Part shown: piece by piece, positions 1 through 64,000 of the stretch
How positions within the stretch are numbered: the first letter of the stretch is position 1
Layout: each line of letters opens with the position of its first letter
From: Simplicispira hankyongi
Lineage (GTDB): Bacteria > Pseudomonadota > Gammaproteobacteria > Burkholderiales > Burkholderiaceae_C
Length of the DNA: 64,000 nucleotides
Direction of reading: 5' to 3'
NCBI RefSeq assembly: GCF_003570885.1
Contig: NZ_QXJC01000001.1
Location: forward strand, 558,001 to 622,000
Notes under the pieces: model-generated
Told to the model about the DNA's origin: nothing
Database searches by the model: none
The model's input: only the letters and a program-made list of their open reading frames with translations
Position numbers and translations under genes: made by a program

Positions 1-2
1 GC

Positions 3-512
3 GCCATTGCCGGCACCCTCACCTTCATGGTCGGCGGCAGCGAAGCGAACCTGGAGCGCGCCCGCCCCCTGCTGGAAAAGATGGGCGCCAACATCTTCCA
101 CGCTGGCGCCGTGGGCGCCGGCCAGACCGCCAAGATCTGCAACAACATGCTGCTCGGCATCCTGATGGCCGGCACCAGCGAAGCGATCGCCCTGGGCGTC
201 GCCAACGGCCTGGACCCCAAAGTCCTCTCAGAAATCATGCGCCGCAGCTCGGGCGGCAACTGGGCGCTGGAGAAGTACAACCCCTTCCCTGGCGTGCACG
301 AGAACGCGCCCGCCAGCAAAGGCTACGCGGGCGGCTTCGGCACCGACCTGATGCTCAAGGACCTGGGATTGGCGCAGGAAAACGCCACGGCCATGAGGGC
401 CAGCACGCCGCTGGGCGGCCTGGCACGCTCGATTTATGCGGCGCACAGCCTGGCTGGGCATGGCGGCGAAGACTTTTCCAGCGTGATCAAGATGCTGCAG
501 AAGAAGGGGTAA
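3..512 (+). CDS. mmsB: 3-hydroxyisobutyrate dehydrogenase, C-terminal part (5' end outside window)
   Basis: The reading frame is open from the window edge, so only the C-terminal ~170 residues are present. This enzyme oxidises 3-hydroxyisobutyrate to methylmalonate semialdehyde with NAD+ in valine breakdown. The segment GAGQTAKICNNMLL carries the conserved catalytic lysine of the beta-hydroxyacid dehydrogenase family, and the C-terminal helical domain follows (GGNWALEKYNPFPG, then LMLKDLGLAQENA, ending KMLQKKG). A close relative such as tartronate semialdehyde reductase is possible, but the substrate-side helices fit MmsB best. A decayed copy of this same 3' end lies about 1.4 kb downstream, beyond the toxin-antitoxin pair. 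Confidence 0.88.
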   Translation, partial: AIAGTLTFMVGGSEANLERARPLLEKMGANIFHAGAVGAGQTAKICNNMLLGILMAGTSEAIALGVANGLDPKVLSEIMRRSSGGNWALEKYNPFPGVHENAPASKGYAGGFGTDLMLKDLGLAQENATAMRASTPLGGLARSIYAAHSLAGHGGEDFSSVIKMLQKKG

Positions 513-687
513 TGGGCGGGGCTGCAACGCCTGGCGTTTTGGCAGGCGCATGGCAGCACTTCCCATTGCAAGGCCTGGGGTCGCCTTTGCTGGAGTCCCA
601 GCGCCCCTGGCGGTCGGGACAGCGAACGCGCGCAAGCACAGGCAGCGTGCGCCGTACAGAGAAGCCCGCGACGGCCCCTGACGCTCT

Positions 688-1380
688 TTACGAGGCCGGC
701 CCTGCCTGGCGCTCGATGGCGGCTTGGACCATCGGTTGCGCCCATTCAGGCGTTGCCTTCAAGGCCTGGGCGTCGCTCGGCTCGGGAAAGAGCAACTCGC
801 CCCGCAACGTTTCCATCACCAGCACCGGCTCCGGGATGTCCTGCCCGGCCGCCACCTGCGCGCTGTTGTCGAACACCTGAAGGCGGGTGAGCCGCGGCAT
901 GAGTTTGAGCAGGTTGAGGCGGGATGACACCCAGCGCTCCCGAATCTTTGCTTCGGCAATAGCGTGCCCGCCGCTGGCAACACGCGCTTGCACGCGCTGC
1001 AGGTGCAACTGCACCGACTGCAGGCCGCAAAAAATCATCAGGATGTCGTGCGTACCGGCCGCCTGGGCAAGCATGGCCGCAATGGTCTTGCCGCCCAGCG
1101 TGGTCTCAAAGGCGCAGTTGCTGCCATTCGTTATCGCCGCCTCCAGTTGAGAGCGGCCAAACTCCCAGGCGCGGGCGTTGGCCTCGTGCACGTTCAGACC
1201 CAACTGCACCACCAACTCTCGCGCAAAGCTGTCGGGGTTGAACCAGCTCAAGCCATGTTCGGCCAGCAGCGCGCCACCCACCGAACTCTTGCCCGCACCA
1301 TTGACGCCAGCCAGTACCAGGATGAAGGGCCTGGCGCCAAGTCGAGCACCCGCATCCCCATCCGCTTCCGCTTCCGCCAT
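688..1380 (-). CDS. Zeta-toxin-like P-loop kinase
   Basis: A 230-residue protein with a Walker A motif near residues 26-33 (GVNGAGKS). It is followed by a zeta-type NPD segment (WFNPDSFAR) and a FETTL segment typical of zeta/PezT-like kinases, which phosphorylate UDP-GlcNAc or related small substrates. The start codon directly abuts the stop of the upstream Phd-type antitoxin gene with no spacing, so the two are translationally coupled. The gene pair therefore reads as a type II toxin-antitoxin module. It is unusual that the partner is a Phd/YefM-like antitoxin rather than an epsilon or PezA protein. The toxin activity is inferred. A non-toxic AAA ATPase with the same fold cannot be excluded. 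Confidence 0.72.
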   Translation of the reverse strand: MAEAEADGDAGARLGARPFILVLAGVNGAGKSSVGGALLAEHGLSWFNPDSFARELVVQLGLNVHEANARAWEFGRSQLEAAITNGSNCAFETTLGGKTIAAMLAQAAGTHDILMIFCGLQSVQLHLQRVQARVASGGHAIAEAKIRERWVSSRLNLLKLMPRLTRLQVFDNSAQVAAGQDIPEPVLVMETLRGELLFPEPSDAQALKATPEWAQPMVQAAIERQAGPAS

Positions 1381-1728
1381 CTAAAACGTGGCCCCTGCCT
1401 TGGGCCGCTGGGCGCTCTTGCCTCTGGCATCGAACAACCCCGCTACTTGCTGCTGCGCGCCAGGCGCCTGGAGCACAGCGAGCCGCGCATTGAACCGCCC
1501 CGTCAGGTCTTCCAGCACCGACTGCTCGCGCGCTTTGAGGGCCAGCATGTCGGTGGTCAATTGCCGATAGGTGGCAGCATCCACCAGCACCATCTCCACC
1601 GCCGAATGGCTCGTAATGGCCACGCTGCCCACCTCCCGCACCTGGCGCACCACGTCTCCCCATTTGTTCTTCACTTGCGAAGCACTTTGGCGGGGAAGGC
1701 TGTCGAGTTCAAGCAGTGCGGTGGTCAC
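1381..1728 (-). CDS. Phd/YefM-family antitoxin
   Basis: A 115-residue protein. The N-terminal ~60 residues match the Phd/YefM fold: a short strand, then ASQVKNKWGDVVRQVREVG and the conserved segment VAITSHSAVEMVLVDAATY. This domain binds the operator DNA. The C-terminal tail is longer and polar (about 50 residues), as expected for a part that wraps and neutralises a toxin. It is the first gene of a two-gene operon, and its stop codon touches the toxin start codon. Upstream, two 8-bp direct repeats overlap a TATAAT hexamer, consistent with autoregulation. Confidence 0.78.
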   Translation of the reverse strand: MTTALLELDSLPRQSASQVKNKWGDVVRQVREVGSVAITSHSAVEMVLVDAATYRQLTTDMLALKAREQSVLEDLTGRFNARLAVLQAPGAQQQVAGLFDARGKSAQRPKAGATF

Positions 1729-1768
1729 TGGGGCTCCTGATCAAGTGTCTGAGGCCATTGTGGCGAAA

Positions 1769-1794
1769 ATAGACATATTGACCATTATAGACAT
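1769..1794 (-). promoter_or_regulatory. Probable promoter/operator of the toxin-antitoxin operon
   Basis: The octamer ATAGACAT occurs twice in direct orientation, at 1769-1776 and 1787-1794, with an 18-bp period. On the minus strand a perfect TATAAT (1784-1789) sits within the second repeat, about 56 bp upstream of the antitoxin start. This arrangement suggests that the Phd-type antitoxin represses its own promoter. No convincing -35 box was seen. Confidence 0.45.
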
Positions 1795-1888
1795 TTTTCG
1801 CACATGAACCGGCCGCTCAGGCCAGAATCCACCCTGCAGCTCTTCCTGTGTGTTGCCGAAGGCCGGGGCTCGCAAGTACGGTCGGAAA

Positions 1889-2185
1889 CCACGCGGCGCA
1901 TCCCCGACGGCAACTGGGCGCCAGAGAAGTACCACCCTTCCCTGGTGTGCGCGAAAACGCCCGGCAGGCAACGTCTGCACTCGCGGGTTTGGCACCACCC
2001 TGATGCTCAAAGACTTGGCCTCGCGCAAGAGAACGCGATGGCGATAAAGGCCAGCACGCCGCTCGGCGGGCGCTGGCCGGGGGCTGGCGCACGCGATCTA
2101 TGCGGCGCACAGCAACTCCGGCCACGGCGGGGGGAAAGACATTTCGAGCGTAATCAAGATGCTGCGCAAGAAGAGGCGATCTACG
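1889..2185 (+). pseudogene. Decayed duplicate of the mmsB 3' end
   Basis: This stretch is clearly similar at DNA level to the last ~285 bases of the dehydrogenase gene at the window start. Shared segments include GGCAACTGGGCG, GAGAAGTACAACCC versus GAGAAGTACCACCC, CTGATGCTCAA, GGCCAGCACGCCGCT and ATCAAGATGCTGC, in the same order. It is broken by several small insertions and deletions, so the frame shifts repeatedly and no product is possible. Identity looks like roughly 75-80% by eye. It lies just beyond the toxin-antitoxin module, so that module is bracketed by an intact and a decayed dehydrogenase end. Confidence 0.82.
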
Positions 2186-2273
2186 GGCTATCGCCCTTTC
2201 CCAATGCCCCCAGGCGCGGTAGCATTCGATTACCGCGTCCGCTTTTCTTTTTTGATCTGGCGTTTTTTAGGTT

Positions 2274-3393
2274 GGCGGATTCAAAACTGAAGCGCAACAC
2301 CTGCCAACCTCTAAGGTCAGCAGATGCACTCCTCCCCTTCGCACTACCAGCAGCTCCAGCCTGAAGAGCGCGTCACCATCGCCAGCCTGACGCAGCAGAA
2401 CCACAGCGTGCGGGCAATTGCCCGGCAACTGCGCCGCTCCCCGGCCACCATCAGTCGGGAATTAAGGCGCAACGCCTGTTCATTTGGCTATGGCAGCGCT
2501 CGTGCCCAGTGTCAATCCTCGCAGCGCAGATGCTCAGGCAGACCTGCGATCAAGCTGCACCCCGAGTCGGTCTTGCTCGCCCTGGTGATCCACCTCCTGC
2601 GACTACGCTGGTCGCCTGAACAAATTGCCCTGACACTGGCACGCTTGTATCCCCAAGGCCATGAGTACCGCGTGTCACACGAGAGCATCTACAACTGCAT
2701 CTACGCCATGCCCGTGGGCGAGTTGCGCAAGGAGCTGATTGCTACCTTGCGCCATGCCCACAACAAGCGGCTGCCGCGCAGCAAATGTAAAGATCGAAGA
2801 GGCCAGATCCCTGACATGCTGAGCATCCATGTGCGCCCGCCCGAGATCGAAGACCGCCAGTTCCCGGGGCACTGGGAGGGAGACCTGATCAAGGGTGAAG
2901 GCAATGCCAGTGCGGTAGGAACACTAGTGGAGCGCACCAGCCGACTGGTCATGCTGGTCAAACTGCCTGAGTTCAGACCAGCCAGTGCAGCCAATGTTTT
3001 GCAGGCCTTCACGGACAAGCTGTTGGGCATTGCGCAGCCGATGCGCCTCTCCATGACGTACGACCAGGGAAGAGAGATGGCCATGCACAAAAAGCTCAGC
3101 GAGCAGACCGGCATAGCGGTGTACTTCTGCGACCCGCACAGTCCTTGGCAAAGGGGCTCCAACGAGAACATGAACGGCCTGGTGCGCCAATACTTGCCCA
3201 AAGGCACAGACCTGAGCATCTACAGCCAGGAGCAACTCGATGCGATTGCCGATGAAATCAACAACCGTCCCAGAAAGGGCCTGGGGGTACGATCACCGCT
3301 GGCTGTGTACCGCGAGTTGCTGATCAACAACCCGCAGCACTCCACTCTCATTCATTGAAAACTTGGGTGTTGCACTTCACTTTTGAATCCGCC
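2274..3393 (+). mobile_element. IS30-family insertion sequence, complete
   Basis: The element is about 1.12 kb long. It is bounded by 27-bp imperfect terminal inverted repeats at 2274-2300 and 3367-3393 that match at 25 of 27 positions (GGCGGATTCAAAA.TGAAG.GCAACAC). It contains a single full-length IS30-type transposase. The flanking bases (GTT on the left, GTC on the right) do not form an obvious 3-bp target duplication. It sits directly in front of an integron cassette array, where an integrase gene and attI would normally be. Confidence 0.88.
2324..3358 (+). CDS. IS30-family transposase
   Basis: A DDE transposase of 344 residues, the usual length for the family. The N-terminal ~60 residues form the IS30 helix-turn-helix (EERVTIASLTQQNHSVRAIARQL followed by SPATISRELRRN). 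The catalytic core includes GHWEGDLI with the first aspartate, TYDQGREMA with the second, and a C-terminal segment WQRGSNENMNGLVRQYLPKGTDL that carries the glutamate. The last residues NRPRKGLGVRSPLAVYRELL are typical of IS30 proteins. The gene is intact and fills the space between the inverted repeats. Confidence 0.95.
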   Translation: MHSSPSHYQQLQPEERVTIASLTQQNHSVRAIARQLRRSPATISRELRRNACSFGYGSARAQCQSSQRRCSGRPAIKLHPESVLLALVIHLLRLRWSPEQIALTLARLYPQGHEYRVSHESIYNCIYAMPVGELRKELIATLRHAHNKRLPRSKCKDRRGQIPDMLSIHVRPPEIEDRQFPGHWEGDLIKGEGNASAVGTLVERTSRLVMLVKLPEFRPASAANVLQAFTDKLLGIAQPMRLSMTYDQGREMAMHKKLSEQTGIAVYFCDPHSPWQRGSNENMNGLVRQYLPKGTDLSIYSQEQLDAIADEINNRPRKGLGVRSPLAVYRELLINNPQHSTLIH

Positions 3394-3447
3394 GTCGTTC
3401 TGACGATATCAGGAGGGAAATGCGATGCGGAGATTTTTTATTGGACC

Positions 3448-3487
3448 GATAGCAGCGTTGGCGCTGTCGTATAAATTTAGTTAGGAG
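3448..3487 (+). other. Possible attI or right half of an attC site at the head of the cassette array
   Basis: The segment contains a short inverted repeat (CAGCG TTGG CGCTG) and ends in a core-like GTTAGGA at 3480-3486, where the first cassette would join after the G. This resembles either an attI site or the right half of an attC. Only about 55 bp separate it from the IS30 end. No integrase reading frame is present on either side, so its identity is uncertain. Confidence 0.4.
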
Positions 3488-3493
3488 TCATCT

Positions 3494-3904
3494 ATGAAGC
3501 AGTTTGTGTTTGAAAACAAAACAAAACAATTCCATGAAATGATCCTTTACGCACACAGCCCAGAGTTTGAATCTGCTAACGTAAAAGAAATGGAAAACTT
3601 CTTATATGTATTCCTAAAGCACTTTCAACACACAAAACACGACGACGGAAGTGTTACTCCGTTTGAAGAAACGAACTTTGCATCCCAACAGTGGCGTGCT
3701 TGTGTTGCCCATATACGACAAGCAATAGAGGTGAGAAAATCTAATTCACACCACAGGTGGTTGCTTGGTGTTTCTGTTGGCACGTTATCAGTTCTAATCT
3801 TGACTCTTGTATATCAAGTCTGGAGTACAGAATCCAAACGTGCCCACCAAGCGCAAGAATACAAAACAATAACACCCAGTAGACCTTTGCCCGCATCTCC
3901 ATAA
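3494..3904 (+). CDS. Integron cassette 1: small membrane-anchored protein of unknown function
   Basis: A 136-residue protein that I do not recognise. The first ~85 residues are soluble and charged. A single membrane segment follows at about residues 88-108 (WLLGVSVGTLSVLILTLVY), and then a short polar tail. Codon use is AT-rich compared with the flanking chromosome, as is common in cassette genes. It starts 14 bp after the cassette junction and is followed 5 bp later by an attC site, so it occupies the whole cassette (about 3481-3956). No function can be assigned. Confidence 0.7.
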   Translation: MKQFVFENKTKQFHEMILYAHSPEFESANVKEMENFLYVFLKHFQHTKHDDGSVTPFEETNFASQQWRACVAHIRQAIEVRKSNSHHRWLLGVSVGTLSVLILTLVYQVWSTESKRAHQAQEYKTITPSRPLPASP

Positions 3905-3908
3905 TTCC

Positions 3909-3962
3909 TCCTAACAATTAATTCAAGCGGACTCGCTTCGCTCACCGCTTAATTCGTTAGGC
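3909..3962 (+). other. attC recombination site of cassette 1
   Basis: This is a 54-bp imperfect palindrome starting TCCTAAC and ending GTTAGGC, the complementary outer core pair of attC sites. Inside it are an L''-like CAAGCGG and an L'-like CCGCTTA that pair with each other. The recombination point would be between G3956 and T3957. Confidence 0.88.
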
Positions 3963-3990
3963 AACTACATCAACAAGAAATTTATCATCC

Positions 3991-4296
3991 ATGAGCAAGC
4001 TATCTATATCTCTATTTTTCTTCGAATTAATTGTTCTCGCAATGTGCTTGTCTGCTGCACATAAATTTCGAAAGCATTCTCTTGTCTTGTTGTGCGTCGG
4101 CTTGTTCATGATTGTTTTCACTGCTCTCCTTCTTAGTAGCTTTGGAATTACTGAAATGCTAGTTGGCTTCTCAAACGGCGCGGTTACTGCATCGAAATTG
4201 AAGAGTGAATTACTTCTACCAACACTGTTCGTCTCGTTCAGTGCAGGAGCAATAGGTGCAAACCTCATTGCTACTGCTATCACCGAAAGAGGGTAG
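3991..4296 (+). CDS. Integron cassette 2: three-helix membrane protein of unknown function
   Basis: A 101-residue hydrophobic protein with about three membrane helices: residues 5-22, 29-50 and 75-97. I recognise no family. It has low GC content compared with the chromosome. It fills a cassette of about 400 bp (3957-4353) between two attC sites. Small membrane proteins are common in cassette arrays; some may act in defence or stress, but nothing in this sequence shows a role. Confidence 0.68.
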   Translation: MSKLSISLFFFELIVLAMCLSAAHKFRKHSLVLLCVGLFMIVFTALLLSSFGITEMLVGFSNGAVTASKLKSELLLPTLFVSFSAGAIGANLIATAITERG

Positions 4297-4302
4297 CCCG
4301 TT

Positions 4303-4359
4303 GCCTAACCCAGTCAAGCGGACTGGCCTACGGCCAGCCGCTTACTTTGTTCGTTATAC
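4303..4359 (+). other. attC recombination site of cassette 2
   Basis: This 57-bp imperfect palindrome begins GCCTAAC and ends GTTATAC. It has the inner boxes CAAGCGGAC and GCCGCTTAC around a perfect CTGGCC TAC GGCCAG hairpin. It closely resembles the site of cassette 1 in its inner boxes. Recombination would occur after G4353. Confidence 0.88.
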
Positions 4360-4387
4360 CTAGCCACAAACATTTCCGCGACACGCA

Positions 4388-5503
4388 ATGCTCCAAAAAC
4401 ACATTGAAGACATCCAGTCCGGCATCAAGGCTGGCCGATATGGCAACGAAGCGTCCGTGTCACAGGGGATCGTCCTACGCCTACTCCAGGCTCTTGGTTG
4501 GCCAACCTATGACACGCAAGTTGTCTGTCCGGAGTACTCGCTAGAAGGTCGCAGAGTCGACTATGCGCTTTGTCACCCAGCCAGCAAGCCAATCGCATTT
4601 ATTGAAGTCAAACAAATTGGCCAAAGTGCCGGAGCCGAGCGCCAACTCTTTGAATACGCATTTCACATCGGAGTTCCGCTCGCAATTCTCACTGACGGAC
4701 AGGAGTGGAATTTCTTTCTCCCTGCAGAGCAGGGAGACTACACAGAGAGGCGCGTTTATAAGCTGGACATTGTTGAAAGGGAAATTTCAGAGAGCGTAGC
4801 GCGCTTGGACCGTTACCTCAGCTATGCCCAGGTTTCATCTGGGCAGGCCATCGCGGCGGCACGAGAGGATTACAAAAACATTTCCCGCAATAGGCAAATG
4901 TTTTCTAGCCTACCGGAGGCTTGGTCAAAGCTAGTCTCGGAAGAAGATGATCTTCTGCTGGAACTGTTGGCGGACAAGGTTGAAAGTCTGTGCGGGTTCA
5001 AACCAGACCTCGATACAGTCGCAAAATTTCTTCGCGAGAAGGTGTCGCTGAACAGCGGCGGGATACAAGAGCGCGAACGGCCAATCCAATTCACGAAGCC
5101 AGCCGCCGCACCCGCATCAATAGAGCCGAGGCCTCAGCGCCAAACAATTGCGTCTGAACATCCAGTCGGCTTCACGCTCGAAGGCAAGTTCCACCCCTGC
5201 CGCAATGGCCGCGAAGTTCTTGTCGGTGTGTTTGAGGCGCTGTCAGTTCGCGACGCAAGCTTTCTAGAACGGTTTGCATCTCGCCCTAAACATGGGCGCA
5301 CTAGAAGGTATCTTGCGCGGTCTCCGGCGGAACTATATCCAGGTCGCCCTGATCTGGCCGCTGAGCACTTCTCAAAGCTTAAGTCTGGCTGGTTTGTTGG
5401 TACCAATGTCAGTCGTGCTCAAATTGAGCGCATCGCCGAAATGGCCTGCGAAGTTGCGCGTTTGCGTTTCGGTCGGGAGCTAACGGTCAATGTTGGAGAG
5501 TGA
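4388..5503 (+). CDS. Integron cassette 3: PD-(D/E)xK nuclease-like protein (HsdR N-terminal type)
   Basis: A 371-residue protein. Residues ~1-140 resemble the HSDR_N domain of type I restriction subunits: GRRVDYALCHPASKPIAFIEVKQIG provides the D...ExK catalytic pattern near residues 58-75, preceded by EASVSQGIVLRLLQALGW. The middle (about 140-260) is helical and ends in a proline-rich linker. A C-terminal domain of ~110 residues (from FTLEGKFHPCRNGREVLVG to GWFVGTNVSRAQIERIAEMACE) may bind DNA or the target. No helicase motor or methylase gene accompanies it, so it is not a normal type I enzyme. A stand-alone defence nuclease is a reasonable inference, not shown. Confidence 0.68.
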   Translation: MLQKHIEDIQSGIKAGRYGNEASVSQGIVLRLLQALGWPTYDTQVVCPEYSLEGRRVDYALCHPASKPIAFIEVKQIGQSAGAERQLFEYAFHIGVPLAILTDGQEWNFFLPAEQGDYTERRVYKLDIVEREISESVARLDRYLSYAQVSSGQAIAAAREDYKNISRNRQMFSSLPEAWSKLVSEEDDLLLELLADKVESLCGFKPDLDTVAKFLREKVSLNSGGIQERERPIQFTKPAAAPASIEPRPQRQTIASEHPVGFTLEGKFHPCRNGREVLVGVFEALSVRDASFLERFASRPKHGRTRRYLARSPAELYPGRPDLAAEHFSKLKSGWFVGTNVSRAQIERIAEMACEVARLRFGRELTVNVGE

Positions 5504-5511
5504 GCAGCAAG

Positions 5512-5581
5512 GTATAACTGGGCGGATTCAACGCGGACGTCAATGCTTCGGCATTGCCGCCGGTTAACCTGGGCGTTAATC
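5512..5581 (+). other. attC recombination site of cassette 3
   Basis: This 70-bp site starts GTATAAC and ends GTTAATC. An internal hairpin is formed by GTCAATGC TTCG GCATTGCC, flanked by imperfectly pairing L-type boxes. It differs in sequence from the two previous attC sites, so the cassette has a separate origin. Recombination would occur after G5575. Confidence 0.78.
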
Positions 5582-5599
5582 CTCACAGTCGAGGGTATT

Positions 5600-6031
5600 G
5601 TGTCTCCAAGTAAAAACGCCCCGAGATCGCACGAAGAGTCACCTTCGAAGCGCATCGACAAGAAGATCAAGGAGCTTGGTGATTGGCGGGGCAGTACCCT
5701 TGCTCACGTTCGTGCCCTCATCCATCGAGCTGATCCTGACGTTGTAGAGGAAGTGAAATGGGTAAAGCCGTCCAATCCTGCCGGCGTTCCGGTCTGGTCG
5801 CACGACGGAATCATTTGCACCGGTGAGACGTACAAGGACAAGGTCAAACTGACCTTCGCTCAAGGTGCCTCGCTAAAAGATCCATTCAAACTCTTCAACG
5901 CCAGCTTAGAGGCAGGCACCAGACGTGCTATCGACATTTTTGACGGCGACGTTCTTAACGATTCAGCGTTCGAAAGTCTTATCAAAAATGCGGTGTCTTT
6001 CAATAAATCAAGCCACAGGCGTGAGGGCTAA
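5600..6031 (+). CDS. Integron cassette 4: DUF1801-family protein
   Basis: A 143-residue protein with a GTG start at 5600 preceded by GAGGG. The upstream in-frame ATG at 5543 lies inside the attC site and is unlikely. It has the DUF1801 pattern: KKIKELGDWRGSTLAHVRALIHRADPDVVEEVKWVKPSNPAGVPVWSHDGIICTGETYKD and the closing IFDGDVLNDSAFESLIKNAV. DUF1801 proteins share a YdhG/iron-chaperone-like fold, are frequent integron cargo, and have no settled function. The stop codon lies within the start of the following, truncated attC. Confidence 0.82.
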   Translation: MSPSKNAPRSHEESPSKRIDKKIKELGDWRGSTLAHVRALIHRADPDVVEEVKWVKPSNPAGVPVWSHDGIICTGETYKDKVKLTFAQGASLKDPFKLFNASLEAGTRRAIDIFDGDVLNDSAFESLIKNAVSFNKSSHRREG

Positions 6032-6040
6032 CGATTCGTA
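6026..6040 (+). other. Truncated attC site at the end of the cassette array
   Basis: The outer core GGCTAAC (6026-6032) and a few following bases match the left half of an attC site. The expected right half with a GTTRRRY core is missing; unrelated sequence begins near 6040. The array has probably been cut here by a deletion, and this marks its right edge. Confidence 0.55.
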
Positions 6041-6246
6041 TATGGATTCCCCCACAAGGGGAAGAAACTGATAGGTGTTTTGGCTGCTGGGAATCGCCTG
6101 CAATCGGCTATCCCGCATCTGAGGTTGGTTCTGTCGCAGTCCGTGCCAGCACGAAATCTGCGGGACCGGCGCGCAAACGCAGCAAGCGGCGTAGGTGAGC
6201 GCAAGCTGTTTTCTTTCCCGACTCGTTCAACCCCGCACAAATTGCC

Positions 6247-6678
6247 ATGCCCATCTCTGGAGCCCAAGCCCTCGCCATTGGCGGTTCGCTCAGCGCAGCC
6301 GCTGCATTGGCGCATGCCGCGTGCGTCGTCGTGGGCGCACCGGCCTACCGGTTCATGGGGGCTGGCGAGAAGATGGCGCGCGCCGCCGAGGCGCGCAAGC
6401 TCCAGCCGATGCTCGTCACGCTTGCGATCACTGGGGTTCTGTTCGTTTGGGCGGCCTACGCATTTTCAGGCGCTGGCGCCATCGGCCGCCTTCCGTTCAC
6501 CAAACTGGCGCTCAGCGCCATTTGTACCGTGTACCTGGGCCGGGCGGTGGCGTTCCCCCTGCTCAAGCCGGCGTTCCCCGAGAACTCGCCAACCTTCTGG
6601 CTGGTTTCATCTGGCATTTGCCTTGCCATCGGGCTGCTGCATCTCTATGGCCTCATCGCGCAGTGGCCGGCTCTGTGA
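6247..6678 (+). CDS. Small four-helix membrane protein of unknown function
   Basis: A 143-residue hydrophobic protein with about four membrane helices: residues 8-33, 54-75, 85-107 and 117-138. A positively charged loop between the first two (KMARAAEARK) is probably cytoplasmic. GC content matches the chromosome, not the cassettes, so it is likely the first resident gene after the array. I recognise no family with confidence. The 215 bases before it, after the truncated attC, show no gene. Confidence 0.65.
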   Translation: MPISGAQALAIGGSLSAAAALAHAACVVVGAPAYRFMGAGEKMARAAEARKLQPMLVTLAITGVLFVWAAYAFSGAGAIGRLPFTKLALSAICTVYLGRAVAFPLLKPAFPENSPTFWLVSSGICLAIGLLHLYGLIAQWPAL

Positions 6679-6819
6679 GGCGGCGCTGCAGTATGCGGAC
6701 ATCTTCGCTTTACTTTCCGCACAGGGCGTTCTGACCGGCCATTGTGAGGCGCGGCTTACCGAGGGCGTTGCGCCTACCATTACAGTCAACGCCGCATCCA
6801 ATCAATCGCCCCTAGACCC

Positions 6820-7566
6820 ATGACCATCGAAACCCAAGACGACATCGTCGCACTCCAACGCATTGGCAAAATTGTCTCAATGACCCTGCAGCACATGCTC
6901 GACGCCGCAGAACCCGGCATGACGACCCGCGAGCTTGACCGGCTCGGCGAGCGGCTGCTGGAAGAGCATGGCGCGCGGTCCGCGCCGAAGCTCACCTACG
7001 ACTTCCCGGGCTACACCTGCATCAGCATCAATGAGGAAGCGGCCCACGGCATTCCGGGCGACCGGGTGATCAGGGCGGGGGATGTGTTGAATGTCGATGT
7101 GTCGGCGGAGCTGGGCGGGTACTTCGCCGACACGGGTGGAACGGTGGTGGTGCCGCCGACCACGGCGCAGAAGACGCGTTTGTGCCATGCGACCCGTATG
7201 GCACTGGCCGAGGCCATGAAGGGTGCCCGGGCGGGGCAGCCCATCAACCGCATTGGTGCCGCCATCGAGCGCACGGCAAAGGCCTATGGTTTCAAGGTCA
7301 TCGAGAACCTGGGCAGCCACGGCGTGGGCCGCGCGCTGCACGAGGAGCCCGAGCACATCGCGGGCTACTTTGACCCTTCCGACACGCGCCTTCTGCATGA
7401 GGGCATGGTGATCACCATCGAGCCCTTCCTCTCGACCAAGAGCCGCATCGTTGACGAAATGTCCGATGGCTGGACGCTGGTGGGCGCCCGCGGCAACCTG
7501 TCAGCGCAGTACGAGCACACGATGGTCATCACCAAGGGCGCTCCCATCGTGGTCACACAGCACTGA
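6820..7566 (+). CDS. map: Type I methionine aminopeptidase
   Basis: Removes the initiator methionine from new proteins. The 248-residue length is that of the short bacterial form. The metal ligands are visible in order: LNVDVSAELGGYFADTG (two aspartates), SHGVGRALHEEP (histidine), MVITIEPF (glutamate) and QYEHTMVIT (glutamate). The substrate-side histidine lies in EEAAHGIPGD. It starts with ATG after a short gap and is not part of an obvious ribosomal operon, so it may be a second, non-housekeeping copy. Confidence 0.95.
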   Translation: MTIETQDDIVALQRIGKIVSMTLQHMLDAAEPGMTTRELDRLGERLLEEHGARSAPKLTYDFPGYTCISINEEAAHGIPGDRVIRAGDVLNVDVSAELGGYFADTGGTVVVPPTTAQKTRLCHATRMALAEAMKGARAGQPINRIGAAIERTAKAYGFKVIENLGSHGVGRALHEEPEHIAGYFDPSDTRLLHEGMVITIEPFLSTKSRIVDEMSDGWTLVGARGNLSAQYEHTMVITKGAPIVVTQH

Positions 7567-7639
7567 CTGCGGACAAAATTCCGCCGACAAATGGCCTGGC
7601 GGGTTTCTTGGGCGGTCGGTGCGGCGGGCTTTCTCCGCT

Positions 7640-8164
7640 TCAGCGCACGCCCCGCAGCGCGCTGCCATCGACCGCCCGCGTCACCGGGCAGTTCGCCACC
7701 ACGTTGGTCGGCTCCAGCGCCACCTCGCCGAGTTCCTCTGCGGCCAGCAGTTCTTCTTCGGATTTCAGCACGCGGCCGTTGGCAGGTTTTTTCCAGTGCA
7801 CCATCACCATGCGCCACAAGGGGCTGTAGGCCGACACGGCGTTGGCATCACCCGCCGGCAGCGGAGCCGACTGGAAGATGCTGGCTTGCTCGCCGCCGGG
7901 AAACTTGTAAACCCGCTCCAGCACCGACGCGCGCCCGGTAATGCCCACGGCGCCGGCCAAGCGCGGCGCGTAGTTGGCGCCAGCGGCCTTGGCCATGGCG
8001 GCGTCGGAAATATCGGTGGTCACGTATTCCACGGTGCGCCCGTCCACCCAAGCTCGCTTGAGAGGCAGCACGGTTTCGGTTCTGCTGGCATTGAAGCTGT
8101 GGCTGGCGCAGCCGGCGAGCATGGAAGCCGCGAGCACAGCGGCTGCCGTGGCTGAAGTTTTCAT
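7640..8164 (-). CDS. Predicted outer-membrane or periplasmic lipoprotein of unknown function
   Basis: A 174-residue protein. The start at 8164 gives a clean lipoprotein signal (MKTSATAAAVLAASMLAGC, lipobox LAGC, lipidated Cys19); the longer in-frame extension to 8239 would read through a terminator. The mature part has no domain I recognise, with segments such as EYVTTDISDAAMAKAAG and YSPLWRMVMVHWKKP. It lies downstream of where icd ended before the island inserted, separated from it by a strong terminator, so it probably has its own promoter. Confidence 0.75.
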   Translation of the reverse strand: MKTSATAAAVLAASMLAGCASHSFNASRTETVLPLKRAWVDGRTVEYVTTDISDAAMAKAAGANYAPRLAGAVGITGRASVLERVYKFPGGEQASIFQSAPLPAGDANAVSAYSPLWRMVMVHWKKPANGRVLKSEEELLAAEELGEVALEPTNVVANCPVTRAVDGSALRGVR

Positions 8165-8196
8165 CTGGCCTGACTCCTTTTTCCACCCATTCCAGC

Positions 8197-8230
8197 AAAA
8201 AAAAATCCCCGCTCCATGGTGGGCGGGGAT
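8197..8230 (-). terminator. Rho-independent terminator, probably the original icd terminator
   Basis: On the minus strand the hairpin ATCCCCGC...GCGGGGAT (8205-8230) is followed by a run of nine T (8205-8197). It stops transcription arriving from the right. The duplicated end of icd lies about 40 bp upstream in the reading direction. It was therefore most likely the icd terminator before the island separated the two. Confidence 0.8.
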
Positions 8231-8269
8231 AGGCTTCAAGGCGCTCTGGCGACGCCCTGAGACGCACTC

Positions 8270-8287
8270 ACATGTGGTCGATCATGA
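8270..8287. other. Left attachment site (attL), duplicated end of icd
   Basis: The segment matches 35551-35568 at 16 of 18 positions: ACATGT, two mismatches, then TCGATCATGA. On the minus strand it would encode MIDHM-stop, against MIDNM-stop in the intact icd. The perfect 10-bp part TCGATCATGA (8278-8287) is the best guess for the crossover core. Confidence 0.68.
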
Positions 8288-8345
8288 GGCCTCAAGCGGT
8301 TGCAGCACGCCGCAGGCTGTGGTACGGCGTTGCGCTGGCGTTGCG

Positions 8346-8368
8346 CCATGGAGCCAACCATGGAGCCA
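8346..8368. repeat. Two direct copies of CCATGGAGCCA near the left island end
   Basis: Perfect 11-bp repeats lie at 8346-8356 and 8358-8368, with a 12-bp period. The ATGGAGCCA part recurs in both orientations close to the right end, beside the integrase gene. Placement within 100 bp of the left core site suggests arm-type binding sites for the island integrase. The 226 bases from 8288 to 8513 hold no gene. Confidence 0.5.
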
Positions 8369-8513
8369 TCGCCGGTCGCAGCTGCAACTCATTCGCTCTG
8401 CTTCGCTCCACAACGCTGCGCCCCCAACGAGTACACCAGGCACCCCACGCGTGGAGGCGCCCGCCCACGCCAAAAGCGGTTCTACGGAGCCATTACGGGC
8501 AGCGCATCCATGC

Positions 8514-9470
8514 TCACTCCGCTCTTAAGGCCGGTGGAGCATCATCGTTTGGCTCGACGGTGGCAAACCGAGCAGCCAACAGATCGGCCTGCTCGGCAAA
8601 CTTCTTCGCATTGGTCTTCCGCAACTGAGCCAGGTTCTGCAGCTTCCATCGCACGCCCGGCAGATGTTCGAGGTGATCAATGCCCAGCCGCGCCCACTCC
8701 GGTGTACCGGCGACCATCGATAGCAGAAAAAGCCGTTCCTCCTCGTCCAGTCCTAACTGGATCTCGCGCACCAGGCGCTCACGGGCGGCGAGCAATGCCT
8801 CCAACGGCACCGGCTCCGCCGTCATGCCATGAAAGTTGTGCGTGAAGTCGTACTGGATGTCCCGCAGCGGAGGGAACAGCACCTCGTGCAACGGACGGTT
8901 GCTGCTGACCAGGTACACGACGAAGGCGCGCCGGATACCGGGCGTGATGCCTTCGTGCGAAAAAAGCTGCATCACGTCGAACAGGTCGCGGGGATGCTGC
9001 CGATCCAGCGCCGCCACCAGCTTGCCGCCGTAAACGTCTTCCAGCGAGACCACCGGGATCTCCAGGTCGGCCATCAGCACATCACGCGCGGTCGGCGTGA
9101 GCGAGGCTTGACGCACCGGCAGCACGGTGCCCCGCATCACGAAATTCACTTCGATCTTGACCTGTACGGTTCCACGCCGCACCAACAGCTTGGTCTCCCC
9201 CTCTGCTGCCGCCGGTGCGTGCACCTGCAAGCCATGTTTCTTCAAGCGCTCAGCCGCTTGCCGGATGGCCTCATTGATGCGAACCAGCGCCTCGTCACGT
9301 GGCAACGTGTGGTCGGGAAAGACCAGATCAAGGTCCACCGACAGGCGCGGCATGTCGCGCACGAAGAGGTTGATCGCGGTTCCACCCTTCAGCGCGAACG
9401 TGTCGTCCACGAATACCAGCGGCGCCACCTGCGTCAGCAGGCGCGCGGTATCAAGATAGGTCTGATTCAT
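8514..9470 (-). CDS. abiEii: AbiEii-type nucleotidyltransferase toxin
   Basis: A 318-residue toxin of the AbiEii/AbiGii family. The nucleotidyltransferase signature is clear: FALKGGTAINLFVRD, then the catalytic pair in LSVDLDLVF, a lysine-bearing strand VQVKIEVNF, and the later motif YGGKLVAALDRQHPRDLFDV. Family members add nucleotides to acceptor substrates, such as tRNA, to block growth during phage infection. The ATG at 9470 overlaps the antitoxin stop by 4 bp (ATGA); an upstream in-frame start at 9512 would overlap more and is less likely. It is the second gene of a bicistronic operon, divergent from the Wadjet operon. Confidence 0.9.
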   Translation of the reverse strand: MNQTYLDTARLLTQVAPLVFVDDTFALKGGTAINLFVRDMPRLSVDLDLVFPDHTLPRDEALVRINEAIRQAAERLKKHGLQVHAPAAAEGETKLLVRRGTVQVKIEVNFVMRGTVLPVRQASLTPTARDVLMADLEIPVVSLEDVYGGKLVAALDRQHPRDLFDVMQLFSHEGITPGIRRAFVVYLVSSNRPLHEVLFPPLRDIQYDFTHNFHGMTAEPVPLEALLAARERLVREIQLGLDEEERLFLLSMVAGTPEWARLGIDHLEHLPGVRWKLQNLAQLRKTNAKKFAEQADLLAARFATVEPNDDAPPALRAE

Positions 9471-10204
9471 CGTTTTAGCACCAGCAGGCCGTCGGCCGAT
9501 CGGGACACCCACGGCCGGTCGCTGCCCGTCGGTAACGTGGCGGGATCGAGCTTGGCTGCCCAGGGCAGCGATGCCTCGCGGCCGAGTTGCAGGCAGAGCC
9601 GTACGGTCTTGACGCTCGTGCAGCGCTGCAGCAACTCGCGCAGCAGGTCGACACGCAGGCTGTAGGTACTTTCCACGAGCTCGCGCGCCTCCTGCAACGG
9701 CTGGCGGACGCCTACGTCGCTCAGCAACTCCAGCAGTGCGCGCTCCGGCGCCGACACCTGCGGCGCTCCGTTACGCTTCTCGAACGGCCCGGCGTGCAGC
9801 AAGGCGCCAGGCTGCTCATCGAAGAGCCGCTTGCGGTGGTACTCGGCCGGAAAGCGCTCGGTGAACCATTCGGGCAGGCGCCCGGCCGCCCAGCCATAGA
9901 GCTGCAGCACCGGCTGCTGCGCCACATACTGGCGCACGCCGTACCAGTCCAGCGCCGACTTGCCGCCTACGTGCAAGCCTTTGAAGCGACGCTGCAGCAG
10001 GGTCAGGCTCGGATGCAGCCCTAGGGTGTCGTTGGGCCGGCAGAAAACCCCGCGAGCCAAGCGCGTGAGCCAGCCCGCGCGCACATAGTGCACGGCCAAA
10101 TCCACAGAGATGCCCAACGCCGCCAGGTCCTCCGAGGTCAGCGGCATCCCCGGCGGCAGGCGGGTATAGAGCGCATTTAGCTTGCTCGTTCCAGTCGTAG
10201 CCAT
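9467..10204 (-). CDS. abiEi: AbiEi-type antitoxin / transcriptional regulator
   Basis: A protein of 245 residues from the ATG at 10204; the ATG at 10216 would add four. The N-terminal winged helix (LTSEDLAALGISVDLAVHYVRAGWLTRLARGVFC) is the AbiEi pattern. The C-terminal domain contains HVGGKSALDWYGV and APERALLELLSD, as in AbiEi antitoxins. Members of this family repress their own operon and counter the AbiEii toxin. The 4-bp overlap with the toxin gene supports coupled expression. Confidence 0.88.
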   Translation of the reverse strand: MATTGTSKLNALYTRLPPGMPLTSEDLAALGISVDLAVHYVRAGWLTRLARGVFCRPNDTLGLHPSLTLLQRRFKGLHVGGKSALDWYGVRQYVAQQPVLQLYGWAAGRLPEWFTERFPAEYHRKRLFDEQPGALLHAGPFEKRNGAPQVSAPERALLELLSDVGVRQPLQEARELVESTYSLRVDLLRELLQRCTSVKTVRLCLQLGREASLPWAAKLDPATLPTGSDRPWVSRSADGLLVLKR

Positions 10205-10562
10205 ACTGCGATTCAAACACTTTATTCAAACTTCAGTCAACTTGAAATGTGATTTTGAATCGTAGCCCGACTACGACAACAGAACTTATTCAAAATAACC
10301 AGGCCACCCGTCGACAGCCAAGCAAGAAATCCGCACCAATCCGCCCGACGCTGTGCATCCTTCGCTGGTTGCGGTGGGGCGTTTGATTGAGCGGCACTGC
10401 GCATCGACCCAGCCGCGAGAAACGCAGCCTCCAGAATAGACCGATCTCTTCGTGCCCTGCCCTGCACACCGTGACAGAACGGGGTCGGCCCGCTCCTGCC
10501 TGACATCCCGTTACTCCGGTTACTATTTGCCGAGCAAGGGGAACGAAGGAGGAGCACATCCA
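10205..10562. promoter_or_regulatory. Divergent control region between AbiE and Wadjet operons
   Basis: This gene-free stretch separates two operons that read away from each other, so both promoters should lie here. Near the AbiEi side, TTCAAAC occurs twice and an inverted repeat CGTAG...CTACG lies at about 10260-10275; these are plausible AbiEi operator elements. Nearer jetA, an AAGGAGGAG ribosome binding site stands at about 10546-10554. No certain -35/-10 pair was seen. Confidence 0.4.
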
Positions 10563-12095
10563 GTGCTGACAACCAACACAGCAGCAGAACTGTTTCGGCA
10601 CCTGAGTGCGGAGAAAGCCGTGCTCTACCGCAGCATCATGGATGTATTCGCCGCAGCCAAGCGGCAGTACCGCCTCCAGCTGCGGCCGGATGAGGTCCTC
10701 GCTGAAGCCAACTGGTCCGGTTCCCCCCCGCGCCTTGAAGAAGTGAGCAGCGCCCTGGCCCAACTGGCGGAGTGGGGTAACCTTGAATCCCAACCCGACA
10801 CCGCGCGCGTATCGTCGTTGAACGACTTCTACCGTGCCCGCTTTCTCTATCGCCTGTCCCACGGGGGCGAGGCAGTAGAAGCCGGTCTGGCGGTCTTCTA
10901 CCAAACCCTGTACCGTCGCGCCGAACTGCAGACCGTTGCCCTGGAAGACATCACCAGCCGCCTTCTGGCGTTGCGTCAACTGGTTGACGACACCACGTCA
11001 CTCGATGGCCCTGACGTTGCCAAGATGCATGAGGTGTTGCGTGATCTGGTCCGCGTTTTTGAGGACCTGGCCGAAAACGCTCAAGCCTTCATGGCCGGTG
11101 TGGCTCGCAGCCTTGAGTTGCAGCAGGCGGACGCGAACGCCGTCGTCACCTACAAACGGCGGCTGATCGACTATCTCGAACGGTTCATGGGCGATCTGGT
11201 CCGCCGTTCGGAGACCATTGCCCAACTCATTCAATACCTCTCCTCCCGTATCGATCACATCTTTCTGCAGATTGCCGAGCGAGAGGCCACCGACGCGGCG
11301 CCGGGTGATACCCAGGACCAGATCGACGAAAAAATGCGTCGCTGGCAGGGCTGGCGAGAGCGATGGAAAGGACTTCAAGGCTGGTTCCTGTCAACGGGTT
11401 CGGAGCCCCCTCAGGCGGAACTGCTGCGCGCCCGGGCGCGGGCCGCGATCCCCCAGTTGCTGGGTGCCATCGCGGCCATGAACGAACGACGCAGCGGGCG
11501 CAGCGACCGTTCGGCGGACTTTCGGATGCTCGCCCAGTGGTTTGCGGCTTGCGAAACCGAGAACGAGGCGCACCGCCTTGCGCGGGCTGCATTTGCGCTC
11601 CAGCCTGCCCGACATTTTTCGCTGAACCCACAGTCTGAAGACAACATTCCCGCGAGCACCTCCTGGCTGGATGCGCCGCCTTTACAGATCAGCCCGCGTC
11701 TGCGTGAGTACGGGGAAGCAACGCCCCGCGGCCCGCTGGCCCGGGTGCGTGACCGCAGCGAAGAACGGGCGCTGATGGCACAACAGCTCTCGGAAGAATC
11801 GCGCCAAGTGGAGGCGGCACGGCAACGTCTGGCCACCGGTCAACCGATCAAGCTGTCTGAACTGGGCGATCTGGACACGCACGCATTTGGCTTGTTCCTC
11901 AGCCTGCTCGGTGAAGCACTGGCCGAGCAGGCACACCCGGATCAAATTGTGGAGCGCCAGACCGGTGACGGACTCCTCCACATACGGATGGAGCCCCTGG
12001 AGGCGGACAGTCGTGCCCGCATCTCCACATCCAGCGGGGTGTTCTCTGGCCGGGATCACCTGCTCACGATCTCCCTGACCCAGGAGTCGATGTGA
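10563..12095 (+). CDS. jetA: Wadjet (DUF2397 type) JetA subunit, TIGR02677-like
   Basis: A 510-residue protein from a GTG at 10563, chosen because AAGGAGGAG lies 8 bp upstream; upstream in-frame ATGs lack this. The start (LFRHLSAEKAVLYRSIMDVFAAAKRQYRLQLRPDEVLAEANW) is typical of the DUF2397/TIGR02677 family, the kleisin-like subunit of this Wadjet type. Wadjet complexes recognise small circular DNA by loop extrusion and cut it, limiting plasmids. The protein is mostly helical. It is the first gene of four, and its stop overlaps the next start by 4 bp (GTGA). Confidence 0.88.
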   Translation: MLTTNTAAELFRHLSAEKAVLYRSIMDVFAAAKRQYRLQLRPDEVLAEANWSGSPPRLEEVSSALAQLAEWGNLESQPDTARVSSLNDFYRARFLYRLSHGGEAVEAGLAVFYQTLYRRAELQTVALEDITSRLLALRQLVDDTTSLDGPDVAKMHEVLRDLVRVFEDLAENAQAFMAGVARSLELQQADANAVVTYKRRLIDYLERFMGDLVRRSETIAQLIQYLSSRIDHIFLQIAEREATDAAPGDTQDQIDEKMRRWQGWRERWKGLQGWFLSTGSEPPQAELLRARARAAIPQLLGAIAAMNERRSGRSDRSADFRMLAQWFAACETENEAHRLARAAFALQPARHFSLNPQSEDNIPASTSWLDAPPLQISPRLREYGEATPRGPLARVRDRSEERALMAQQLSEESRQVEAARQRLATGQPIKLSELGDLDTHAFGLFLSLLGEALAEQAHPDQIVERQTGDGLLHIRMEPLEADSRARISTSSGVFSGRDHLLTISLTQESM

Positions 12096-13363
12096 ACATT
12101 CGCGTTGCGCCACGACAAGACAACCAGCGCATTGGGGATCTCCAGAAGGCGCAGCAGCAAGACGAGTTCAGCAGAGGCTTGCGTGCACTGTTGATGCGCC
12201 CCTTGATGGCAGCAGGACACGAGGACTTTTCTGCAGTGCGCCGCCAGGCCGAACGGTTGAGAGACTGGTTCGCCAGGGAAACCGGCTGGCCACTGCACGT
12301 GGACCGCGAGGGAGCGCGACTGTTCAAGCGACCCGCCAACCTCAGCGATGACACGAGGGGTGTACCTTCCTACGACAAGCGCCGCTATGTGTTGCTCTGT
12401 CTGGCTTGCGCCGTGCTGGAGCGCGCCGACCCTCAGATCACGCTTCAACTGCTTGGTGAACGCGTGATGCAGTGGGCATCAGAAGCCACGCTGCAATCGC
12501 GAGGCTTTGAGTTCACGCTTCGCACTGCCGCAGATCGGCGTGACCTGGTCGCTGTCTGCAGAACCTTGCTGGAGTACGGCGTCTTGCAACGCGTTGCAGG
12601 CGAGGAAGAAGGCTTCATTCACGATGGCAATGGCACCCAGCACGACGCGCTCTACGACGTGCAACGGCGAATGCTTGCAGGCATGTTGGCCGCTGTGCGT
12701 GGTCCCTCGACCTGGCGCTCCGCGGATGCACCCATTGGGTTCGAGGACCGCATGCGGTCTCTGGTTGTCGAACACCAGGTCGAGAGCGAACAAGGGCGAC
12801 GTGACACCTTGCGCCATCACCTTGCTCGGCGCCTGTTGGACGATCCCGTGATCTACACCGCCTCGCTCGATCCGGATGTGCAAGCGTATTTCATCAATCA
12901 GCGAGGCACCATGGCGAGCCGCCTCTGCGAAGCTGCCGCCCTAACCGCCGAGCAACGTGCCGAAGGGCTGGCACTGACCGACGAGTCCGGTCAGTTGACC
13001 GATGTCTCGATGCCAGCAGAAGGCACCGAAGCGCATGCCACGCTGCTGGTGGCCGAACATCTTGCCCAACGTCTGCGTCTCGATTCCGGATCGGCAGGAA
13101 CCACGGACGAAGCGGTTGCAGCTTTCTTGCGTGGCGCCGTCGAGCGGTATGGCCGCTATTGGCGAAAGTCGGTACGGGAGCCCGGCGCGGAACGAGAACT
13201 GGCCGACATCGCGCTGGACAGGCTCTACAAGCTCCAACTGGTCCATCGCGAGGAAGGTTGGATTCATCCCCGTCCAGCCATCGCAAGATTTGCGCTCGGA
13301 GAAACCCAGGTGCGCCCGCCCACATCACGCCCCGGCCGTCCAGATACGCTTTTTGACGAATGA
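12092..13363 (+). CDS. jetB: Wadjet (DUF2398 type) JetB subunit, TIGR02678-like
   Basis: A 423-residue protein starting with GTG inside the end of jetA. It shows the DUF2398/TIGR02678 pattern: an early RGLRALLMRPLM segment, a winged-helix-like part (RRYVLLCLACAVLERADPQITLQLLGE), and RRDLVAVCRTLLEYGVLQRVAGEEE. It is the accessory (kite-like) winged-helix subunit that joins the kleisin and the SMC-like ATPase. The stop overlaps the jetC start by 4 bp (ATGA), so all subunits are translated in coupled fashion. Confidence 0.88.
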   Translation: MNIRVAPRQDNQRIGDLQKAQQQDEFSRGLRALLMRPLMAAGHEDFSAVRRQAERLRDWFARETGWPLHVDREGARLFKRPANLSDDTRGVPSYDKRRYVLLCLACAVLERADPQITLQLLGERVMQWASEATLQSRGFEFTLRTAADRRDLVAVCRTLLEYGVLQRVAGEEEGFIHDGNGTQHDALYDVQRRMLAGMLAAVRGPSTWRSADAPIGFEDRMRSLVVEHQVESEQGRRDTLRHHLARRLLDDPVIYTASLDPDVQAYFINQRGTMASRLCEAAALTAEQRAEGLALTDESGQLTDVSMPAEGTEAHATLLVAEHLAQRLRLDSGSAGTTDEAVAAFLRGAVERYGRYWRKSVREPGAERELADIALDRLYKLQLVHREEGWIHPRPAIARFALGETQVRPPTSRPGRPDTLFDE

Positions 13364-16300
13364 CAGACGCCCTCTTCACTCCATCGCCGTCACACCGCCC
13401 TGCCCTCCCCGAACCTCAGCGGGAGCGCTGGCAGCCACTGAGGCTGGGTCTGGTCGAACTCTTTCACTACGACAGCGAGGAATTCTGGTTCAGGGACGGC
13501 CATCTGCTCCTGCGAGGCAACAACGGAACAGGCAAATCCAAGGTGCTTTCGCTGACCTTGCCATTCTTGTTCGATGCCCAGTTGCGGCCGTCACGCATTG
13601 AGCCCGATGGCGACAACGGGAAGAAGATGGCCTGGAACCTGCTGATGAGTTCCTATCAACGACGCATCGGCTATACCTGGATCGAATTTGGTCGCCGGAC
13701 AGCAGATGGTGTTTCACACTACCTCACCCTGGGCGCCGGCCTGTCAGCTGCGGTGGGGAAAACACAGGTGGACAGCTGGTTTTTTATCCTTGAAGGCGGG
13801 GCCAACGGCGCGGATCCCCGCATTGGCCAGGATATCTGGCTCACCAATGAACAGAAAATGGTTCTTACCCGGGAGCGCTTGCGCGAAGCGGTTGAAGGAC
13901 AGGGTCGAGGCAAGATTTTCGAGAACGCACACAGCTACCGCCGCGCAGTCGATGAGCGCTTGTTCAAGATTGGGACCAAGCGCTATGAAGCGTTGATGGA
14001 CACCCTGATCCAGCTGCGCCAGCCCCAGTTGTCAAAGAAGCCGGACGAAGCAGGGCTGTCGCATGCATTGACCGAGGCGCTACCGCCCATGCCCATTGAG
14101 CTGCTCGGAGATGTGGCTGAGGCTCTCAACCAGTTGGAGGAGGACCGTATCCAGTTGGAGGACATCCGCTCACTGGAACGTGCCATCAATCACTTCGAAC
14201 AGCGCTACCGCACGTATGCAGGCACGGTGACGCGACGTCAAACCCGAGAGCTCAGGCAGGCCCAGACGGGGTTCGACAAGGCGAGCGAAGGACGCAACAA
14301 GGCCCATGTGGATTTGAAGGAGGCCCAGGACGCAGAAGTCCTGGCCCAAACCGATCACGCGGAGACCAAACAGATTTTGGCCGCTGCCAGGACCCGCCTG
14401 CAAACGCTTCAAAGCGATCCGGCCAATCAAGACGCCAACCGCCTGAGTCAGGCAGAAACCGATGCCAAGGAACGGAAAGCCGAGGCCGAAGCCGCCGAAA
14501 CGCTCCGCAATCAGGCAAAGAAAAACCTGGACAGAGAGGAAGAGCGCAGCCGCCAATCAAACCAGCGCTCAACAGCGGCCAAGAGCGAGCTCCTGACAGC
14601 AAGAGCTCATTGCGCCGAAGCAGCAGAAACGGCGGGTACGGCGTCCTCGCTCACGGACAACCTGCTGATCACCCTCGTGCCGGAAGATCTGCCCCAGCTG
14701 GCTCCTGCAGAAATCCAGCAAGCGGCAACTCTGCTGCGCAATGCCACCAGCAAACGCCGGGAGGACATTCGTCACCTGGAGTCGCGACATACGGCGGTGA
14801 ATGTCAAGCAACAGGCTCTGGTCAATCTGCAGGCCTCGCAACGTGATCGCCAGGCAGAGCTGGAAGAAGCGGCTGAGCGACGGGCCGTGGCCGACCTGGA
14901 CACCGAAACTGCTGGCAACGAGCTGATCGACGCTTGGCACACCCATTGTTCCAACCTGGTCCACCTTCACCTTGACCAAGTTGCACCACTGGAACAACTT
15001 GTCGATTGGGTTACACGTCCAGAAGGTGCAAACCCCATTCAAGAGGCATTGACCGAGGCGTATCGGAAATCGACCCAACGCCATGCCGCCCAGCACTCGG
15101 CGTTGACTACCCAACAGAACACCCTCCAGTCCGAACAGGAAACGCTCAGCACTGAAAGGGATCGGCTGCTCGCCGGACACGATGCGGTTCCCACGCCTCC
15201 AGCCATGCGCGCCGCGGGGATACGCGATGAACGTCCAGGGGCTCCGTTGTGGCGACTGGTGGACTTTCAGCCGGATCTCGACGCGAAGCAGCGAGCGGGA
15301 TTGGAGGCCGCGCTTGAAGCCTCGGGCCTGCTGGACGCCTGGCTGTCGCCCGACGGTGCATTGGTAGACGCCAATGGTGTGCAGTTGCTTGACAGCTCAT
15401 GGGTACGTCGCCCGCCGATCCCTGGCCACCACCTTGCGAGCGCGCTGCACCCCGACGTCCCTGACGACAGCGCAGTGACCGCTGAACTGGTCGCGTCCTT
15501 GCTTGCCACCGTAGCGTATGGGTCGGAAGATCACGGCGAGAGCGAGTCGTGGGTCAGCGAGCGAGGCGGTTACCGCTTAGGTGCTCTCGCCGGCGCCTGG
15601 CAGAAGACACAGGCTGTCTACATTGGTCACACAGCCCGCGCGAACGCACGACAACGACGCCTCAACGAGATTGCCGACCGTCTGGACGAGATCGTCACGC
15701 TGCTGGAAGAGTTGCAACAAAAATTCCTGCGCCTCGCACAGGATGGACAAGAGGCGGAGCGTGAATGGAAGGGCGCGCCTTCCGACCATTCGCTGCGCGC
15801 GGCGATTCTCGCTGCGGCCGGTGCGGAGCGGGAAGTGCTCCAGGCCCGTCAGCGTCTTGACGCTGCGGATGCCCAATGTCGAACCGCTGAAGCGGAACTT
15901 CAGTCCGCCCGCGAGACCTTGGAGCGCGACGCTGCTGACCTTCAATTGCCTGCGGTGCTTGCGGACTTGTCGCTCATCAACGAAGCATTGGACCGATTCG
16001 CCAACGCTCATCAGCAACTGGCCCTGGCAACACGGGAATGGTGCAGTGCCTGGCCCGAGTACCAGACGCAACAGGAGCGTGAGAAAGAGGCTGTGGAGAC
16101 CATGAGCGAACGGGAAGCGTCGTTCTTCGCAGCCAGCGAGCGCGCAGCTGAGTCTGCGGCGCGATATGAAGTCCTGAAAGGAATGATCGGCGCCAAGGTT
16201 GAAACGCTGCGTCAACAGCTGCAAGATGCATCCGCAGAGGTATCGATTGCCAATGGTGCGTGGGAAGCCGCCCAGTCTGCATTGACAACGGCCAGCGAGA

Positions 16301-17529
16301 AGCGTGCGGTGGCGGCAAGCCAAGCAGACACCGCTGACGCCGTACTGGCTGAACGAGCAGCCACCCGCGCGCACGCCATAGAGCGCTTGCAGCGCTTCAC
16401 CGAGAGCAGCTTGCTGGCATCCGCTCTTCCGGACTTTCCGGTTCCGGACGGGAACATCCCCTGGACCATTGACCCGGCTTTGAACCTCGCTCGTAGGGCG
16501 GAGCACGCTCTCGCCCACATTGCAGACGATGAGGCGGCATGGGGTCGGATTCAACGACAGATCGCTGAAGACCTGACCGAGTTGCAGCGATCACTCAGTT
16601 CGCTGGGCCATCAGGCGACCTCGGAACCCAATGACTGGGGATTCTCTGTTCATGTTATCTACCTGAACAGGCCTGAGCGACCCGACGCACTGTCCAATCG
16701 GCTGGCCGACGAGATTGCGCAACGCAGCGAATTGCTCACAGCCAAAGAACGGGAGGTTCTGGAGAACCACTTGCAGGCGGAAATCGCTGCCGAGATTCAG
16801 CGCCTGATGCGCGCCGCCGACAAGCAGGTGGATGCCATCAACGAAGAGCTCCGCAAACGCCCCACGTCCACGGGGGTGCGCTACCGATTGCAGTGGCTCC
16901 CTCTGACACCGGAACAGGGCGCCCCCACCGGTCTTGAAGTCGCCCGCGAACGCTTGCTCAACCGAAGTGCCGACATGTGGTCGGCTGAAGACCGCAGCGT
17001 GGTGGGTGCCATGCTTCAGCAGCAAATCGCGGCGGAGCGCGCGCAAGCAGACGCCGGCACCACAGGTTCAAGCCTGGTTGAGCAGTTGGCAAAAGCTTTG
17101 GACTATCGCCGCTGGCATCGGTTCAGCGTACAAAGGCATCAGGATGGTCAGTGGCGCAAGCTCTCTGGTCCAGCCTCCAGCGGGGAACGCGCACTCGGTC
17201 TGACTGTTCCCTTGTTTGCGGCCATTTCCAGCTTCTACGGACGAGGAGGCAGCCCACACGCACCTCGCCTGATGCTGCTCGATGAGGCGTTTGCAGGCAT
17301 CGACGACGCGGCCCGAGCACATTGCATGGGACTGATACGCGAGTTCGATCTGGATTTCGTGATCACCAGTGAGCGCGAGTGGGCCTGCTACGCAGAGCTT
17401 CCTGGCGTATCGATCTGCCAGCTCCAACGCCGCGAAGGCGTGGACGCGGTCTTCGTCTCTCGTTGGGCCTGGGATGGTCGAGCCAAGCGGCGGGAAGACG
17501 ACCCGGACCGCCGCTTTCCCACTCAGTGA
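13360..17529 (+). CDS. jetC: Wadjet JetC, SMC-like ATPase (TIGR02680-like)
   Basis: A 1389-residue ATPase, the motor of the complex. Walker A is GNNGTGKS at residues 53-60. An ABC signature-like SSGERALGL lies at about 1273-1281, and Walker B RLMLLDEAF at about 1303-1311. Between them are long coiled coils rich in Glu, Gln, Ala and Arg, interrupted by a hinge-like globular part around residues 600-740 (APLWRLVDFQPDLDAKQRAGLE). Size and order match the SMC-like member of the TIGR02677-02680 gene set. The ATPase motifs look complete, so the system is probably active. Confidence 0.92.
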   Translation: MTDALFTPSPSHRPALPEPQRERWQPLRLGLVELFHYDSEEFWFRDGHLLLRGNNGTGKSKVLSLTLPFLFDAQLRPSRIEPDGDNGKKMAWNLLMSSYQRRIGYTWIEFGRRTADGVSHYLTLGAGLSAAVGKTQVDSWFFILEGGANGADPRIGQDIWLTNEQKMVLTRERLREAVEGQGRGKIFENAHSYRRAVDERLFKIGTKRYEALMDTLIQLRQPQLSKKPDEAGLSHALTEALPPMPIELLGDVAEALNQLEEDRIQLEDIRSLERAINHFEQRYRTYAGTVTRRQTRELRQAQTGFDKASEGRNKAHVDLKEAQDAEVLAQTDHAETKQILAAARTRLQTLQSDPANQDANRLSQAETDAKERKAEAEAAETLRNQAKKNLDREEERSRQSNQRSTAAKSELLTARAHCAEAAETAGTASSLTDNLLITLVPEDLPQLAPAEIQQAATLLRNATSKRREDIRHLESRHTAVNVKQQALVNLQASQRDRQAELEEAAERRAVADLDTETAGNELIDAWHTHCSNLVHLHLDQVAPLEQLVDWVTRPEGANPIQEALTEAYRKSTQRHAAQHSALTTQQNTLQSEQETLSTERDRLLAGHDAVPTPPAMRAAGIRDERPGAPLWRLVDFQPDLDAKQRAGLEAALEASGLLDAWLSPDGALVDANGVQLLDSSWVRRPPIPGHHLASALHPDVPDDSAVTAELVASLLATVAYGSEDHGESESWVSERGGYRLGALAGAWQKTQAVYIGHTARANARQRRLNEIADRLDEIVTLLEELQQKFLRLAQDGQEAEREWKGAPSDHSLRAAILAAAGAEREVLQARQRLDAADAQCRTAEAELQSARETLERDAADLQLPAVLADLSLINEALDRFANAHQQLALATREWCSAWPEYQTQQEREKEAVETMSEREASFFAASERAAESAARYEVLKGMIGAKVETLRQQLQDASAEVSIANGAWEAAQSALTTASEKRAVAASQADTADAVLAERAATRAHAIERLQRFTESSLLASALPDFPVPDGNIPWTIDPALNLARRAEHALAHIADDEAAWGRIQRQIAEDLTELQRSLSSLGHQATSEPNDWGFSVHVIYLNRPERPDALSNRLADEIAQRSELLTAKEREVLENHLQAEIAAEIQRLMRAADKQVDAINEELRKRPTSTGVRYRLQWLPLTPEQGAPTGLEVARERLLNRSADMWSAEDRSVVGAMLQQQIAAERAQADAGTTGSSLVEQLAKALDYRRWHRFSVQRHQDGQWRKLSGPASSGERALGLTVPLFAAISSFYGRGGSPHAPRLMLLDEAFAGIDDAARAHCMGLIREFDLDFVITSEREWACYAELPGVSICQLQRREGVDAVFVSRWAWDGRAKRREDDPDRRFPTQ

Positions 17530-17534
17530 TCCAC

Positions 17535-18821
17535 ATGGCGAACGATCCCGGTATTGATCCAAGGCTGATCCGAAGGCTCGGGGGCGGCGAGCTTGCTGAA
17601 TTGCGACAGCGGATGAGGCAGCATTTCGAGCGCCATGGACGCACTCCAGAAAAATCGGGCTTCCACCTGACCAAGCTGAGCGCCGTTGAATACGAGGCGT
17701 TGGCTCTGCTCATCGGTCTACCTCCTCGATCCACCCAATCTGTCCGAATCGACATTGCCCGGTTCGACGCTGCCCTGCAGCATGCGGGCATGGCCAACTC
17801 GCTTCATGAAGCCCTGGAAATGCTGGATGGCCCCATCGTGAACCGAGCAGAGGCCAAGGCCGAGCTGCAGTCACGCTGGTCCAGCGTCACCGACGGTCAA
17901 GGGCTTCACCCCTCTCTGCAGGCGTGGTTGCAGGGTGCATCAGCCGTCGGCCTGCTCAAGCGGGTGTCCAAACAGGAGACCCAAACGGCTCACCTACTGC
18001 TTCAGCAAGCGCACGTGGTCTTGCTTCGCCTGCCAGCCCAGGGTCTGACACGCGCCCAACTGGCCGCCGAAGTGCTCGGCAATGCCCATGCCCTCGACAC
18101 TGGACAAGCCGTAGCTTCGGTTGTGTTGGCCGTATTGCAACATGGCGCCAGTACCGATGAGCAGGAACAACCCCCTTCTGAGGAAGCCACAGAGGAAGCA
18201 GATGGCGCTCGTCGACCCAACGAACGGGTGCGAGATATCTGGGCTCGATCGGGCGTGCTCGTCAACGAGTTGGCCCGCCCTGCCCTGTTTCTGAATCTGC
18301 CAGTCCGCACTCCATCAAACACGCTGGCCGCACCAGGTGAACCAGGATACCTTTCCCTGCGCCGCCTCGTGAGAACACCGCCTGACTGGGACGTTGCGGA
18401 TCAGATCATCTATGTCTGCGAGAACCCCAACATCGTCTCGATTGCAGCGGATCAACTTGGTGCCGCATGTGCTCCGCTCGTATGCACCGACGGCATGCCT
18501 GCAGCCGCGCAGCGTGTGCTGTTGAAAAAGCTGTCAGACGCTGGAGCCAAGCTGCTGTATCACGGTGACTTTGATTGGGCTGGTATTCACATCGCCAACA
18601 ACGTCATGAAGCTCTGCGATGCACGTTCATGGCGATTTGGAGCCGAGGACTATCTCCAGGCAGTCAAGTCCCTCGCGCCCAAGGAGCGGGACCTAGAGGT
18701 TGTGCGCATTGCCGCATCTTGGGACTTTGCTTTGGTCGAGTCGATGCGATTGAAGGGAGTAGCCATAGCTGAAGAGGCTGTAGTCTCGCAATTGGTTGGT
18801 GATCTGCGGCATCCCCTTTGA
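17535..18821 (+). CDS. jetD: Wadjet JetD nuclease subunit (DUF2399, Toprim-like)
   Basis: A 428-residue protein. The ATG at 17535, 5 bp after jetC, gives the family-typical start; a longer in-frame extension overlaps jetC and is rejected. The DUF2399/TIGR02679 C-terminal domain is clear: VADQIIYVCENPNIVSIAAD with a Toprim-like glutamate, then YHGDFDWAGIHIANNVM with the paired acidic residues (residues 342-358). In Wadjet this subunit cuts the DNA. It completes the four-gene operon in the usual order A-B-C-D. Confidence 0.92.
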   Translation: MANDPGIDPRLIRRLGGGELAELRQRMRQHFERHGRTPEKSGFHLTKLSAVEYEALALLIGLPPRSTQSVRIDIARFDAALQHAGMANSLHEALEMLDGPIVNRAEAKAELQSRWSSVTDGQGLHPSLQAWLQGASAVGLLKRVSKQETQTAHLLLQQAHVVLLRLPAQGLTRAQLAAEVLGNAHALDTGQAVASVVLAVLQHGASTDEQEQPPSEEATEEADGARRPNERVRDIWARSGVLVNELARPALFLNLPVRTPSNTLAAPGEPGYLSLRRLVRTPPDWDVADQIIYVCENPNIVSIAADQLGAACAPLVCTDGMPAAAQRVLLKKLSDAGAKLLYHGDFDWAGIHIANNVMKLCDARSWRFGAEDYLQAVKSLAPKERDLEVVRIAASWDFALVESMRLKGVAIAEEAVVSQLVGDLRHPL

Positions 18822-18959
18822 AGTCAAATTGAACCTGAAGTGCATTCGTGTGCACCCTGTCTCGCTTGCCTCAGCGTCCGACCACCCTAAGAAGCGCTGC
18901 TCTTTGATACGATGAGTTTCAAGATGCAACGCCTTTTCAAGGCAAACAGGGAGCACCAC

Positions 18960-19430
18960 ATGGCCAATAGCCGCAACGTATTCATCAGCCACATCCATGA
19001 AGATGATCACCGTCTCACCCCGTTGAAGGACTTGCTGAACAAAGCAGGCATGGAGGTCCGGGACGGATCCATTCACAGCGACAAGCCCAACAACGCCAAG
19101 AGCCCGGACTACATAAAATCCGAAATCCTAAAGCCCCGGATCGAATGGGCTTCAGTGCTGGTGGTTCTGATTTCCCCAGACACAAAGGACAGTGATTGGG
19201 TGTCTTGGGAGATCGAATGTGCCGAGCGCATGGGTAAGCGAATTGTGGGTGTCTGGGACCACGGAGAGGCCCAATGCGACATGCCGCCTGCGCTTGACCA
19301 GTACGCAGACGCCATTGTGGGCTGGCAGGGTGAACGCGTGAAAGACGCGATCGAAGGACGCATCAACAATCGCGAACAGTCGGATGGCTCGCCCGCAAGT
19401 CCGCGCTCAGTCCCTCGGTATTCCTGCTAA
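18960..19430 (+). CDS. ThsB-like TIR-domain protein
   Basis: A 156-residue protein; the ATG at 18960 follows a GGGAG site. The upstream ATG at 18912 would add 16 residues and lacks a good site. It matches the TIR-like (MTH538/ThsB) family: RNVFISHIHEDDHRLTPLKDLLNKAGMEVRDG, SEILKPRIEWASVLVVLISPDTKDSDWVSWEIECAERMGKRIVGVW. The glutamate in SWEIECA is at the expected catalytic position for NAD-consuming TIRs. In Thoeris, such proteins make a cyclic ADP-ribose-type signal. Here the neighbour is not a ThsA (SIR2-SLOG) but an Nmad2 protein, and a SLOG-like gene ends the cluster. It is first of six same-strand genes. Confidence 0.8.
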   Translation: MANSRNVFISHIHEDDHRLTPLKDLLNKAGMEVRDGSIHSDKPNNAKSPDYIKSEILKPRIEWASVLVVLISPDTKDSDWVSWEIECAERMGKRIVGVWDHGEAQCDMPPALDQYADAIVGWQGERVKDAIEGRINNREQSDGSPASPRSVPRYSC

Positions 19431-19440
19431 TCCATCGGCT

Positions 19441-20073
19441 ATGCACTTGTATTCCTATGTGGTGGCGCGTGACTATGGTTTTGCGCCCAACCCATTCGGT
19501 GGCGTCTGCACCCTCGCCACTTGCAAGCCAGAGATCCGCCAACGTGCGGACGTGGGGGATTGGGTAGCCGGGTTGACCTCGGCAGCTGATCGGGCCACGC
19601 TAGGCTTCGTTTACATCATGAAGGTAGATGAAGTTCTCACTTACGATGCTTACTGGAACGACGCTCGATTCCAGCTTAAGAAGCCATCTCGCCGTGGAAG
19701 TGTGAAGCAACTGTTTGGGGACAACATTTATCACCAGAGCCCGACAGGTGTCTGGCATCAGGCGGACTCTCATCACAGCCTTGATGGGGGCGGCGCCAAC
19801 CCAAGGAACATTGCTAACGACACAAGGTCGCACGGCGTGTTGGTCGGCCGTCGCTTCGCTTACTGGGGCAGCGCGGCCATTGATGTCCCGCAAGAATTTC
19901 TTAACTTCAATGGACACAGCATTCGACTGAATCGAGGGTATCGGTCGAAGTTTCCAGATGAATTCATCCGGGCCTTTGTCTCCTGGTTCGAATCGCTGGA
20001 TGCACAGGGGTTTATTGCGCCTCCTTTCATGTGGCAGCGTCAGCGCTCAACCTGGGCCCGCCCGCAAACCTGA
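19441..20073 (+). CDS. Nmad2-like protein (nucleotide-modification associated domain 2)
   Basis: A 210-residue protein starting at ATG 19441, 10 bp after the TIR gene; a longer form from 19384 would overlap it. The beginning MHLYSYVVARDYGFAPNPFGGVCTLATCKPEIR is characteristic of Nmad2, followed by VGDWVAGL and YWGSAAIDVP. Nmad domains were defined by their presence near DNA base-modification genes in phages and islands; their activity is not established. Its place between a TIR protein and a MazG-like enzyme suggests sensing or handling of modified nucleotides. This role is inferred. Confidence 0.72.
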   Translation: MHLYSYVVARDYGFAPNPFGGVCTLATCKPEIRQRADVGDWVAGLTSAADRATLGFVYIMKVDEVLTYDAYWNDARFQLKKPSRRGSVKQLFGDNIYHQSPTGVWHQADSHHSLDGGGANPRNIANDTRSHGVLVGRRFAYWGSAAIDVPQEFLNFNGHSIRLNRGYRSKFPDEFIRAFVSWFESLDAQGFIAPPFMWQRQRSTWARPQT

Positions 20074-20094
20074 CAGGGTATTCATGGAGTCCAA

Positions 20095-21312
20095 ATGCCA
20101 AACGCCGTTCCAAAGCAACCTCCACTTACCCTCTCGCAGTACGCCAGCGCCGCAAGCGAGACGGACCGCTTTGCCAAGGTTCCGGGTGGAACCAGCAAGC
20201 TTACGTTCGGTTTTTTCGGCGAGGTTGGGGGATTGCTCGCTGCACTTAAGAAAGTCAATCGCGATCAACTCCTGGAATCGGAGACCGAGGTAGCAGGAGA
20301 AGAAATCGGCGATGCGCTTTGGTACCTCGTCGCAATGTCGGCAGCCCAAAACGTTGATCCTCAGCAACTCGGTCAGCATTGCCTCGCTTCGCTCCGTAAG
20401 CGATTTAATGAGTGTGACCATGATGGCCATGGTGCTGTCAGCTTTAGACAGATCGACGGCATCATTGACGTTCATGGCAGCGACTTGGCTCCGCGCCGAG
20501 TCGAACTGCTAAGTGAACTCGCACGAATGAGCGGTGAGGTGGTCGGCCACGGTACCCGCGAACAGTTGAGCCTAGGGGACGCTACTCGCGCCGATCAGTT
20601 CGGCCAATTGTTGGCCGTTCTCGGCCTTGTCTGCGCGTCATTCTTGCTGAAGCTGGAGGACGTCGCCCGAGACAATCTGGTGAAAATCCGCGGACGCTGG
20701 CCAGGGTCATCTAGAGCCTACCGGGATGCGTTCGATAACAGCTTCCCTGAACATGAACGGCTTCCTCGGATCCTACCCATTGAATTCATCGAACGCGGGC
20801 GAGTGGGTAGTACGTACGTGGTGCAGCGACTCAATGGAGTTCATGTTGGCGACCGTCTCACAGACAACAGCAATGAGGCCGATGACTATCGCTTTCACGA
20901 CGTGTTCCACCTTGCCTACGTGGCGCATCTAGGGTGGTCACCTGTGATCCGTTCTCTGCTGAAGCTCAAGCGAAAATCCAACGCTGCGGTCGACGAAAAT
21001 GAGGACGGCGCCCGCGCGATGATCATCGAAGAGGGGATCGCCACGTGGATATTCAACCATGCCAAGAGGCGCCGCTTCTACGAAGACGTGGAGCCCGGAA
21101 AGCTCGACTACGGTCTTCTCAAACAAGTCCACAGTATGGTGAGTGGCTACGAGGTTGATTCCTGCCCATTGTGGCAATGGGAACAGGCGATACTTGACGG
21201 GTTTCGCGTCTTTCGCGAGTTGCGAAAGACCGAGCACCGTGGAGGTATGGTCGTGGTGAACATGACCGATCACACCTTGACGTTTCAGCCAGCAACAAGA
21301 AGTGCCGAATGA
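20095..21312 (+). CDS. MazG-like nucleoside triphosphate pyrophosphohydrolase with C-terminal extension
   Basis: A 405-residue protein. Residues ~35-105 form a MazG-type all-alpha fold: FGFFGEVGGLLAALKK with metal-binding glutamates, then EVAGEEIGDALWYLVAMSA, giving the E...EExxD pattern. The remaining ~290 residues look like the MazG C-terminal accessory domain, with FHDVFHLAYVAHLGWSPVIRSLLKLKRKS and EEGIATWIFNHAKRR; this part is helical and rich in His and acidic residues. MazG enzymes split (d)NTPs to monophosphates. It overlaps the next gene by 4 bp (ATGA). A role in removing nucleotides or signals during infection is plausible but unproven. Confidence 0.75.
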   Translation: MPNAVPKQPPLTLSQYASAASETDRFAKVPGGTSKLTFGFFGEVGGLLAALKKVNRDQLLESETEVAGEEIGDALWYLVAMSAAQNVDPQQLGQHCLASLRKRFNECDHDGHGAVSFRQIDGIIDVHGSDLAPRRVELLSELARMSGEVVGHGTREQLSLGDATRADQFGQLLAVLGLVCASFLLKLEDVARDNLVKIRGRWPGSSRAYRDAFDNSFPEHERLPRILPIEFIERGRVGSTYVVQRLNGVHVGDRLTDNSNEADDYRFHDVFHLAYVAHLGWSPVIRSLLKLKRKSNAAVDENEDGARAMIIEEGIATWIFNHAKRRRFYEDVEPGKLDYGLLKQVHSMVSGYEVDSCPLWQWEQAILDGFRVFRELRKTEHRGGMVVVNMTDHTLTFQPATRSAE

Positions 21313-21992
21313 ACCCGAACACCTTCGTTCGAGAACTTGCATCCATCGAACTGATCAACGTGTTCAATCCGTATACGGACACGTGCCATGTGTACGACAA
21401 GAGCAATGCGGCATCTGTGAGACGAAGGAATCTCCGAACGTACTTGAGTGCGGCCCTGGCCCAAGGTGTTGACACGATTTGGATGGGGCGGGATCTTGGA
21501 TACCGCGGAGGCAGGCGCACAGGCTTGGCGTTGACCGACGAGTATCACCTGGTTGATCTGGAGCGTATCTTTCCAAACACGACCTTTTCACGTGCAACGG
21601 TCGGGGACGCCGTTGCGGAACGTACGGCCGCAGAGATCTGGCGTGCTTTGAGATGCATTCCGAAGCAGCCGTTGCTCTGGAACGTCTTTCCACTTCACCC
21701 GCACGAACCCGGGAGCCAATTGAGCAATCGCCGCTTCGCGTCGCGCGAACTAGCGGCCGTTGAGGGGTTAAACGCACAGCTCATCCGTGAGCTGGGCGTC
21801 ACGAGGATCGTCTCGCTTGGTCAAGACGCTGCCCACTACGCAAAGCGATTCGGAGTGGGCGTTGAGACTGTACGGCATCCGAGCTATGGTGGCGTGGTTG
21901 ACTTTCGCCGAGGCATAGCAGAGTTGTATGGGCTTCGGGCAGACCTGATCAATCCTCAACAGAAACAAGCGTGTCTGTTTGCCGCGCAGTAG
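21309..21992 (+). CDS. Uracil-DNA-glycosylase-superfamily protein
   Basis: A 227-residue protein with UDG-like motifs in order: IWMGRDLGYRGGRRTGLALTDE (motif-A position), a conserved PLLWNVFPLHPHEPG strand, and VSLGQDAAHYAK followed by VRHPSYGG (HPS motif). No iron-sulfur cysteine cluster is visible. The motif A residues differ from the canonical GQDPY, so it may act on another base or only bind nucleotides. It is translated in coupling with the MazG-like gene and lies 9 bp before the tandem-TIR gene. Its presence in a defence cluster suggests action on modified or uracil-containing phage DNA. This is inference. Confidence 0.68.
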   Translation: MNPNTFVRELASIELINVFNPYTDTCHVYDKSNAASVRRRNLRTYLSAALAQGVDTIWMGRDLGYRGGRRTGLALTDEYHLVDLERIFPNTTFSRATVGDAVAERTAAEIWRALRCIPKQPLLWNVFPLHPHEPGSQLSNRRFASRELAAVEGLNAQLIRELGVTRIVSLGQDAAHYAKRFGVGVETVRHPSYGGVVDFRRGIAELYGLRADLINPQQKQACLFAAQ

Positions 21993-22001
21993 AAGGCTCC
22001 A

Positions 22002-23189
22002 GTGTCATTGCCCACTCGTCCGTTTCTCGTCCTTTACGTTGCGTGGCATCCAGCGTTCGAAGAAGGACATGCGATCGCCAAAAAACTTTACGATCACTAT
22101 CGGCGTGAGCTATATAGCAATGTTGCGGGTGGTGCAGGACTGAGTGTGATCTACAGGCATGCTCCGGACCCTGCAACGTCAGCGCCAGCAGTAGTCGATT
22201 GCTCAGAAAGCGAAACCTGTGCCGTGGTCATGCTGATCGACGAACACTTTGCCAGTGATGAAAAGTATGTGTCTTGGGCAAAAGACTTGTTCACTCAGAC
22301 AGATGCCATCGGACTAAGTGCTCGCGTTTTTCCGATTGCCATCACCGCTGGGGCAACCCACATTGGATTTGCCGAGCAGGCTGTACGTTGGGACCGATGG
22401 TCAACGCTGGACCATGAAGCGCGGCTGCGCCGCCTGACATCCGATCTGACATATCAGTTTTGCCGGATGTTGCGCGCCTACCTTGAGCACCTTGTCCGGC
22501 CACACGAGGAAGAAACTGCACTGGAACAGTATCTTAGAAAGGTGCAGATCTTCCTCAGCCACTCCAAGCACGACGCTGACGGGGAACGCATCGCCAAAGA
22601 AATTCGACAGCGCATTTTTGCTGGCGATGGTCTAGGTACGTTCTTCGACGTTCACGACATTCCTACAGGTCTGCGCTTTGACAGCGTCCTCTTGCAACAG
22701 GTCAAGGTCAGCGCGGTTGTTGCGGTACACACCGACAGCTTTTCTTCTCGGGAGTGGTGCCGACGGGAAATTATCGAAGCGAAGCGATGGAACGTCCCCT
22801 TGGTCGTCGCGGACTGCATTTCGGACACCGACGAGCGTGGCTTCCCGTATATGGGCAACGTTCCTGTCGTTCGGATGGATCCAGTCAAGGTTGACCGAAT
22901 TGATCACGTCATCGCGCGCCTGCTTGATGAAGTGCTCAAGGACTTCCTATGGAAGTGCCGGGTTCAGTTGATGCAAAACGCTGGAACGCTTGATGCCGTA
23001 TTTTTCCCTCGCTCACCCGAACTTGTCTCGTTGGCTGGGCTGAGCAATCAGGCGGGAGACCGCATTCTCGTCGTCTACCCGGACCCGCCGTTGGGTACTG
23101 AAGAGCAACGTCTCTTTGAACAGATCGCACCGCGCTATCAGTTGCGCAGCCTGACCGAATGGTTGGCATCAGCGAAGGCGACGCAGTGA
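22002..23189 (+). CDS. Tandem-TIR protein
   Basis: A 395-residue protein with a GTG start. Residues ~180-300 are a TIR domain: KVQIFLSHSKHDADGERIAKEIRQ, GTFFDVHDIPTG, AVVAVHTDSFSSREWCRREIIEAKRW, with the putative catalytic glutamate at residue 256. Residues ~8-150 look like a second, diverged TIR/Rossmann half (FLVLYVAWHPAFEEG...AVVMLIDEHFASDEKYVSWAKDLF) in which no WCRxE-type glutamate is seen. A C-terminal segment of ~95 residues follows. It overlaps the SLOG gene by 4 bp. TIR domains typically use NAD+ to produce signals or deplete NAD. Confidence 0.78.
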   Translation: MSLPTRPFLVLYVAWHPAFEEGHAIAKKLYDHYRRELYSNVAGGAGLSVIYRHAPDPATSAPAVVDCSESETCAVVMLIDEHFASDEKYVSWAKDLFTQTDAIGLSARVFPIAITAGATHIGFAEQAVRWDRWSTLDHEARLRRLTSDLTYQFCRMLRAYLEHLVRPHEEETALEQYLRKVQIFLSHSKHDADGERIAKEIRQRIFAGDGLGTFFDVHDIPTGLRFDSVLLQQVKVSAVVAVHTDSFSSREWCRREIIEAKRWNVPLVVADCISDTDERGFPYMGNVPVVRMDPVKVDRIDHVIARLLDEVLKDFLWKCRVQLMQNAGTLDAVFFPRSPELVSLAGLSNQAGDRILVVYPDPPLGTEEQRLFEQIAPRYQLRSLTEWLASAKATQ

Positions 23190-24007
23190 GCTACAGCGAG
23201 CCCCTAAGCCATACTGCCATCGGAATCTCTATCTCTGGCAGCCAGGACATGGAAGCCCTAGGACTTGCCGAAGAGCATCTACGTGATGCCATGACTGAGG
23301 TGGCGCGACACTTGCTGGCGATGGGTGCGCGCTTGGTGTACGGCGGAGACCTCCGGGAGCACGGCTTCACCGAACTGCTCTTCGAATTGGTTGCGAGATA
23401 CCGACGCGATGCGGACGTGGGTGACAGCCGACCCGCCATCGTGAACTACTTGGCGTGGCCGGTTCACCGCAGCATGCAACCCGAAAAAATCCAAACCCAT
23501 TCCCAAGCCGTTGCAGGTCTGGCTGAGCTGCACTACCTAGACATTCAAGGCCGCAATATCGCGGCCGAGAAGCTGGAGGTATCCACCTCGCTTCCTACAC
23601 CCGAAGAATGGTCCACAGGCCTTACCGCCATGCGCCACGTGATGACCAAAACGTGTGACGCGCGAATCATCCTTGGCGGGAAAGTCTCTGAGTTCAAGGG
23701 CCGTATGCCCGGTATTGCTGAAGAAGCTCTTTGCTCCATAGATTCAGGGCAGCCACTGTATGTGCTTGGGGGATTTGGAGGGTGTGCCCGCGGCATCGCC
23801 GAAGAACTGGGCTTGGTCGCTCCGCTTCAAGTACAGGCGACTCCCTGGGGCGACCGCGCCAAATTTAAAGGATTGACCGTTAACGCCCTCAACAATGGCT
23901 TGGATGAAGCTGAGAATCTAACGTTGGCACGAACAGTTCACGTCGACGAAGCCGTCGCGCTCATTCTTAGAGGACTGCTTCGGCGCTTCAGCGATCCTGA
24001 TCGGTAA
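23186..24007 (+). CDS. SLOG-family (Rossmann-like nucleotide-binding) protein
   Basis: A protein of 273 residues from a GTG at 23186 that overlaps the TIR stop by 4 bp (GTGA); an ATG at 23159 would overlap by 31 bp. The fold resembles SLOG domains: TAIGISISGSQDME at the first nucleotide-binding loop, MGARLVYGGDLREHGFTELLFEL, then ARIILGGKVSEFKGRMPGIAEEA and YVLGGFGGCARGIAEELGL. It may belong to the SLOG cluster-3 group, but I am not sure which subfamily. SLOG domains bind ADP-ribose-type nucleotides, as in Thoeris ThsA. No SIR2, nuclease or membrane effector is fused to it. It is last in the six-gene cluster. Confidence 0.7.
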   Translation: MSYSEPLSHTAIGISISGSQDMEALGLAEEHLRDAMTEVARHLLAMGARLVYGGDLREHGFTELLFELVARYRRDADVGDSRPAIVNYLAWPVHRSMQPEKIQTHSQAVAGLAELHYLDIQGRNIAAEKLEVSTSLPTPEEWSTGLTAMRHVMTKTCDARIILGGKVSEFKGRMPGIAEEALCSIDSGQPLYVLGGFGGCARGIAEELGLVAPLQVQATPWGDRAKFKGLTVNALNNGLDEAENLTLARTVHVDEAVALILRGLLRRFSDPDR

Positions 24008-24077
24008 GTATCGGTTTTCGTGCTTTTCAAGCACCCCAAAAAAAATATCACGCGAACTTGGAAGCTGGTGCACAAGA

Positions 24078-24308
24078 TCAAGGACCTTCAGCGGTGTCCC
24101 TGTCCGAATCGTCCCGGCGAGCCGAGCTGAGTGCCTTCTCCAGAGCTTTCTCCACCGCATCAATGCGGGACTGGCACACCTTGTAGGCGGCGACGGATTC
24201 CGTCACGATACTCAACAGATCATCGATGTTCGGTTCCTGCTGGTCACGCAAGGCCTGAGCGTGTTGCTGCAGCGTGCCGTAAGCTTCTTTGAACGTTTTC
24301 TGGGTCAT
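24078..24308 (-). CDS. xseB: Exodeoxyribonuclease VII small subunit, island copy
   Basis: A 76-residue XseB-like protein. The pattern KTFKEAYGTLQQHAQALRDQ followed by NIDDLLSIVTESVAAYKVCQSRIDAVEKALEKAL fits the two-helix small subunit, which joins several copies to one XseA. The start overlaps the stop of the truncated xseA by 4 bp (ATGA). Since the large subunit here is broken, this gene is probably non-functional unless it pairs with the chromosomal XseA at 38716-40026. Confidence 0.8.
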   Translation of the reverse strand: MTQKTFKEAYGTLQQHAQALRDQQEPNIDDLLSIVTESVAAYKVCQSRIDAVEKALEKALSSARRDDSDRDTAEGP

Positions 24309-25021
24309 TGGGCTCTGCCTTTCAACTCAGCGGCACGCTGGCCGTCTCTGAAATCGATGGTGATGTGGGTGTCTAGTGCAGTGGCGCTGGTGATCACCCG
24401 GCCTGTGGCGTCCCTGACGAGTGCAAAGCCTCTGTGGAGCGTCTTCTCGGGTCCCTGCCCTGCGATCTCTCGCATGAGCGCCTGAGCGTTGGTGCTTGCA
24501 TCGGACAAAGTCCTTCGCGCGCGGGCACCTATGTCGTCGAAGGTTCTCGTCACGGCTTCTTGTCGTTGGCGCAGATCGGTGGACACCCTCTCGGAGACAT
24601 AGCGCCATTCCGCTGTGCTCAGTACCTGCGCAGTGCGAAGCGACTGGCTGGCCTCGGCCCGGATTTCGTTCATCAAGGCCGGGACATCCCGCTGTGCCTG
24701 GTGCAGTTGCTGTTGCGCCAGGTGTTGGACGTCGGTCAACTGGCGTTGCGAGGTTTCGGCTGCAACACGCAGTTGATAAGCCGCATCGAGCTTGAGTTCA
24801 GACAACCACGCAGAGGTTTGCTGTTTCGCATGGGCCAATTCCTGTCTGGCGCCCGTTTCCACTGCGGTATAGAGCTGCGTGGTCATGCGACGCGAGTGCT
24901 CCAGGGCATGTGTTGCCCTCTGGGTCACGAATTCGAACATCGCCTTGGCTTCGCGCGTGCGTTTGACGATGGTGTGCTCGATCCCGGCGATGACTTTGGA
25001 GGGGGTGTCAAAACAGGCGTT
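24305..25021 (-). pseudogene. xseA: Exodeoxyribonuclease VII large subunit, 5'-truncated island copy
   Basis: Only the C-terminal 238 residues remain. The open frame runs from the IS3 inverted repeat (25021) with ACFDTPSKVIAGIEHTIVKRTREAKA, the family segment that starts the helical C-terminal part, through long coiled coils, to the closing HRGFALVRDATGRVITSAT. The N-terminal OB fold and the catalytic half are missing, lost at the exact edge of the insertion element. The sequence is quite different from the chromosomal XseA in this window, so it is foreign rather than a recent duplicate. Confidence 0.85.
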
Positions 25022-25084
25022 TGAATCGACTCGGGTTTTCTAGACACCTCTGAGCCTCAAACCTGAGGCCCAATAGGAGGTGCC

Positions 25085-25363
25085 ATGACAAAGCAACCAT
25101 ATCCCGAAGAATTCAAGATCGAAGCGGTCAAGCAGATCACCGAGCGAGGCCACCGGGTGGCCGATGTTTCTGCCCGGATCGGCGTGAGCCAGCACAGCCT
25201 GTACAAGTGGATCAAGGTTTACGCGGTGCCTGCGCCTGAGCGGCAGGCGCAGGCGTCCCAGACTGAGGAACTGCGGCGCCTGAAGGCTGAGCTCAGGCGC
25301 GTGACCGAGGAGCGCGACATCCTAAAAAAGGCCGCCGCGTACTTTGCCAGGCAGTCCGGGTGA
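25085..25363 (+). CDS. IS3-family OrfA (helix-turn-helix protein)
   Basis: A 92-residue protein: the DNA-binding half of the transposase. The segment EEFKIEAVKQITERGHRVADVSARIGVSQHSLYKWIK is the IS3 OrfA helix-turn-helix, followed by a leucine-zipper-like stretch (TEELRRLKAELRRVTEERDILKKAAAYF). An A6G slippery sequence at 25324-25330 lies near the end, in position for programmed -1 frameshifting into orfB to make the full OrfAB transposase. Confidence 0.93.
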   Translation: MTKQPYPEEFKIEAVKQITERGHRVADVSARIGVSQHSLYKWIKVYAVPAPERQAQASQTEELRRLKAELRRVTEERDILKKAAAYFARQSG

Positions 25364-26235
25364 GGTACGCGTTCATCAAGCAGCACGAGCAGGAATACAG
25401 CGTGCGGCGCATGTGCAAGGTGATGCAGGTCCACCCCAGCGGCTATTACGCATGGAAGGCGGCGCCGCAGAGCCTGCGTGCCAAGGAAGACCAGCGGCTG
25501 CTGAGCTTGCTCAAACAGGCGTGGCTGGAGAGCGGCGGGGTCTACGGCTACCGCAAGCTGACGCTGGACATGCGCGACCTGGGTGAGCGCTGCGGCAAGC
25601 ACCGGGTGGCGCGCTTGCTCAAGGGCGAAGGCCTGCGCTCGCAGACGGGCTACGGCCGCAGGCCTGGGATGCGAGGTGGCAAGCCCGCAGTCGTCGCGCC
25701 CAACCACCTGCAGCGCCAATTCACGGTGGCCGAGCCCAACCAGTCGTGGGTCACCGACATCACCTACATCCGAACCCACGAAGGCTGGCTCTACCTGGCG
25801 GTCGTGGTCGACCTGTTCTCTCGTCAAGTGGTGGGCTGGTCCATGGGCAGCCGTATCGACACCGGCCTGGTCCTTGATGCGCTGCTGATGGCGCTGTGGC
25901 GCCGCCAGCCGCAGGCGCCTGTCCTGGTTCACTCCGATCAGGGATGTCAATTCACTGGCCACGAGTGGCAGACCTTCCTGCGTGAACACAACCTTGTCAG
26001 CAGCATGAGCCGGCGCGGCAACTGCCACGACAACGCCGTGGCCGAGAGCTTCTTCCAGTTGCTCAAGCGCGAACGCATCCGCCGGCGGATCTATACAACC
26101 CGTGACGATGCGCGATCGGACGTCTTCAACTACATCGAAATGTTCTACAACTCACAGCGCCGTCATTCGTCGGCTGCCGGGCTATCACCGGTAGAGTTCG
26201 AACAGCGACATTCCCAACGGCTCAAAAGTGTCTAG
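25360..26235 (+). CDS. IS3-family OrfB (DDE integrase-like transposase)
   Basis: A 291-residue protein carrying the DDE core: WVTDITYIR (first Asp), LVHSDQGCQFTG (second Asp) and NCHDNAVAESFFQLLKRE (Glu). An N-terminal HTH_21-type segment (ESGGVYGYRKLTLDMRDLG) precedes them, and the end YNSQRRHSSAAGLSPVEFE is typical. Its frame overlaps orfA by 4 bp and is probably expressed by -1 frameshifting. It is intact. Confidence 0.95.
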   Translation: MRYAFIKQHEQEYSVRRMCKVMQVHPSGYYAWKAAPQSLRAKEDQRLLSLLKQAWLESGGVYGYRKLTLDMRDLGERCGKHRVARLLKGEGLRSQTGYGRRPGMRGGKPAVVAPNHLQRQFTVAEPNQSWVTDITYIRTHEGWLYLAVVVDLFSRQVVGWSMGSRIDTGLVLDALLMALWRRQPQAPVLVHSDQGCQFTGHEWQTFLREHNLVSSMSRRGNCHDNAVAESFFQLLKRERIRRRIYTTRDDARSDVFNYIEMFYNSQRRHSSAAGLSPVEFEQRHSQRLKSV

Positions 26236-26255
26236 GAAAGCCGGGGCGATTCAGT

Positions 26256-28262
26256 GTGGACTGGCGCGAGCGGCTGGGGGCGTTCATTGCCGAGACCGAC
26301 CGGGTGTTCGACCTCCTCGACGGCGTGATGCCCGAGATCGCCTGGTTGCAGGACACCGACACGCTGAGCTACCTGCACGCCACCGTGTCGCCGCGCGCCT
26401 ACCCGGTGGCCGTGCCCGAGGTCCCCTTCCACCTCGATGCGCTGCTGGCCGATGCCCCGCTGCTCGGCGGTCTGGCGCCGATGCTGGGGAATGCGCACCT
26501 GCGCGTGACCACGGTGCGCGGGTTTCCCACATCCACCTGGCCCGGTGTGCTGGACGACCTGAATCGGCTCGGCTTTGCCTACCGCTGGTCCACGCGCTTT
26601 CTGTGCATGGACAAGGCCGAGGCAGAGAAGGAGCTGGGCCGCCTGCGCCGCCAGTGGTTCGCCAAGCGCAAGAACGTGATCGCCCTGCTGCGCGAGACGT
26701 TGTTCCAGCAAGAGTCGCCGCTGGTGGACACCGACGCGGGCAACAAGGCCGCCGACGCCGATGCGGCCCTGCAGGAACTGGGCAGCGACCAGGTGGCCTT
26801 CGGCTACGTGACCGCCACGCTCACCGTGCTCGATGGCGACGCGACCGCCGCCGATGAAAAGCTGCGCATGGCCGAGCGGGTGATCCAGGGCCGCGGCTTC
26901 GTCACCATCCCCGAGACGCTGAACGCCGTGGAAGCCTGGCTGTCGTCGATCCCGGGCAATGCCTACGCCAACGTGCGCCAGCCAATTATCTCAACGCTGA
27001 ACCTGGCCCACCTGATGCCGGTCTCGGCCGTGTGGGCCGGGCCGGAGCGCAACCGGCACCTGGACGGCCCGCCGCTGGTCGTGACCCGCACCGAAGGTTC
27101 AACACCCTTCCGGCTGGTGACCCACGTGGGCGATGTCGGCCACACGCTGGTGGTGGGCCCAACGGGCATGGGCAAGTCGGTGCTGCTGGCCTTGCTGGCC
27201 CTGCAGTTCCGGCGCTACCCCGGCTCGCGCATCTTCGCGTTCGACATGGGCCGATCGATGCGCGCCACCGTGCTGGGCCTGGGCGGAGAGCACTACGACC
27301 TGGGCCACGACGGCGACATCGCCTTCCAGCCGCTGGCCGGCATCGACCAGGAGGGCTACCGCAGCTGGGCCGCCGAATGGGTCGAAGGCCGGCTGGTGCA
27401 CGAAGGCGTGTCGGTGGGACCGGACGAGAAGGCAGCGATCTGGTCCGCACTGGGCAGCCTGGCCGGCGCGCCGCTAGAGCAGCGCACGCTCACCGGCCTG
27501 TCGGTGCTGCTGCAGTCCAACGCGCTGCGCCAGGCGCTCGCTCCCTACGTGCTGGGCGGCGCCCACGGCAAGCTGCTGGACGCCGACCACGACCGACTGG
27601 GCGCGGCCGACGTGCAGTGCTTCGAGATGGAAGAGCTGATGGGCAGCCGCGCGGCGGTGATGGCCGTGCTCGGCTACCTGTTCGCACGGTTCGAGGCCCG
27701 CTTCGACGGTGCACCCACCCTGCTGATGCTGGACGAATCCTGGCTGTTCCTGGACGACCCGGTGTTCGCGGCGCGCATCCGCCAGTGGCTCAAGACGCTG
27801 CGCAAGAAGAACGTGTCGGTGCTGTTCGCCACGCAGAGCCTGGCCGACATCCAGGGTTCGAGCATCGCGCCGGCCATCGTGGAGAGCTGCGCGAGCCGCA
27901 TCTTTCTGCCCAACCCGCAGGCCACCGAGCCGCAGGTGCGTTCAATCTACGAGGCCTTCGGCCTGAACCGCCGGCAGATCGAGATCGTGGCCACCGCCGT
28001 GCCCAAGCGCGACTACTACTACCAGTCCCGGCTGGGCAACCGCCTGTTCGATCTGGACCTGCGTGCCGTGGCCCTGGCCTTTGCCGGCGCCTCCTCGCCG
28101 CAGGACCAGCGGCTGATCGACGAGGTACTGGCCACCTGTCCACCCGAGGGCTTCGCCCCGGCCTGGCTGCGCCGCCATGGACTGAACTGGGCCGCCGATC
28201 TCTTTCACCACCACACCGATCACCACCCCGGGCATGCCCGACCTTCAGGAGAAACGCCATGA
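26256..28262 (+). CDS. trbE: Conjugal transfer ATPase TrbE, N-terminally truncated
   Basis: A 668-residue frame that opens with a GTG 3 bp after the IS3 end. TrbE/VirB4 proteins are usually a little over 800 residues, so roughly 150 N-terminal residues are lost. The remaining part has Walker A GPTGMGKS at residues 301-308 and Walker B TLLMLDES further on, plus the family segment LFATQSLADIQGS. VirB4-type ATPases energise the type IV secretion channel. The loss and lack of upstream signals make function doubtful. The stop overlaps trbJ by 4 bp (ATGA). Confidence 0.88.
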   Translation: MDWRERLGAFIAETDRVFDLLDGVMPEIAWLQDTDTLSYLHATVSPRAYPVAVPEVPFHLDALLADAPLLGGLAPMLGNAHLRVTTVRGFPTSTWPGVLDDLNRLGFAYRWSTRFLCMDKAEAEKELGRLRRQWFAKRKNVIALLRETLFQQESPLVDTDAGNKAADADAALQELGSDQVAFGYVTATLTVLDGDATAADEKLRMAERVIQGRGFVTIPETLNAVEAWLSSIPGNAYANVRQPIISTLNLAHLMPVSAVWAGPERNRHLDGPPLVVTRTEGSTPFRLVTHVGDVGHTLVVGPTGMGKSVLLALLALQFRRYPGSRIFAFDMGRSMRATVLGLGGEHYDLGHDGDIAFQPLAGIDQEGYRSWAAEWVEGRLVHEGVSVGPDEKAAIWSALGSLAGAPLEQRTLTGLSVLLQSNALRQALAPYVLGGAHGKLLDADHDRLGAADVQCFEMEELMGSRAAVMAVLGYLFARFEARFDGAPTLLMLDESWLFLDDPVFAARIRQWLKTLRKKNVSVLFATQSLADIQGSSIAPAIVESCASRIFLPNPQATEPQVRSIYEAFGLNRRQIEIVATAVPKRDYYYQSRLGNRLFDLDLRAVALAFAGASSPQDQRLIDEVLATCPPEGFAPAWLRRHGLNWAADLFHHHTDHHPGHARPSGETP

Positions 28263-29041
28263 GCCTTCGTGCACCGCTTCGCTCTTTCCACTCTTTCAAA
28301 CCCCGCCTCGTCGCGCTGGCCACCGCTGCCGCGCTGACTCTGGGCGCCACACAACCCGCGCACGCACTGTTCGGCGTGGGTGACATCGTGCTGGACCCGG
28401 TCAACCTGGTGCAGAACACCATGACGGCCGCGCGCACGCTGGAGCAGATCAACAACCAAATCCGCCAGTTGCAGAACGAGGCGCAGATGCTGATCAACCA
28501 GGCGCGCAACCTGGCTAGCCTGCCGTTCAACGTGGTCAACCGCCTGCGTTCGACGCTGGACACAACCCGGCAACTGATCGCACAAGCTCAGGGTCTGGCC
28601 TACCAGGTGTCGCATCTCAACACCGAGTTCGCCCGCCTCTACCCTGAGCAGTACGCCGCCACCGTGAGCGGCAACCAGATGTTCCAGGACGCCCACCAGC
28701 GCTGGAAGAACACGCTGAGCGGCCTGCAGACCGCCATGCAGATGCAGGCCCAGGTGTCGCAGAACCTGAGTCTGGACGAAGGTGTGCTGGCCGATCTGGT
28801 GAGCCAGAGCCAGTCGGCCACCGGCGCGCTGCAGGCCATGCAGGCGACCAACCAGCTGCTGGCCCTGCAGGCCAAGCAGTCCATCCAGTCGCAGCAGCTG
28901 ATGCTGACGCAGGACCGCGCCGCCTCGCTGGAGCTGGCGAGACAGGCCGCGGCCATCGAGCGCGGCCGTGAGGTGACGCGCCGCTTCATTGGCAGCGGCA
29001 CGGGCTACACGCCGCAGGGCGTGAGCTTCTACAGCCACTGA
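28259..29041 (+). CDS. trbJ: P-type conjugal transfer protein TrbJ
   Basis: A 260-residue protein with an N-terminal signal sequence ending near residue 36 (TLGATQPAHA), followed by helical segments (TLEQINNQIRQLQNEAQMLINQARNL). This is the VirB5-like TrbJ pattern, a periplasmic minor pilus component. It starts inside the trbE stop, as in RP4/Tn4371-type modules. Confidence 0.9.
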   Translation: MSLRAPLRSFHSFKPRLVALATAAALTLGATQPAHALFGVGDIVLDPVNLVQNTMTAARTLEQINNQIRQLQNEAQMLINQARNLASLPFNVVNRLRSTLDTTRQLIAQAQGLAYQVSHLNTEFARLYPEQYAATVSGNQMFQDAHQRWKNTLSGLQTAMQMQAQVSQNLSLDEGVLADLVSQSQSATGALQAMQATNQLLALQAKQSIQSQQLMLTQDRAASLELARQAAAIERGREVTRRFIGSGTGYTPQGVSFYSH

Positions 29042-29059
29042 AGCACCGGAGGCCCTGCC

Positions 29060-30430
29060 ATGGACGACGTCGCCGTCATCGACCGCTTCCTGAACACCTT
29101 CTCCACCTACATCGACTCGGGCTTCGGGTTGCTGAGCGGCGAGGTCGCCTTCCTCACCGCCACGCTGGTGGCCATCGACATGACCATGGCCGGCCTGTTC
29201 TGGGCCATGGGCCACGCCACCGGCCAGGGCGAGGATGTGCTGGCCCGGCTGCTGCGCAAGGTGCTCTATGTCGGTGCTTTTGCCTACATCATCGGCAACT
29301 TCAACAGCCTGTCGGGCATCGTGTTCCGCTCGTTCGCCGGGCTGGGCCTGCAGGCCAGCGGATCGGGCATGAGCCTGGCCACCTTCCTGCAGCCCGGTCA
29401 TCTGGCCAAGGCCGGCATCGATGCGGCGGCGCCCATCCTGCAGCAGATCAGCGACCTCTCGGGCTTCCCCGAGGTGTTCATCAACATCGCGCCCATCGTG
29501 GTGCTGTTCCTGGCCTGGCTCGCGGTGATCGTGAGCTTCTTCGTGCTGGCCGTGCAGCTTTTCGTGACGCTGCTCGAGTTCAAGCTCACCACGTTGGCCG
29601 GGTTCGTGCTGGTGCCCTTTGCCTTGTGGAACAAGACCACCTTCCTGGCCGAGAAGGTGCTGGGCAACGTGGTGTCCTCGGGCATCAAGGTGCTGGTGCT
29701 CGCGGTGATCGTGGGCATCGGCACGGGTCTGTTCTCGCAGTTCCAGACCGCTCCGGCCGAGCCCTCCATCGACCACGCGCTGGTGGTGATGCTGGCCTCG
29801 CTGTCCCTGCTCGGACTGGGCATATTCGGGCCTGGCATCGCGACCGGTCTGGTGTCCGGCGCGCCGCAACTGGGTGCGGGTGCGGCGGCTGGAACGGCGC
29901 TGGGTGCCACCGGCCTTGCGGTTGCAGGAGGCGCTGCCGTGGCCGGTGCTGGTGCGGCCGTGGCCGCCGGTACACGCATGGCGCCGGGCGCGGGACGCGC
30001 TGCGATTGGCGGTGGCGCATCGGCGGCCCGATCGGCCAGCGGCCTTGCGGCAGGTGCGAGGTCGGCCTACGAGGCAGGCGCTGCCGCGTCCTCGGGCGGA
30101 CCGCTGCGCGCCGCTGGTGCGGGCGTGGCCAACGTGGCTCGCACGGGTGCCAGCGCCATGGGCCAAAAGCTGACCGAGGGTGCGAAGGCCGTGAAAGACA
30201 AGGTATCGGGCTTCGTGGCCGAGGCCGCTGCGCCTGCTGCGGTATCGGGCGCCGATTCGGCCACGTCCAGTGCAACCACCACGGCACCCGCCAACGAGCC
30301 GGCCTGGGCGCAGCGCATGCGCCGGCGCCAACAGATCGGCCATGCCGCCACGACAGCCGCACACACCCTGCGCGGTGGTGACGGCGGTGGCTCGGGCAGC
30401 GGTCCCAGCCTTCGAGATTCGGATTCCTGA
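29060..30430 (+). CDS. trbL: P-type conjugal transfer protein TrbL (VirB6-like)
   Basis: A 456-residue inner-membrane protein. Five or more membrane segments lie in residues ~25-270 (for example VVLFLAWLAVIVSFFVLAVQLFV), followed by an alanine- and glycine-rich soluble tail of nearly 190 residues. This layout fits TrbL, the polytopic core of the transfer channel. It sits between trbJ and trbF in the usual order. The low-complexity tail is poorly conserved within the family. Confidence 0.88.
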   Translation: MDDVAVIDRFLNTFSTYIDSGFGLLSGEVAFLTATLVAIDMTMAGLFWAMGHATGQGEDVLARLLRKVLYVGAFAYIIGNFNSLSGIVFRSFAGLGLQASGSGMSLATFLQPGHLAKAGIDAAAPILQQISDLSGFPEVFINIAPIVVLFLAWLAVIVSFFVLAVQLFVTLLEFKLTTLAGFVLVPFALWNKTTFLAEKVLGNVVSSGIKVLVLAVIVGIGTGLFSQFQTAPAEPSIDHALVVMLASLSLLGLGIFGPGIATGLVSGAPQLGAGAAAGTALGATGLAVAGGAAVAGAGAAVAAGTRMAPGAGRAAIGGGASAARSASGLAAGARSAYEAGAAASSGGPLRAAGAGVANVARTGASAMGQKLTEGAKAVKDKVSGFVAEAAAPAAVSGADSATSSATTTAPANEPAWAQRMRRRQQIGHAATTAAHTLRGGDGGGSGSGPSLRDSDS

Positions 30431-30442
30431 GGAGAACCCAGC

Positions 30443-31147
30443 ATGCGATTCAAACGACCGCAGGTGCGCTACGCCGACACGCCGCAGCCTGCCACCCCCT
30501 ACCAATCGGCCGCACAGGCCTGGGACGAGCGCATCGGCTCGGCCCGCATGCAGGCCCGCAACTGGCGCCTCATGGCCTTCGGTTGCCTGTCGCTGGCCCT
30601 GCTGATGGCAGGTGGCCTGGTCTGGCGCTCTGCGCAGTCCATCGTCACGCCCTACGTGGTGGAGGTGGACCAGGCCGGTCAGGTGCGAACCGTCGGAGAA
30701 GCCACCTCGCCCTACCGCCCCGGTGATGCGCAGATCGCGCACCACCTCGCCCGCTTCGTAACGCTGGTGCGTTCGCTGTCTATCGACCCGATCGTCGTGC
30801 GTCAGAACTGGTTGGACGCCTACGACTACACGACCGACCGTGGGGCAGCCGTGCTCAACGAGTACGCCCGCACCAACGATCCGTTCGTGCGGGTGGGCAA
30901 GGAGTCAGTGACGGTGCAGATCACCAGCGTGGTCCGCGCCAGCGACGCCTCGTTCAACGTGCGCTGGACCGAACAGCGCTACGTCAATGGCGCGCCGGCC
31001 GGTACCGAGCGGTGGACGGCCGTGGTCTCCACCGTGCTTCAGACGCCGCGCACCGAGCAGCGCCTGCGCAAGAACCCCCTGGGCATCTACGTCAACGGCT
31101 TGTCCTGGAGCCGCGAGCTGGATGCGAACGAAGGAACCAAGCCATGA
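30443..31147 (+). CDS. trbF: Conjugal transfer protein TrbF (VirB8-like)
   Basis: A 234-residue protein with one N-terminal membrane helix at about residues 45-65 (MAFGCLSLALLMAGGLVW) and a periplasmic NTF2-like domain (VVEVDQAGQVRTVGEA, then SVTVQITSVVRASDASFNVRWTEQRY). This is the VirB8-type scaffold of the secretion complex. The stop overlaps the trbG start by 4 bp. Confidence 0.92.
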   Translation: MRFKRPQVRYADTPQPATPYQSAAQAWDERIGSARMQARNWRLMAFGCLSLALLMAGGLVWRSAQSIVTPYVVEVDQAGQVRTVGEATSPYRPGDAQIAHHLARFVTLVRSLSIDPIVVRQNWLDAYDYTTDRGAAVLNEYARTNDPFVRVGKESVTVQITSVVRASDASFNVRWTEQRYVNGAPAGTERWTAVVSTVLQTPRTEQRLRKNPLGIYVNGLSWSRELDANEGTKP

Positions 31148-32157
31148 AAACCCTGAATACCAATACGCATCACGTTGTGGTCTCCCTTGCCCTTGCGACC
31201 GCCCTGGCAGGGTGTGCATCGCAGGGCGTGCCGCCGCCCGTGATCCCGCTGGACGAGCCGGTGATGGCCCAGCCGCTGCCCGAGCCACCTCAGCCGGTGG
31301 AAGTGGTCGCCGTGCCGAGGGTGCTGCCGATGCCCGCCCAGATGAAGCCGCTGCCGGAGGCGCAGGACAAGCCGCCAACACCCGAGCCCACCGACGAGCG
31401 ACTTCGCGTGTCGCGCGCCAACGCAGAAGCCCGGGTGGCGCCCACGCGCGAAGGCTACGTCAACGCCATCCAGGTCTGGCCCTACACCGACGGAGCGCTG
31501 TACCAGGTCTATGCCGCGCCCGGCCGCGTGACAGTGATCTCGCTGCAGGCCGGGGAAGAACTGGTGACCGTGGCTGCGGGCGATACGGTTCGCTGGGTCG
31601 TGGGTGACACGTCCAGCGGCTCGGGCGACGCGCTGCGCGTGAACGTGCTGGTCAAGCCAGTGCGCACGGGTCTGAAGACCAACCTGGTCGTCACCACCAA
31701 CCGCCGCACCTACCTGATCGAGCTGACTTCCACCGAAAGGGCCTGGATGGCGTCGGTCTCCTGGGACTACCCCAAGGACCACATGTTGGCGCTACAGCGG
31801 CAAGCCCAGGCCGCTCAGACGGCAGCGCCGGTGGACGCCGGGCTGACCCTGGAGCGGATCCGCTTCCGCTACGCGATCAGCGGCAGCACACCGCCCTGGA
31901 AGCCGCTGCGAGCCTTTGACGATGGCGAGAAGGTCTACATCCAGTTCCCGACCGGCATCGCGCAGGGCGAGTTGCCACCGCTGTTCGTCATCGGTGCACA
32001 GGGCGACGGGCAGTTGGTGAACTACCGCTTCCGCTCGCCCTACTACATCGTCGATCGCCTGTTCGGCGCGGCCGAGTTGCGGCTGGGCGCAGACAAGGGT
32101 GACGCGGTCCGCATCGAGCGCACGGATGGTGTGCCGCCCACCACTCGGAGGGACTGA
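31144..32157 (+). CDS. trbG: P-type conjugal transfer protein TrbG (VirB9-like)
   Basis: A 337-residue protein with a lipoprotein-like signal (SLALATALAGC), a proline-rich linker to about residue 90, then the VirB9 domain (YTDGALYQVYAAPGRVTVISLQAGE, and LERIRFRYAISG with YKxR-like end). It forms the outer-membrane core with TrbI. It overlaps trbF and is followed 2 bp later by trbI. Confidence 0.92.
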   Translation: MKTLNTNTHHVVVSLALATALAGCASQGVPPPVIPLDEPVMAQPLPEPPQPVEVVAVPRVLPMPAQMKPLPEAQDKPPTPEPTDERLRVSRANAEARVAPTREGYVNAIQVWPYTDGALYQVYAAPGRVTVISLQAGEELVTVAAGDTVRWVVGDTSSGSGDALRVNVLVKPVRTGLKTNLVVTTNRRTYLIELTSTERAWMASVSWDYPKDHMLALQRQAQAAQTAAPVDAGLTLERIRFRYAISGSTPPWKPLRAFDDGEKVYIQFPTGIAQGELPPLFVIGAQGDGQLVNYRFRSPYYIVDRLFGAAELRLGADKGDAVRIERTDGVPPTTRRD

Positions 32158-32159
32158 GC

Positions 32160-33479
32160 ATGGCCACGAACGACTCCACCCCATCGGGCGCCAGCAGCCG
32201 TCCCGCAGCGGCCAAGGTGTCACCCGAGTCGGTTGCTCTGCGGGCGCAGCCACAACCTGTGACCCGCCTGAATCGCCGCAGCCTCGCGTTCATGGCGGGC
32301 CTACTGGCCTTGGGGGTGCTGGGGGCGACGGTGTGGTCGCTGCAGCCCAAGGCGCGCCGCGAGGTGAACGACTCCGCCGAACTGTTCAACGTAGATCGGG
32401 TGTCGCGTTCCGAAGGCCTGGGAAAGTTGCCTACCGACTACTCAAAGCTGCCGCCACTGCTACCTGCGGCCGTGCCCGAACTCGGGCCGCCCTTACCCGG
32501 CGATCTGGGGCCGGCCATCGTCAAATCGCAACAGCCGGTGGTACCGAGCTATTCGCCGCCGGGACACGATCCCGCCGCGGCAGAGCGCGATGCCCGGCGC
32601 AAGGAAGCCGAGCAGGCAGCGGCAGCGTCGGTGTTCTTTCGCAGTGGTGGGCAGCGCGCTACCGCTGCTTCATCAGCCGCTGCAGCGCCTGGCGCCACCA
32701 GCAGGACACAAAGCAATATGGCCAGCTTCGACCCGATGGCGGCTGGGCTGACGTCCACGCCAGCGCAGGCTGGCGGTGCCGACGCCACGACGGCACAAAA
32801 CGGACAACACCAGAAAGAGGCCTTCCAGAAAGCCGCATCCACGGAAACACGCAATTCCGGCTCTCTGCAACTGCCAGCATCGCCCTACCAGGTGATGGCG
32901 GGCACGGTGATCGCCGGGGCCTTGATCACCGGCATTCAGTCGGACCTGCCCGGCGACGTGATCGCCACGGTCACCGAACCGGTGTACGACACCGCCAGCG
33001 GCAAACACCTGTTGATTCCCCAGGGCTCGCGCATCCTCGGCCGCTACAACAGCCAGGTGAGCTTCGGCCAGAGCCGTGTGCAAGTGGTGTGGAACCGGGT
33101 CATCCTGCCCGACACGTCCTCGCTGACGCTGGACAACCTGGTGGGCTCGGACCCTGCTGGCCGGGCCGGACTCGAAGATGGCGTGGACTGGCACTGGGAT
33201 CGCGTCTTTGCCGGTGCAGCATTGACGTCGCTGCTGGGAATCGGGGCCGAACTGGCCGCGCCCGAAAATCGGCAAGACGGCAACCGCATCGTGATCGCCG
33301 GCCGCGACAGCCTGCAAGACAGCGTGAACCAGATCGGTCAGGAGGTGACCCGCCGCAACCTGAACATCCAGCCGACGCTGACCGCGTGGCCGGGCCTGCC
33401 CATGCGCGTCATCGTCAACCGCGACCTGGTCCTGCGGCCCTACCAGCCGCTGTTTTTCGTCCGAGGGGGGCAGCGATGA
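32160..33479 (+). CDS. trbI: Conjugal transfer protein TrbI (VirB10-like)
   Basis: A 439-residue protein. A membrane helix at about residues 40-58 (LAFMAGLLALGVLGATVW) is followed by a proline-rich region and the C-terminal VirB10 domain (YQVMAGTVIAGALITGIQSDLPGDVIATVTEPVYDTASGKHLLIPQGSRILGRYNS). VirB10 proteins span both membranes and gate the channel. The stop overlaps the next gene start by 4 bp (ATGA). Confidence 0.93.
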   Translation: MATNDSTPSGASSRPAAAKVSPESVALRAQPQPVTRLNRRSLAFMAGLLALGVLGATVWSLQPKARREVNDSAELFNVDRVSRSEGLGKLPTDYSKLPPLLPAAVPELGPPLPGDLGPAIVKSQQPVVPSYSPPGHDPAAAERDARRKEAEQAAAASVFFRSGGQRATAASSAAAAPGATSRTQSNMASFDPMAAGLTSTPAQAGGADATTAQNGQHQKEAFQKAASTETRNSGSLQLPASPYQVMAGTVIAGALITGIQSDLPGDVIATVTEPVYDTASGKHLLIPQGSRILGRYNSQVSFGQSRVQVVWNRVILPDTSSLTLDNLVGSDPAGRAGLEDGVDWHWDRVFAGAALTSLLGIGAELAAPENRQDGNRIVIAGRDSLQDSVNQIGQEVTRRNLNIQPTLTAWPGLPMRVIVNRDLVLRPYQPLFFVRGGQR

Positions 33480-33814
33480 GCACAAACCGTCAACTTCGCT
33501 TGGGGCCACTGCCCAAGACCGAAAGCGTCAAGCTGACCTTCTCATGCTCTGCCAACTTGAAGGCGGAGCTGGATCGCTACGCCGCGCTGCACGCGCAGAC
33601 CTACGGCGAGGCTACCGATGCCCTGGCGCTGATCCCGCACATGCTGGAGGCCTTCATGGCGCGGGATCGGGGCTTCAAGAAGGGCTTGGCTGAATACCGT
33701 CGCCATACGGCTCCACCAGCCCCGCCAGTACCAACGGCGACCTCTACTCAGGTCCAGCCGACCAACTCCTCCCGTGGAGAATTGATGGACCGTGCAATGA
33801 CCACCCACCTATGA
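33476..33814 (+). CDS. DUF2274 protein of the trb operon
   Basis: A 112-residue protein with segment VKLTFSCSANLKAELDRYAALHAQTYGEATDALALIPHMLEAFMARDRGFKK, typical of DUF2274 proteins found directly after trbI in Tn4371-type elements. The core resembles a small ribbon-helix-helix-like DNA-binding unit, followed by a flexible tail. Its role is unknown; it is coupled to trbI by a 4-bp overlap. Confidence 0.85.
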   Translation: MSTNRQLRLGPLPKTESVKLTFSCSANLKAELDRYAALHAQTYGEATDALALIPHMLEAFMARDRGFKKGLAEYRRHTAPPAPPVPTATSTQVQPTNSSRGELMDRAMTTHL

Positions 33815-33917
33815 CACCTTGGTGCTACGCCCTGCTACGCCGTGGCGAGTTTTCTTCGACGACTTCTCTTTTGAGAATGGCATCAGGCGCTCGATGACCG
33901 CGCGCAGGAGCCACGCC

Positions 33918-34166
33918 ATGAAAAACGAAAGGTCGGAACCGTCGTACAGACCCATCACGAGCTACCCGCCAGGTGCACTGGTGCGCAGTTCGGACATCTG
34001 CCGCGATCCCAGACGCGGCTATGCCGGCATCCTGCCGATCGACCGAAGCACCTGGCACCGGTGGGTGAAGTCGGGCAAAGCTCCGGCAGGCCGCTTCCTC
34101 GCCGGAACCGCCACGCGGGTCTGGGAGATCGAGACGGTCCGCAGCCTGGGAACATCTACGTCGTAA
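33918..34166 (+). CDS. AlpA-type excisionase/regulator
   Basis: An 82-residue protein. The ATG at 33918 is preferred; a longer frame from 33819 reads upstream sequence without family character. It contains a winged-helix pattern (ILPIDRSTWHRWVKSGKAPAGRF...TRVWEIETVRSL) typical of AlpA/MerR-like excisionases of P4-type elements, which promote excision or control the integrase. Its 3' end overlaps the convergent integrase gene by 11 bp. Confidence 0.78.
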   Translation: MKNERSEPSYRPITSYPPGALVRSSDICRDPRRGYAGILPIDRSTWHRWVKSGKAPAGRFLAGTATRVWEIETVRSLGTSTS

Positions 34167-35364
34167 TTTTGTCGATCCGGTCCGCCAGCCACTGCAACGC
34201 TTTGCGGCGCTCATCAGCGTATTCGGCATGGGTATAGGCCGCCACGACGGAACTGCGTTCCTGGTGCGCAAGCAGCCGTTCCACCACATCACGGGAGAAC
34301 CCATTTTCCCGCAACAAAGTGGCTGCTGTCCCCCGCATTCCATGCGGTGAAAACTCAGGCACCCCAAAATCCAAACGCTTGATGAAATGGTTGAGCGTGG
34401 CGTCCGAGATTGGCTTGCCTTGCCCTCCCAGGAATCGCATCGGGAACACATATTCGCCATGCCCTGACATCTTCTTCAACTCCTGCAGCAGGTTGACTGT
34501 CTGCTCCGACAAGTAGACCCGGTGCGGGCTACGCATCTTCATGCGCGCGGCGGGAATGTCCCATATGCGTGCCCCCAGGTCGAACTCGCCCCACTTTGCC
34601 AGCCGCAATTCGGACTTGCGCACCATGGTCAGCATGAGCAACTTGACCGCATAGACGGTCACGGCACTGGCCGTATGCTGCATGCCGACCTTCTTCCAAA
34701 AAGCGGCCAGTTCCTTCTCCGACAAGTGCCGATGGTGGGTTTTGGGCGGCACCTTGATGACGCCCCGAATCGCCACGGCCGGGTTGCTGTCTACCAGCAG
34801 CTTTCGGATCGCGTGGTTGAAGATCTGCTGAATCAGTGCCCGGCAGCGATCAGCTGTTGTCGGCACATGCTTGAGCGCCTCCACGATGGTCAGCACGTGG
34901 GCCGGCTTCACCTCTGCCAAAGCCTTTTCCCCGATCGTGGGATTGATGTGAGCATCCAGCAGACGGATCGTCTGGCTTCGGTAGCTCTCGGACCGATAGA
35001 ACAGGGTATCGGCGATCCACTGCTTGGCGAACGAGGCAAACGTGATGCGTGCACGGTCCTCCGCTTCCCGCTGAGCCGTTGTCTCCCGCGTGTACCGGAT
35101 CGGGTCTACCCCCTTGGCCACCAACGCGCGCAACTCTGCATGCTTGTCGCGCGCATCGGCAATGCCGATCTCGGGATATGAGCCGATCGTCAACTTGGGC
35201 CGGCTACCGCCGAGCCGGTAGCTGTAACGCCAAACCTTCGATCCCGTGGCCAGTACCTCGACATACAGGCCCCCACCATCCGTCAGGACGTAGGGTTTGG
35301 CCTTGGGTTTGGCCGCGTTGATGACCGTCGCACGAAGGGCGTAGTTGACACTGCGATCTGCCAT
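34156..35364 (-). CDS. int: P4-type tyrosine integrase
   Basis: A 402-residue site-specific recombinase. The ATG at 35364 follows GGAG at 6 bp; the frame remains open upstream to 35523 but that part encodes the arm-site repeats and island end. It has an N-terminal arm-binding DUF4102 domain (KPYVLTDGGGLYVEVLATGSKVWRYSYRLGG), a core-binding domain, and a catalytic part with FSPHGMRGTAATLLRENGF (HxxR), the later LLAHQERSSVVAAYTHAEY histidine and the nucleophile tyrosine. It faces leftward at the right end of the island, next to icd, and probably catalyses its integration. Confidence 0.92.
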   Translation of the reverse strand: MADRSVNYALRATVINAAKPKAKPYVLTDGGGLYVEVLATGSKVWRYSYRLGGSRPKLTIGSYPEIGIADARDKHAELRALVAKGVDPIRYTRETTAQREAEDRARITFASFAKQWIADTLFYRSESYRSQTIRLLDAHINPTIGEKALAEVKPAHVLTIVEALKHVPTTADRCRALIQQIFNHAIRKLLVDSNPAVAIRGVIKVPPKTHHRHLSEKELAAFWKKVGMQHTASAVTVYAVKLLMLTMVRKSELRLAKWGEFDLGARIWDIPAARMKMRSPHRVYLSEQTVNLLQELKKMSGHGEYVFPMRFLGGQGKPISDATLNHFIKRLDFGVPEFSPHGMRGTAATLLRENGFSRDVVERLLAHQERSSVVAAYTHAEYADERRKALQWLADRIDKITT

Positions 35365-35367
35365 GGG

Positions 35368-35440
35368 TGGCTCCATGAAACCGGCGATAGGTCGCTGGTA
35401 TGGCTCCATATTCTGCACCATGGAGCAATTCATGGAGCCA
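35368..35440. repeat. ATGGAGCCA-type repeats near the right island end
   Basis: Four copies or near-copies lie just upstream of the integrase: TGGCTCCAT at 35368-35376 and 35401-35409, and the opposite orientation at 35418-35428 (CCATGGAGCAA) and 35431-35440 (CATGGAGCCA). The same motif occurs twice near the left end at 8346-8368. They are likely integrase arm-type binding sites. The first copy also supplies the ribosome binding site of int, which may link occupancy to expression. Confidence 0.5.
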
Positions 35441-35548
35441 TGGCGCCGCAATGCAGGCCGACCTCGCGCAACGATGGGCAACAAAAAAGCCCCTCTTCCA
35501 GAGAGAACGTGGCCTTTTTGCAACCCGGAACACCCGGGGGAAACCAGT

Positions 35549-36808
35549 TTACATGTTATCGATCATGACCTGGCCAAAGCCCGAGCAGCTCACCTGCGTG
35601 GCGCCGTCCATCAAACGGGCGAAGTCGTAGGTGACTTTCTTGCTGGCAATCGACTTCTTCATCGAGCTGATGATGAGGTCGGCCGCTTCCACCCAGCCCA
35701 TGTGGCGCAGCATCATTTCGGCCGAGAGGATTTCGGAACCGGGGTTCACGTAGTCCTTGCCGGCGTACTTGGGCGCCGTGCCGTGCGTGGCTTCGAACAT
35801 GGCAATGGTGTCCGACAGGTTGGCGCCGGGGGCAATGCCGATGCCGCCGACTTGCGCGGCCAGGGCGTCAGACACATAGTCGCCGTTGAGGTTGAGCGTG
35901 GCGATCACGCTGTACTCGGCCGGGCGCAGCAGGATTTGCTGCAGGAAGGCGTCGGCGATGCTGTCCTTGACGGTGATTTCCTTGCCCGTCTTGGGGTTCT
36001 TGAACTTCATCCAGGGGCCGCCGTCGATCAGCTCGGCGCCGAATTCCTTGGCGGCCAGGCCGTAGGACCAGTCGCGGAAGCCCCCTTCGGTGAACTTCAT
36101 GATGTTGCCCTTGTGCACGATGGTGACGCTGGGCTTGTCGTTGTCGATGGCGTACTGGATGGCCTTGCGCACCAGGCGCTCGGTGCCTTCGCGCGAGACG
36201 GGCTTGATGCCGATGCCCGACGTGGCGGGGAAGCGGATCTTCGTGACACCGAAGTCGTCCTGCAAAATCTTGATGAGCCGCTTGGCCTTGTCGGATTCGG
36301 CTTCGAATTCGATGCCGGCGTAGATGTCTTCCGAGTTCTCGCGGAAGATGACCATGTTGGTCTTTTGTGGTTCTTTCACGGGCGAGGGCACGCCGTCAAA
36401 GTACTGGATGGGGCGCAGGCAGACGTACAGGTCAAGCTCCTGGCGCAGGGCCACGTTCAGCGAGCGGATGCCGCCGCCCACGGGCGTGGTGAGGGGCCCC
36501 TTGATGGACACCACATAGTCTTTGATGGCCGCCAGGGTTTCTTCGGGCAGCCACACGTCAGGGCCATAAATCTTGGTGGATTTCTCGCCAGCAAAGACTT
36601 CCATCCAGTGAATCTTCTTTTTGCCGCCGTAGGCCTTGGCCACGGCTGCGTCGACCACCTTGATCATGACCGGTGTGATATCGGCGCCAGTGCCGTCGCC
36701 TTCGATGAACGGAATAATCGGTTGGTCTGGCACATTCAATGACATGTCGGCATTGACGGTGATTTTCTGGCCTTCGGCGGGCACTTTGATGTGCTGGTAG
36801 GTGGTCAT
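35549..36808 (-). CDS. icd: NADP-dependent isocitrate dehydrogenase
   Basis: A 419-residue enzyme of the E. coli Icd type (416 residues), converting isocitrate to 2-oxoglutarate in the TCA cycle. Key segments are seen in order: [16 protein letters not shown], the substrate serine region [79 protein letters not shown], and [23 protein letters not shown] for NADP binding. The last residues come from the inserted island, so the C-terminus may differ slightly from island-free relatives. It is divergent from the small alanine-rich protein gene at 37002. Confidence 0.97.
35551..35568. other. Right attachment site (attR) in the last codons of icd
   Basis: This segment covers the last codons and two stop-codon bases of icd and matches the left copy at 16 of 18 bases. 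Insertion here keeps icd intact because the island supplies a new gene end (QVMIDNM-stop). Immediately beyond, CCCGG...CCGGG at 35524-35539 may replace the lost terminator. Confidence 0.68.
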
Positions 36809-37001
36809 GGTCGCAAGACTCCGTTGGGGGCTGAAGGGCTTTCAGCAGGTTAGGCAAAACTCTCTAAACCTTTTAATTCTACCGACAAAAGATTTTGCAA
36901 ATCCCTGTCAACGGCCCGGCCCGGGCGCCGTTGTGGACGGGCTTGGCAAGCTTTGCAAAGCACCAAAACAACCGGCGTTTCCCTTTTTCTGGAAAGTTCC
37001 T

Positions 37002-37268
37002 ATGAACAAACTTCTTGCCACCCTTGCAGCAACTCTTTTCGTGTTCTCTGCCCAAGCCCAGACCGCCGCCCCCGCAGCACCGGCACCTGCCGCAGCACCG
37101 GCACCTGCCGCAGCACCGGCACCTGCCGCAGCACCCATGGCTGCTGCAGCTCCTGAGGCAGCACCCGCGCCCCAAGCAATGAAGGCCACCAAGACGCACA
37201 AAGCGGCCAAATCCCACAAGAAGACCGCCAAGAAAAAGGCCCACAAGGCTGCGGCAAAGGCCGCTTGA
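37002..37268 (+). CDS. Secreted Ala/Pro/Lys-rich small protein
   Basis: An 88-residue protein with a clear signal peptide (MNKLLATLAATLFVFSAQA, cut near residue 19). A repeated PAPAA stretch follows, and then a lysine-rich histone-like tail (KATKTHKAAKSHKKTAKKKAHKAAAKAA). Such proteins are frequent in Comamonadaceae; no function is known. The extreme charge suggests binding to nucleic acid, cell wall or metals, but nothing proves it. A terminator follows about 60 bp downstream. Confidence 0.78.
   Translation: MNKLLATLAATLFVFSAQAQTAAPAAPAPAAAPAPAAAPAPAAAPMAAAAPEAAPAPQAMKATKTHKAAKSHKKTAKKKAHKAAAKAA
37074..37127 (+). repeat. Three perfect 18-bp tandem repeats
   Basis: GCAGCACCGGCACCTGCC is repeated three times without a mismatch and a partial fourth copy follows. 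Each unit codes six residues (AAPAPA), so gain or loss of a unit would keep the reading frame of the small secreted protein. Confidence 0.9.
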
Positions 37269-37326
37269 TTGGATTTCCAGGCGACCTCGGCGGTGCTGCT
37301 CGCCACCCCGCCTGATGTATGAGAAT

Positions 37327-37352
37327 GGCCCGCTTCGTGCGGGCCTTTTTTT
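37327..37352 (+). terminator. Rho-independent terminator
   Basis: GGCCCGC TTCGT GCGGGCC is followed by seven T. It ends the transcript of the small Ala/Pro/Lys-rich protein gene. Confidence 0.88.
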
Positions 37353-37392
37353 GCCTGTATCGCAACCGTTTCACCGTTTTCTCGGAGTGTTC

Positions 37393-37872
37393 ATGACTGG
37401 GCTTTCTCTGGCTCCCCGTTTTTCGCTGCCGCTTGTGCTGGCGGCGCTGCTGGCACCCTTGGCCAGCGTGCAGGCCCAGGAGGCGCCGCAGATGGATTTG
37501 CCGCGTACCGAACTCTCGGCCGGAATGTACCGCATCGATGCCCAGGTCGCGCAGACACCCAGCGAGCGCCAGATCGGGTTGATGCAGCGCCAGTCCATGC
37601 CGCCTCAGGAAGGCATGTTGTTCATCTTCGAGCGAGCCGGTGTTCAGTGTTTCTGGATGAAGAACACCTTGCTGCCGCTGACCGCTGCCTTTGTTGCCGA
37701 CGACGGCACCGTGGTGAACCTGGCCGATATGCAGCCGGAGACCACCGATTCGCATTGCAGTAGCAAACCCGTGCGTTACGTGCTGGAAATGAACCAGGGC
37801 TGGTTCAAGGCGCGCAATGTCAAAGCGGGGTTCAAGCTTTCGGGCGCAGTGTTTGCCGCAGCCAAACGCTGA
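37393..37872 (+). CDS. DUF192-family secreted protein
   Basis: A 159-residue protein; the ATG at 37393 gives a signal peptide (SLPLVLAALLAPLASVQA), while an earlier in-frame ATG at 37315 lies in the preceding terminator. The DUF192 core is plain: QVAQTPSERQIGLMQRQSMPPQEGMLFIFE, CFWMKNTLLPLTAAFVADDGTVVN and VRYVLEMNQGWF. It is an exported small beta-rich protein; the family has no established activity. Confidence 0.88.
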   Translation: MTGLSLAPRFSLPLVLAALLAPLASVQAQEAPQMDLPRTELSAGMYRIDAQVAQTPSERQIGLMQRQSMPPQEGMLFIFERAGVQCFWMKNTLLPLTAAFVADDGTVVNLADMQPETTDSHCSSKPVRYVLEMNQGWFKARNVKAGFKLSGAVFAAAKR

Positions 37873-37952
37873 CCAAATACCGAGGCAGCCTTCAAAAAGA
37901 AGAGCTACAGACGCTTATCCAGCCTGCGCAAAGTCCATTAATTAAGCAAAAA

Positions 37953-37974
37953 AAGCGGCCCCAAGGGGCCGCTT
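37953..37974. terminator. Bidirectional terminator between DUF192 gene and sodB
   Basis: AAGCGGCCCC AA GGGGCCGCTT forms a strong hairpin with A-runs to the left and T-rich sequence to the right. It serves both converging genes. Confidence 0.88.
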
Positions 37975-37993
37975 TTCATTGGAGCAACGCGGA

Positions 37994-38575
37994 TCAGGCG
38001 AAGTTCGACTCGGCGAACTTCCAGTTCACCAAGTGCTCGAGGTACGCCTCAAGGAATTTCGGCCGCGCATTGCGGTAGTCGATGTAGTAGGCGTGCTCCC
38101 AGACGTCCACGGTCAACAGCGCCTTGTCGGCCGTCGTCAAGGGCGTGCCAGCGGCGCCGGTGTTGACGATGTCCACGCTGCCGTCGGGCTTCTTCACGAG
38201 CCAGGTCCAGCCCGAGCCGAAGTTGCCGGCAGCCGACTTGACAAAGGCTTCCTTGAACGCGGCATACGAGCCAAACTTGGCGTCAATGGCCGCGGCGAGC
38301 GCGCCGGACGGTGCACCGCCGCCAGCCGGCTTCATGCAGTTCCAGAAAAATGTGTGGTTCCAGATCTGCGCGGCGTTGTTGTAGATGCCACCGGTGGCGC
38401 TCTTGACGATCTGCTCCAGCGGCATGCTGGCGTATTCGGTGCCTTCCTGCAGCTTGTTCAGGTTGTCCACATAGGCCTTGTGGTGCTTGCCGTGGTGGTA
38501 CTCCAGGGTTTCCTGGCTGTAATGGGGTGCCAGCGCGTCGATGGCGTAAGGCAGAGGGGGAAGCTGGTGTTGCAT
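37994..38575 (-). CDS. sodB: Iron superoxide dismutase
   Basis: A 193-residue Fe-SOD that turns superoxide into hydrogen peroxide and oxygen in the cytoplasm. Metal ligands are in HHGKHHKAYVDNLN (first His), NHTFFWNCM (second His) and VDVWEHAYYIDYRN (Asp and His). The AAQIWNHTFFW and FGSGWTWLV segments agree with the iron form rather than the manganese form. It is a single-gene unit with its own terminator. Confidence 0.96.
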   Translation of the reverse strand: MQHQLPPLPYAIDALAPHYSQETLEYHHGKHHKAYVDNLNKLQEGTEYASMPLEQIVKSATGGIYNNAAQIWNHTFFWNCMKPAGGGAPSGALAAAIDAKFGSYAAFKEAFVKSAAGNFGSGWTWLVKKPDGSVDIVNTGAAGTPLTTADKALLTVDVWEHAYYIDYRNARPKFLEAYLEHLVNWKFAESNFA

Positions 38576-38715
38576 GGGGAACTCCTTTGGAATGGCTTGT
38601 TGTGGGCGCGCAGGCCAGCCGCGCGGGCTTCAACAGGCATTCTAGGAAGAACGCGCCGAAGCTGCTCGCTGCGGGGCCATGGCCCCACCGCTGCAGGGCG
38701 AAACCCGGTCTTGTC

Positions 38716-40026
38716 CTACAACAGCCGCGGCGGCACCACCGTCAGGTCAAGCGAGCCATCGGCCAAGCGCGCGCGCAAGGCAGTGGCGGGCGGCGCCTGG
38801 CGCACGCTGCGCACCAGCTCTCCAGACGGGGTTTGCAGCAGGGCGTAGCCACGCTGCAGCACCAGAGCCGGGTCCAGCAGTTGCAGGCGCAGGGCCGCGG
38901 TGGCCAGGCGCTGCTGATGCGCCCCCAGCGCAGACCTTAATTTTTGAGGAAAATCGGCCTCTAGCGCTTTTACTATCTGAGTTTCATGCTGCAATTTCAA
39001 TAGCATTGCATGCTGCAGCCGCTGTGCAAGCCGCGCCAGGCCAAGCTGCTCGCGCTGCGCAATCTGCGAGGGCCGTCCCAGGCGGGCGGCGGCCTGGTCC
39101 AGGCGCAGGTGGCGCTGGTCAATCTGGCGCTCCAGCGCTTCGGTGAGGCGCTGCTGCAACAACGCAAGCGCAGCCAGCCAGGTGTCGCGCGGCGCCGACA
39201 CCAGTTCGGCTGCGGCCGTTGGCGTGGGCGCGCGCAGGTCAGCGCAGAAGTCGGCGATGCTGAAATCGGTCTCGTGGCCCACACCGCAGACCAGCGGCAC
39301 CGGGCTTTGCACCACGGTGCGTGCCAGCGCCTCGTCGTTGAAGGCCCAGAGATCTTCCAGTGAACCGCCGCCGCGCACCAGCAGAATGACGTCTATGGGC
39401 ACGGCGCCAGCTTCGGGCGGCGCGGCAGCTCGGGCGTAGAGCTGCTCCAGCGCGCGCACCAGCGACTGCGGTGCCTGCGCGCCCTGCACCTGGGCCGGTA
39501 CCAACAGCACCGGAATGTGCGGTACGCGCCGGCGCAGCGCGCTGACGACGTCGTGCAGGGCGGCAGCCCCGAGCGAGGTGACCAGGCCAATGCCGCGCGG
39601 CGCGAGGGGCAGCGGCCGCTTGCGAGCGGCATCGAACAAGCCCTCTTTTTCCAGTTTTTCCTTCAGACGAAGAAACTGCTCGAACAAAGCCCCCTGGCCG
39701 GCGCGCTGCAGATGTTCGACCACCAGTTGCAGATCGCCACGCTGCTCGTAGACGCCCAGACGGCCGCGCAACTCCACACAGTCGCCGTCCTTGGGGCTGA
39801 AATCGAGCAGACTGGCAGCGCGGCGGAACATGGCGCAGCGGATCTGACCGCCAGCGTCCTTGAGGGAAAAATAGCAGTGGCCGCTGGAAGCGCGGGAAAA
39901 CCCTGAAATCTCGCCGCGCACGGCCACCGGATTGAAGCGCGCCGCCAAGGCATCGCCCACCGCACGGCACAGGGCGCCTACGTCCCAAACGCGTTCGCCG
40001 CCAGGGACCAGCGCTTGCTCAAACAT
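38716..40026 (-). CDS. xseA: Exodeoxyribonuclease VII large subunit (chromosomal)
   Basis: A 436-residue complete XseA. The N-terminal OB fold begins VWDVGALCRAVGDALAARFNPVAVRGEISGF with SSGHCYFSLKD, and the catalytic part has PLAPRGIGLVTSLGAAALHDV, DVILLVRGGGSLEDLWAFNDE and GVGHETDFSIADFCADLRAPTP. It degrades single-stranded DNA together with XseB. Residues near 330-360 (HAMLLKLQHETQIVKALEADF) are encoded by a copy of the dispersed Comamonadaceae repeat inserted in frame. No xseB is adjacent. Confidence 0.96.
   Translation of the reverse strand: MFEQALVPGGERVWDVGALCRAVGDALAARFNPVAVRGEISGFSRASSGHCYFSLKDAGGQIRCAMFRRAASLLDFSPKDGDCVELRGRLGVYEQRGDLQLVVEHLQRAGQGALFEQFLRLKEKLEKEGLFDAARKRPLPLAPRGIGLVTSLGAAALHDVVSALRRRVPHIPVLLVPAQVQGAQAPQSLVRALEQLYARAAAPPEAGAVPIDVILLVRGGGSLEDLWAFNDEALARTVVQSPVPLVCGVGHETDFSIADFCADLRAPTPTAAAELVSAPRDTWLAALALLQQRLTEALERQIDQRHLRLDQAAARLGRPSQIAQREQLGLARLAQRLQHAMLLKLQHETQIVKALEADFPQKLRSALGAHQQRLATAALRLQLLDPALVLQRGYALLQTPSGELVRSVRQAPPATALRARLADGSLDLTVVPPRLL
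38943..39011. repeat. Dispersed Comamonadaceae repeat inside xseA
   Basis: The block GGCCTCTAGCGCTTTTACTA with an A/T-rich surround and AATTTCAATAGC matches the intergenic repeats near 56.4 and 62.6 kb. It stays in frame and codes part of the coiled-coil region of XseA. Confidence 0.6.
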
Positions 40027-40378
40027 GAGCGTGAAAACACGTGCTGGCGTGGCCTGCGCGCACTTGCTGCAGCGCAGTACTCCACAGCGCAGGCGCAGCG
40101 AGCACGCGCCCTACAATTTTTAGGGGAAATCGCCAGAAACCAAGCAAATACGTACAAGTCATTGATTTTATTGGATTTTTTACTGCACAAAAAATCATCA
40201 AAGTGTTCTAATCACGTATTGGCGCCACATTGCAGGCCATTGGCACTGGCTTACCCACAAAGTTATCCACAGCTTCTGTGGGCGAATGGCGAGGCGCTGC
40301 ACCGCACAAGCCAAAGCACGAATGGCGCAAAAAAGCTGGTCCATAATGCCCGCTTGCCCAATCCGCGCGGAGAGAGAA
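40027..40378. other. Gene-free region with a DnaA-box-like site
   Basis: This 352-bp space separates divergent xseA and the exbB-like operon. An AT-rich part (about 40139-40210) lies in the middle. A perfect DnaA-box consensus TTATCCACA stands at 40263-40271 inside an inverted repeat CCCACA...TGTGGG (40255-40282). A promoter for the exbB operon should lie near its right end, but no certain elements were seen. Confidence 0.45.
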
Positions 40379-41011
40379 TTGCTGTCCATCATACAAGCCG
40401 CAGGCTGGCCCATCTGGCCTTTGGTCGCCTGCTCGATCCTCGCGCTGGCGCTCGTGATCGAGCGCTTCATTGCGCTGCAAACAGCCCGCGTGGCGCCGCC
40501 CAAACTGCTTGATGAAGCCATTTCCGTCTCTTCCGTGAGCTTGCCCGGCCCCGACGTGGTGGCGCAACTGGCGCAAAACTCGGCCCAGGGCGAAGTGCTG
40601 GCGACGGGCTTGCGGGCGCTCAACAGCAACCCACGTTGCACAGAAACCGATTTGCGCGCCGCCATGGAAGGCGCTGGGCGGGTGGTGGCGCACCGGCTCG
40701 AAAAGTACCTCAGTGCGCTGGCCACCATTGCCTCGGCGGCGCCGCTGCTCGGCCTGCTGGGCACCGTCATCGGCATGATCGAGATTTTTGGCTCGCAAAG
40801 CCCGGGGTCTGTCAGTGGTGGCGGCAACCCGGCGCAGCTCGCACACGGGATTTCGGTGGCGCTCTACAACACCGCTTTTGGCCTGATCGTGGCCATTCCT
40901 TCGCTGATCTTCTGGCGCTACTTCCGCGCCCGGGTAGACGCCTATCTGCTGACGCTTGAGCTCTCGGCCGAGCAGTTCTTGCGCCACTTGCTGCGCATGC
41001 AGAAGAAGTGA
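40379..41011 (+). CDS. exbB: ExbB/TolQ-type proton channel subunit
   Basis: A protein of 210 residues from a TTG at 40379, preceded by GGAGAGA; an upstream in-frame ATG at 40286 adds a non-family extension. It has three membrane helices: residues ~9-30, ~113-140 and ~155-180, with the conserved TIASAAPLLGLLGTVIGMI and ISVALYNTAFGLIVAIPSLIFW. With ExbD it forms the proton-driven motor that powers TonB. A TolQ assignment is possible, but no tolA/tolB follows; lipid A genes do. Confidence 0.88.
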   Translation: MLSIIQAAGWPIWPLVACSILALALVIERFIALQTARVAPPKLLDEAISVSSVSLPGPDVVAQLAQNSAQGEVLATGLRALNSNPRCTETDLRAAMEGAGRVVAHRLEKYLSALATIASAAPLLGLLGTVIGMIEIFGSQSPGSVSGGGNPAQLAHGISVALYNTAFGLIVAIPSLIFWRYFRARVDAYLLTLELSAEQFLRHLLRMQKK

Positions 41012-41071
41012 CGCCATGGTGTGCAGCAAGCCAGTACCCTGGACGGCAGGCGTAAACCGGAGGTTCGCTCC

Positions 41072-41506
41072 ATGAACTTCCGCTCCCGCGACCGGGAAGA
41101 GCCCGAGATCAACCTGATCCCCTTTATCGACGTGCTGCTGGTGATTCTCATCTTCATGATGCTGACCACCACCTACAGCAAGTTCACCGAGCTGCAGCTC
41201 ACGCTGCCGGTGGCCGACGCCGAGCAGATGCGCGACCGCCCCAAGGAGATCATCGTCTCCGTGGCCGCCGACGGCCGCTATGCAGTCAACAAGAGCACTC
41301 TGGAAGGCCGCAGCGTGGACGACATGACCGCGGCCCTGCGCGCCGCCGCAACGGCCGGGCCGCAAAGCATCGTCATCATCAGCGCCGATGCCATGTCGCC
41401 GCACCAGTCCGTCATCACCGTGATGGAGGCCGCGCGCCGGGCAGGCCTCTCGCAGATCACCTTCGCCACGCAATCTGCCGCCAGCGCCGCTCCGGCGCAG
41501 CACTGA
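41072..41506 (+). CDS. exbD: ExbD/TolR-type protein
   Basis: A 144-residue protein with one N-terminal membrane helix ([23 protein letters not shown]) that holds the key aspartate of the proton path in PFIDV, and a periplasmic domain ending in [17 protein letters not shown]. It is the partner of the ExbB-like protein 60 bp upstream, and lpxK starts 1 bp after it. Confidence 0.92.
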
Positions 41507-41507
41507 C

Positions 41508-42506
41508 ATGCAGCGCGTCTGGGCCCGCCGCGGTGCTGCGAGCCGGGCGCTGTGGCCCCTGTCGCTGCTCTACCGCGCCCTCGTTGCCCTGCGCCGGTAC
41601 CTGTACCGCATTGGCTGGCTGCACAGTGCGCGGCTGCCCGTTCCCGTCATCGTCGTCGGTAACGTGGTGGCTGGCGGTGCGGGCAAGACGCCGGTGGTGA
41701 TGGCGCTGGTGCAGCACCTGCAATCGCGCGGCATGCATCCGGGGGTGATCTCGCGCGGCTATGGCCGCCGCAGCCGAGGCGTGCACCATGTGCAGGCTGA
41801 CAGCGCAGTCAGCGAAGTGGGCGACGAGCCCGCCCTGATCGCCCGCCGCTGTGCCGTGCCCGTCGTGGTGGCTGAGCAGCGCAGCGCTGCCGGACTCGCC
41901 CTGCTGGCACGCCACCCGCAGACCGATGTGATCGTCTGCGACGACGGCCTGCAGCACCTGGCGCTGGCGCGCGACCTGGAAATTTGCGTCTTTGGCGCGC
42001 AGGGCGTGGGCAACGGCTGGCCGATGCCGGCGGGGCCGCTGCGCGAGCACTGGCCACGCGCGGTGGATTTCGTGGTGTATGCGGGAAGCCCGCCGCCCTC
42101 CTCTGGCGCCCTCTCCTTTCCCATTGAGCGCCAGTTGGGCGACGCGGCCATCACGGCCAATGGCCAGCGCGTGCCTTTGTCGAGTCTTGCAGGCGAGGCG
42201 CTGCTCGCCGTCGCCGGGACGGCCCGCCCGGAAGACTTTTTTGCCATGTTGCGCGCGCACGGTGTGCCGCTGCAGCAGACACTGGCACTGCCAGATCACT
42301 TTGATTTCAATAGCTGGAAACCTAATACAGACAAGCGCCAGAGGCTTATTTGCACCGAAAAAGATGCCGTGAAACTCTGGCCCCGCTTTCCCGACGCGCT
42401 GGCCGTGCCGCTGGAAGTGCGCCTGGACCCCGGATTTTTTGCCGCACTGGACAAGCGCCTGGCCCAACTGGGCTCGCTATCATCGTCCCTCCGGTCGCCC
42501 TCTTGA
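41508..42506 (+). CDS. lpxK: Tetraacyldisaccharide 4'-kinase
   Basis: A 332-residue inner-membrane kinase that phosphorylates the lipid A disaccharide. The Walker A-like [17 protein letters not shown] and [17 protein letters not shown], followed by [19 protein letters not shown], are characteristic. The N-terminus has a membrane-associated part ([20 protein letters not shown]). A short stretch ([13 protein letters not shown]) before [12 protein letters not shown] is encoded by the family-wide dispersed repeat and is not typical of the enzyme. Confidence 0.95.
42300..42352. repeat. Dispersed Comamonadaceae repeat inside lpxK
   Basis: TGATTTCAATAGCTGG and CAAGCGCCAGAGGCTTATTT match the ends of the intergenic repeats in reverse orientation. 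The insertion keeps the reading frame and lies in a loop before the LICTEKD strand. Confidence 0.58.
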
Positions 42507-42535
42507 CCACCACTTCGCTTTTGCCGCACGCCGCC

Positions 42536-42718
42536 ATGGAACCCCGTCTGCTCGAACTGCTCGTCTGCCCCGTCACCAAGGGCCCGCTTACCTACGACCG
42601 TGAGCGACAGGAACTCGTCTCGCGCAGTGCCCGTCTGGCTTACCCGGTGCGCGACGGCATTCCCATCCTGCTGGAGGCCGAAGCGCGCACGCTCAGCGAC
42701 GAGGAACTTGAGGCGTGA
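42536..42718 (+). CDS. Trm112-family small protein
   Basis: A 60-residue protein: [47 protein letters not shown] is the bacterial Trm112/YcaR pattern. Only one of the usual zinc cysteines remains (CPVTKG). Almost always found next to kdsB and lpxK, as here; function unknown, perhaps an assembly or activator factor. The stop overlaps kdsB by 4 bp. Confidence 0.92.
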
Positions 42719-43563
42719 GCACAGCGCCTGAGCCCACCGCCGGGGTGAGCAGCGCGGCATTCCAGGGCGCAGCGGTACGCTTTACCGTGCTGATCCCGGC
42801 GCGTATGGCGTCGAGCCGGCTGCCAGACAAACCCCTGGCCGACATCGCCGGCCTGCCCATGGTGGTCCGCGTGGCGCAGCGGGCCGCGCAGAGCGGCGCA
42901 TTGCGCACCGTGGTGGCGGCCGACGACGCACGCATCCTGCGCGCCTGCACCGAGCACGGCGTCGAGGCCATTGCCACGCGCGCCGACCACGCCAGCGGCA
43001 GCGACCGCCTGGCGGAGGCCTGCGCAGCGCTGGGACTGGAGGGCGACGACCTGGTCGTCAACGTCCAAGGCGACGAACCGCTGATGGACCCGCAGCTGGT
43101 GCACTCGGTCGCTGCCATGCTGGCGGCCCAGCCTGCTGCCAGCATGGCGACCGCCGCCCACGCCATCGCTTCGCTGGAGGATTTTCACAACCCCAACATC
43201 GTCAAACTGGTACTGGATGCCCACGGCTGCGCGAGCTATTTCAGCCGCGCGCCCATCCCTTGCGCACGCGACTTGCGCGGTACCGAGTGGTGGAACGGCG
43301 CGGCAGAGCGGGCGCAGCCACGCCTGGGCAGCCTGGCGGGATTCACGCCACTGCGCCACATCGGCATCTACAGCTACCGGGCCGCCTTCCTGCGCAGCTT
43401 TCCCACGCTTGCACAGGCGCCTACCGAAGCCATTGAACAACTGGAGCAACTGCGCGCCCTCTGGCACGGCCACCGCATTGCGGTGCACCTGGCAGAGCAG
43501 GCACCCGGCCCAGGCGTGGACACGCCTGAAGACCTGGAGCGCGTGCGCGCCCTTTTTGCCTGA
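42715..43563 (+). CDS. kdsB: 3-deoxy-manno-octulosonate cytidylyltransferase
   Basis: A protein of up to 282 residues from GTG 42715 (the overlap with the Trm112 gene supports this start); the family core begins at [30 protein letters not shown], residue ~22. [16 protein letters not shown] and [15 protein letters not shown] are also typical. It activates KDO with CTP for lipopolysaccharide inner-core synthesis. It is slightly longer than usual at the N-terminus, so a start nearer ATG 42808 cannot be dismissed. Confidence 0.95.
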
Positions 43564-43615
43564 GTCGGCCCCGTAAGCAAGAGCGCGGGAAGCGCGTGCT
43601 ATCCTCGTTTGCTGA

Positions 43616-44344
<729 letters not shown>

Positions 44345-44373
44345 CGCCGCCGACCCCGGCAGCGCCAGCAGAC

Positions 44374-44404
44374 AAAGCGCCCAGCGATGGGCGCTTTTTT
44401 TTTT
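44374..44404 (+). terminator. Rho-independent terminator after adk
   Basis: AAAGCGCCCA GCGA TGGGCGCTTT is followed by a long T-run ending at 44404. Confidence 0.92.
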
Positions 44405-44437
44405 GCGTCGCCCGTCCCGCCCGAAGCTGTACGCAGC

Positions 44438-45394
44438 TCACTGGGCCTGCATCAGCTCCAGCATCAGCGAAATGCGCGCCTTCACCGGCGAAAGCCCACC
44501 AGTCAGTGGCAAGCCATGGCCAGGCGTGCCTACGATCTGGCCGAACGGGCAACGGCTCCCCACACGCACCTGCACCCCTTCCTGCTGCGCCCGCTGCAAA
44601 GCGGCCTCAAGTCGGTAGTGCAAGCTTCCATTGCCCGTCGCTGCGACCACCAGGCCGCGCACCCCTGCCCGCACCAGAGCGTCCACCTGTGCCCCACTGG
44701 CGCCCGCGTGACTAAGGACAATTTCAACCCATGGCCAGGCAGCCCCCTCCTTGGGCACGGAGAAAGCGGGCTTGTCCACCTCCCCGGCACTGGGCCAAGG
44801 GTGTGCCAGGCGCAGGTGACCTTCTTCCATCCAGCCCACCGGTCCGACATCGCCTGAGCCCAGAGCGTCCAACCGGTAAGGGTGAAGTTTTTGCACATGG
44901 CGCGGCAGGTGCACTGCGCCCGCGCTCACCACACTCACACCGGCAGCACGGGCGCCGCAGGCCAGCGCCAACGCATCGCGCAGGTTCTGCGGACCATCAG
45001 GCGAGAGCGCCGTCGCAGGCCGCATGGCACAGGTCAGCACCACCGGCTTGCGCGCCTCCAAGGTGCAGGCCAGGAACCAGGCCGTCTCCTCCAAGGTGTC
45101 CGTCCCATGCGTAATGACAATGCCTTGAATCGCCTCATCCGCGAGGTGCACCACACACCTGCGGTGCAACGCGGTCCAGAGCTCGAAATCGACATTTTTG
45201 CTGTCAATCTGCGCCACTTGCTCTGCGTCCAGGTCCATTTCCGGCGGCAAGGCAAGGTGCCCAAGCCCCCCCAGCAAGGCCTGCACTGACCGTTCACCCG
45301 CCTGGTAGCCAACGTTGTCACCAGGCTGCACAGCGCTCCCGGCAATCGTGCCGCCAGTACCCAACACCATGATTTTTTGTCTCGCCACTTGCAT
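44438..45394 (-). CDS. L-asparaginase
   Basis: A 318-residue asparaginase/glutaminase-family enzyme, hydrolysing asparagine to aspartate and ammonia. The two signatures are present: [10 protein letters not shown] with the nucleophile threonine near residue 14, and [18 protein letters not shown] with the second Thr-Asp pair. No signal peptide is seen, so it is cytoplasmic. The SOS box of lexA lies only 12 bp upstream of this start, so LexA could influence its transcription too. Confidence 0.92.
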
Positions 45395-45405
45395 CTCCCG
45401 AAAAA

Positions 45406-45421
45406 CTGTTTAAAAATACAG
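45406..45421 (+). promoter_or_regulatory. LexA binding site (SOS box)
   Basis: CTGTTTAAAAATACAG fits the CTGT-N8-ACAG consensus exactly. It is 41 bp upstream of lexA and 11 bp from the divergent asparaginase gene. This is the expected site of LexA autorepression. Confidence 0.9.
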
Positions 45422-45462
45422 GTACTGAAGCTTCATACAGGCCTGCTTTGCGCAGTACGACC

Positions 45463-46137
45463 ATGTTCAACGGCCCCCGTCTTACCCCCAGACAGCAACA
45501 AATTCTGGATCTGATCCAGACTGCCATTGCGCAATCCGGCGCGCCCCCAACGCGCGCCGAAATTGCCACAGCCCTGGGCTTCAAGTCGGCCAACGCGGCA
45601 GAAGAGCATCTTCAGGCGCTGGCTCGCAAAGGCGTTATCGAACTGATCAGCGGCACGTCGCGCGGCATCCGGCTGCGCAGCGAGGCGGTACGCAACATCA
45701 ACGCCGCGCGCGGCACCCAATTCAGCCTTCCCATTCCCGGACTCACCCAGCTTGCGCTGCCCCTGGTAGGGCGCGTGGCGGCAGGCTCTCCCATTCTCGC
45801 GCAGGAACACATCGAACAGACCTGGTGCGTCGAGAGCAGCCTGTTCGAGCACAAACCCGACTACTTGCTCAAGGTGCGCGGCATGTCCATGCGCGACGTG
45901 GGCATCATGGATGGCGATCTGCTCGCGGTTCGGCAAACACGCGAGGCACGCAACGGCCAGATCATCGTGGCCCGCATCGGTGACGAGGTAACCGTCAAGC
46001 GCCTGCGGCGCACGGCACACGCAATTGAGTTGCTGCCCGAGAACCCGGACTTTCCCGTCATCGTCGTCCAGCCAGGTGAGCCCTTCGAGATTGAAGGCCT
46101 GGCTGTCGGCCTGATCCGCAACACCATGTTGAACTGA
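45463..46137 (+). CDS. lexA: LexA repressor
   Basis: A 224-residue SOS regulator. The ATG at 45463 begins the family sequence ([34 protein letters not shown] winged helix). The self-cleavage site is Ala-Gly in [10 protein letters not shown], with the catalytic serine in [12 protein letters not shown] and lysine in [20 protein letters not shown]...TVKRL. It is repressed by its own product at the SOS box upstream and derepressed by RecA-driven cleavage. Confidence 0.97.
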
Positions 46138-46253
46138 CCCTTTTCTATGCGCCGCAGGTGGCGGGCGCTTGGCGGGGCAGGAGCCTCACCATCCCTGCGA
46201 TGCATAGCTACGTCAATCCTGCCTGTGTTCATCCATTTTCATGGGAGCTTCAC

Positions 46254-46607
46254 ATGCACAGTCTTCTGGCTCGCGCCTCACAACTGACTTTGTCCTTTTT
46301 TTCTGCGCGCCAATGGCTCGGCACAGCCGGGCGCCACATGCCCGCACGTCCCCGTCCCGCACACGATTTCCCGCACACGCGTGGTTTCACCCCCAACCAT
46401 AGAACCGGATGTGCAGCGCAATCCGAGCAGCCGCCCGAGAGACATGCATGCAGCGCTGCGTCAGGCATGCTGAAAACTCACCCGGCGCGACCCGTGCGCG
46501 TACTGCGCATGCGTGAGGGCACTACAGAGCGGCTGGCCATCGTGGGCCGCATGGCCGACGTATGTGCGGAACTTGACCGCCTGGCTGCGCGCGAACGCCT
46601 TTGTTGA
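46254..46607 (+). CDS. Small protein of unknown function downstream of lexA
   Basis: A 117-residue frame starting at ATG 46254. The first ~75 residues are low-complexity and basic; the last ~40 (VRVLRMREGTTERLAIVGRMADVCAELDRLAARERLC) look like a genuine conserved small domain, helix-strand-helix in character. I recognise no family. Its position 115 bp after lexA without a clear terminator allows co-transcription, so it may be SOS-induced. The true start may lie further downstream. Confidence 0.5.
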   Translation: MHSLLARASQLTLSFFSARQWLGTAGRHMPARPRPAHDFPHTRGFTPNHRTGCAAQSEQPPERHACSAASGMLKTHPARPVRVLRMREGTTERLAIVGRMADVCAELDRLAARERLC

Positions 46608-46646
46608 CGAGAAGGCAAGGGGAAGTCTGCAAGGCACAATCGGGCG

Positions 46647-47654
46647 ATGAATATCGTGATTCTCGACGACTATCAGGATGCGGTTCGCAAGCTCCACTGC
46701 GCAGCCCGCCTCGATGCCCACTCCGCCAAGGTGTACACCAACACCGTCAAGGGCGTTGGTCAGCTGTCAGTGCGACTGAAAGATGCGGACATCATTGTCC
46801 TGATCCGCGAGCGCACGCACATCACACGCCAGTTGGTCGAGAAACTTCCCCGCCTGAAAATGATTGCGCAGACCGGCAAGGTCGGCAACCATATCGACGT
46901 GGGGTCCTGCACGGAGCACGGCATTGCAATCTCCGAAGGCGTCGGGTCTCCCGTGGCGCCAGCCGAGCTCACTTGGGGGCTGGTGCTCGCGGCCATGCGC
47001 CGCCTGCCGCAGTACATCTCCAACCTCAAGCACGGCGCCTGGCAGCAGTCAGGACTCAAGGCTGCCTCCATGCCGGCCAACTTCGGCGTTGGCAGCGTCC
47101 TGCGCGGCAAAACCCTGGGCATCTGGGGGTACGGTCGCATTGGTCAAATCGTGGCCGGATACGGCCGTGCCTTCGGGATGAACGTGCGCATCTGGGGCAG
47201 CGAGGCGTCACGTGCGCAAGCACTGACCGACGGCTACCAGGTGGCCATCACGCAGCAAGATTTCTTTTCCCAATGCGACGTTGTTTCACTGCATTTGCGG
47301 CTTACCCCGGAAACCCGCCACTTGATCACCCTCGAAACTCTGTCCTATATGAAGCCCACTGCTTTGCTGGTCAATACTTCACGGGCTGAATTGATTGAGG
47401 CCGATGCCCTGTTGGCAGCACTCAACCGGGGCCGTCCCGGCATGGCCGCGATCGATGTTTTCGAAAGCGAGCCCATTTTGCAAGGACACGCGCTGCTTCG
47501 CCTGGAAAACTGCATTTGCACACCCCACATCGGCTATGTGGAGCTGGACAATTACGAGCTGTATTTTGGCTCCGCTTTCGACAACGTGCTCAATTTCATA
47601 CGCGGCACACCTACCAATATCGTCAACCCAGGAGCGCTTCAGGTTCGACGGTAA
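46647..47654 (+). CDS. D-2-hydroxyacid dehydrogenase family protein
   Basis: A 335-residue NAD-dependent dehydrogenase of the phosphoglycerate/formate dehydrogenase superfamily. The Rossmann fold has GKTLGIWGYGRIGQIVAGYGRAFGM; the catalytic arginine is in LLVNTSRAELIE, glutamate in DVFESEPI and histidine in CTPHIGYVE. The substrate is not evident. It ends at a bidirectional terminator shared with the convergent livJ-like gene. Confidence 0.92.
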   Translation: MNIVILDDYQDAVRKLHCAARLDAHSAKVYTNTVKGVGQLSVRLKDADIIVLIRERTHITRQLVEKLPRLKMIAQTGKVGNHIDVGSCTEHGIAISEGVGSPVAPAELTWGLVLAAMRRLPQYISNLKHGAWQQSGLKAASMPANFGVGSVLRGKTLGIWGYGRIGQIVAGYGRAFGMNVRIWGSEASRAQALTDGYQVAITQQDFFSQCDVVSLHLRLTPETRHLITLETLSYMKPTALLVNTSRAELIEADALLAALNRGRPGMAAIDVFESEPILQGHALLRLENCICTPHIGYVELDNYELYFGSAFDNVLNFIRGTPTNIVNPGALQVRR

Positions 47655-47680
47655 CGCAAGCCCGTACGCGGCTGGAAATT

Positions 47681-47708
47681 AAAAAGGCTTCCCGAGGGAA
47701 GCCTTTTT
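47681..47708. terminator. Bidirectional terminator
   Basis: AAAAAGGCTTCCC GA GGGAAGCCTTTTT forms a perfect hairpin with A- and T-runs, shared by the two converging genes. Confidence 0.92.
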
Positions 47709-47740
47709 TGGGTTCAGGCACAAGGCCTGAAAACAGGACC

Positions 47741-48871
47741 TTAGTTCAGCGGGTTTTTCTTGCCATCGATGTAGTGGTACAACGTGATGGCGGGAGTCTG
47801 CATTTCGCCATTCTTCGTAAAGGCGATCGTGGCGGTCACGCCCTTGTAGTTGGACTTCGCCAGTTCTTTCACGTACACCTTGGGGTCCACTGAGTTGGCA
47901 CGCTTCATAGCGTCGACCAGCAGCATCGTGGCGTCGTAGGTGTAGGGGCTGTACACTTGGAACTCGCCTGGGTACTTGGCGTCATAGCGCTCCTTCCACG
48001 CCTTGCCGCCAGGCATCTTGGCGAGCGACGAACCACCTTCAGCACAGACCACGTTGTTCAGCGTCTTGGCGCCGGCTGCGAGCTGGGCGAGTGCAGCGGT
48101 GCAAACGCCGTCGCCGCCAAAGTACTTCACGTCAGCCATCCCCAGCTGCTCCATCTGGCGCAGCATCGGGCCGGCTTGTGGGTCCATACCGCCGAAGAAG
48201 ATGGCGTCCGGCTTCTTGGCCTTGATGGCGGTCAAAATCGCCATGAAATCCGTCGCCTTGTCGGTCGTGAACTGCTGATCAACCTGCTTCATGCCCAGGC
48301 CCGCTGCGGTCTTGGCAAACACGTCTGCCACGCCTTGGCCGTAGGCCGTGCGGTCGTCGATCACGGCAAAAGACTTGAGCTTGAGCGTATCGTGGGCATA
48401 GTGCGCCAAGCCTGCGCCAAGGGCGTTGTCGTTCGCGATGATGCGGAACGTGGTGTCATAGCCGGGCTTGGTCAGGCTGGGGTTGGTGGCAGCACCCGTC
48501 ACCATGGGAATGCCGCAGTCGTGGTACACCTTGGATGCGGGAATGGTCGTGCCCGAGTTCAGGTGACCCACCACACCGGCAACCTTGGAGTCGCACAGCT
48601 TCTGGGCAGCTGCCGTACCTTGCTTGGGATCCGCTGCGTCATCTTCGGCCTGCAGTTCAAACTTGATTTTCTTGCCGCCGATGGTCACACCCTTGGCATT
48701 CAAGTCCTCAATGGCCATGCGCGCGCCATTTTCGTTGTCCTTGCCGTAGTGGGCTTGCGCACCCGACACCGGGGCGACGTGACCAATCGTGACCACTTGC
48801 TCCTGGGCCAGAGCCATGCCGGCAACAGCTGCAAACGCTGCGGCTACGGTCAGTTTCAACTTCAATTGCAT
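47741..48871 (-). CDS. Branched-chain amino acid ABC transporter substrate-binding protein
   Basis: A 376-residue periplasmic binding protein of the LivJ/LivK type with a signal peptide (KLTVAAAFAAVAGMALA). The conserved opening is VVTIGHVAPVSGAQAHYGKDNENGARMAIEDLNAKG, followed by GVVGHLNSGTTIPASKVYHDCGIPMVTGAATNP, the ligand-contact region. Permease and ATPase genes are not adjacent, so it works with a transporter encoded elsewhere. The 133 bp upstream show no other gene. Confidence 0.94.
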   Translation of the reverse strand: MQLKLKLTVAAAFAAVAGMALAQEQVVTIGHVAPVSGAQAHYGKDNENGARMAIEDLNAKGVTIGGKKIKFELQAEDDAADPKQGTAAAQKLCDSKVAGVVGHLNSGTTIPASKVYHDCGIPMVTGAATNPSLTKPGYDTTFRIIANDNALGAGLAHYAHDTLKLKSFAVIDDRTAYGQGVADVFAKTAAGLGMKQVDQQFTTDKATDFMAILTAIKAKKPDAIFFGGMDPQAGPMLRQMEQLGMADVKYFGGDGVCTAALAQLAAGAKTLNNVVCAEGGSSLAKMPGGKAWKERYDAKYPGEFQVYSPYTYDATMLLVDAMKRANSVDPKVYVKELAKSNYKGVTATIAFTKNGEMQTPAITLYHYIDGKKNPLN

Positions 48872-49004
48872 AGGAATCTCCAGTAAAGATTAAACGCTGA
48901 GCATCTTTTTGTGTCTCAACGCCGAAGAAGATAACGCATATTCATGCCCAGCGGCACTAGGGAACACGCGCAAATCAGCGCAGCGCGATGCGCAAAAGCT
49001 GTCC

Positions 49005-49562
49005 TTATGCTGGCGGCGTTCCTACCCCTGCCGCGAGCTCGTCAGCGACTGCTTCGTACACCGCCTGACGAACTACCGCCTCGATCTCTTCGCGCAGGCG
49101 AGGGACGATGGAGCGGGTTTGCTCTTCCACCACTGCGGCAATGGCACCGCGAAGGCGAATATCGAGCGATACGTCCACACGTTGCATCACCCGGTGCACC
49201 AACAGCTCCTCAAAATCCTTGCTCAGCACCGAATGCACAGGTTCGGGCGGCGGCACCTGGGTAGCCGACCCTTTGGAAGGCGCGCTGGAGTGCGCCCTGG
49301 GCGTTGGTGCATCCGGCCGCAATGCTGCGGCACCAGGGACAGCTGGACGGCTCACAGCCGACGGCGCATGAAGCCCAGCCATCGACCCGGTCGATGGCGA
49401 TGGCGATGGCGATGGCGATGGCGATGGCGATGGCGATGGCGATGGCGATGGCAATGGCGACGATGGCGATGGCCCGGCCCGCTCGGCAGCGGCATCCTGC
49501 ACCACCTCGGTCAGGGTGGGTACAAATCGGGGCGGCACTCTTGGAACGGAAGGTTCTGGCAT
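49005..49562 (-). CDS. DUF2486-like protein with Ser-Pro repeat
   Basis: A 185-residue protein from the ATG at 49562, which overlaps the holC stop by one base (TGATG); a GTG one codon earlier is possible. A run of about eleven Ser-Pro dipeptides lies at residues ~37-59, encoded by a hexanucleotide repeat. The C-terminal half is helical (SKDFEELLVHRVMQRVDVSLDIRLRGAIAAVVEEQTRSIVPRLREEIEAVVRQAV), resembling DUF2486 proteins found after holC in Burkholderiales. Function is unknown. Confidence 0.75.
   Translation of the reverse strand: MPEPSVPRVPPRFVPTLTEVVQDAAAERAGPSPSSPLPSPSPSPSPSPSPSPSPSPSTGSMAGLHAPSAVSRPAVPGAAALRPDAPTPRAHSSAPSKGSATQVPPPEPVHSVLSKDFEELLVHRVMQRVDVSLDIRLRGAIAAVVEEQTRSIVPRLREEIEAVVRQAVYEAVADELAAGVGTPPA
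49392..49457 (+). repeat. Hexanucleotide tandem repeat (CGATGG), ten perfect units plus one variant
   Basis: CGATGG is repeated ten times without change at 49392-49451, followed by CAATGG. On the coding (minus) strand it encodes Ser-Pro dipeptides. Slipped-strand changes of one unit would add or remove two residues without a frameshift, so the length should vary between strains. Confidence 0.95.
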
Positions 49563-49996
49563 CACACCCCCTGCGCTAGATCGTGGCGCACCAGCGCGTA
49601 GCCACGTTGCACATAATGTCTCCAGCGCACGCGGGCGGCAGCACGGTCTGCCTCATCGTCGGCGACCACCACTTCAATCAGTCGCTCGAAGCTGCCAAAC
49701 CCTGGCGGGACGCCGCCTTCCAGGTTCAGCAGCACCTGCCTGTGCGGCAGCTCACACGCATCGTCATGCGCCAACACGATGGGAGAGGCCTGCAGCAACT
49801 CTGGAGCATCCCCCAGCCTGCAGTGCGCAACAAAATCCTGCGGCGCCATGTTCCACAGCATGGCGTCGAGCGGGTCCATCAACGCCAGCGGCGTCCGGAT
49901 CACCAAGCGCTGGCCCTGGCGCAGCAACTTTCGCGCTACACGGCAGGCGTATGTCACCTTGTCCGGTGCATTGAAGTGAAACGCAATCTCGGTCAT
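49562..49996 (-). CDS. holC: DNA polymerase III chi subunit
   Basis: A 144-residue HolC: EIAFHFNAPDKVTYACRVARKLLRQGQRLVI and LDAMLWNMAPQDFVAHC are typical, ending LIEVVVADDEADRAAARVRWRHYVQRGYALVRHD. Chi links the clamp loader to single-stranded DNA-binding protein. It overlaps pepA by 4 bp (ATGA), the usual pepA-holC arrangement in proteobacteria. Confidence 0.94.
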   Translation of the reverse strand: MTEIAFHFNAPDKVTYACRVARKLLRQGQRLVIRTPLALMDPLDAMLWNMAPQDFVAHCRLGDAPELLQASPIVLAHDDACELPHRQVLLNLEGGVPPGFGSFERLIEVVVADDEADRAAARVRWRHYVQRGYALVRHDLAQGV

Positions 49997-51519
49997 GTAC
50001 CAGAGATCTTGGCGGCGCGGGCAGGTCGCGGCGCCTTCTTGGCCCGACCGCGTGGCACGTTCTCAGAAGAGGCGGCATCTGGTTGTGCACGCGCAAGCAG
50101 CCAATTCACCAGCAAGCCCACCGGCCTGCCCGTCGCGCCTTTGGCCGTCCCACTCTTCCAGGCCGTGCCCGCAATATCCAGGTGCGCCCACGGCACCTCG
50201 CCCACAAACGACTGGAGAAACTTGGCAGCAGTAATCGAACCTGCCGGTCGCCCGGCCACATTGGCAAGATCGGCAAAATTGCTCTTGAGTCCTTCGGCAT
50301 ATTCATCGTCCAGCGGCAGGCGCCAGGCCAGATCGCCAGCACCTTCGCCAGCGGCGAGCAATGCCTGGGCCAGCGCCTCGTCTGAGGCAAACAGCCCGCT
50401 GCGCACGCCGCCCAGCGCGATGACACAGGCGCCGGTCAGGGTCGCGATGTCCACGATGACGGCCGGCTTGTGGCGCATGCCATAGCACAGAGCGTCGCAC
50501 AGCACCAGCCTGCCTTCGGCATCGGTGTTGAGCACTTCGATGGTCTGTCCGCTCATGCTTGTCACCACATCGCCAGGCTTGACCGAGCGGCCGTCCGGCA
50601 TGTTTTCACAGGCGGGGATCAGGCCCACGACATTGATGGCAGGCTGCAACTGCGCCAGCGCTCGAAAAACGCCCAGAACACTGGCCGCGCCACACATGTC
50701 GAACTTCATCTCATCCATTTCGGGCGCCGGCTTGATGGAGATGCCGCCGGTGTCAAACGTAATGCCTTTGCCTACGAGCACCACGGGCGCCTGCGAGCGG
50801 GCCGCGCCCGTGTAGCGCAGCTCGATAAAGCGAAGCGGCTCTTCAGATCCGCGCGCCACCGCGAGGAACGCCCCCATCTTCAGACGGCTCACTTCGGCAG
50901 GCCCCATCACCTTGCAGGCGATGCCGGGTTGCTTGGCAAGCGCCTTGGCCGCGTCGGCCAGCATGCGCGGCGTGGCATGGTTGGCCGGTCGGTTGCCCCA
51001 TTCGCGCGCCAGTTCCACCCCGAGCGCCACCGCCACGCTGGATGCGAAGGCCTGTGCCACGGCGGTTGGTTCGCGCACGCCCACCACCACGCGTGACAGC
51101 GAAGACGCTTCTCCCTTGGGCTTCGTGAGCGTATAGACATAGGACACGTGCGCAGCACCTTGCACGGCGGCGGAGACTGCCGCCGCATTGGCCTCTGCGG
51201 CAAAGCAGATCGCAACCCGCTTGGTGCCGGGTGACCGAAAAGCGGCTGCGGCGCCCGCAAGTGCCTGGCGCACGCCACGGGCATCTCCCAAGCCAATCCC
51301 GGCAAAAAGAACCCGACGGGCGGCAATGCCCGCACTCTGGTAAAAGCTCAGCAGCTTTCCCGGCTTGGGATCAAAGTCCTTGTGCTTGATCGCCTCACCA
51401 ATGAGGGCAGAAAGCGGATCGGTGCCAGCGACAAAATCCTGCCCGACAAGCACCACCAGTTGGTCGCATTTTTCGGCCGCAGCTGCCCGCAGGTCCATGG
51501 TTTTGAGATCAAAGTTCAT
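49993..51519 (-). CDS. pepA: Leucyl aminopeptidase
   Basis: A 508-residue M17 metallopeptidase. The ATG at 51519 starts the family sequence MNFDLKTM; a longer frame to 51561 runs into lptF. Metal and catalytic residues lie in VVLVGKGITFDTGGISIKPAPEMDEMKFDMCGA and the signature NTDAEGRLVLCDALCYG. It removes N-terminal residues from peptides; in some bacteria it also acts in Xer recombination. It is divergent from lptF with only 23 bp between starts. Confidence 0.97.
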   Translation of the reverse strand: MNFDLKTMDLRAAAAEKCDQLVVLVGQDFVAGTDPLSALIGEAIKHKDFDPKPGKLLSFYQSAGIAARRVLFAGIGLGDARGVRQALAGAAAAFRSPGTKRVAICFAAEANAAAVSAAVQGAAHVSYVYTLTKPKGEASSLSRVVVGVREPTAVAQAFASSVAVALGVELAREWGNRPANHATPRMLADAAKALAKQPGIACKVMGPAEVSRLKMGAFLAVARGSEEPLRFIELRYTGAARSQAPVVLVGKGITFDTGGISIKPAPEMDEMKFDMCGAASVLGVFRALAQLQPAINVVGLIPACENMPDGRSVKPGDVVTSMSGQTIEVLNTDAEGRLVLCDALCYGMRHKPAVIVDIATLTGACVIALGGVRSGLFASDEALAQALLAAGEGAGDLAWRLPLDDEYAEGLKSNFADLANVAGRPAGSITAAKFLQSFVGEVPWAHLDIAGTAWKSGTAKGATGRPVGLLVNWLLARAQPDAASSENVPRGRAKKAPRPARAAKISGT

Positions 51520-51542
51520 AATCGCCTCTTTACATTGCGTCC

Positions 51543-52634
51543 ATGTTATTCGATTCATCACTGCGCAAGGAGTTGGCCCGCAGCTTTGGCGCCACCCTGG
51601 TAGTCCTGGTCACGGTGGTCATGACCATGATCCTGATCCGTACCCTGGGGCAGGCCTCCAGAGGCAACGTCAGCCCGTCTGATGTCATGCTCGTCATGGG
51701 GTACACGGTCCTCGGCCAACTCCCCACCATTCTCTGTCTCAGCCTGTTTGTTGCCACCATCGGCAGCCTCTCGCGCATGTACCGAGACAGCGAGATGGTG
51801 ATCTGGTTTTCCAGCGGCCGTGGCCTTGCCAGTCTGCTGCCCGCGTTGCTGCGTTTCGCCTGGCCGGCAATGCTGGGCGTGGCCGTGTTGTCGCTGCTCG
51901 CCTGGCCCTGGGCCAACCGGCAAGTTCAGGAGCTGCGCACGCAGTACGAACAGCGCGGCGACGTGGACCGGATTGCGCCGGGTGAATTTCAGGAATCCGC
52001 CAGCGGCAAGCGGGTCTTTTTCATTGACAAGGACAGCCCTGAGCCCAACACGGCCAGCAATGTCTTCATCGCCGCGAACGAGCACGGCACGCAGGCCGTG
52101 ACATCGGCGCTCAGCGCGCACATCGAAATGCGCGGGGCAGACCGCTTTGCACTGCTGAGCAATGGGCAGCGCCTGGAAACCAGCACTGACAAGCCGGAAA
52201 TCAAACTGAGCGAGTTCAAGTTGTACGGCACCCGTGTCGGCTCGGCCAAGGCTGGGCTGGGTGACGATGGCGCTGCCAAGACGCGCAGCACCCGCGAGCT
52301 TCTGGCGCAGAGCGCGCCCACATTCCAGGCCGAACTGGCATGGCGTGTGGGCCTGCCGTTCACCGCCTTCAACCTGGTGGTGCTTGGCCTGGGGCTGGCG
52401 AGCGTCAATCCCCGTGCCAGCCGCAGCGGCAATCTGCTATTTGCCTTGTTTGCCTTTGTTGTTTACTACAACTTCATGACGCTTGGGCAGAGTTGGGTCG
52501 AATCCGGGCGCTTTGGCCTGTTGCCCTACGTCGGCATGCTGCACGGCGGCGTGCTGGTGTTTGCGCTTGCCCTCATCGGCATTCGCCACAACCGCTGGTC
52601 ATGGACCACACTGTGGCGCAGGAGGGCCGCATGA
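51543..52634 (+). CDS. lptF: LPS export ABC transporter permease LptF
   Basis: A 363-residue inner-membrane permease with six helices: three N-terminal (around residues 16-36, 55-77, 98-120) and three C-terminal (around 275-350), with a periplasmic beta-jellyroll domain between. The start MLFDSSLRKELARSFGATLVVLVTVVMTMILIRTLGQASRG is characteristic. With LptG and LptB it extracts lipopolysaccharide from the inner membrane. The stop overlaps lptG by 4 bp. Confidence 0.95.
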   Translation: MLFDSSLRKELARSFGATLVVLVTVVMTMILIRTLGQASRGNVSPSDVMLVMGYTVLGQLPTILCLSLFVATIGSLSRMYRDSEMVIWFSSGRGLASLLPALLRFAWPAMLGVAVLSLLAWPWANRQVQELRTQYEQRGDVDRIAPGEFQESASGKRVFFIDKDSPEPNTASNVFIAANEHGTQAVTSALSAHIEMRGADRFALLSNGQRLETSTDKPEIKLSEFKLYGTRVGSAKAGLGDDGAAKTRSTRELLAQSAPTFQAELAWRVGLPFTAFNLVVLGLGLASVNPRASRSGNLLFALFAFVVYYNFMTLGQSWVESGRFGLLPYVGMLHGGVLVFALALIGIRHNRWSWTTLWRRRAA

Positions 52635-53740
52635 AGACCATTCGCCGCATGGTTCACCGCGAAGTGCTCGCTGCCGTGGCTCTGGTGACGCTCGGGTTTC
52701 TGGCGCTGTTCTTCTTCTTTGACCTGATCGATGAGCTGCGTTCGGTGGGCCGCATGCCCGATACCTATCCGGTCTCCCAGGCCGTGCTGTATGTGCTGCT
52801 CGGCATACCGACCCATTTGTACGAACTGCTACCGATCACGGTGCTGATCGGGACGATTTTCGTGATGGCGCGTTTTGCGCAAAGCTCTGAATTCACCATT
52901 TTGCGCACCAGCGGCCTCGGCCCAGGGCGTGCACTGGGCATGCTGCTGATGCTGGGCAGTGCATTCGTGATGGTGACCTTTGCCCTGGGCGACTATGTGG
53001 CGCCAGCGAGTGACCGCGCAGCGCAGGTGCTCAAGTCCAGAGGGCTTGCGCGCCTGACCACTGGCGGCACCGGCGCCTGGCTCAAGGAGCGCCAGGGAGA
53101 CGATTCGGTCGCCGTGAACATTCGGACCATTCGCTCGGACGGCCTGATGGAAGGCATTCGCATTTATCGCTTCGACGCCCATAGCCGCCTTGTATCGCAA
53201 ACCCTGGCTGAGTCTGCAAAGCTTGCAAGCGACGGGGAGGCGTGGCAGCTCAAGCAGGTGCACAGCAATACCTTTTTGCGAGATGCCGACGGTGAAACAC
53301 AGAGCGCAGAGCGCCTTGAACTTGCCGAACTGCGCTGGCCTACGCGGATCACAGCCGACATGGTCTCGGCTGCAGTCCTCCAACCCGATCACATGGCAAC
53401 CGTGGATCTCTTTCAATACATTCGCCACCTGGAGGCCAACGGCCAATCGGCACAACGCTACGAAATCGAGTTCTGGCGCAAGGTGTTCTACCCCTTGAGC
53501 TGCCTGGTGATGGTGGTGCTGGCCCTGCCTTTTGCCTACCTGCACTTTCGCGCGGGTTCGACCACCGGCTATGTGTTTGGCGGCGTGATGGCGGGTATCA
53601 GCTTCTTCCTGCTCAACAACGTGTTCGGTTTTGCCGGCACCCTGCAAAACTGGTCGCCTTGGCTCACGGCGGCGGCGCCAGGCCTTATTTACACCTTCGC
53701 CTCACTGGCCGCCTTCGGCTGGCTGGTGCTGCGGCGCTGA
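52631..53740 (+). CDS. lptG: LPS export ABC transporter permease LptG
   Basis: A 369-residue partner of LptF with the same topology: RRMVHREVLAAVALVTLGFLALFFFFDLIDEL, a periplasmic domain, and C-terminal helices beginning YEIEFWRKVFYPLSCLVMVVLALPFAYLHFR. The start at ATG 52631 overlaps the lptF stop (ATGA). The lptF-lptG order and coupling are standard. Confidence 0.96.
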   Translation: MKTIRRMVHREVLAAVALVTLGFLALFFFFDLIDELRSVGRMPDTYPVSQAVLYVLLGIPTHLYELLPITVLIGTIFVMARFAQSSEFTILRTSGLGPGRALGMLLMLGSAFVMVTFALGDYVAPASDRAAQVLKSRGLARLTTGGTGAWLKERQGDDSVAVNIRTIRSDGLMEGIRIYRFDAHSRLVSQTLAESAKLASDGEAWQLKQVHSNTFLRDADGETQSAERLELAELRWPTRITADMVSAAVLQPDHMATVDLFQYIRHLEANGQSAQRYEIEFWRKVFYPLSCLVMVVLALPFAYLHFRAGSTTGYVFGGVMAGISFFLLNNVFGFAGTLQNWSPWLTAAAPGLIYTFASLAAFGWLVLRR

Positions 53741-53754
53741 CGGGCAGGCACGCC

Positions 53755-54132
53755 ATGCACCACCCCGTTGGAATCGTCCTGTTTGCCCACGGGTCGCGCG
53801 ATGCCGGCTGGCGCGCGCCTATTGAAGCGGTGCGAGCCGAAATTGAGCGCAGCCGGCCAGACGTCGAGGTACGCTGTGCCTACCTGGAGCTGTGCGAGCC
53901 CGACCTGGCGCAGGCAAGCCGCAGTTTGCACGCGGCCGGCGTGCGCACGCTGACCATCGTGCCCATGTTTCTGGGCACCGGGCGGCACGCGCGGGACGAC
54001 CTGCCCCTGTTGGTCGCCGACCTGCGCGCACAGCACCCCGACATGTCCATCGAGGTGCAAGAGGCGGTCGGCGAGAACCCTCGCATGACGGCGCTGATGG
54101 CCGAAATTGCCTGTGGTGGCCCTCCGATCTAG
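53755..54132 (+). CDS. cbiX: Sirohydrochlorin chelatase, CbiX type
   Basis: A 125-residue single-domain chelatase: GIVLFAHGSRDAGWRAPIEAV with the metal-site histidine, EVRCAYLELCEPDLAQA, and VRTLTIVPMFLGTGRHARDDLP with the second histidine. It inserts iron or cobalt into sirohydrochlorin, here probably for siroheme because the next gene is the sulfur regulator CysB. It starts 14 bp after lptG. Confidence 0.9.
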   Translation: MHHPVGIVLFAHGSRDAGWRAPIEAVRAEIERSRPDVEVRCAYLELCEPDLAQASRSLHAAGVRTLTIVPMFLGTGRHARDDLPLLVADLRAQHPDMSIEVQEAVGENPRMTALMAEIACGGPPI

Positions 54133-54200
54133 TGTCGTACACACGGGATCAGACGCGATCCATATTGCATAATGATTGGCTTCTTTAGCCAAGATTCAAT

Positions 54201-55142
54201 ATGAACCTGCACCAATTTCGCTTTGTTCAGGAAGCCGCTCGCCGCAACCTGAACCTCACCGAGGCGGCGAAAGCGCTGCACACCTCGCAGCCCGGGGTGT
54301 CCAAGGCGATCATCGAACTCGAAGGCGAACTCGGCATTGATATCTTCGCGCGCCACGGCAAGCGCTTGAAGCGCATCACCGAACCGGGCCAGCATGTCCT
54401 CAAGAGCATCGAGCTCATCATGCGCGAAGTCGGCAACTTGAAGCGCATCGGTGAGCAGTACAGCGCCCAGGACAACGGCACCTTCAGCATTGCCACCACG
54501 CACACACAGGCGCGCTACGTGCTGCCGCCGGCCGTCGCGAAACTGCGCGAGGCCTACCCCAAGGTGAACATCAGCCTGCACCAGGCCACGCCCGACCAGG
54601 TGGCCCGTATGGTGATCGACGAGGTGGCCGAAATCGGCGTGGCCACCGAATCCCTGGTCGATTACCCAGAACTCGTCACCCTCCCCTGCTACGAATGGCA
54701 GCATGTGCTGGTCATGCCGCACGGCCATCCGCTGGCGCAAAAGGAGCGCATTGGCCTGGACGACATCGCCCACGAGCCGCTCATTACCTACCACCCATCG
54801 TTTACCGGCCGCACCAAGATCGACCAGGCCTTTGCCACGCGCCGGCTGCAGCCGAACGTGGTGCTGGAAGCGATCGATTCGGACGTCATCAAGACCTACG
54901 TGCGCCTGGGCCTGGGCCTGGGCATCGTGGCGGAAATGGCCATGCGGGACGATCCGGTAGGCGACCTGCTGGTGCGCCCGGCCGGCCATTTGTTTGGCCA
55001 GAGCGTGGCGCGCGTGGCGTTCAAGCGCGGCGCCTACCTGCGCAATTTTGTGTACCGTTTTGCCGAACTGCTGAGCGACCGCCTGGGCCGCGATCTCGTC
55101 ATGCGCGCCATGACCGGGCAAGTAAACGACTACGAGCTTTGA
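54201..55142 (+). CDS. cysB: CysB-type LysR transcriptional regulator
   Basis: A 313-residue LysR protein of the CysB/Cbl group. The winged helix is MNLHQFRFVQEAARRNLNLTEAAKALHTSQPGVSKAIIELEGELGIDIFARHGKRLKRIT. The effector domain begins GTFSIATTHTQARYVLPPAV, a segment specific to this group that binds N-acetylserine or sulfate-type ligands. It controls sulfate assimilation genes. The upstream 68 bp contain its promoter. Confidence 0.95.
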   Translation: MNLHQFRFVQEAARRNLNLTEAAKALHTSQPGVSKAIIELEGELGIDIFARHGKRLKRITEPGQHVLKSIELIMREVGNLKRIGEQYSAQDNGTFSIATTHTQARYVLPPAVAKLREAYPKVNISLHQATPDQVARMVIDEVAEIGVATESLVDYPELVTLPCYEWQHVLVMPHGHPLAQKERIGLDDIAHEPLITYHPSFTGRTKIDQAFATRRLQPNVVLEAIDSDVIKTYVRLGLGLGIVAEMAMRDDPVGDLLVRPAGHLFGQSVARVAFKRGAYLRNFVYRFAELLSDRLGRDLVMRAMTGQVNDYEL

Positions 55143-55168
55143 ACCTAGAAACCTCTCCCGCACCGACC

Positions 55169-56338
55169 ATGGACCGCGCCACCGCACCCCGCACCCCGCA
55201 CCTCACCAGCCGCCTGCCGCAAGTGGGCACCACCATCTTCAGCGTGATGTCGGCGCTGGCGGCCGAGCACGGCGCGGTGAATCTGGGCCAAGGCTTTCCT
55301 GATTTCGACTGCGACCCGCGCTTGCCGGACGCCGTGACCGCCGCCATGGGCGCTGGCCACAACCAGTACCCACCCATGCCGGGCGTGCCCGCGCTGCGGG
55401 AAGCGGTTGCTTCAAAAATAGAAGCGCTCCACGCCCGCCAATACAGCGCTGCAACCGAAATCACCATCACGGCTGGTGCAACGCAGGCCATCCTGACGGC
55501 GATCCTGGCCACCGTGCACCCCGGTGACGAGGTGATCGTCCTCGAACCCTGCTACGACAGCTACGTCCCCAACGTCGAGCTGGCGGGTGGCGTGGCGGTG
55601 CGCGTGCCGCTCACACCCGGCAGCTTTCGCCCTGATTTCGACAAGATCGGCGCCGCCATCACGCCGCGCACCCGCGCCATCATCGTCAACAGCCCGCACA
55701 ACCCGAGCGCGACGGTCTGGAGCGCCGAGGAGATGCAGCAGCTGCAAGACTTGCTGGCGCCGACCGACATCCTGCTCATCAGCGACGAGGTCTACGAGCA
55801 CATGGTGTTCGACGGCGCCGAGCACCAGAGCGCGGCGCGCTTTCCCGGTCTGGCCGCGCGCGCGTTCATCGTCTCCAGCTTTGGCAAGACCTTCCACGTC
55901 ACGGGTTGGAAGGTGGGCACCGTGGCCGCACCCGCTGCCTTGACCGCCGAATTCCGCAAGGTGCACCAATTCAACGTGTTCACGGTGAACACCCCCATGC
56001 AGCATGGCCTGGCGGCCTACCTGCAGGATTCGGCACCCTACCTGCAACTGCCCGCCTTCTACCAGGCCAAGCGCGACCTCTTTCGCCAGGGGCTGGAAGG
56101 CTCGCGCCTGAAGCTCTTGCCCAGCGCCGGCAGCTACTTTCAGTGCGTGGACATCGCAAAGGTCAGCGACTTGAGCGAGGCCGATTTCTGCCAATGGCTG
56201 ACCCGCGAACTGGGCGTGGCTGCGATTCCGCTCTCGGCGTTCTACCGCGACGGGTTTGACCAGCGCGTGGTGCGATTCTGCTTCGCCAAGAAAGACGAGA
56301 CCCTGCGCGCAGCGCTGGAGCGGCTGCGGCGGCTGTGA
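55169..56338 (+). CDS. PLP-dependent aminotransferase (methionine aminotransferase/YbdL type)
   Basis: A 389-residue class I aminotransferase. AVNLGQGFPDFDCDPRLPDAVTAAM and QYPPMPGVPALREAVASKI are typical of the YbdL/kynurenine aminotransferase group. The PLP lysine lies in SSFGKTFHVTGWKVG, with NSPHNPSATVW and DEVYEHMVFDG as cofactor contacts. It probably uses methionine or aromatic amino acids. It begins 26 bp after cysB, fitting a sulfur-metabolism link. Confidence 0.92.
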   Translation: MDRATAPRTPHLTSRLPQVGTTIFSVMSALAAEHGAVNLGQGFPDFDCDPRLPDAVTAAMGAGHNQYPPMPGVPALREAVASKIEALHARQYSAATEITITAGATQAILTAILATVHPGDEVIVLEPCYDSYVPNVELAGGVAVRVPLTPGSFRPDFDKIGAAITPRTRAIIVNSPHNPSATVWSAEEMQQLQDLLAPTDILLISDEVYEHMVFDGAEHQSAARFPGLAARAFIVSSFGKTFHVTGWKVGTVAAPAALTAEFRKVHQFNVFTVNTPMQHGLAAYLQDSAPYLQLPAFYQAKRDLFRQGLEGSRLKLLPSAGSYFQCVDIAKVSDLSEADFCQWLTRELGVAAIPLSAFYRDGFDQRVVRFCFAKKDETLRAALERLRRL

Positions 56339-56383
56339 AGGCTAGAGGCTCTGCGACGGACAGCTAATCCAGCTAAATTCTTA

Positions 56384-56443
56384 GCAAAAAATGGCTCTAG
56401 CGTATACCCCATAAGCGTTAGCAGCTATTAATTTAATAGCTTT
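56384..56443. repeat. Dispersed Comamonadaceae repeat, intergenic copy
   Basis: GGCTCTAGCG, CATAAGCGTTAGCAGC and TATTAATTTAATAGC form an imperfect palindrome with A/T-rich ends. It resembles the copy at 62552-62621. It lies between the aminotransferase gene and the oxidoreductase operon; the rest of the 250-bp gap shows no gene. Confidence 0.72.
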
Positions 56444-56588
56444 CTGCGCGCTGTCCAAGCAGCGCTTGCCTGCGTTTTGGCGGACGTGGCCGCAAGGCCA
56501 ACCCGCTGATCCGCGTCAAGTTTTCTGTACAGAGGACGGACTCAAGGGATTCACCCGAGAGCCAGCGCCAATGGAGCGAACCTAGACT

Positions 56589-58472
56589 GTGGCGTCCTGC
56601 GCCACCGTGGCCGCAGGCAGAGGACTGGAGTTTGCCTTGCAGCCTACCCAAACCGCCCATCCGGACTACTTCCACAAGGTGGTCGATTGCCAGTGGGCCT
56701 GCCCTGCCCACACCCCGGTGCCCGAGTACATCCGCCTGATCGGCCAGGGCCGCTACGACGACGCCTACATGGTCAACTGGGTGTCCAACGTGTTTCCCGG
56801 CATTCTTGGCCGCACCTGCGACCGGCCCTGCGAGCCCGCCTGCCGGCGCGGCCGGGTCGAGGAAAGCAATGGCGCCCACCCCGAGCCCGTGGCCATCTGC
56901 CGCTTAAAGCGTGTGGCAGCCGACAACAAAACCGCCGGAATCAAGGCACGCATGCCCGCCATCGCACCCCGCAACGGCAAGCGCGTGGCCTGCGTGGGCG
57001 CCGGCCCCGCATCGCTGACCGTGGCGCGCGACCTGGCGCCGCTGGGCTACGAGGTGACGGTGTTCGACGCCGAATCCAAGGCGGGCGGCTTCATCCGCAG
57101 CCAGATTCCACGCTTTCGCCTGCCGGAATCGGTGATCGACGACGAAACCGGCTACATCCTCGACATGGGGGTGCAGTTTCGCAGCCAGGAAAGCGTGGAC
57201 TCGCTGCGTACGTTGCTGCAGCAAGGCTACGACGCGGTGTTTGTGGGCAGCGGCGCGCCGCGCGGGCGCGATCTGGAGATTCCAGGCCGGCGCGAGATCG
57301 AGGGCAACATCCATATCGGCATCGACTGGCTGGCTTCGGTGTCGTTCAGGCACATCACCCGCATCGCACCGCGCGTCATCGTGCTGGGCGGCGGCAACAC
57401 CGCCATGGACTGCTGCCGCTCGGCGCGGCGCTTGGGCGGCACCGACGTCAAGGTCATCGTGCGCAGCGGCTTTGACGAGATGAAGGCTTCGCCCTGGGAA
57501 AAAGAGGATGCGCTGCACGAGGGCATCCCGATCCTGAACTTCCATGTGCCCAAGACTTTTGAGCACGACAACGGCCAGCTCACCGCCATGACCTTCGAGA
57601 TCGTGCAGGCCGAGTACGACGCGCAAGGCCGCCGCAGCCTGGTGCCCACGGGTGAGCCCGAGGTGCGCGTGCCCTGCGACGTGGTGCTGATCGCCGTGGG
57701 CCAGGAAAATGCGTTTCCGTGGATCGAGGACGACGTGGGCATTGCCTTTGACCGATGGGGTTTGCCGCAGCTCACACCAGACACCTTCCAGTCCACCCTG
57801 CCCCAGGTATTCTTCGGCGGCGACGCGGCCTACGGCCCGAAAAACATCATTACCGCCGTGGCACAGGGGCACGAGGCGGCGGTGTCGATCGACCGCTTCC
57901 TGCACGGCGAAGACGTGCGCCAGCGCCCGGCGCCGCACACCAACCTGATGTCCACCAAGATGGGTATCCACGAGTGGAGCTACAACAACGACGTCTCGAA
58001 CGACCTGCGCTTCAAAGTGCCATGGGCCAAGGCCGAGGTGGCGCTGGCCAGCATCCGGGTGGAAGTGGAGCTGGGGTTCGATGCCGCCACCGCGTTCAAG
58101 GAAGCCAGCCGCTGCCTGAACTGCGACGTGCAGACGGTGTTCAACCGCTCCACCTGCATCGAGTGCGATGCCTGCGTGGACATTTGCCCCATGGACAGCA
58201 TTACGTTCACCTTCAATGGCGAAGAGGACGAGTTGCGCAAGCGGCTCAAGGCCCCCGCCGGGAACCTGACGCAAGCACTGATGGTTTCCGCGCCGCTCAA
58301 AACCGGGCGCGTCATGGTCAAGGACGAAGACGTCTGCCTGCACTGCGGCCTGTGCGCCGAGCGCTGCCCCACGGGCGCCTGGGATATGCAGAAGTTCCGC
58401 CTGGATACCACCCAGGCCGGCCCGCAATGCCGCGACGCCCAGACCACCCGCCACACGCTGGAGGCCGCATGA
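56589..58472 (+). CDS. GltD-like FAD/NAD(P) oxidoreductase with ferredoxin domain
   Basis: A 627-residue protein with a GTG start. Residues ~20-110 are the GltD-type 4Fe-4S domain (VVDCQWACPAHTPVPEYIRLI, CDRPCEPACRRG). FAD binding is VACVGAGPASLTVARDLAPLGYEVTVFD and NADPH binding is VIVLGGGNTAMDCCRSARRLGG. A two-cluster ferredoxin end follows (STCIECDACVDICPMDSITF and DEDVCLHCGLCAERCPTGAW). It should move electrons between NADPH and the ferredoxin sites serving the 2-oxoacid oxidoreductase encoded next. It overlaps korA by 4 bp. Confidence 0.9.
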   Translation: MASCATVAAGRGLEFALQPTQTAHPDYFHKVVDCQWACPAHTPVPEYIRLIGQGRYDDAYMVNWVSNVFPGILGRTCDRPCEPACRRGRVEESNGAHPEPVAICRLKRVAADNKTAGIKARMPAIAPRNGKRVACVGAGPASLTVARDLAPLGYEVTVFDAESKAGGFIRSQIPRFRLPESVIDDETGYILDMGVQFRSQESVDSLRTLLQQGYDAVFVGSGAPRGRDLEIPGRREIEGNIHIGIDWLASVSFRHITRIAPRVIVLGGGNTAMDCCRSARRLGGTDVKVIVRSGFDEMKASPWEKEDALHEGIPILNFHVPKTFEHDNGQLTAMTFEIVQAEYDAQGRRSLVPTGEPEVRVPCDVVLIAVGQENAFPWIEDDVGIAFDRWGLPQLTPDTFQSTLPQVFFGGDAAYGPKNIITAVAQGHEAAVSIDRFLHGEDVRQRPAPHTNLMSTKMGIHEWSYNNDVSNDLRFKVPWAKAEVALASIRVEVELGFDAATAFKEASRCLNCDVQTVFNRSTCIECDACVDICPMDSITFTFNGEEDELRKRLKAPAGNLTQALMVSAPLKTGRVMVKDEDVCLHCGLCAERCPTGAWDMQKFRLDTTQAGPQCRDAQTTRHTLEAA

Positions 58473-60301
58473 AGCCCATTGAAGCCGTCAACGACTTTGT
58501 CATCAAGTTCGCCAACGTCAACGGCTCGGGCTCGGCGTCCGCCAACGAGCTGTTCGCCAAGGCCATTCTGCGCATGGGTGTGCCAGTCAGCCCGCGCAAC
58601 ATCTTCCCCAGCAACATCCAGGGCTTGCCGACCTGGTACGAGGCCCGCGTGTGCGAGCGCGGCTATTCCGGGCGGCGCGGCGGCGTGGACATGATGGTGG
58701 CCATGAACCCGCAGACCTGGGACGCCGACGTGGCCGAGCTCTCGCCGGGCGGTTACCTGTTCTACGACAGCACCCGGCCTATTCCTGCGTCCAAGTTTCG
58801 CACTGACACCACTGTCATCGGCGTGCCGCTGACCGAGATCAGCAACAGCGCCTACACCGAGCCGCGCCAGCGCCAGTTGTTCAAGAACATCATCTACGTG
58901 GGCGCCCTCTCCATCCTGCTCGACGTGGAAGCCGAGGTATTCGAGAAGCTCTTTGCCGAGCAGTACAAGGGCAAGGAAATACTGCTCGATTCCAACATCA
59001 AGGCCCTGCACCTGGGGCGTGACTACGTCAAGGCACACCTGCAGGCGCCCCTGGGCATCCGGGTGCGCCGTGCCGACGAGGTAGGCGACCTCATTTTTAC
59101 CGACGGCAACAGCGCAGCCGCCCTGGGCTGTGTGTACGGCGGCGCCACGGTGGCGGCTTGGTACCCGATCACGCCCTCATCGTCGGTGCCCGAGGCCTTC
59201 CAGAAATACTGCGACAAGTTCCGCATCGACCCGGACACCGGCCGCAGCAACTTCGCCATCGTGCAGGCCGAAGACGAACTGGCCTCCATCGGCATGGTGG
59301 TGGGCGCGGGCTGGAACGGCGCCCGCGCCTTCACCGCCACCTCGGGCCCGGGCATCTCGCTGATGACGGAGTTCATCGGCCTGGCCTACTTTGCCGAAAT
59401 CCCAGTCACCATCATCGACGTGCAGCGCGGCGGGCCGTCCACCGGCATGCCCACGCGCACCCAGCAGTCGGACCTGCTCGCCTGCGCCTACGCCTCGCAC
59501 GGCGACACCAAGCATGTGCTGCTGTTTCCCGAAGACCCACACGAATGCTTTGAACACGCCGCCGCAGCGCTGGACCTGGCCGACCGGCTGCAAACCCCGA
59601 TTTTTCTCATGACCGACCTGGACATCGGCATGAACCAGCGCCTGTGCAAACCCTTTGCCTGGGACGACACGCGTACCTACGACCGGGGCAAGGTGATGAC
59701 TGCCGAAGAATTGGAGGCGGGCAAGGATTTTGGCCGCTACAAGGACGTGGATGGCGACGGTATTCCCTGGCGCACCTACCCCGGCACGCACCCCACCAAA
59801 GGCAGCTTTTTCACGCGCGGCACCACGCGCGACTCCTATGCCCGCTACTCGGAGCGCGGGCCGGACTACCTCTACAACATGGAACGTCTGCTGCGCAAAT
59901 TTCGCACCGCCGCCGACCTGGTGCCCCAGCCCGTGCTGCGCAGCGCGGCGCATGCCACGCCGCTGGGCGTAATCTACTTCGGCTCCACCAGCCCGGCCAT
60001 GCAGGAGGCGCTGGATGTTCTGACGGCCTCCGGCACCGACATCGACGCGATGCGCCTGCGCGCCTTTCCCTTCCCCGATTCGGTGGACCGCTTCATCGCC
60101 GCGCACGAACAGGTGTTTGTGGTGGAGCAGAACCGCGACGCCCAGATGCACGCCCTGCTGGTCAACGAGCTGGGCGTGGACCCGGCGCGCCTCGTCAAGC
60201 TGCTGCACTACGACGGCACGCCGATCACGGCGCGCTTCATCACCCAGGCGATTCAGACCCATCTGCAAGGCGCCACGGCGTCGCTGAAGGAGGCCGCATG
60301 A
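58469..60301 (+). CDS. korA: 2-oxoacid:ferredoxin oxidoreductase, fused gamma-alpha subunit
   Basis: A 610-residue subunit. Residues ~1-190 are the gamma domain (NVNGSGSASANELFAKAILRMG, RRGGVDMMVAMN); the alpha part starts near residue 210 with YPITPSSSVPEAFQKYC and GISLMTEFIGLAYFAEIPVTIIDVQRGGPSTGMPTRTQQSDLL. With the beta subunit it oxidatively decarboxylates a 2-oxoacid to acyl-CoA, reducing ferredoxin. The substrate is probably 2-oxoglutarate, but pyruvate or others are possible. It overlaps both neighbours by 4 bp. Confidence 0.9.
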   Translation: MKPIEAVNDFVIKFANVNGSGSASANELFAKAILRMGVPVSPRNIFPSNIQGLPTWYEARVCERGYSGRRGGVDMMVAMNPQTWDADVAELSPGGYLFYDSTRPIPASKFRTDTTVIGVPLTEISNSAYTEPRQRQLFKNIIYVGALSILLDVEAEVFEKLFAEQYKGKEILLDSNIKALHLGRDYVKAHLQAPLGIRVRRADEVGDLIFTDGNSAAALGCVYGGATVAAWYPITPSSSVPEAFQKYCDKFRIDPDTGRSNFAIVQAEDELASIGMVVGAGWNGARAFTATSGPGISLMTEFIGLAYFAEIPVTIIDVQRGGPSTGMPTRTQQSDLLACAYASHGDTKHVLLFPEDPHECFEHAAAALDLADRLQTPIFLMTDLDIGMNQRLCKPFAWDDTRTYDRGKVMTAEELEAGKDFGRYKDVDGDGIPWRTYPGTHPTKGSFFTRGTTRDSYARYSERGPDYLYNMERLLRKFRTAADLVPQPVLRSAAHATPLGVIYFGSTSPAMQEALDVLTASGTDIDAMRLRAFPFPDSVDRFIAAHEQVFVVEQNRDAQMHALLVNELGVDPARLVKLLHYDGTPITARFITQAIQTHLQGATASLKEAA

Positions 60302-61353
60302 CCTACCTCGCCAAGCCCCGGCTGCACCACCCCACGCTGACCCACAACAAGGTGGGCTACACGCGGCGCGACTACGAAGGCCGCATCTCTACCCTGTGTG
60401 CGGGCTGCGGGCACGACTCGATCTCGGCGGCCATCATCCAGGCCTGCTGGGAGCTCGACATCGAACCCCACCGTGTCGCCAAGCTCTCGGGCATTGGCTG
60501 CAGCTCCAAAACGCCGGACTATTTTCTGGGCGCCTCGCACGGCTTCAACACCGTGCACGGGCGCATGCCCTCGGTGCTGACCGGCGCCAACCTGGCCAAC
60601 CGCGACCTGCTGTACCTGGGTGTCTCGGGCGACGGCGATTCGGCCTCCATCGGCCTTGGGCAGTTCGCCAATGCCATGCGCCGGGGCGTGCGCATGGCCT
60701 ATATCGTCGAAAACAACGGCGTCTACGGCCTGACCAAGGGCCAGTTCTCGGCCACGGCCGACCGGGGTTCGCGCAGCAAGAAGGGTGTGGTCAACAACGA
60801 CAGCCCGGTGGACCTGGTAGGCCTGGCGCTGCAACTGGGCGCCACCTATGTGGCGCGCAGCTTTTCGGGCGACAAGGAGCAGCTCGTGCCGCTCATCAAG
60901 GGCGCCCTCGGCCACGGTGGGGCGGCGTTCATCGACGTCATCAGCCCCTGCGTCACCTTCAACAACCACAGCGGCAGCACCAAGAGCTACGACTACGTGC
61001 GCCAGCACAACGAGGCCGTGAGCCGCATCGACTTCATGCCCCGGCACAGCGAGATCACGGCGCAGTACGCGCCCGGCGAAGTGATCGACGTGCAGCAGCA
61101 CGACGGCAGCCCGCTGCGCCTGCGCAAACTGCACACCGATTACGACCCCACCGACCGCTACGCCGCGCTCAGCTACATGAACGCCCACCAGGCGCGCGGC
61201 GAAGTGGTGACCGGTCTGCTCTACCTCGACCCGCAGGCCACCGACCTGCACCTGTCCCTCAACACCAGCAACACGCCGCTCAACAGCCTGGGGCCGGCCC
61301 AACTGTGCCCCGGCTCGAAAGCACTGGAAAAACTCAACGCATCGCTGCGCTGA
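60298..61353 (+). CDS. korB: 2-oxoacid:ferredoxin oxidoreductase, beta (TPP) subunit
   Basis: A 351-residue subunit. CAGCGHDSISAAIIQACWEL and SGIGCSSKTPDYFLG supply cluster or TPP contacts. The TPP signature is VSGDGDSASIGLGQFANAMRRG...IVENNGVYGLTKGQFSAT. HGRMPSVLTGANLAN is also conserved. It is longer than KorB of anaerobes owing to a C-terminal extension. It is the third coupled gene of the operon and is followed 31 bp later by a CBS-domain gene. Confidence 0.92.
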   Translation: MTYLAKPRLHHPTLTHNKVGYTRRDYEGRISTLCAGCGHDSISAAIIQACWELDIEPHRVAKLSGIGCSSKTPDYFLGASHGFNTVHGRMPSVLTGANLANRDLLYLGVSGDGDSASIGLGQFANAMRRGVRMAYIVENNGVYGLTKGQFSATADRGSRSKKGVVNNDSPVDLVGLALQLGATYVARSFSGDKEQLVPLIKGALGHGGAAFIDVISPCVTFNNHSGSTKSYDYVRQHNEAVSRIDFMPRHSEITAQYAPGEVIDVQQHDGSPLRLRKLHTDYDPTDRYAALSYMNAHQARGEVVTGLLYLDPQATDLHLSLNTSNTPLNSLGPAQLCPGSKALEKLNASLR

Positions 61354-61384
61354 CCCTGTTGTCCCCTGCCAAAGGAGCCCTGCC

Positions 61385-61825
61385 ATGGCCGAACGCACCG
61401 TGTTCCAGTCGATCTCCCAGCGCCACGTGGTGAGCCTGGGGCCCCAGGCCAGTGTCTGGGACGCGGCCTGCGTGATGACGCGCGCCAACTGCGGCAGCGT
61501 GCTCATCCTCGACACCCTGGGCGCCATCCTGGGCATCCTGACCGAACGCGACCTGATGACGCGCGTGCTGGCCAAGGCGCTGAGCCCCGAGACCACCCTG
61601 GTCTGCGACGTGATGACACCGCACCCGCAAACGGTGGGTCCCGACATGAAGGTCTCCGAGGCGGTGCTGATCATGATCGAGCGAGGCTTTCGGCACCTGC
61701 CCATCGTCTCGCCAGCGGACAAGATCCTCGGCGTTTTCTCGGTACGCGACGCGCTGCCGCGCGAGATCGGCGACGCGGTAAGCCTGGCGGAATTCAACGA
61801 CCAGGTGAACGACGCCCTGGGCTGA
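61385..61825 (+). CDS. CBS-domain pair protein
   Basis: A 146-residue protein made of two CBS motifs: residues ~14-65 (VSLGPQASVWDAACVMTRANCGSVLILDTLGAILGILTERDLMTRVL) and ~77-128 (TPHPQTVGPDMKVSEAVLIMIERGFRHLPIVSPADKILGVFSVRD). CBS pairs bind adenine nucleotides and signal energy status. Being in the KOR operon, it may tune that enzyme. This is inference. Confidence 0.88.
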   Translation: MAERTVFQSISQRHVVSLGPQASVWDAACVMTRANCGSVLILDTLGAILGILTERDLMTRVLAKALSPETTLVCDVMTPHPQTVGPDMKVSEAVLIMIERGFRHLPIVSPADKILGVFSVRDALPREIGDAVSLAEFNDQVNDALG

Positions 61826-61950
61826 TGCGGCGACCGACATGCCGGCGCCAGTTCGACCCGCATAGGAACGGACGAATCATTGGCGTTCCCGTCTCTGGGA
61901 TACTTGCGCCCCAGGAAACGGCCCCCTGAGAGAAAAAGAAAACCCACACC

Positions 61951-62547
61951 ATGAGCCTCTTTGACCGACTCTGGGGCGGCGCGCGCAAAAAAACGCCCTC
62001 CCCCAAGCCTGCCGCCCCCGCACCGCTCGCAGTGGCAAGCGCTGAGCCAAAAGGCGCCGTGGAACGCCGCCAGTCCCCTCGCAAGAACGCCCGCAAGGGG
62101 ACGCGGGCGCTGATCATCGACGACTCGCCGACCGTGGTGGCCGTGTTGCGCAAGGCGCTGCGCTCGGCCGGGTGCAGCACGCGCGAAGCGCTGGATGCCG
62201 AGCATGGCCTGGCGCTGCTCGACCAGGACCCGCCCGATCTGATTTTTCTGGACATCGTCCTGCCCGGCATGAACGGCTTTCATGCCCTGCGCCTGATCCG
62301 CAAGAACCCGGCGTACCAGCACATCCCCGTCATCATGATCAGCGGCAACGAACACGCCATCGAACAGTTCTACGTCAATCGCATCGGGGCCGACGATTTC
62401 ATGAAGAAGCCGTTTTCCCGCTTCGAGATCTTTGCCCGCATTGAAAGCCTGCTCGACGATGACCTGGTGCCCCGCCGCAAAGGCTTGAGCACACCAGCGC
62501 TGGCCAGCGAAGCAATCCGCCCACGGACGGGCAGCGCAAGCGCGTAG
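61951..62547 (+). CDS. Stand-alone response regulator
   Basis: A 198-residue protein. A basic, proline- and alanine-rich N-terminal extension (~50 residues) precedes a receiver domain: RALIIDDSPTVVAVLRKAL, phosphorylated aspartate in LIFLDIVLPGMNGFHAL, VIMISGNE and the lysine in DDFMKKPFSRFE. No output domain follows; the layout recalls PilG/PilH-like or CheY-like regulators. No kinase gene is adjacent, so its partner is unknown. Confidence 0.88.
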   Translation: MSLFDRLWGGARKKTPSPKPAAPAPLAVASAEPKGAVERRQSPRKNARKGTRALIIDDSPTVVAVLRKALRSAGCSTREALDAEHGLALLDQDPPDLIFLDIVLPGMNGFHALRLIRKNPAYQHIPVIMISGNEHAIEQFYVNRIGADDFMKKPFSRFEIFARIESLLDDDLVPRRKGLSTPALASEAIRPRTGSASA

Positions 62548-62551
62548 GGGA

Positions 62552-62621
62552 AAAATATCAATCAAATTGGCCTCTAGCGCTTATCCACCAAGCGCTATTA
62601 GCTATTAATCTGATAGTTAAA
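62552..62621. repeat. Dispersed Comamonadaceae repeat, intergenic copy
   Basis: GGCCTCTAGCGCTT, then ATCCACC and AAGCGCTATTAGC, with A/T-rich arms (ATCAATCAAATT and TATTAATCTGATAG), form a long imperfect palindrome. This is the best-preserved copy in the window. Confidence 0.8.
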
Positions 62622-62677
62622 AACCACCTCTTTGACCGGCTTCGGAGCCACAACAGCCCAGGCAGCCGCAAACCGTT

Positions 62678-63232
62678 TCACCCGGCCCCATCGGCCCCGT
62701 CACGCTCGCGGTCGCGTTTTGCCCGCAGCACTGCAGCGCGCCAGCGGGCCAGCGCCACCGCATAGCCAAGGGAGTAGCCCGCCAGCAGCCCATACGCGCA
62801 CACCGTGGTGGCGCTGCCCATGAACTCTGCCGTACTCCTAGACACCACCGGCGCCAACCAATAGACCTCGGCGACCCGCCAGGCAATGCGCGCCAGGAAC
62901 AGCGCGGACAGCGCAAACCCCAGGTGCGCATTGGGCGTGTAGAACAGCCCTTCGCCGCGCCGCGCTTCAAACTGCGTGTGGCGAACGCCCAGCAAGGAGA
63001 GCACCGCGCCCGCCAGCAGGCTGCCAATAAGCCACCCCACCCGACCCGGATGCGCCAGCGCTGCGTGCGCGACCCAGATGCTGAGCAGCGAATACACCGC
63101 TAGCGTGATCGGCGCCCGGTAGCGCGACAGGCGCTGGCGCCCAAACATCTTGCGCAGGCGCGCGTAGATGCGCCAGACAATCAGCGGGGAAAGCGTCAGC
63201 AGCGTGAGGGTGGACGAACCGGGAGCTTGCAT
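62678..63232 (-). CDS. Membrane protein resembling DUF1453/CcdC-like proteins
   Basis: A protein of 184 residues from the ATG at 63232; a longer start at 63301 adds 23 residues without family character. It has about five membrane helices. Segments TQFEARRGEGLFYTPNAHLGFALSALFLARIAWRV recall the DUF1453 group, in which a conserved tyrosine and asparagine lie in a loop. Function is unknown. It is followed upstream, on the same strand, by an NnrS-like gene. Confidence 0.68.
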   Translation of the reverse strand: MQAPGSSTLTLLTLSPLIVWRIYARLRKMFGRQRLSRYRAPITLAVYSLLSIWVAHAALAHPGRVGWLIGSLLAGAVLSLLGVRHTQFEARRGEGLFYTPNAHLGFALSALFLARIAWRVAEVYWLAPVVSRSTAEFMGSATTVCAYGLLAGYSLGYAVALARWRAAVLRAKRDRERDGADGAG

Positions 63233-63459
63233 GGGAACGGGGAAGAAGAGGTGGCCGTGGTCACGAAATAATCCAGCGGCCAATATAGTGCGTACGTCCA
63301 TCGGCCTGTCAGCGCCTGTTCAAAGGTCCGTGGCTCATTGACAGAATTAAAGCAGCTCTCGCGCAGCGAGCAGGCCTGAAATGTCAGGCAATGCGATTTC
63401 TTCGATGCCCGCAATAGGCCCCCGACAGCCTCTGCCCCAGTTGCAGCCCACAACCAGCT

Positions 63460-64000
63460 CTACCCCTCACACCCCCACAATCCATCCTCCCGCGCCCGCA
63501 ACAACACCGGTGCGATAAATATGCACAGGAGGCCAAACGCCGCCATCCAGCAAAAACCGGCCAGCGCCATCCAGGCAACAGAGTATTCCCCCACCCACGC
63601 CGCCCCTGCGCGCAGCAGCGCGGCCAAGGCAATCAGGCCCGCACCCCACATGCCCCACGCGCGCTCGTCAATCGCCAGGCCGCAGTGCGCGCGCCCAGCA
63701 ATACAGATGACGGCGTAAATCGCCAGGCCAATCGTTCCCACGGTCAGCAGATGGCGCCCCGCAATGACGCCCGGGCCGCCGGCCAGCAGCGCCCAGCCCA
63801 TCAGCGCGTAGCCCAACGCCATGCACAGGTACACGGCGTAGAGCATGAGCGGCCAGCGCCGCAGCAGCGGGCGGCCCACATGCCAGTCGCCCAGCAGGTT
63901 GAACACGGCAGCGGCGCTGGCGCAGGCCAGCCAGCCGCTGGTGCGGCTGCCCTCGTGCAGAAACTCGGCCAGGGTGAACAGGGCAATGCACAGCACCGCC
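63460..64000 (-). CDS. nnrS: NnrS-family membrane protein, C-terminal part (5' end outside window)
   Basis: The frame runs off the right edge; ~180 C-terminal residues are visible. There are about five hydrophobic helices, with the NnrS-typical RPLLRRWPLMLYAVYLCMALGYALMGWALL and RHLLTVGTIGLAIYAVI(C)IAGRAHCGL. NnrS is a haem- and copper-containing membrane protein linked to nitric oxide stress in denitrifiers. The gap from 63233 to 63459 (227 bp) holds no gene. Confidence 0.82.
   Translation of the reverse strand, partial: AVLCIALFTLAEFLHEGSRTSGWLACASAAAVFNLLGDWHVGRPLLRRWPLMLYAVYLCMALGYALMGWALLAGGPGVIAGRHLLTVGTIGLAIYAVICIAGRAHCGLAIDERAWGMWGAGLIALAALLRAGAAWVGEYSVAWMALAGFCWMAAFGLLCIFIAPVLLRAREDGLWGCEG

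Follow-up and report, generated by a model that had tools for sequence, protein, structure and literature searches.

A candidate Thoeris-family operon with a putative uracil-handling front end in Simplicispira hankyongi

To our knowledge, how Thoeris-type TIR systems sense phages is understood in few cases. Among the closest described systems are Thoeris type I and Thoeris type III (ThcA and ThcB4; NF058525 and NF058526), the latter with a SLOG gene beside that of a ~380-aa protein carrying a single central TIR. Outside Thoeris, the accessible part of PMC11078745 describes Brig1 as a UDG-fold enzyme able to defend alone, and reports one Brig1 homologue that lies near a ThsA-like SIR2 gene, like brig1 itself. 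In Kongming, dITP made with a phage DNK triggers NAD+ depletion, according to the accessible part of PMC12948488. Among repair enzymes, SMUG1 counts 5-hydroxymethyl-dU as an important substrate (PMC7922111, accessible part).

We compared with these systems a six-gene cluster of Simplicispira hankyongi (GCF_003570885.1, contig NZ_QXJC01000001.1, 558,001-622,000 of the forward strand; this whole 64,000-nt stretch is called the window). Like Thoeris type I, the cluster has a ThsB-type TIR protein (g1) and a SLOG protein (g6), but none of its six genes matches SIR2 or ThsA (Pfam, PADLOC), its SLOG protein is partnered by a TIR protein, and it has three nucleobase genes besides. An earlier note on this DNA had called the cluster a candidate undescribed defence system. 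'Undescribed' is too strong: no named system was found for the set, but g1 is modelled as ThsB and g5-g6 are related to Thoeris type III. The combination appears to be a Thoeris-family relative with a putative nucleobase-handling front end. A search of the open-access literature returned no paper on this six-gene set, and the PADLOC 2023 library, which possibly lacks Kongming models, gave the six genes no Kongming name.

We see about an even chance that the cluster is a mobile Thoeris-family abortive-infection operon with a front end that acts on uracil or its 5-substituted forms. Our analysis directly covers the gene content and its conserved order, the boundaries of the unit, the purifying selection on it, the folds predicted for its proteins, the retention of catalytic residues and the exchange of modules; we infer the substrates, the messenger, the order of action and the antiphage activity. 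The genome appears to reveal what the sensor arm consists of, namely enzymes for unusual pyrimidines and a possible reader of them. This leads to a concrete, testable proposal: the trigger would be hypermodified-thymine or uracil-containing phage DNA, or its nucleotide pool.

Gene layout and limits of the six-gene unit

The six ORFs share one strand, and from g1 to g6 the intergenic distances are 10, 21, -4, 9 and -4 bp, so the ORF coordinates bear out the gaps and overlaps given earlier.

Table 1. The six ORFs of the cluster (18960-24007 of the window).
Gene	Coordinates	Strand	Product	Remarks
g1	18960..19430	+	ThsB-type TIR protein (TIR1), 156 aa	
g2	19441..20073	+	Nmad2 protein, 210 aa	
g3	20095..21312	+	MazG-like domain + MazG_C domain	
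g4	21309..21992	+	SMUG1-like uracil-DNA glycosylase (UDG) family protein, 227 aa	
g5	22002..23189	+	Single-TIR protein, 395 aa	GTG start
g6	23186..24007	+	SLOG cluster-2 protein, 273 aa	GTG start; 4-bp overlap with g5

As the earlier note had observed, a complete Wadjet operon, JetA-D, lies directly upstream (10452-18821; PADLOC type-2 models, E 5e-128 to 0), with 138 bp between the end of JetD and the start of g1. In the comparison with L026, the nearest relative, similar DNA is confined to 18948-23977 and begins after JetD, which places the Wadjet operon outside the unit. No Jet protein match was found in 12 related loci either, and any tie to Wadjet as a component of the system was rejected.

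The pN/pS values were 0.13-0.40 in 12 of 12 gene comparisons (six genes against two relatives), indicating purifying selection on all six. The earlier note had proposed looking for the gene order in other genomes, and it does recur. All six genes stand in identical order in L026 and L029, and in L067 with g6 truncated; the cluster runs into the contig end in L027 and L028; one additional TIR accompanies the six-gene order in Mesorhizobium (L009) and in L119 (G250); and in Roseicitreum (L128/L010) the order spans the plasmid origin, with an IS5 inserted. Because the order recurs, the similarity stops at the cluster edges and all six genes are constrained, the cluster goes beyond a chance neighbourhood. 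The L026 boundaries and the purifying selection thus support six genes forming one transferable unit, in line with the single system proposed earlier.

Promoter and terminator scans gave one site each, not above shuffled sequence, and tRNA and Rfam scans of the 64-kb window gave no matches. With PADLOC and NCBIfam, none of the six genes except g1 (ThsB) attained a full-length defence model.

Predicted transducer and effector proteins

The g1 protein matches ThsB_TIR (PF08937, 5e-23) and, over its full length (residues 1-156), the PADLOC ThsB model PDLC00418 (5e-63). Its family profile matches solved structures of ThsB (9b7d/6lhy, 1.6e-7) and a TIR chain (8wcf, 8e-12). The catalytic Glu, E84, is present in 32/32 strong family members and is missing in the alignment from two weak Pseudomonas members. 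We propose that g1 is a messenger-making NAD+ enzyme.

The g2 protein matches Nmad2 (PF18753, 1e-66). The top PDB matches of its structure model (pLDDT 90.2) are EVE/YTH folds, all of them weak (best E 1.3e-3, none <=0.001); the seventh match is a DrmAB complex. No EVE/YTH match was obtained with the sequence profile. On the strength of the model, g2 is proposed as a putative modified-base reader. It would in this respect resemble EVE-domain modification-dependent systems (PMC7641849), from which it differs in that Nmad2 carries invariant polar residues; these Cys, His, Asp and Lys residues could signify an enzyme instead of a reader. The accessible text of PMC7641849 contains neither 'Nmad' nor 'MazG', and its four 'TIR' strings are 'tiRNA'.

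TIR1 adjoins Nmad2 on the same strand in 42/42 loci having both, and 18 of these 42 have none of the profiled effector families, loose matches included. Nmad2 was also found without TIR1 or a cassette, in four of the five genomes besides the source in one search (L110-L113) and in 3/9 viral loci (L132, L136, L137). As a transducer, Nmad2 would recognise the base or its excision product as an EVE/YTH-like reader, and its constant partner TIR1, a ThsB-type enzyme, would convert this recognition into an NAD+-derived messenger of the ADP-ribose type.

The g5 protein matches TIR (PF13676, 1.7e-7) with a single detectable TIR at about residues 183-262, and AbTIR and TcpB are among the TIR proteins that its profile matches. 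The catalytic Glu, E256, is found in all 27 members having a letter there (five have gaps). The tandem TIR of the earlier note was rejected: the TIR1 profile picks up the middle domain alone (hhalign E 7e-7), and neither terminal region matched the TIR1, SLOG2 or Nmad2 profiles. The note's other labels held, namely TIR for g1, Nmad2, MazG_C (with MazG sub-threshold), UDG-like and SLOG. We propose g5 as an NADase effector.

The g6 protein matches SLOG cluster 2 (PF18163, 2.6e-76). A strong g5 homologue is fused to it or lies <=82 bp away on the same strand in 20/22 near-full SLOG2 loci, the exceptions being L007, where g5 is split by an IS3, and L120, with a weak 93-aa match 223 bp off. The best solved-structure match of SLOG2 is a Moco carrier protein (E 0.045); this match is weak, so a role of g6 as messenger receptor is proposed by family analogy. 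The SLOG protein would bind the messenger and activate the g5 TIR, which would destroy NAD+ and thereby halt the infected cell.

This pair could also be read as a divergent ThcB4-ThcA with the other genes as its sensors, which would place the cluster in a named system. The likeness to type III lies in the SLOG gene beside a single-TIR protein, g5 matches ThcB4 at 1e-7, and a SLOG2 protein from E. coli has a ThcA match of 4e-4. Moreover, g1-g4 homologues lie near true ThcA-ThcB4 on three plasmids (L013, L017 and L020; Cupriavidus, Beijerinckia and Sulfitobacter) and, by profiles built in this analysis, near ThcA-ThcB4 on the viral contig L133. However, g5 scores 31.2 bits with ThcB4, for which the curated cut-off is 220, and the match covers the TIR domain only; g6 has no match to the curated ThcA model, and ThcA proteins match PF18180 (SLOG cluster 3) rather than PF18163. 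The cluster further differs from type III in adding Nmad2, MazG_C and UDG genes, and we consider this assignment unlikely.

Candidate nucleobase enzymes g3 and g4

The g3 protein matches MazG_C (PF18722, 5e-82) and falls short of the cut-off for MazG (PF03819, 0.058). MazG NTP pyrophosphohydrolases carry the metal motif ExxE...ExxD. In up to 98 members, the acidic residues E43, E69, E70 and D73 of the MazG-like domain are kept, and H268-D269-H272 and E312-E313 of the MazG_C domain are conserved. The family nevertheless lacks the full motif, with the second Glu of ExxE lost in 96/98 members (Ser or Gly in 93, Glu in 2), and the hydrolase activity of g3 is therefore uncertain. A phage origin of g3 was considered and dropped, with no tblastn match among 50,697 phage records; by profile, g3 matches PHROG 229 (6.5e-36). 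No support was found for MazG_C as a relative of HMUDK.

Taken alone, g4 has no Pfam match. With the threshold opened to E 10, a scan linked 33 of the 46 members of its family to the UDG superfamily, the best of them at 5e-11. Its structure model (pLDDT 92.4) gave 17 PDB matches at E<=0.001, every one SMUG1 or SMUG2 (best 9.6e-8). The profile-profile comparison with bacterial SMUG1 gave E 1e-7; the SMUG1 set consisted of genes found by a motif pattern, and the one checked matched Geobacter SMUG1 at 1e-79. Other routes did not lead to SMUG1 in the PDB: the UDG homologue L025 provided no sequence bridge, the A6 profile did not reach it, and the A4 profile found no more than other UDGs, none below E 0.017.

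With SMUG1, g4 shares the fold and the catalytic frame, D62, N125 and H190 aligning with Asn85/Asn163/His239. The HPS-motif His is kept as His190, but the catalytic Asn of the GMNPG motif is replaced by Asp62 (97/98 members), and Gly68 and Leu75 occupy the positions of Met91 and Phe98 (97/98 and 96/98). These two substitutions would enlarge the C5 pocket. Like Brig1, g4 is a UDG-fold protein in a defence setting that plausibly excises modified bases; Brig1 acts alone and is structurally nearest to family-4 UDG (PMC11078745, accessible part), whereas g4 is nearest to SMUG1 and is one gene of a six-gene operon.

As the front end, g3 and g4 would target uracil or 5-substituted uracil, for example 5-hydroxymethyluracil, that is present in invading DNA or among the cell's nucleotides. 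A more specific version holds that the MazG_C protein and the SMUG1-like enzyme produce the trigger by excising or hydrolysing a non-canonical pyrimidine, either uracil or a 5-substituted uracil; Nmad2 would pass this trigger to the TIR and so to NAD+ chemistry, perhaps via a base-ADP-ribose conjugate. We hold it to be quite unlikely. If true, it would amount to a new logic of immunity: base excision itself would be the alarm that starts an NAD-based cell shutdown, with a front end that can be swapped for cassettes making 5-hydroxymethyl-dU and a transducer that can be swapped for a protease module.

As proposed, the cluster would also resemble Kongming, where deoxynucleotide chemistry is tied to NAD+ depletion through dITP (PMC12948488, accessible part). 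By analogy, a non-canonical deoxynucleotide, for instance 5-hydroxymethyl-dUTP or dUTP, would be the signal, the MazG/MazG_C protein the receptor that activates the TIRs, and the UDG and the cassettes would make or limit the signal. The partly degenerate but otherwise frozen MazG motif would suit a receptor, and DNMK, HMUDK and ThyA adjoin TIR1-Nmad2 at other loci. Yet the presence of both a ThsB-type TIR and a SLOG protein is already a pointer to an ADP-ribose messenger, and with its four acidic residues kept, g3 may simply be an enzyme; we find a nucleotide signal of this kind quite unlikely.

Exchange of modules between genomes

Among 80 UDG loci, 50 have a peptidase module and no TIR1-Nmad2 (one of these 50 is also without MazG_C). 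MazG_C-UDG is thus mostly found without TIR1-Nmad2 and so has a function of its own. Likewise, several genomes have g5-g6 with no g1-g4 in the flanking sequence retrieved (e.g. L011, L115, L116 and L118), and the pair also stands without g1-g4 in Klebsiella and P. veronii. The earlier note had taken independent occurrence as evidence against one system. Such independence is half borne out: the modules do occur apart and are exchangeable, yet all six genes together are also a conserved combination.

These separate occurrences, together with the capacity of lone Brig1 to defend (PMC11078745, accessible part), favour a reading in which the modules hitch-hike in the same islands. MazG_C-UDG would be an independent module with modified phage DNA or nucleotides of the dUTP type as its targets, combining Brig1-like excision with cleaning of the pool. 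The remaining pairs, TIR1-Nmad2 and g5-g6, would be separate Thoeris-like modules. Against it stand the conserved six-gene order, the short overlaps and the common boundaries. Furthermore, TIR1-Nmad2 and the peptidase module are nearly exclusive among the 80 UDG loci (Fisher p 1.7e-14, ignoring shared descent), and on the UDG tree the label (any Nmad2 versus peptidase module) switches 11 times, at least 7 of them on well-supported branches. Near-exclusion with repeated switches is the pattern that alternative partners within a single pathway would be expected to show. Independent modules are on balance unlikely, though with a substantial chance of being right.

In other genomes, HMUDK/ThyA cassettes of the 5-hydroxymethyl-dU type accompany g1-g2 homologues. 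MazG_C or HMUDK is present in 16/16 TIR1-Nmad2 loci from Nmad2, SLOG2 or g5 searches, some of which also surface in UDG searches, and in five of these 16 loci HMUDK is flanked by ThyA, DNMK, TylF or radical SAM. The earlier proposal that handling of modified or uracil bases is joined to TIR-SLOG signalling is backed by these swaps and by the predicted folds. TIR-Nmad2 thus swaps MazG_C-UDG for 5-hmdU-kinase cassettes, and MazG_C-UDG swaps TIR-Nmad2 for the peptidase module; both exchanges suggest that base-sensing defences form a wider, modular family.

The same cassettes could instead mark the host. MazG_C-UDG, ThyA-HMUDK or HMUDK-radical SAM would then install or keep a host T or U modification, and Nmad2-TIR1 would attack unmarked DNA. 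Sets with HMUDK, ThyA, DNMK, radical SAM or methyltransferase do resemble base-making pathways. MazG_C-UDG, however, resemble removers rather than makers, and no modification enzyme was matched among the six genes (Pfam), which leaves self-marking highly improbable in our judgement. Of the three viral contigs with TIR1-Nmad2, L130 carries HMUDK, L133 MazG_C-UDG, and L134 only UDG and a dCTP deaminase.

The six-gene cluster as one unit

The six genes (g1-g6) occupy 18960-24007 on the same strand with intergenic gaps of 10, 21, -4, 9 and -4 bp, the close packing that the earlier note had described, and 138 bp separate the end of jetD, in the upstream Wadjet operon, from the start of g1. Based on Pfam and PADLOC, g1 is a ThsB-type TIR (TIR1) and g2 is Nmad2, g3 matches MazG_C (with MazG scores below the cut-off), g5 has a TIR domain match, and g6 is a SLOG of cluster 2 (SLOG2). 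By itself g4 had no match in Pfam or PADLOC, and the UDG superfamily was matched by 33 of 46 g4-family members (best 5e-11, with hits accepted up to E 10). The description of g5 as a tandem TIR was rejected, as TIR profiles matched its middle part only. The SLOG2, MazG_C and Nmad2 families have one match each in the host genome (3.7 Mb, 19 contigs).

The earlier note had looked to conserved gene order as a mark of one system, and that order was found elsewhere. All six genes are co-linear with the window in L026, the nearest relative (UDG 75% identical), and in L029. With one extra TIR gene ahead of g5, the order is also kept in a Mesorhizobium plasmid (L009), in genome G250 (L119), and in Roseicitreum (L128 and L010), where it spans the plasmid origin and an IS5 is present. 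Gallionella (L066) has identical families in a different order. The whole-window DNA comparison to L026 gave a single match, 18948-23977, and the L026 sequence runs on for 6.6 kb ahead of the matched part and 2.5 kb beyond it. Matches to L027, L028, L029 and L067 begin at 18969-18978, and none extends to jetD. The g6 alignment in L067 is limited to the first 47 residues; in L027 and L028 the cluster runs into the contig end, where g5 of L028 is split over two frames. The pN/pS values of all six genes, window versus L026 or L029, were 0.13-0.40, with synonymous change near saturation. The genes g1-g6 form one unit. Jet proteins had no matches across 12 related loci, so the Wadjet operon is, judged from these sequences, a chance neighbour.

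The TIR1-Nmad2 pair, its cassettes and its candidate effectors

TIR1 adjoins Nmad2 on the same strand in all 42 loci with both (window counted). These 42 all have MazG_C and/or HMUDK (the Pfam 5-hydroxymethyl-dU DNA kinase helical domain), most of them having been found via UDG. A less biased test uses the 16 TIR1-Nmad2 loci from Nmad2, SLOG2 or g5 searches (L009, L013, L014, L016, L017, L020, L109, L117, L119, L121-L126, L128), several also retrieved with UDG, and MazG_C or HMUDK was present in 16/16. Of 17 plasmid records with Nmad2, 12 were examined, all within this set. Counting against a constant association, neither TIR1 nor a cassette (the exchangeable base-enzyme genes beside the pair) was detected at the Nmad2 locus in four of the five other genomes with Nmad2 (L110-L113). 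Pfam (E 0.01) recognised nothing in the L110 protein outside its Nmad2 part, and NCBIfam and PADLOC gave no match to the protein as a whole. Among nine viral-contig Nmad2 loci, TIR1 was found in three, with HMUDK (L130), with MazG_C-UDG (L133), or with UDG and dCTP deaminase and no MazG_C or HMUDK in the available stretch (L134); three have Nmad2 and a cassette gene without TIR1 (L129, L131, L135), and three have Nmad2 alone.

The cassette is ThyA-DNMK-HMUDK in E. coli (Pfam and annotation), HMUDK-radical SAM in Parabacteroides, ThyA-TylF-HMUDK in Sinorhizobium chiapasense, and MazG_C-HMUDK in Gloeothece, Rhodococcus and G005. HMUDK was identified by Pfam in L014, L122 and L125, and a profile built from these matched L109, L117, L121, L123 and L124 at ~2e-84 or better. 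HMUDK was present in eight loci of the collection, all with TIR1-Nmad2, in a set of loci gathered by searches with other families. DNA similarity to the window g5 was detected in 16 of 5426 E. coli genomes. Self-marking is a rival reading to be weighed at these base-enzyme cassettes.

On the effector side, a strong g5 homologue was fused to SLOG2 (775 aa in L116) or at most 82 bp away in 20 of 22 near-full SLOG2 loci, the exceptions being L007 (g5 cut by an IS3) and L120 (weak match only). In Cupriavidus, Beijerinckia and Sulfitobacter, matches far above the cut-off to ThcB4 and ThcA, the NCBIfam Thoeris type III models, lie near TIR1-Nmad2-MazG_C-UDG. A patatin-domain protein of ~900 aa, possibly an alternative effector, is near TIR1-Nmad2 in ten loci (including one 90-aa fragment), and that of L088 had no match in PADLOC or NCBIfam. 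Given these neighbours, g1-g4 associate with several effector types. Such types are known in NAD- or phospholipid-based abortive infection. None of the profiled effector families was found in 18 of the 42 TIR1-Nmad2 loci, with presence counted even for loose matches (e.g., L013 and L087).

Partners of the MazG_C-UDG pair

A UDG-family scan of a collection of 84,980 species genomes gave 357 relatives. The analysis covers the best 80, so the counts lean to close relatives. Among these 80, MazG_C is present in 77, a peptidase module (scored when two or more of three genes were present: a C1 peptidase, an ImmA/IrrE peptidase and a protein that Pfam does not recognise) in 51, TIR1 and Nmad2 in 25, and Nmad2 without a TIR1 call in three. 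The TIR1 match was strong (E below 1e-50) in 15 of the 25 and weak, short or fragmentary in L031, L042, L045, L048, L050, L084, L090, L097, L102 and L105; in the Pseudomonas loci L031 and L048, the only two weak ones aligned, a diverged TIR-like gene without the catalytic Glu precedes Nmad2.

The partner was the peptidase module only in 50 of the best 80, TIR1-Nmad2 only in 24, both in one (L050) and neither in five, which is near mutual exclusion (Fisher p 1.7e-14, uncorrected for shared descent). Exchange of modules is also seen on the UDG tree (97 rows), where the partner label (any Nmad2 versus peptidase module) switches 11 times, seven or more of these on well-supported branches; shuffled labels need ~28 changes, so the label is clustered as well. 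A rival explanation is that the modules merely hitch-hike together. The earlier note had considered that the first two genes and the last four might occur independently. UDG does occur apart from TIR1-Nmad2 in the 50 loci with the peptidase module only, and the six-gene order conserved elsewhere counts against hitch-hiking.

The peptidase module lies on the strand opposite UDG in L008 and in 51 of the 80 loci from genomes (L026-L105). MazG_C accompanies UDG in nearly all of them, and the arrangement looks like a second, larger family based on the same pair. Its ImmA/IrrE peptidase has a weak likeness to PADLOC CapP (4.6e-13). Annotated plasmids also have an HTH protein in the module, often with DUF4031 upstream, and ThyA or dCTP deaminase is close by in some loci.

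Predicted folds, proposed mechanism and surroundings

The Nmad2 model (pLDDT 90.2) had no PDB matches at E<=0.001; EVE/YTH structures lead the list (MJECL36 and PH1033, which we take to belong to the EVE group, THYN1 with 5mC DNA, and Mmi1), and the McrB N-terminus is in row 8. All 17 PDB matches of the g4 model (pLDDT 92.4) at E<=0.001 were SMUG1 or SMUG2. The g4 family also matched six putative bacterial SMUG1 proteins in a profile comparison (E 1e-7, probability 94%); these were picked by motif pattern and one was verified (1e-79 to Geobacter SMUG1). The alignment places GRDLG on GMNPG, WNVFPL on NYCPL, and HPS on HPS. According to PMC6749576, human SMUG1 catalyses by Asn85 and His239, reads the pyrimidine by Asn163 and Phe98, and the C5 group by Gly87-Met91 (residue numbers assigned to the motif by us, not by that source); 5-hmdU is an important SMUG1 substrate (PMC7922111). 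The g4 counterparts Asp62 (Asn85), His190 (His239), Asn125 (Asn163), Leu75 (Phe98) and Gly64-Gly68 (Gly87-Met91) are conserved, each in 96-98 of the 98 members, and residues smaller than Met91 and Phe98, as found here, would give more C5 room. In the g3 family, E43, E69, E70 and D73 of MazG are retained in 97-98 of 98, and the second Glu of ExxE is Ser or Gly in 93 of 98. The HDxxH and EE residues of MazG_C have at most one exception each, suggesting a putative metal site. A rival mechanism would have MazG_C as the receptor of a nucleotide messenger like that of Kongming (PMC12948488).

The best-supported reading, to which we give about an even chance, is that the six genes form an abortive system of the Thoeris family. 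Its front end, g3-g4, would handle nucleobases, g2-g1 would be the transducer (reader plus TIR), and g6-g5 the SLOG-TIR effector. The data show the unit, the predicted folds, the residues and the exchange of modules; from these we infer the substrates, the messenger and the order of steps. PMC12948488 and PMC12847820 describe Thoeris types I, II and IV, and PMC12847820 also mentions a study of 12 E. coli TIR systems. The name of type III was not found in the open-access PMC papers searched, and the type is known here from NCBIfam models alone. A plain type III member is the rival reading here; the six-gene set, however, did not reach the curated cut-offs for the type III models, and it also differs from Thoeris with a SIR2 ThsA, which is absent among the six genes. 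The names Nmad2, MazG_C and HMUDK reportedly stem from earlier computational work of the Aravind group, and portions of these neighbourhoods may for that reason have been depicted there before.

Transposases and TrbL/TrbI in the window (see the table) agree with the mobile island proposed earlier and suggest that a mobile element carries the cluster. The exonuclease VII-like sequences match the small subunit at 0.00017 (just under the cut-off) and the large subunit at 1.9e-11.

Features in the window and in related loci (L numbers denote loci from other genomes, plasmids or viral contigs)
Feature	Position	Strand	Remark
HTH_38/rve transposase	2324-3358		
HsdR N-terminal-like nuclease domain	4388-5500		PF04313, 2.6e-8; upstream of the Wadjet operon
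Exonuclease VII-like sequences	24078-24940	minus	directly after the cluster
IS3-type transposase pair	25085-26235		identity read from ORFs alone
TrbL, TrbI conjugation genes	29060-33476		
UDG with peptidase module	L008:6464-11871		
TIR-TIR-g5-SLOG2 adjoining ThyA-DNMK-HMUDK-TIR1-Nmad2	L014:4650-14510		E. coli chromosome
Patatin-domain protein, ~900 aa	L088:11973-14789		beside TIR1-Nmad2; nine further loci
673-aa protein	L110:7443-9461		Nmad2 at C-terminus (479-658)
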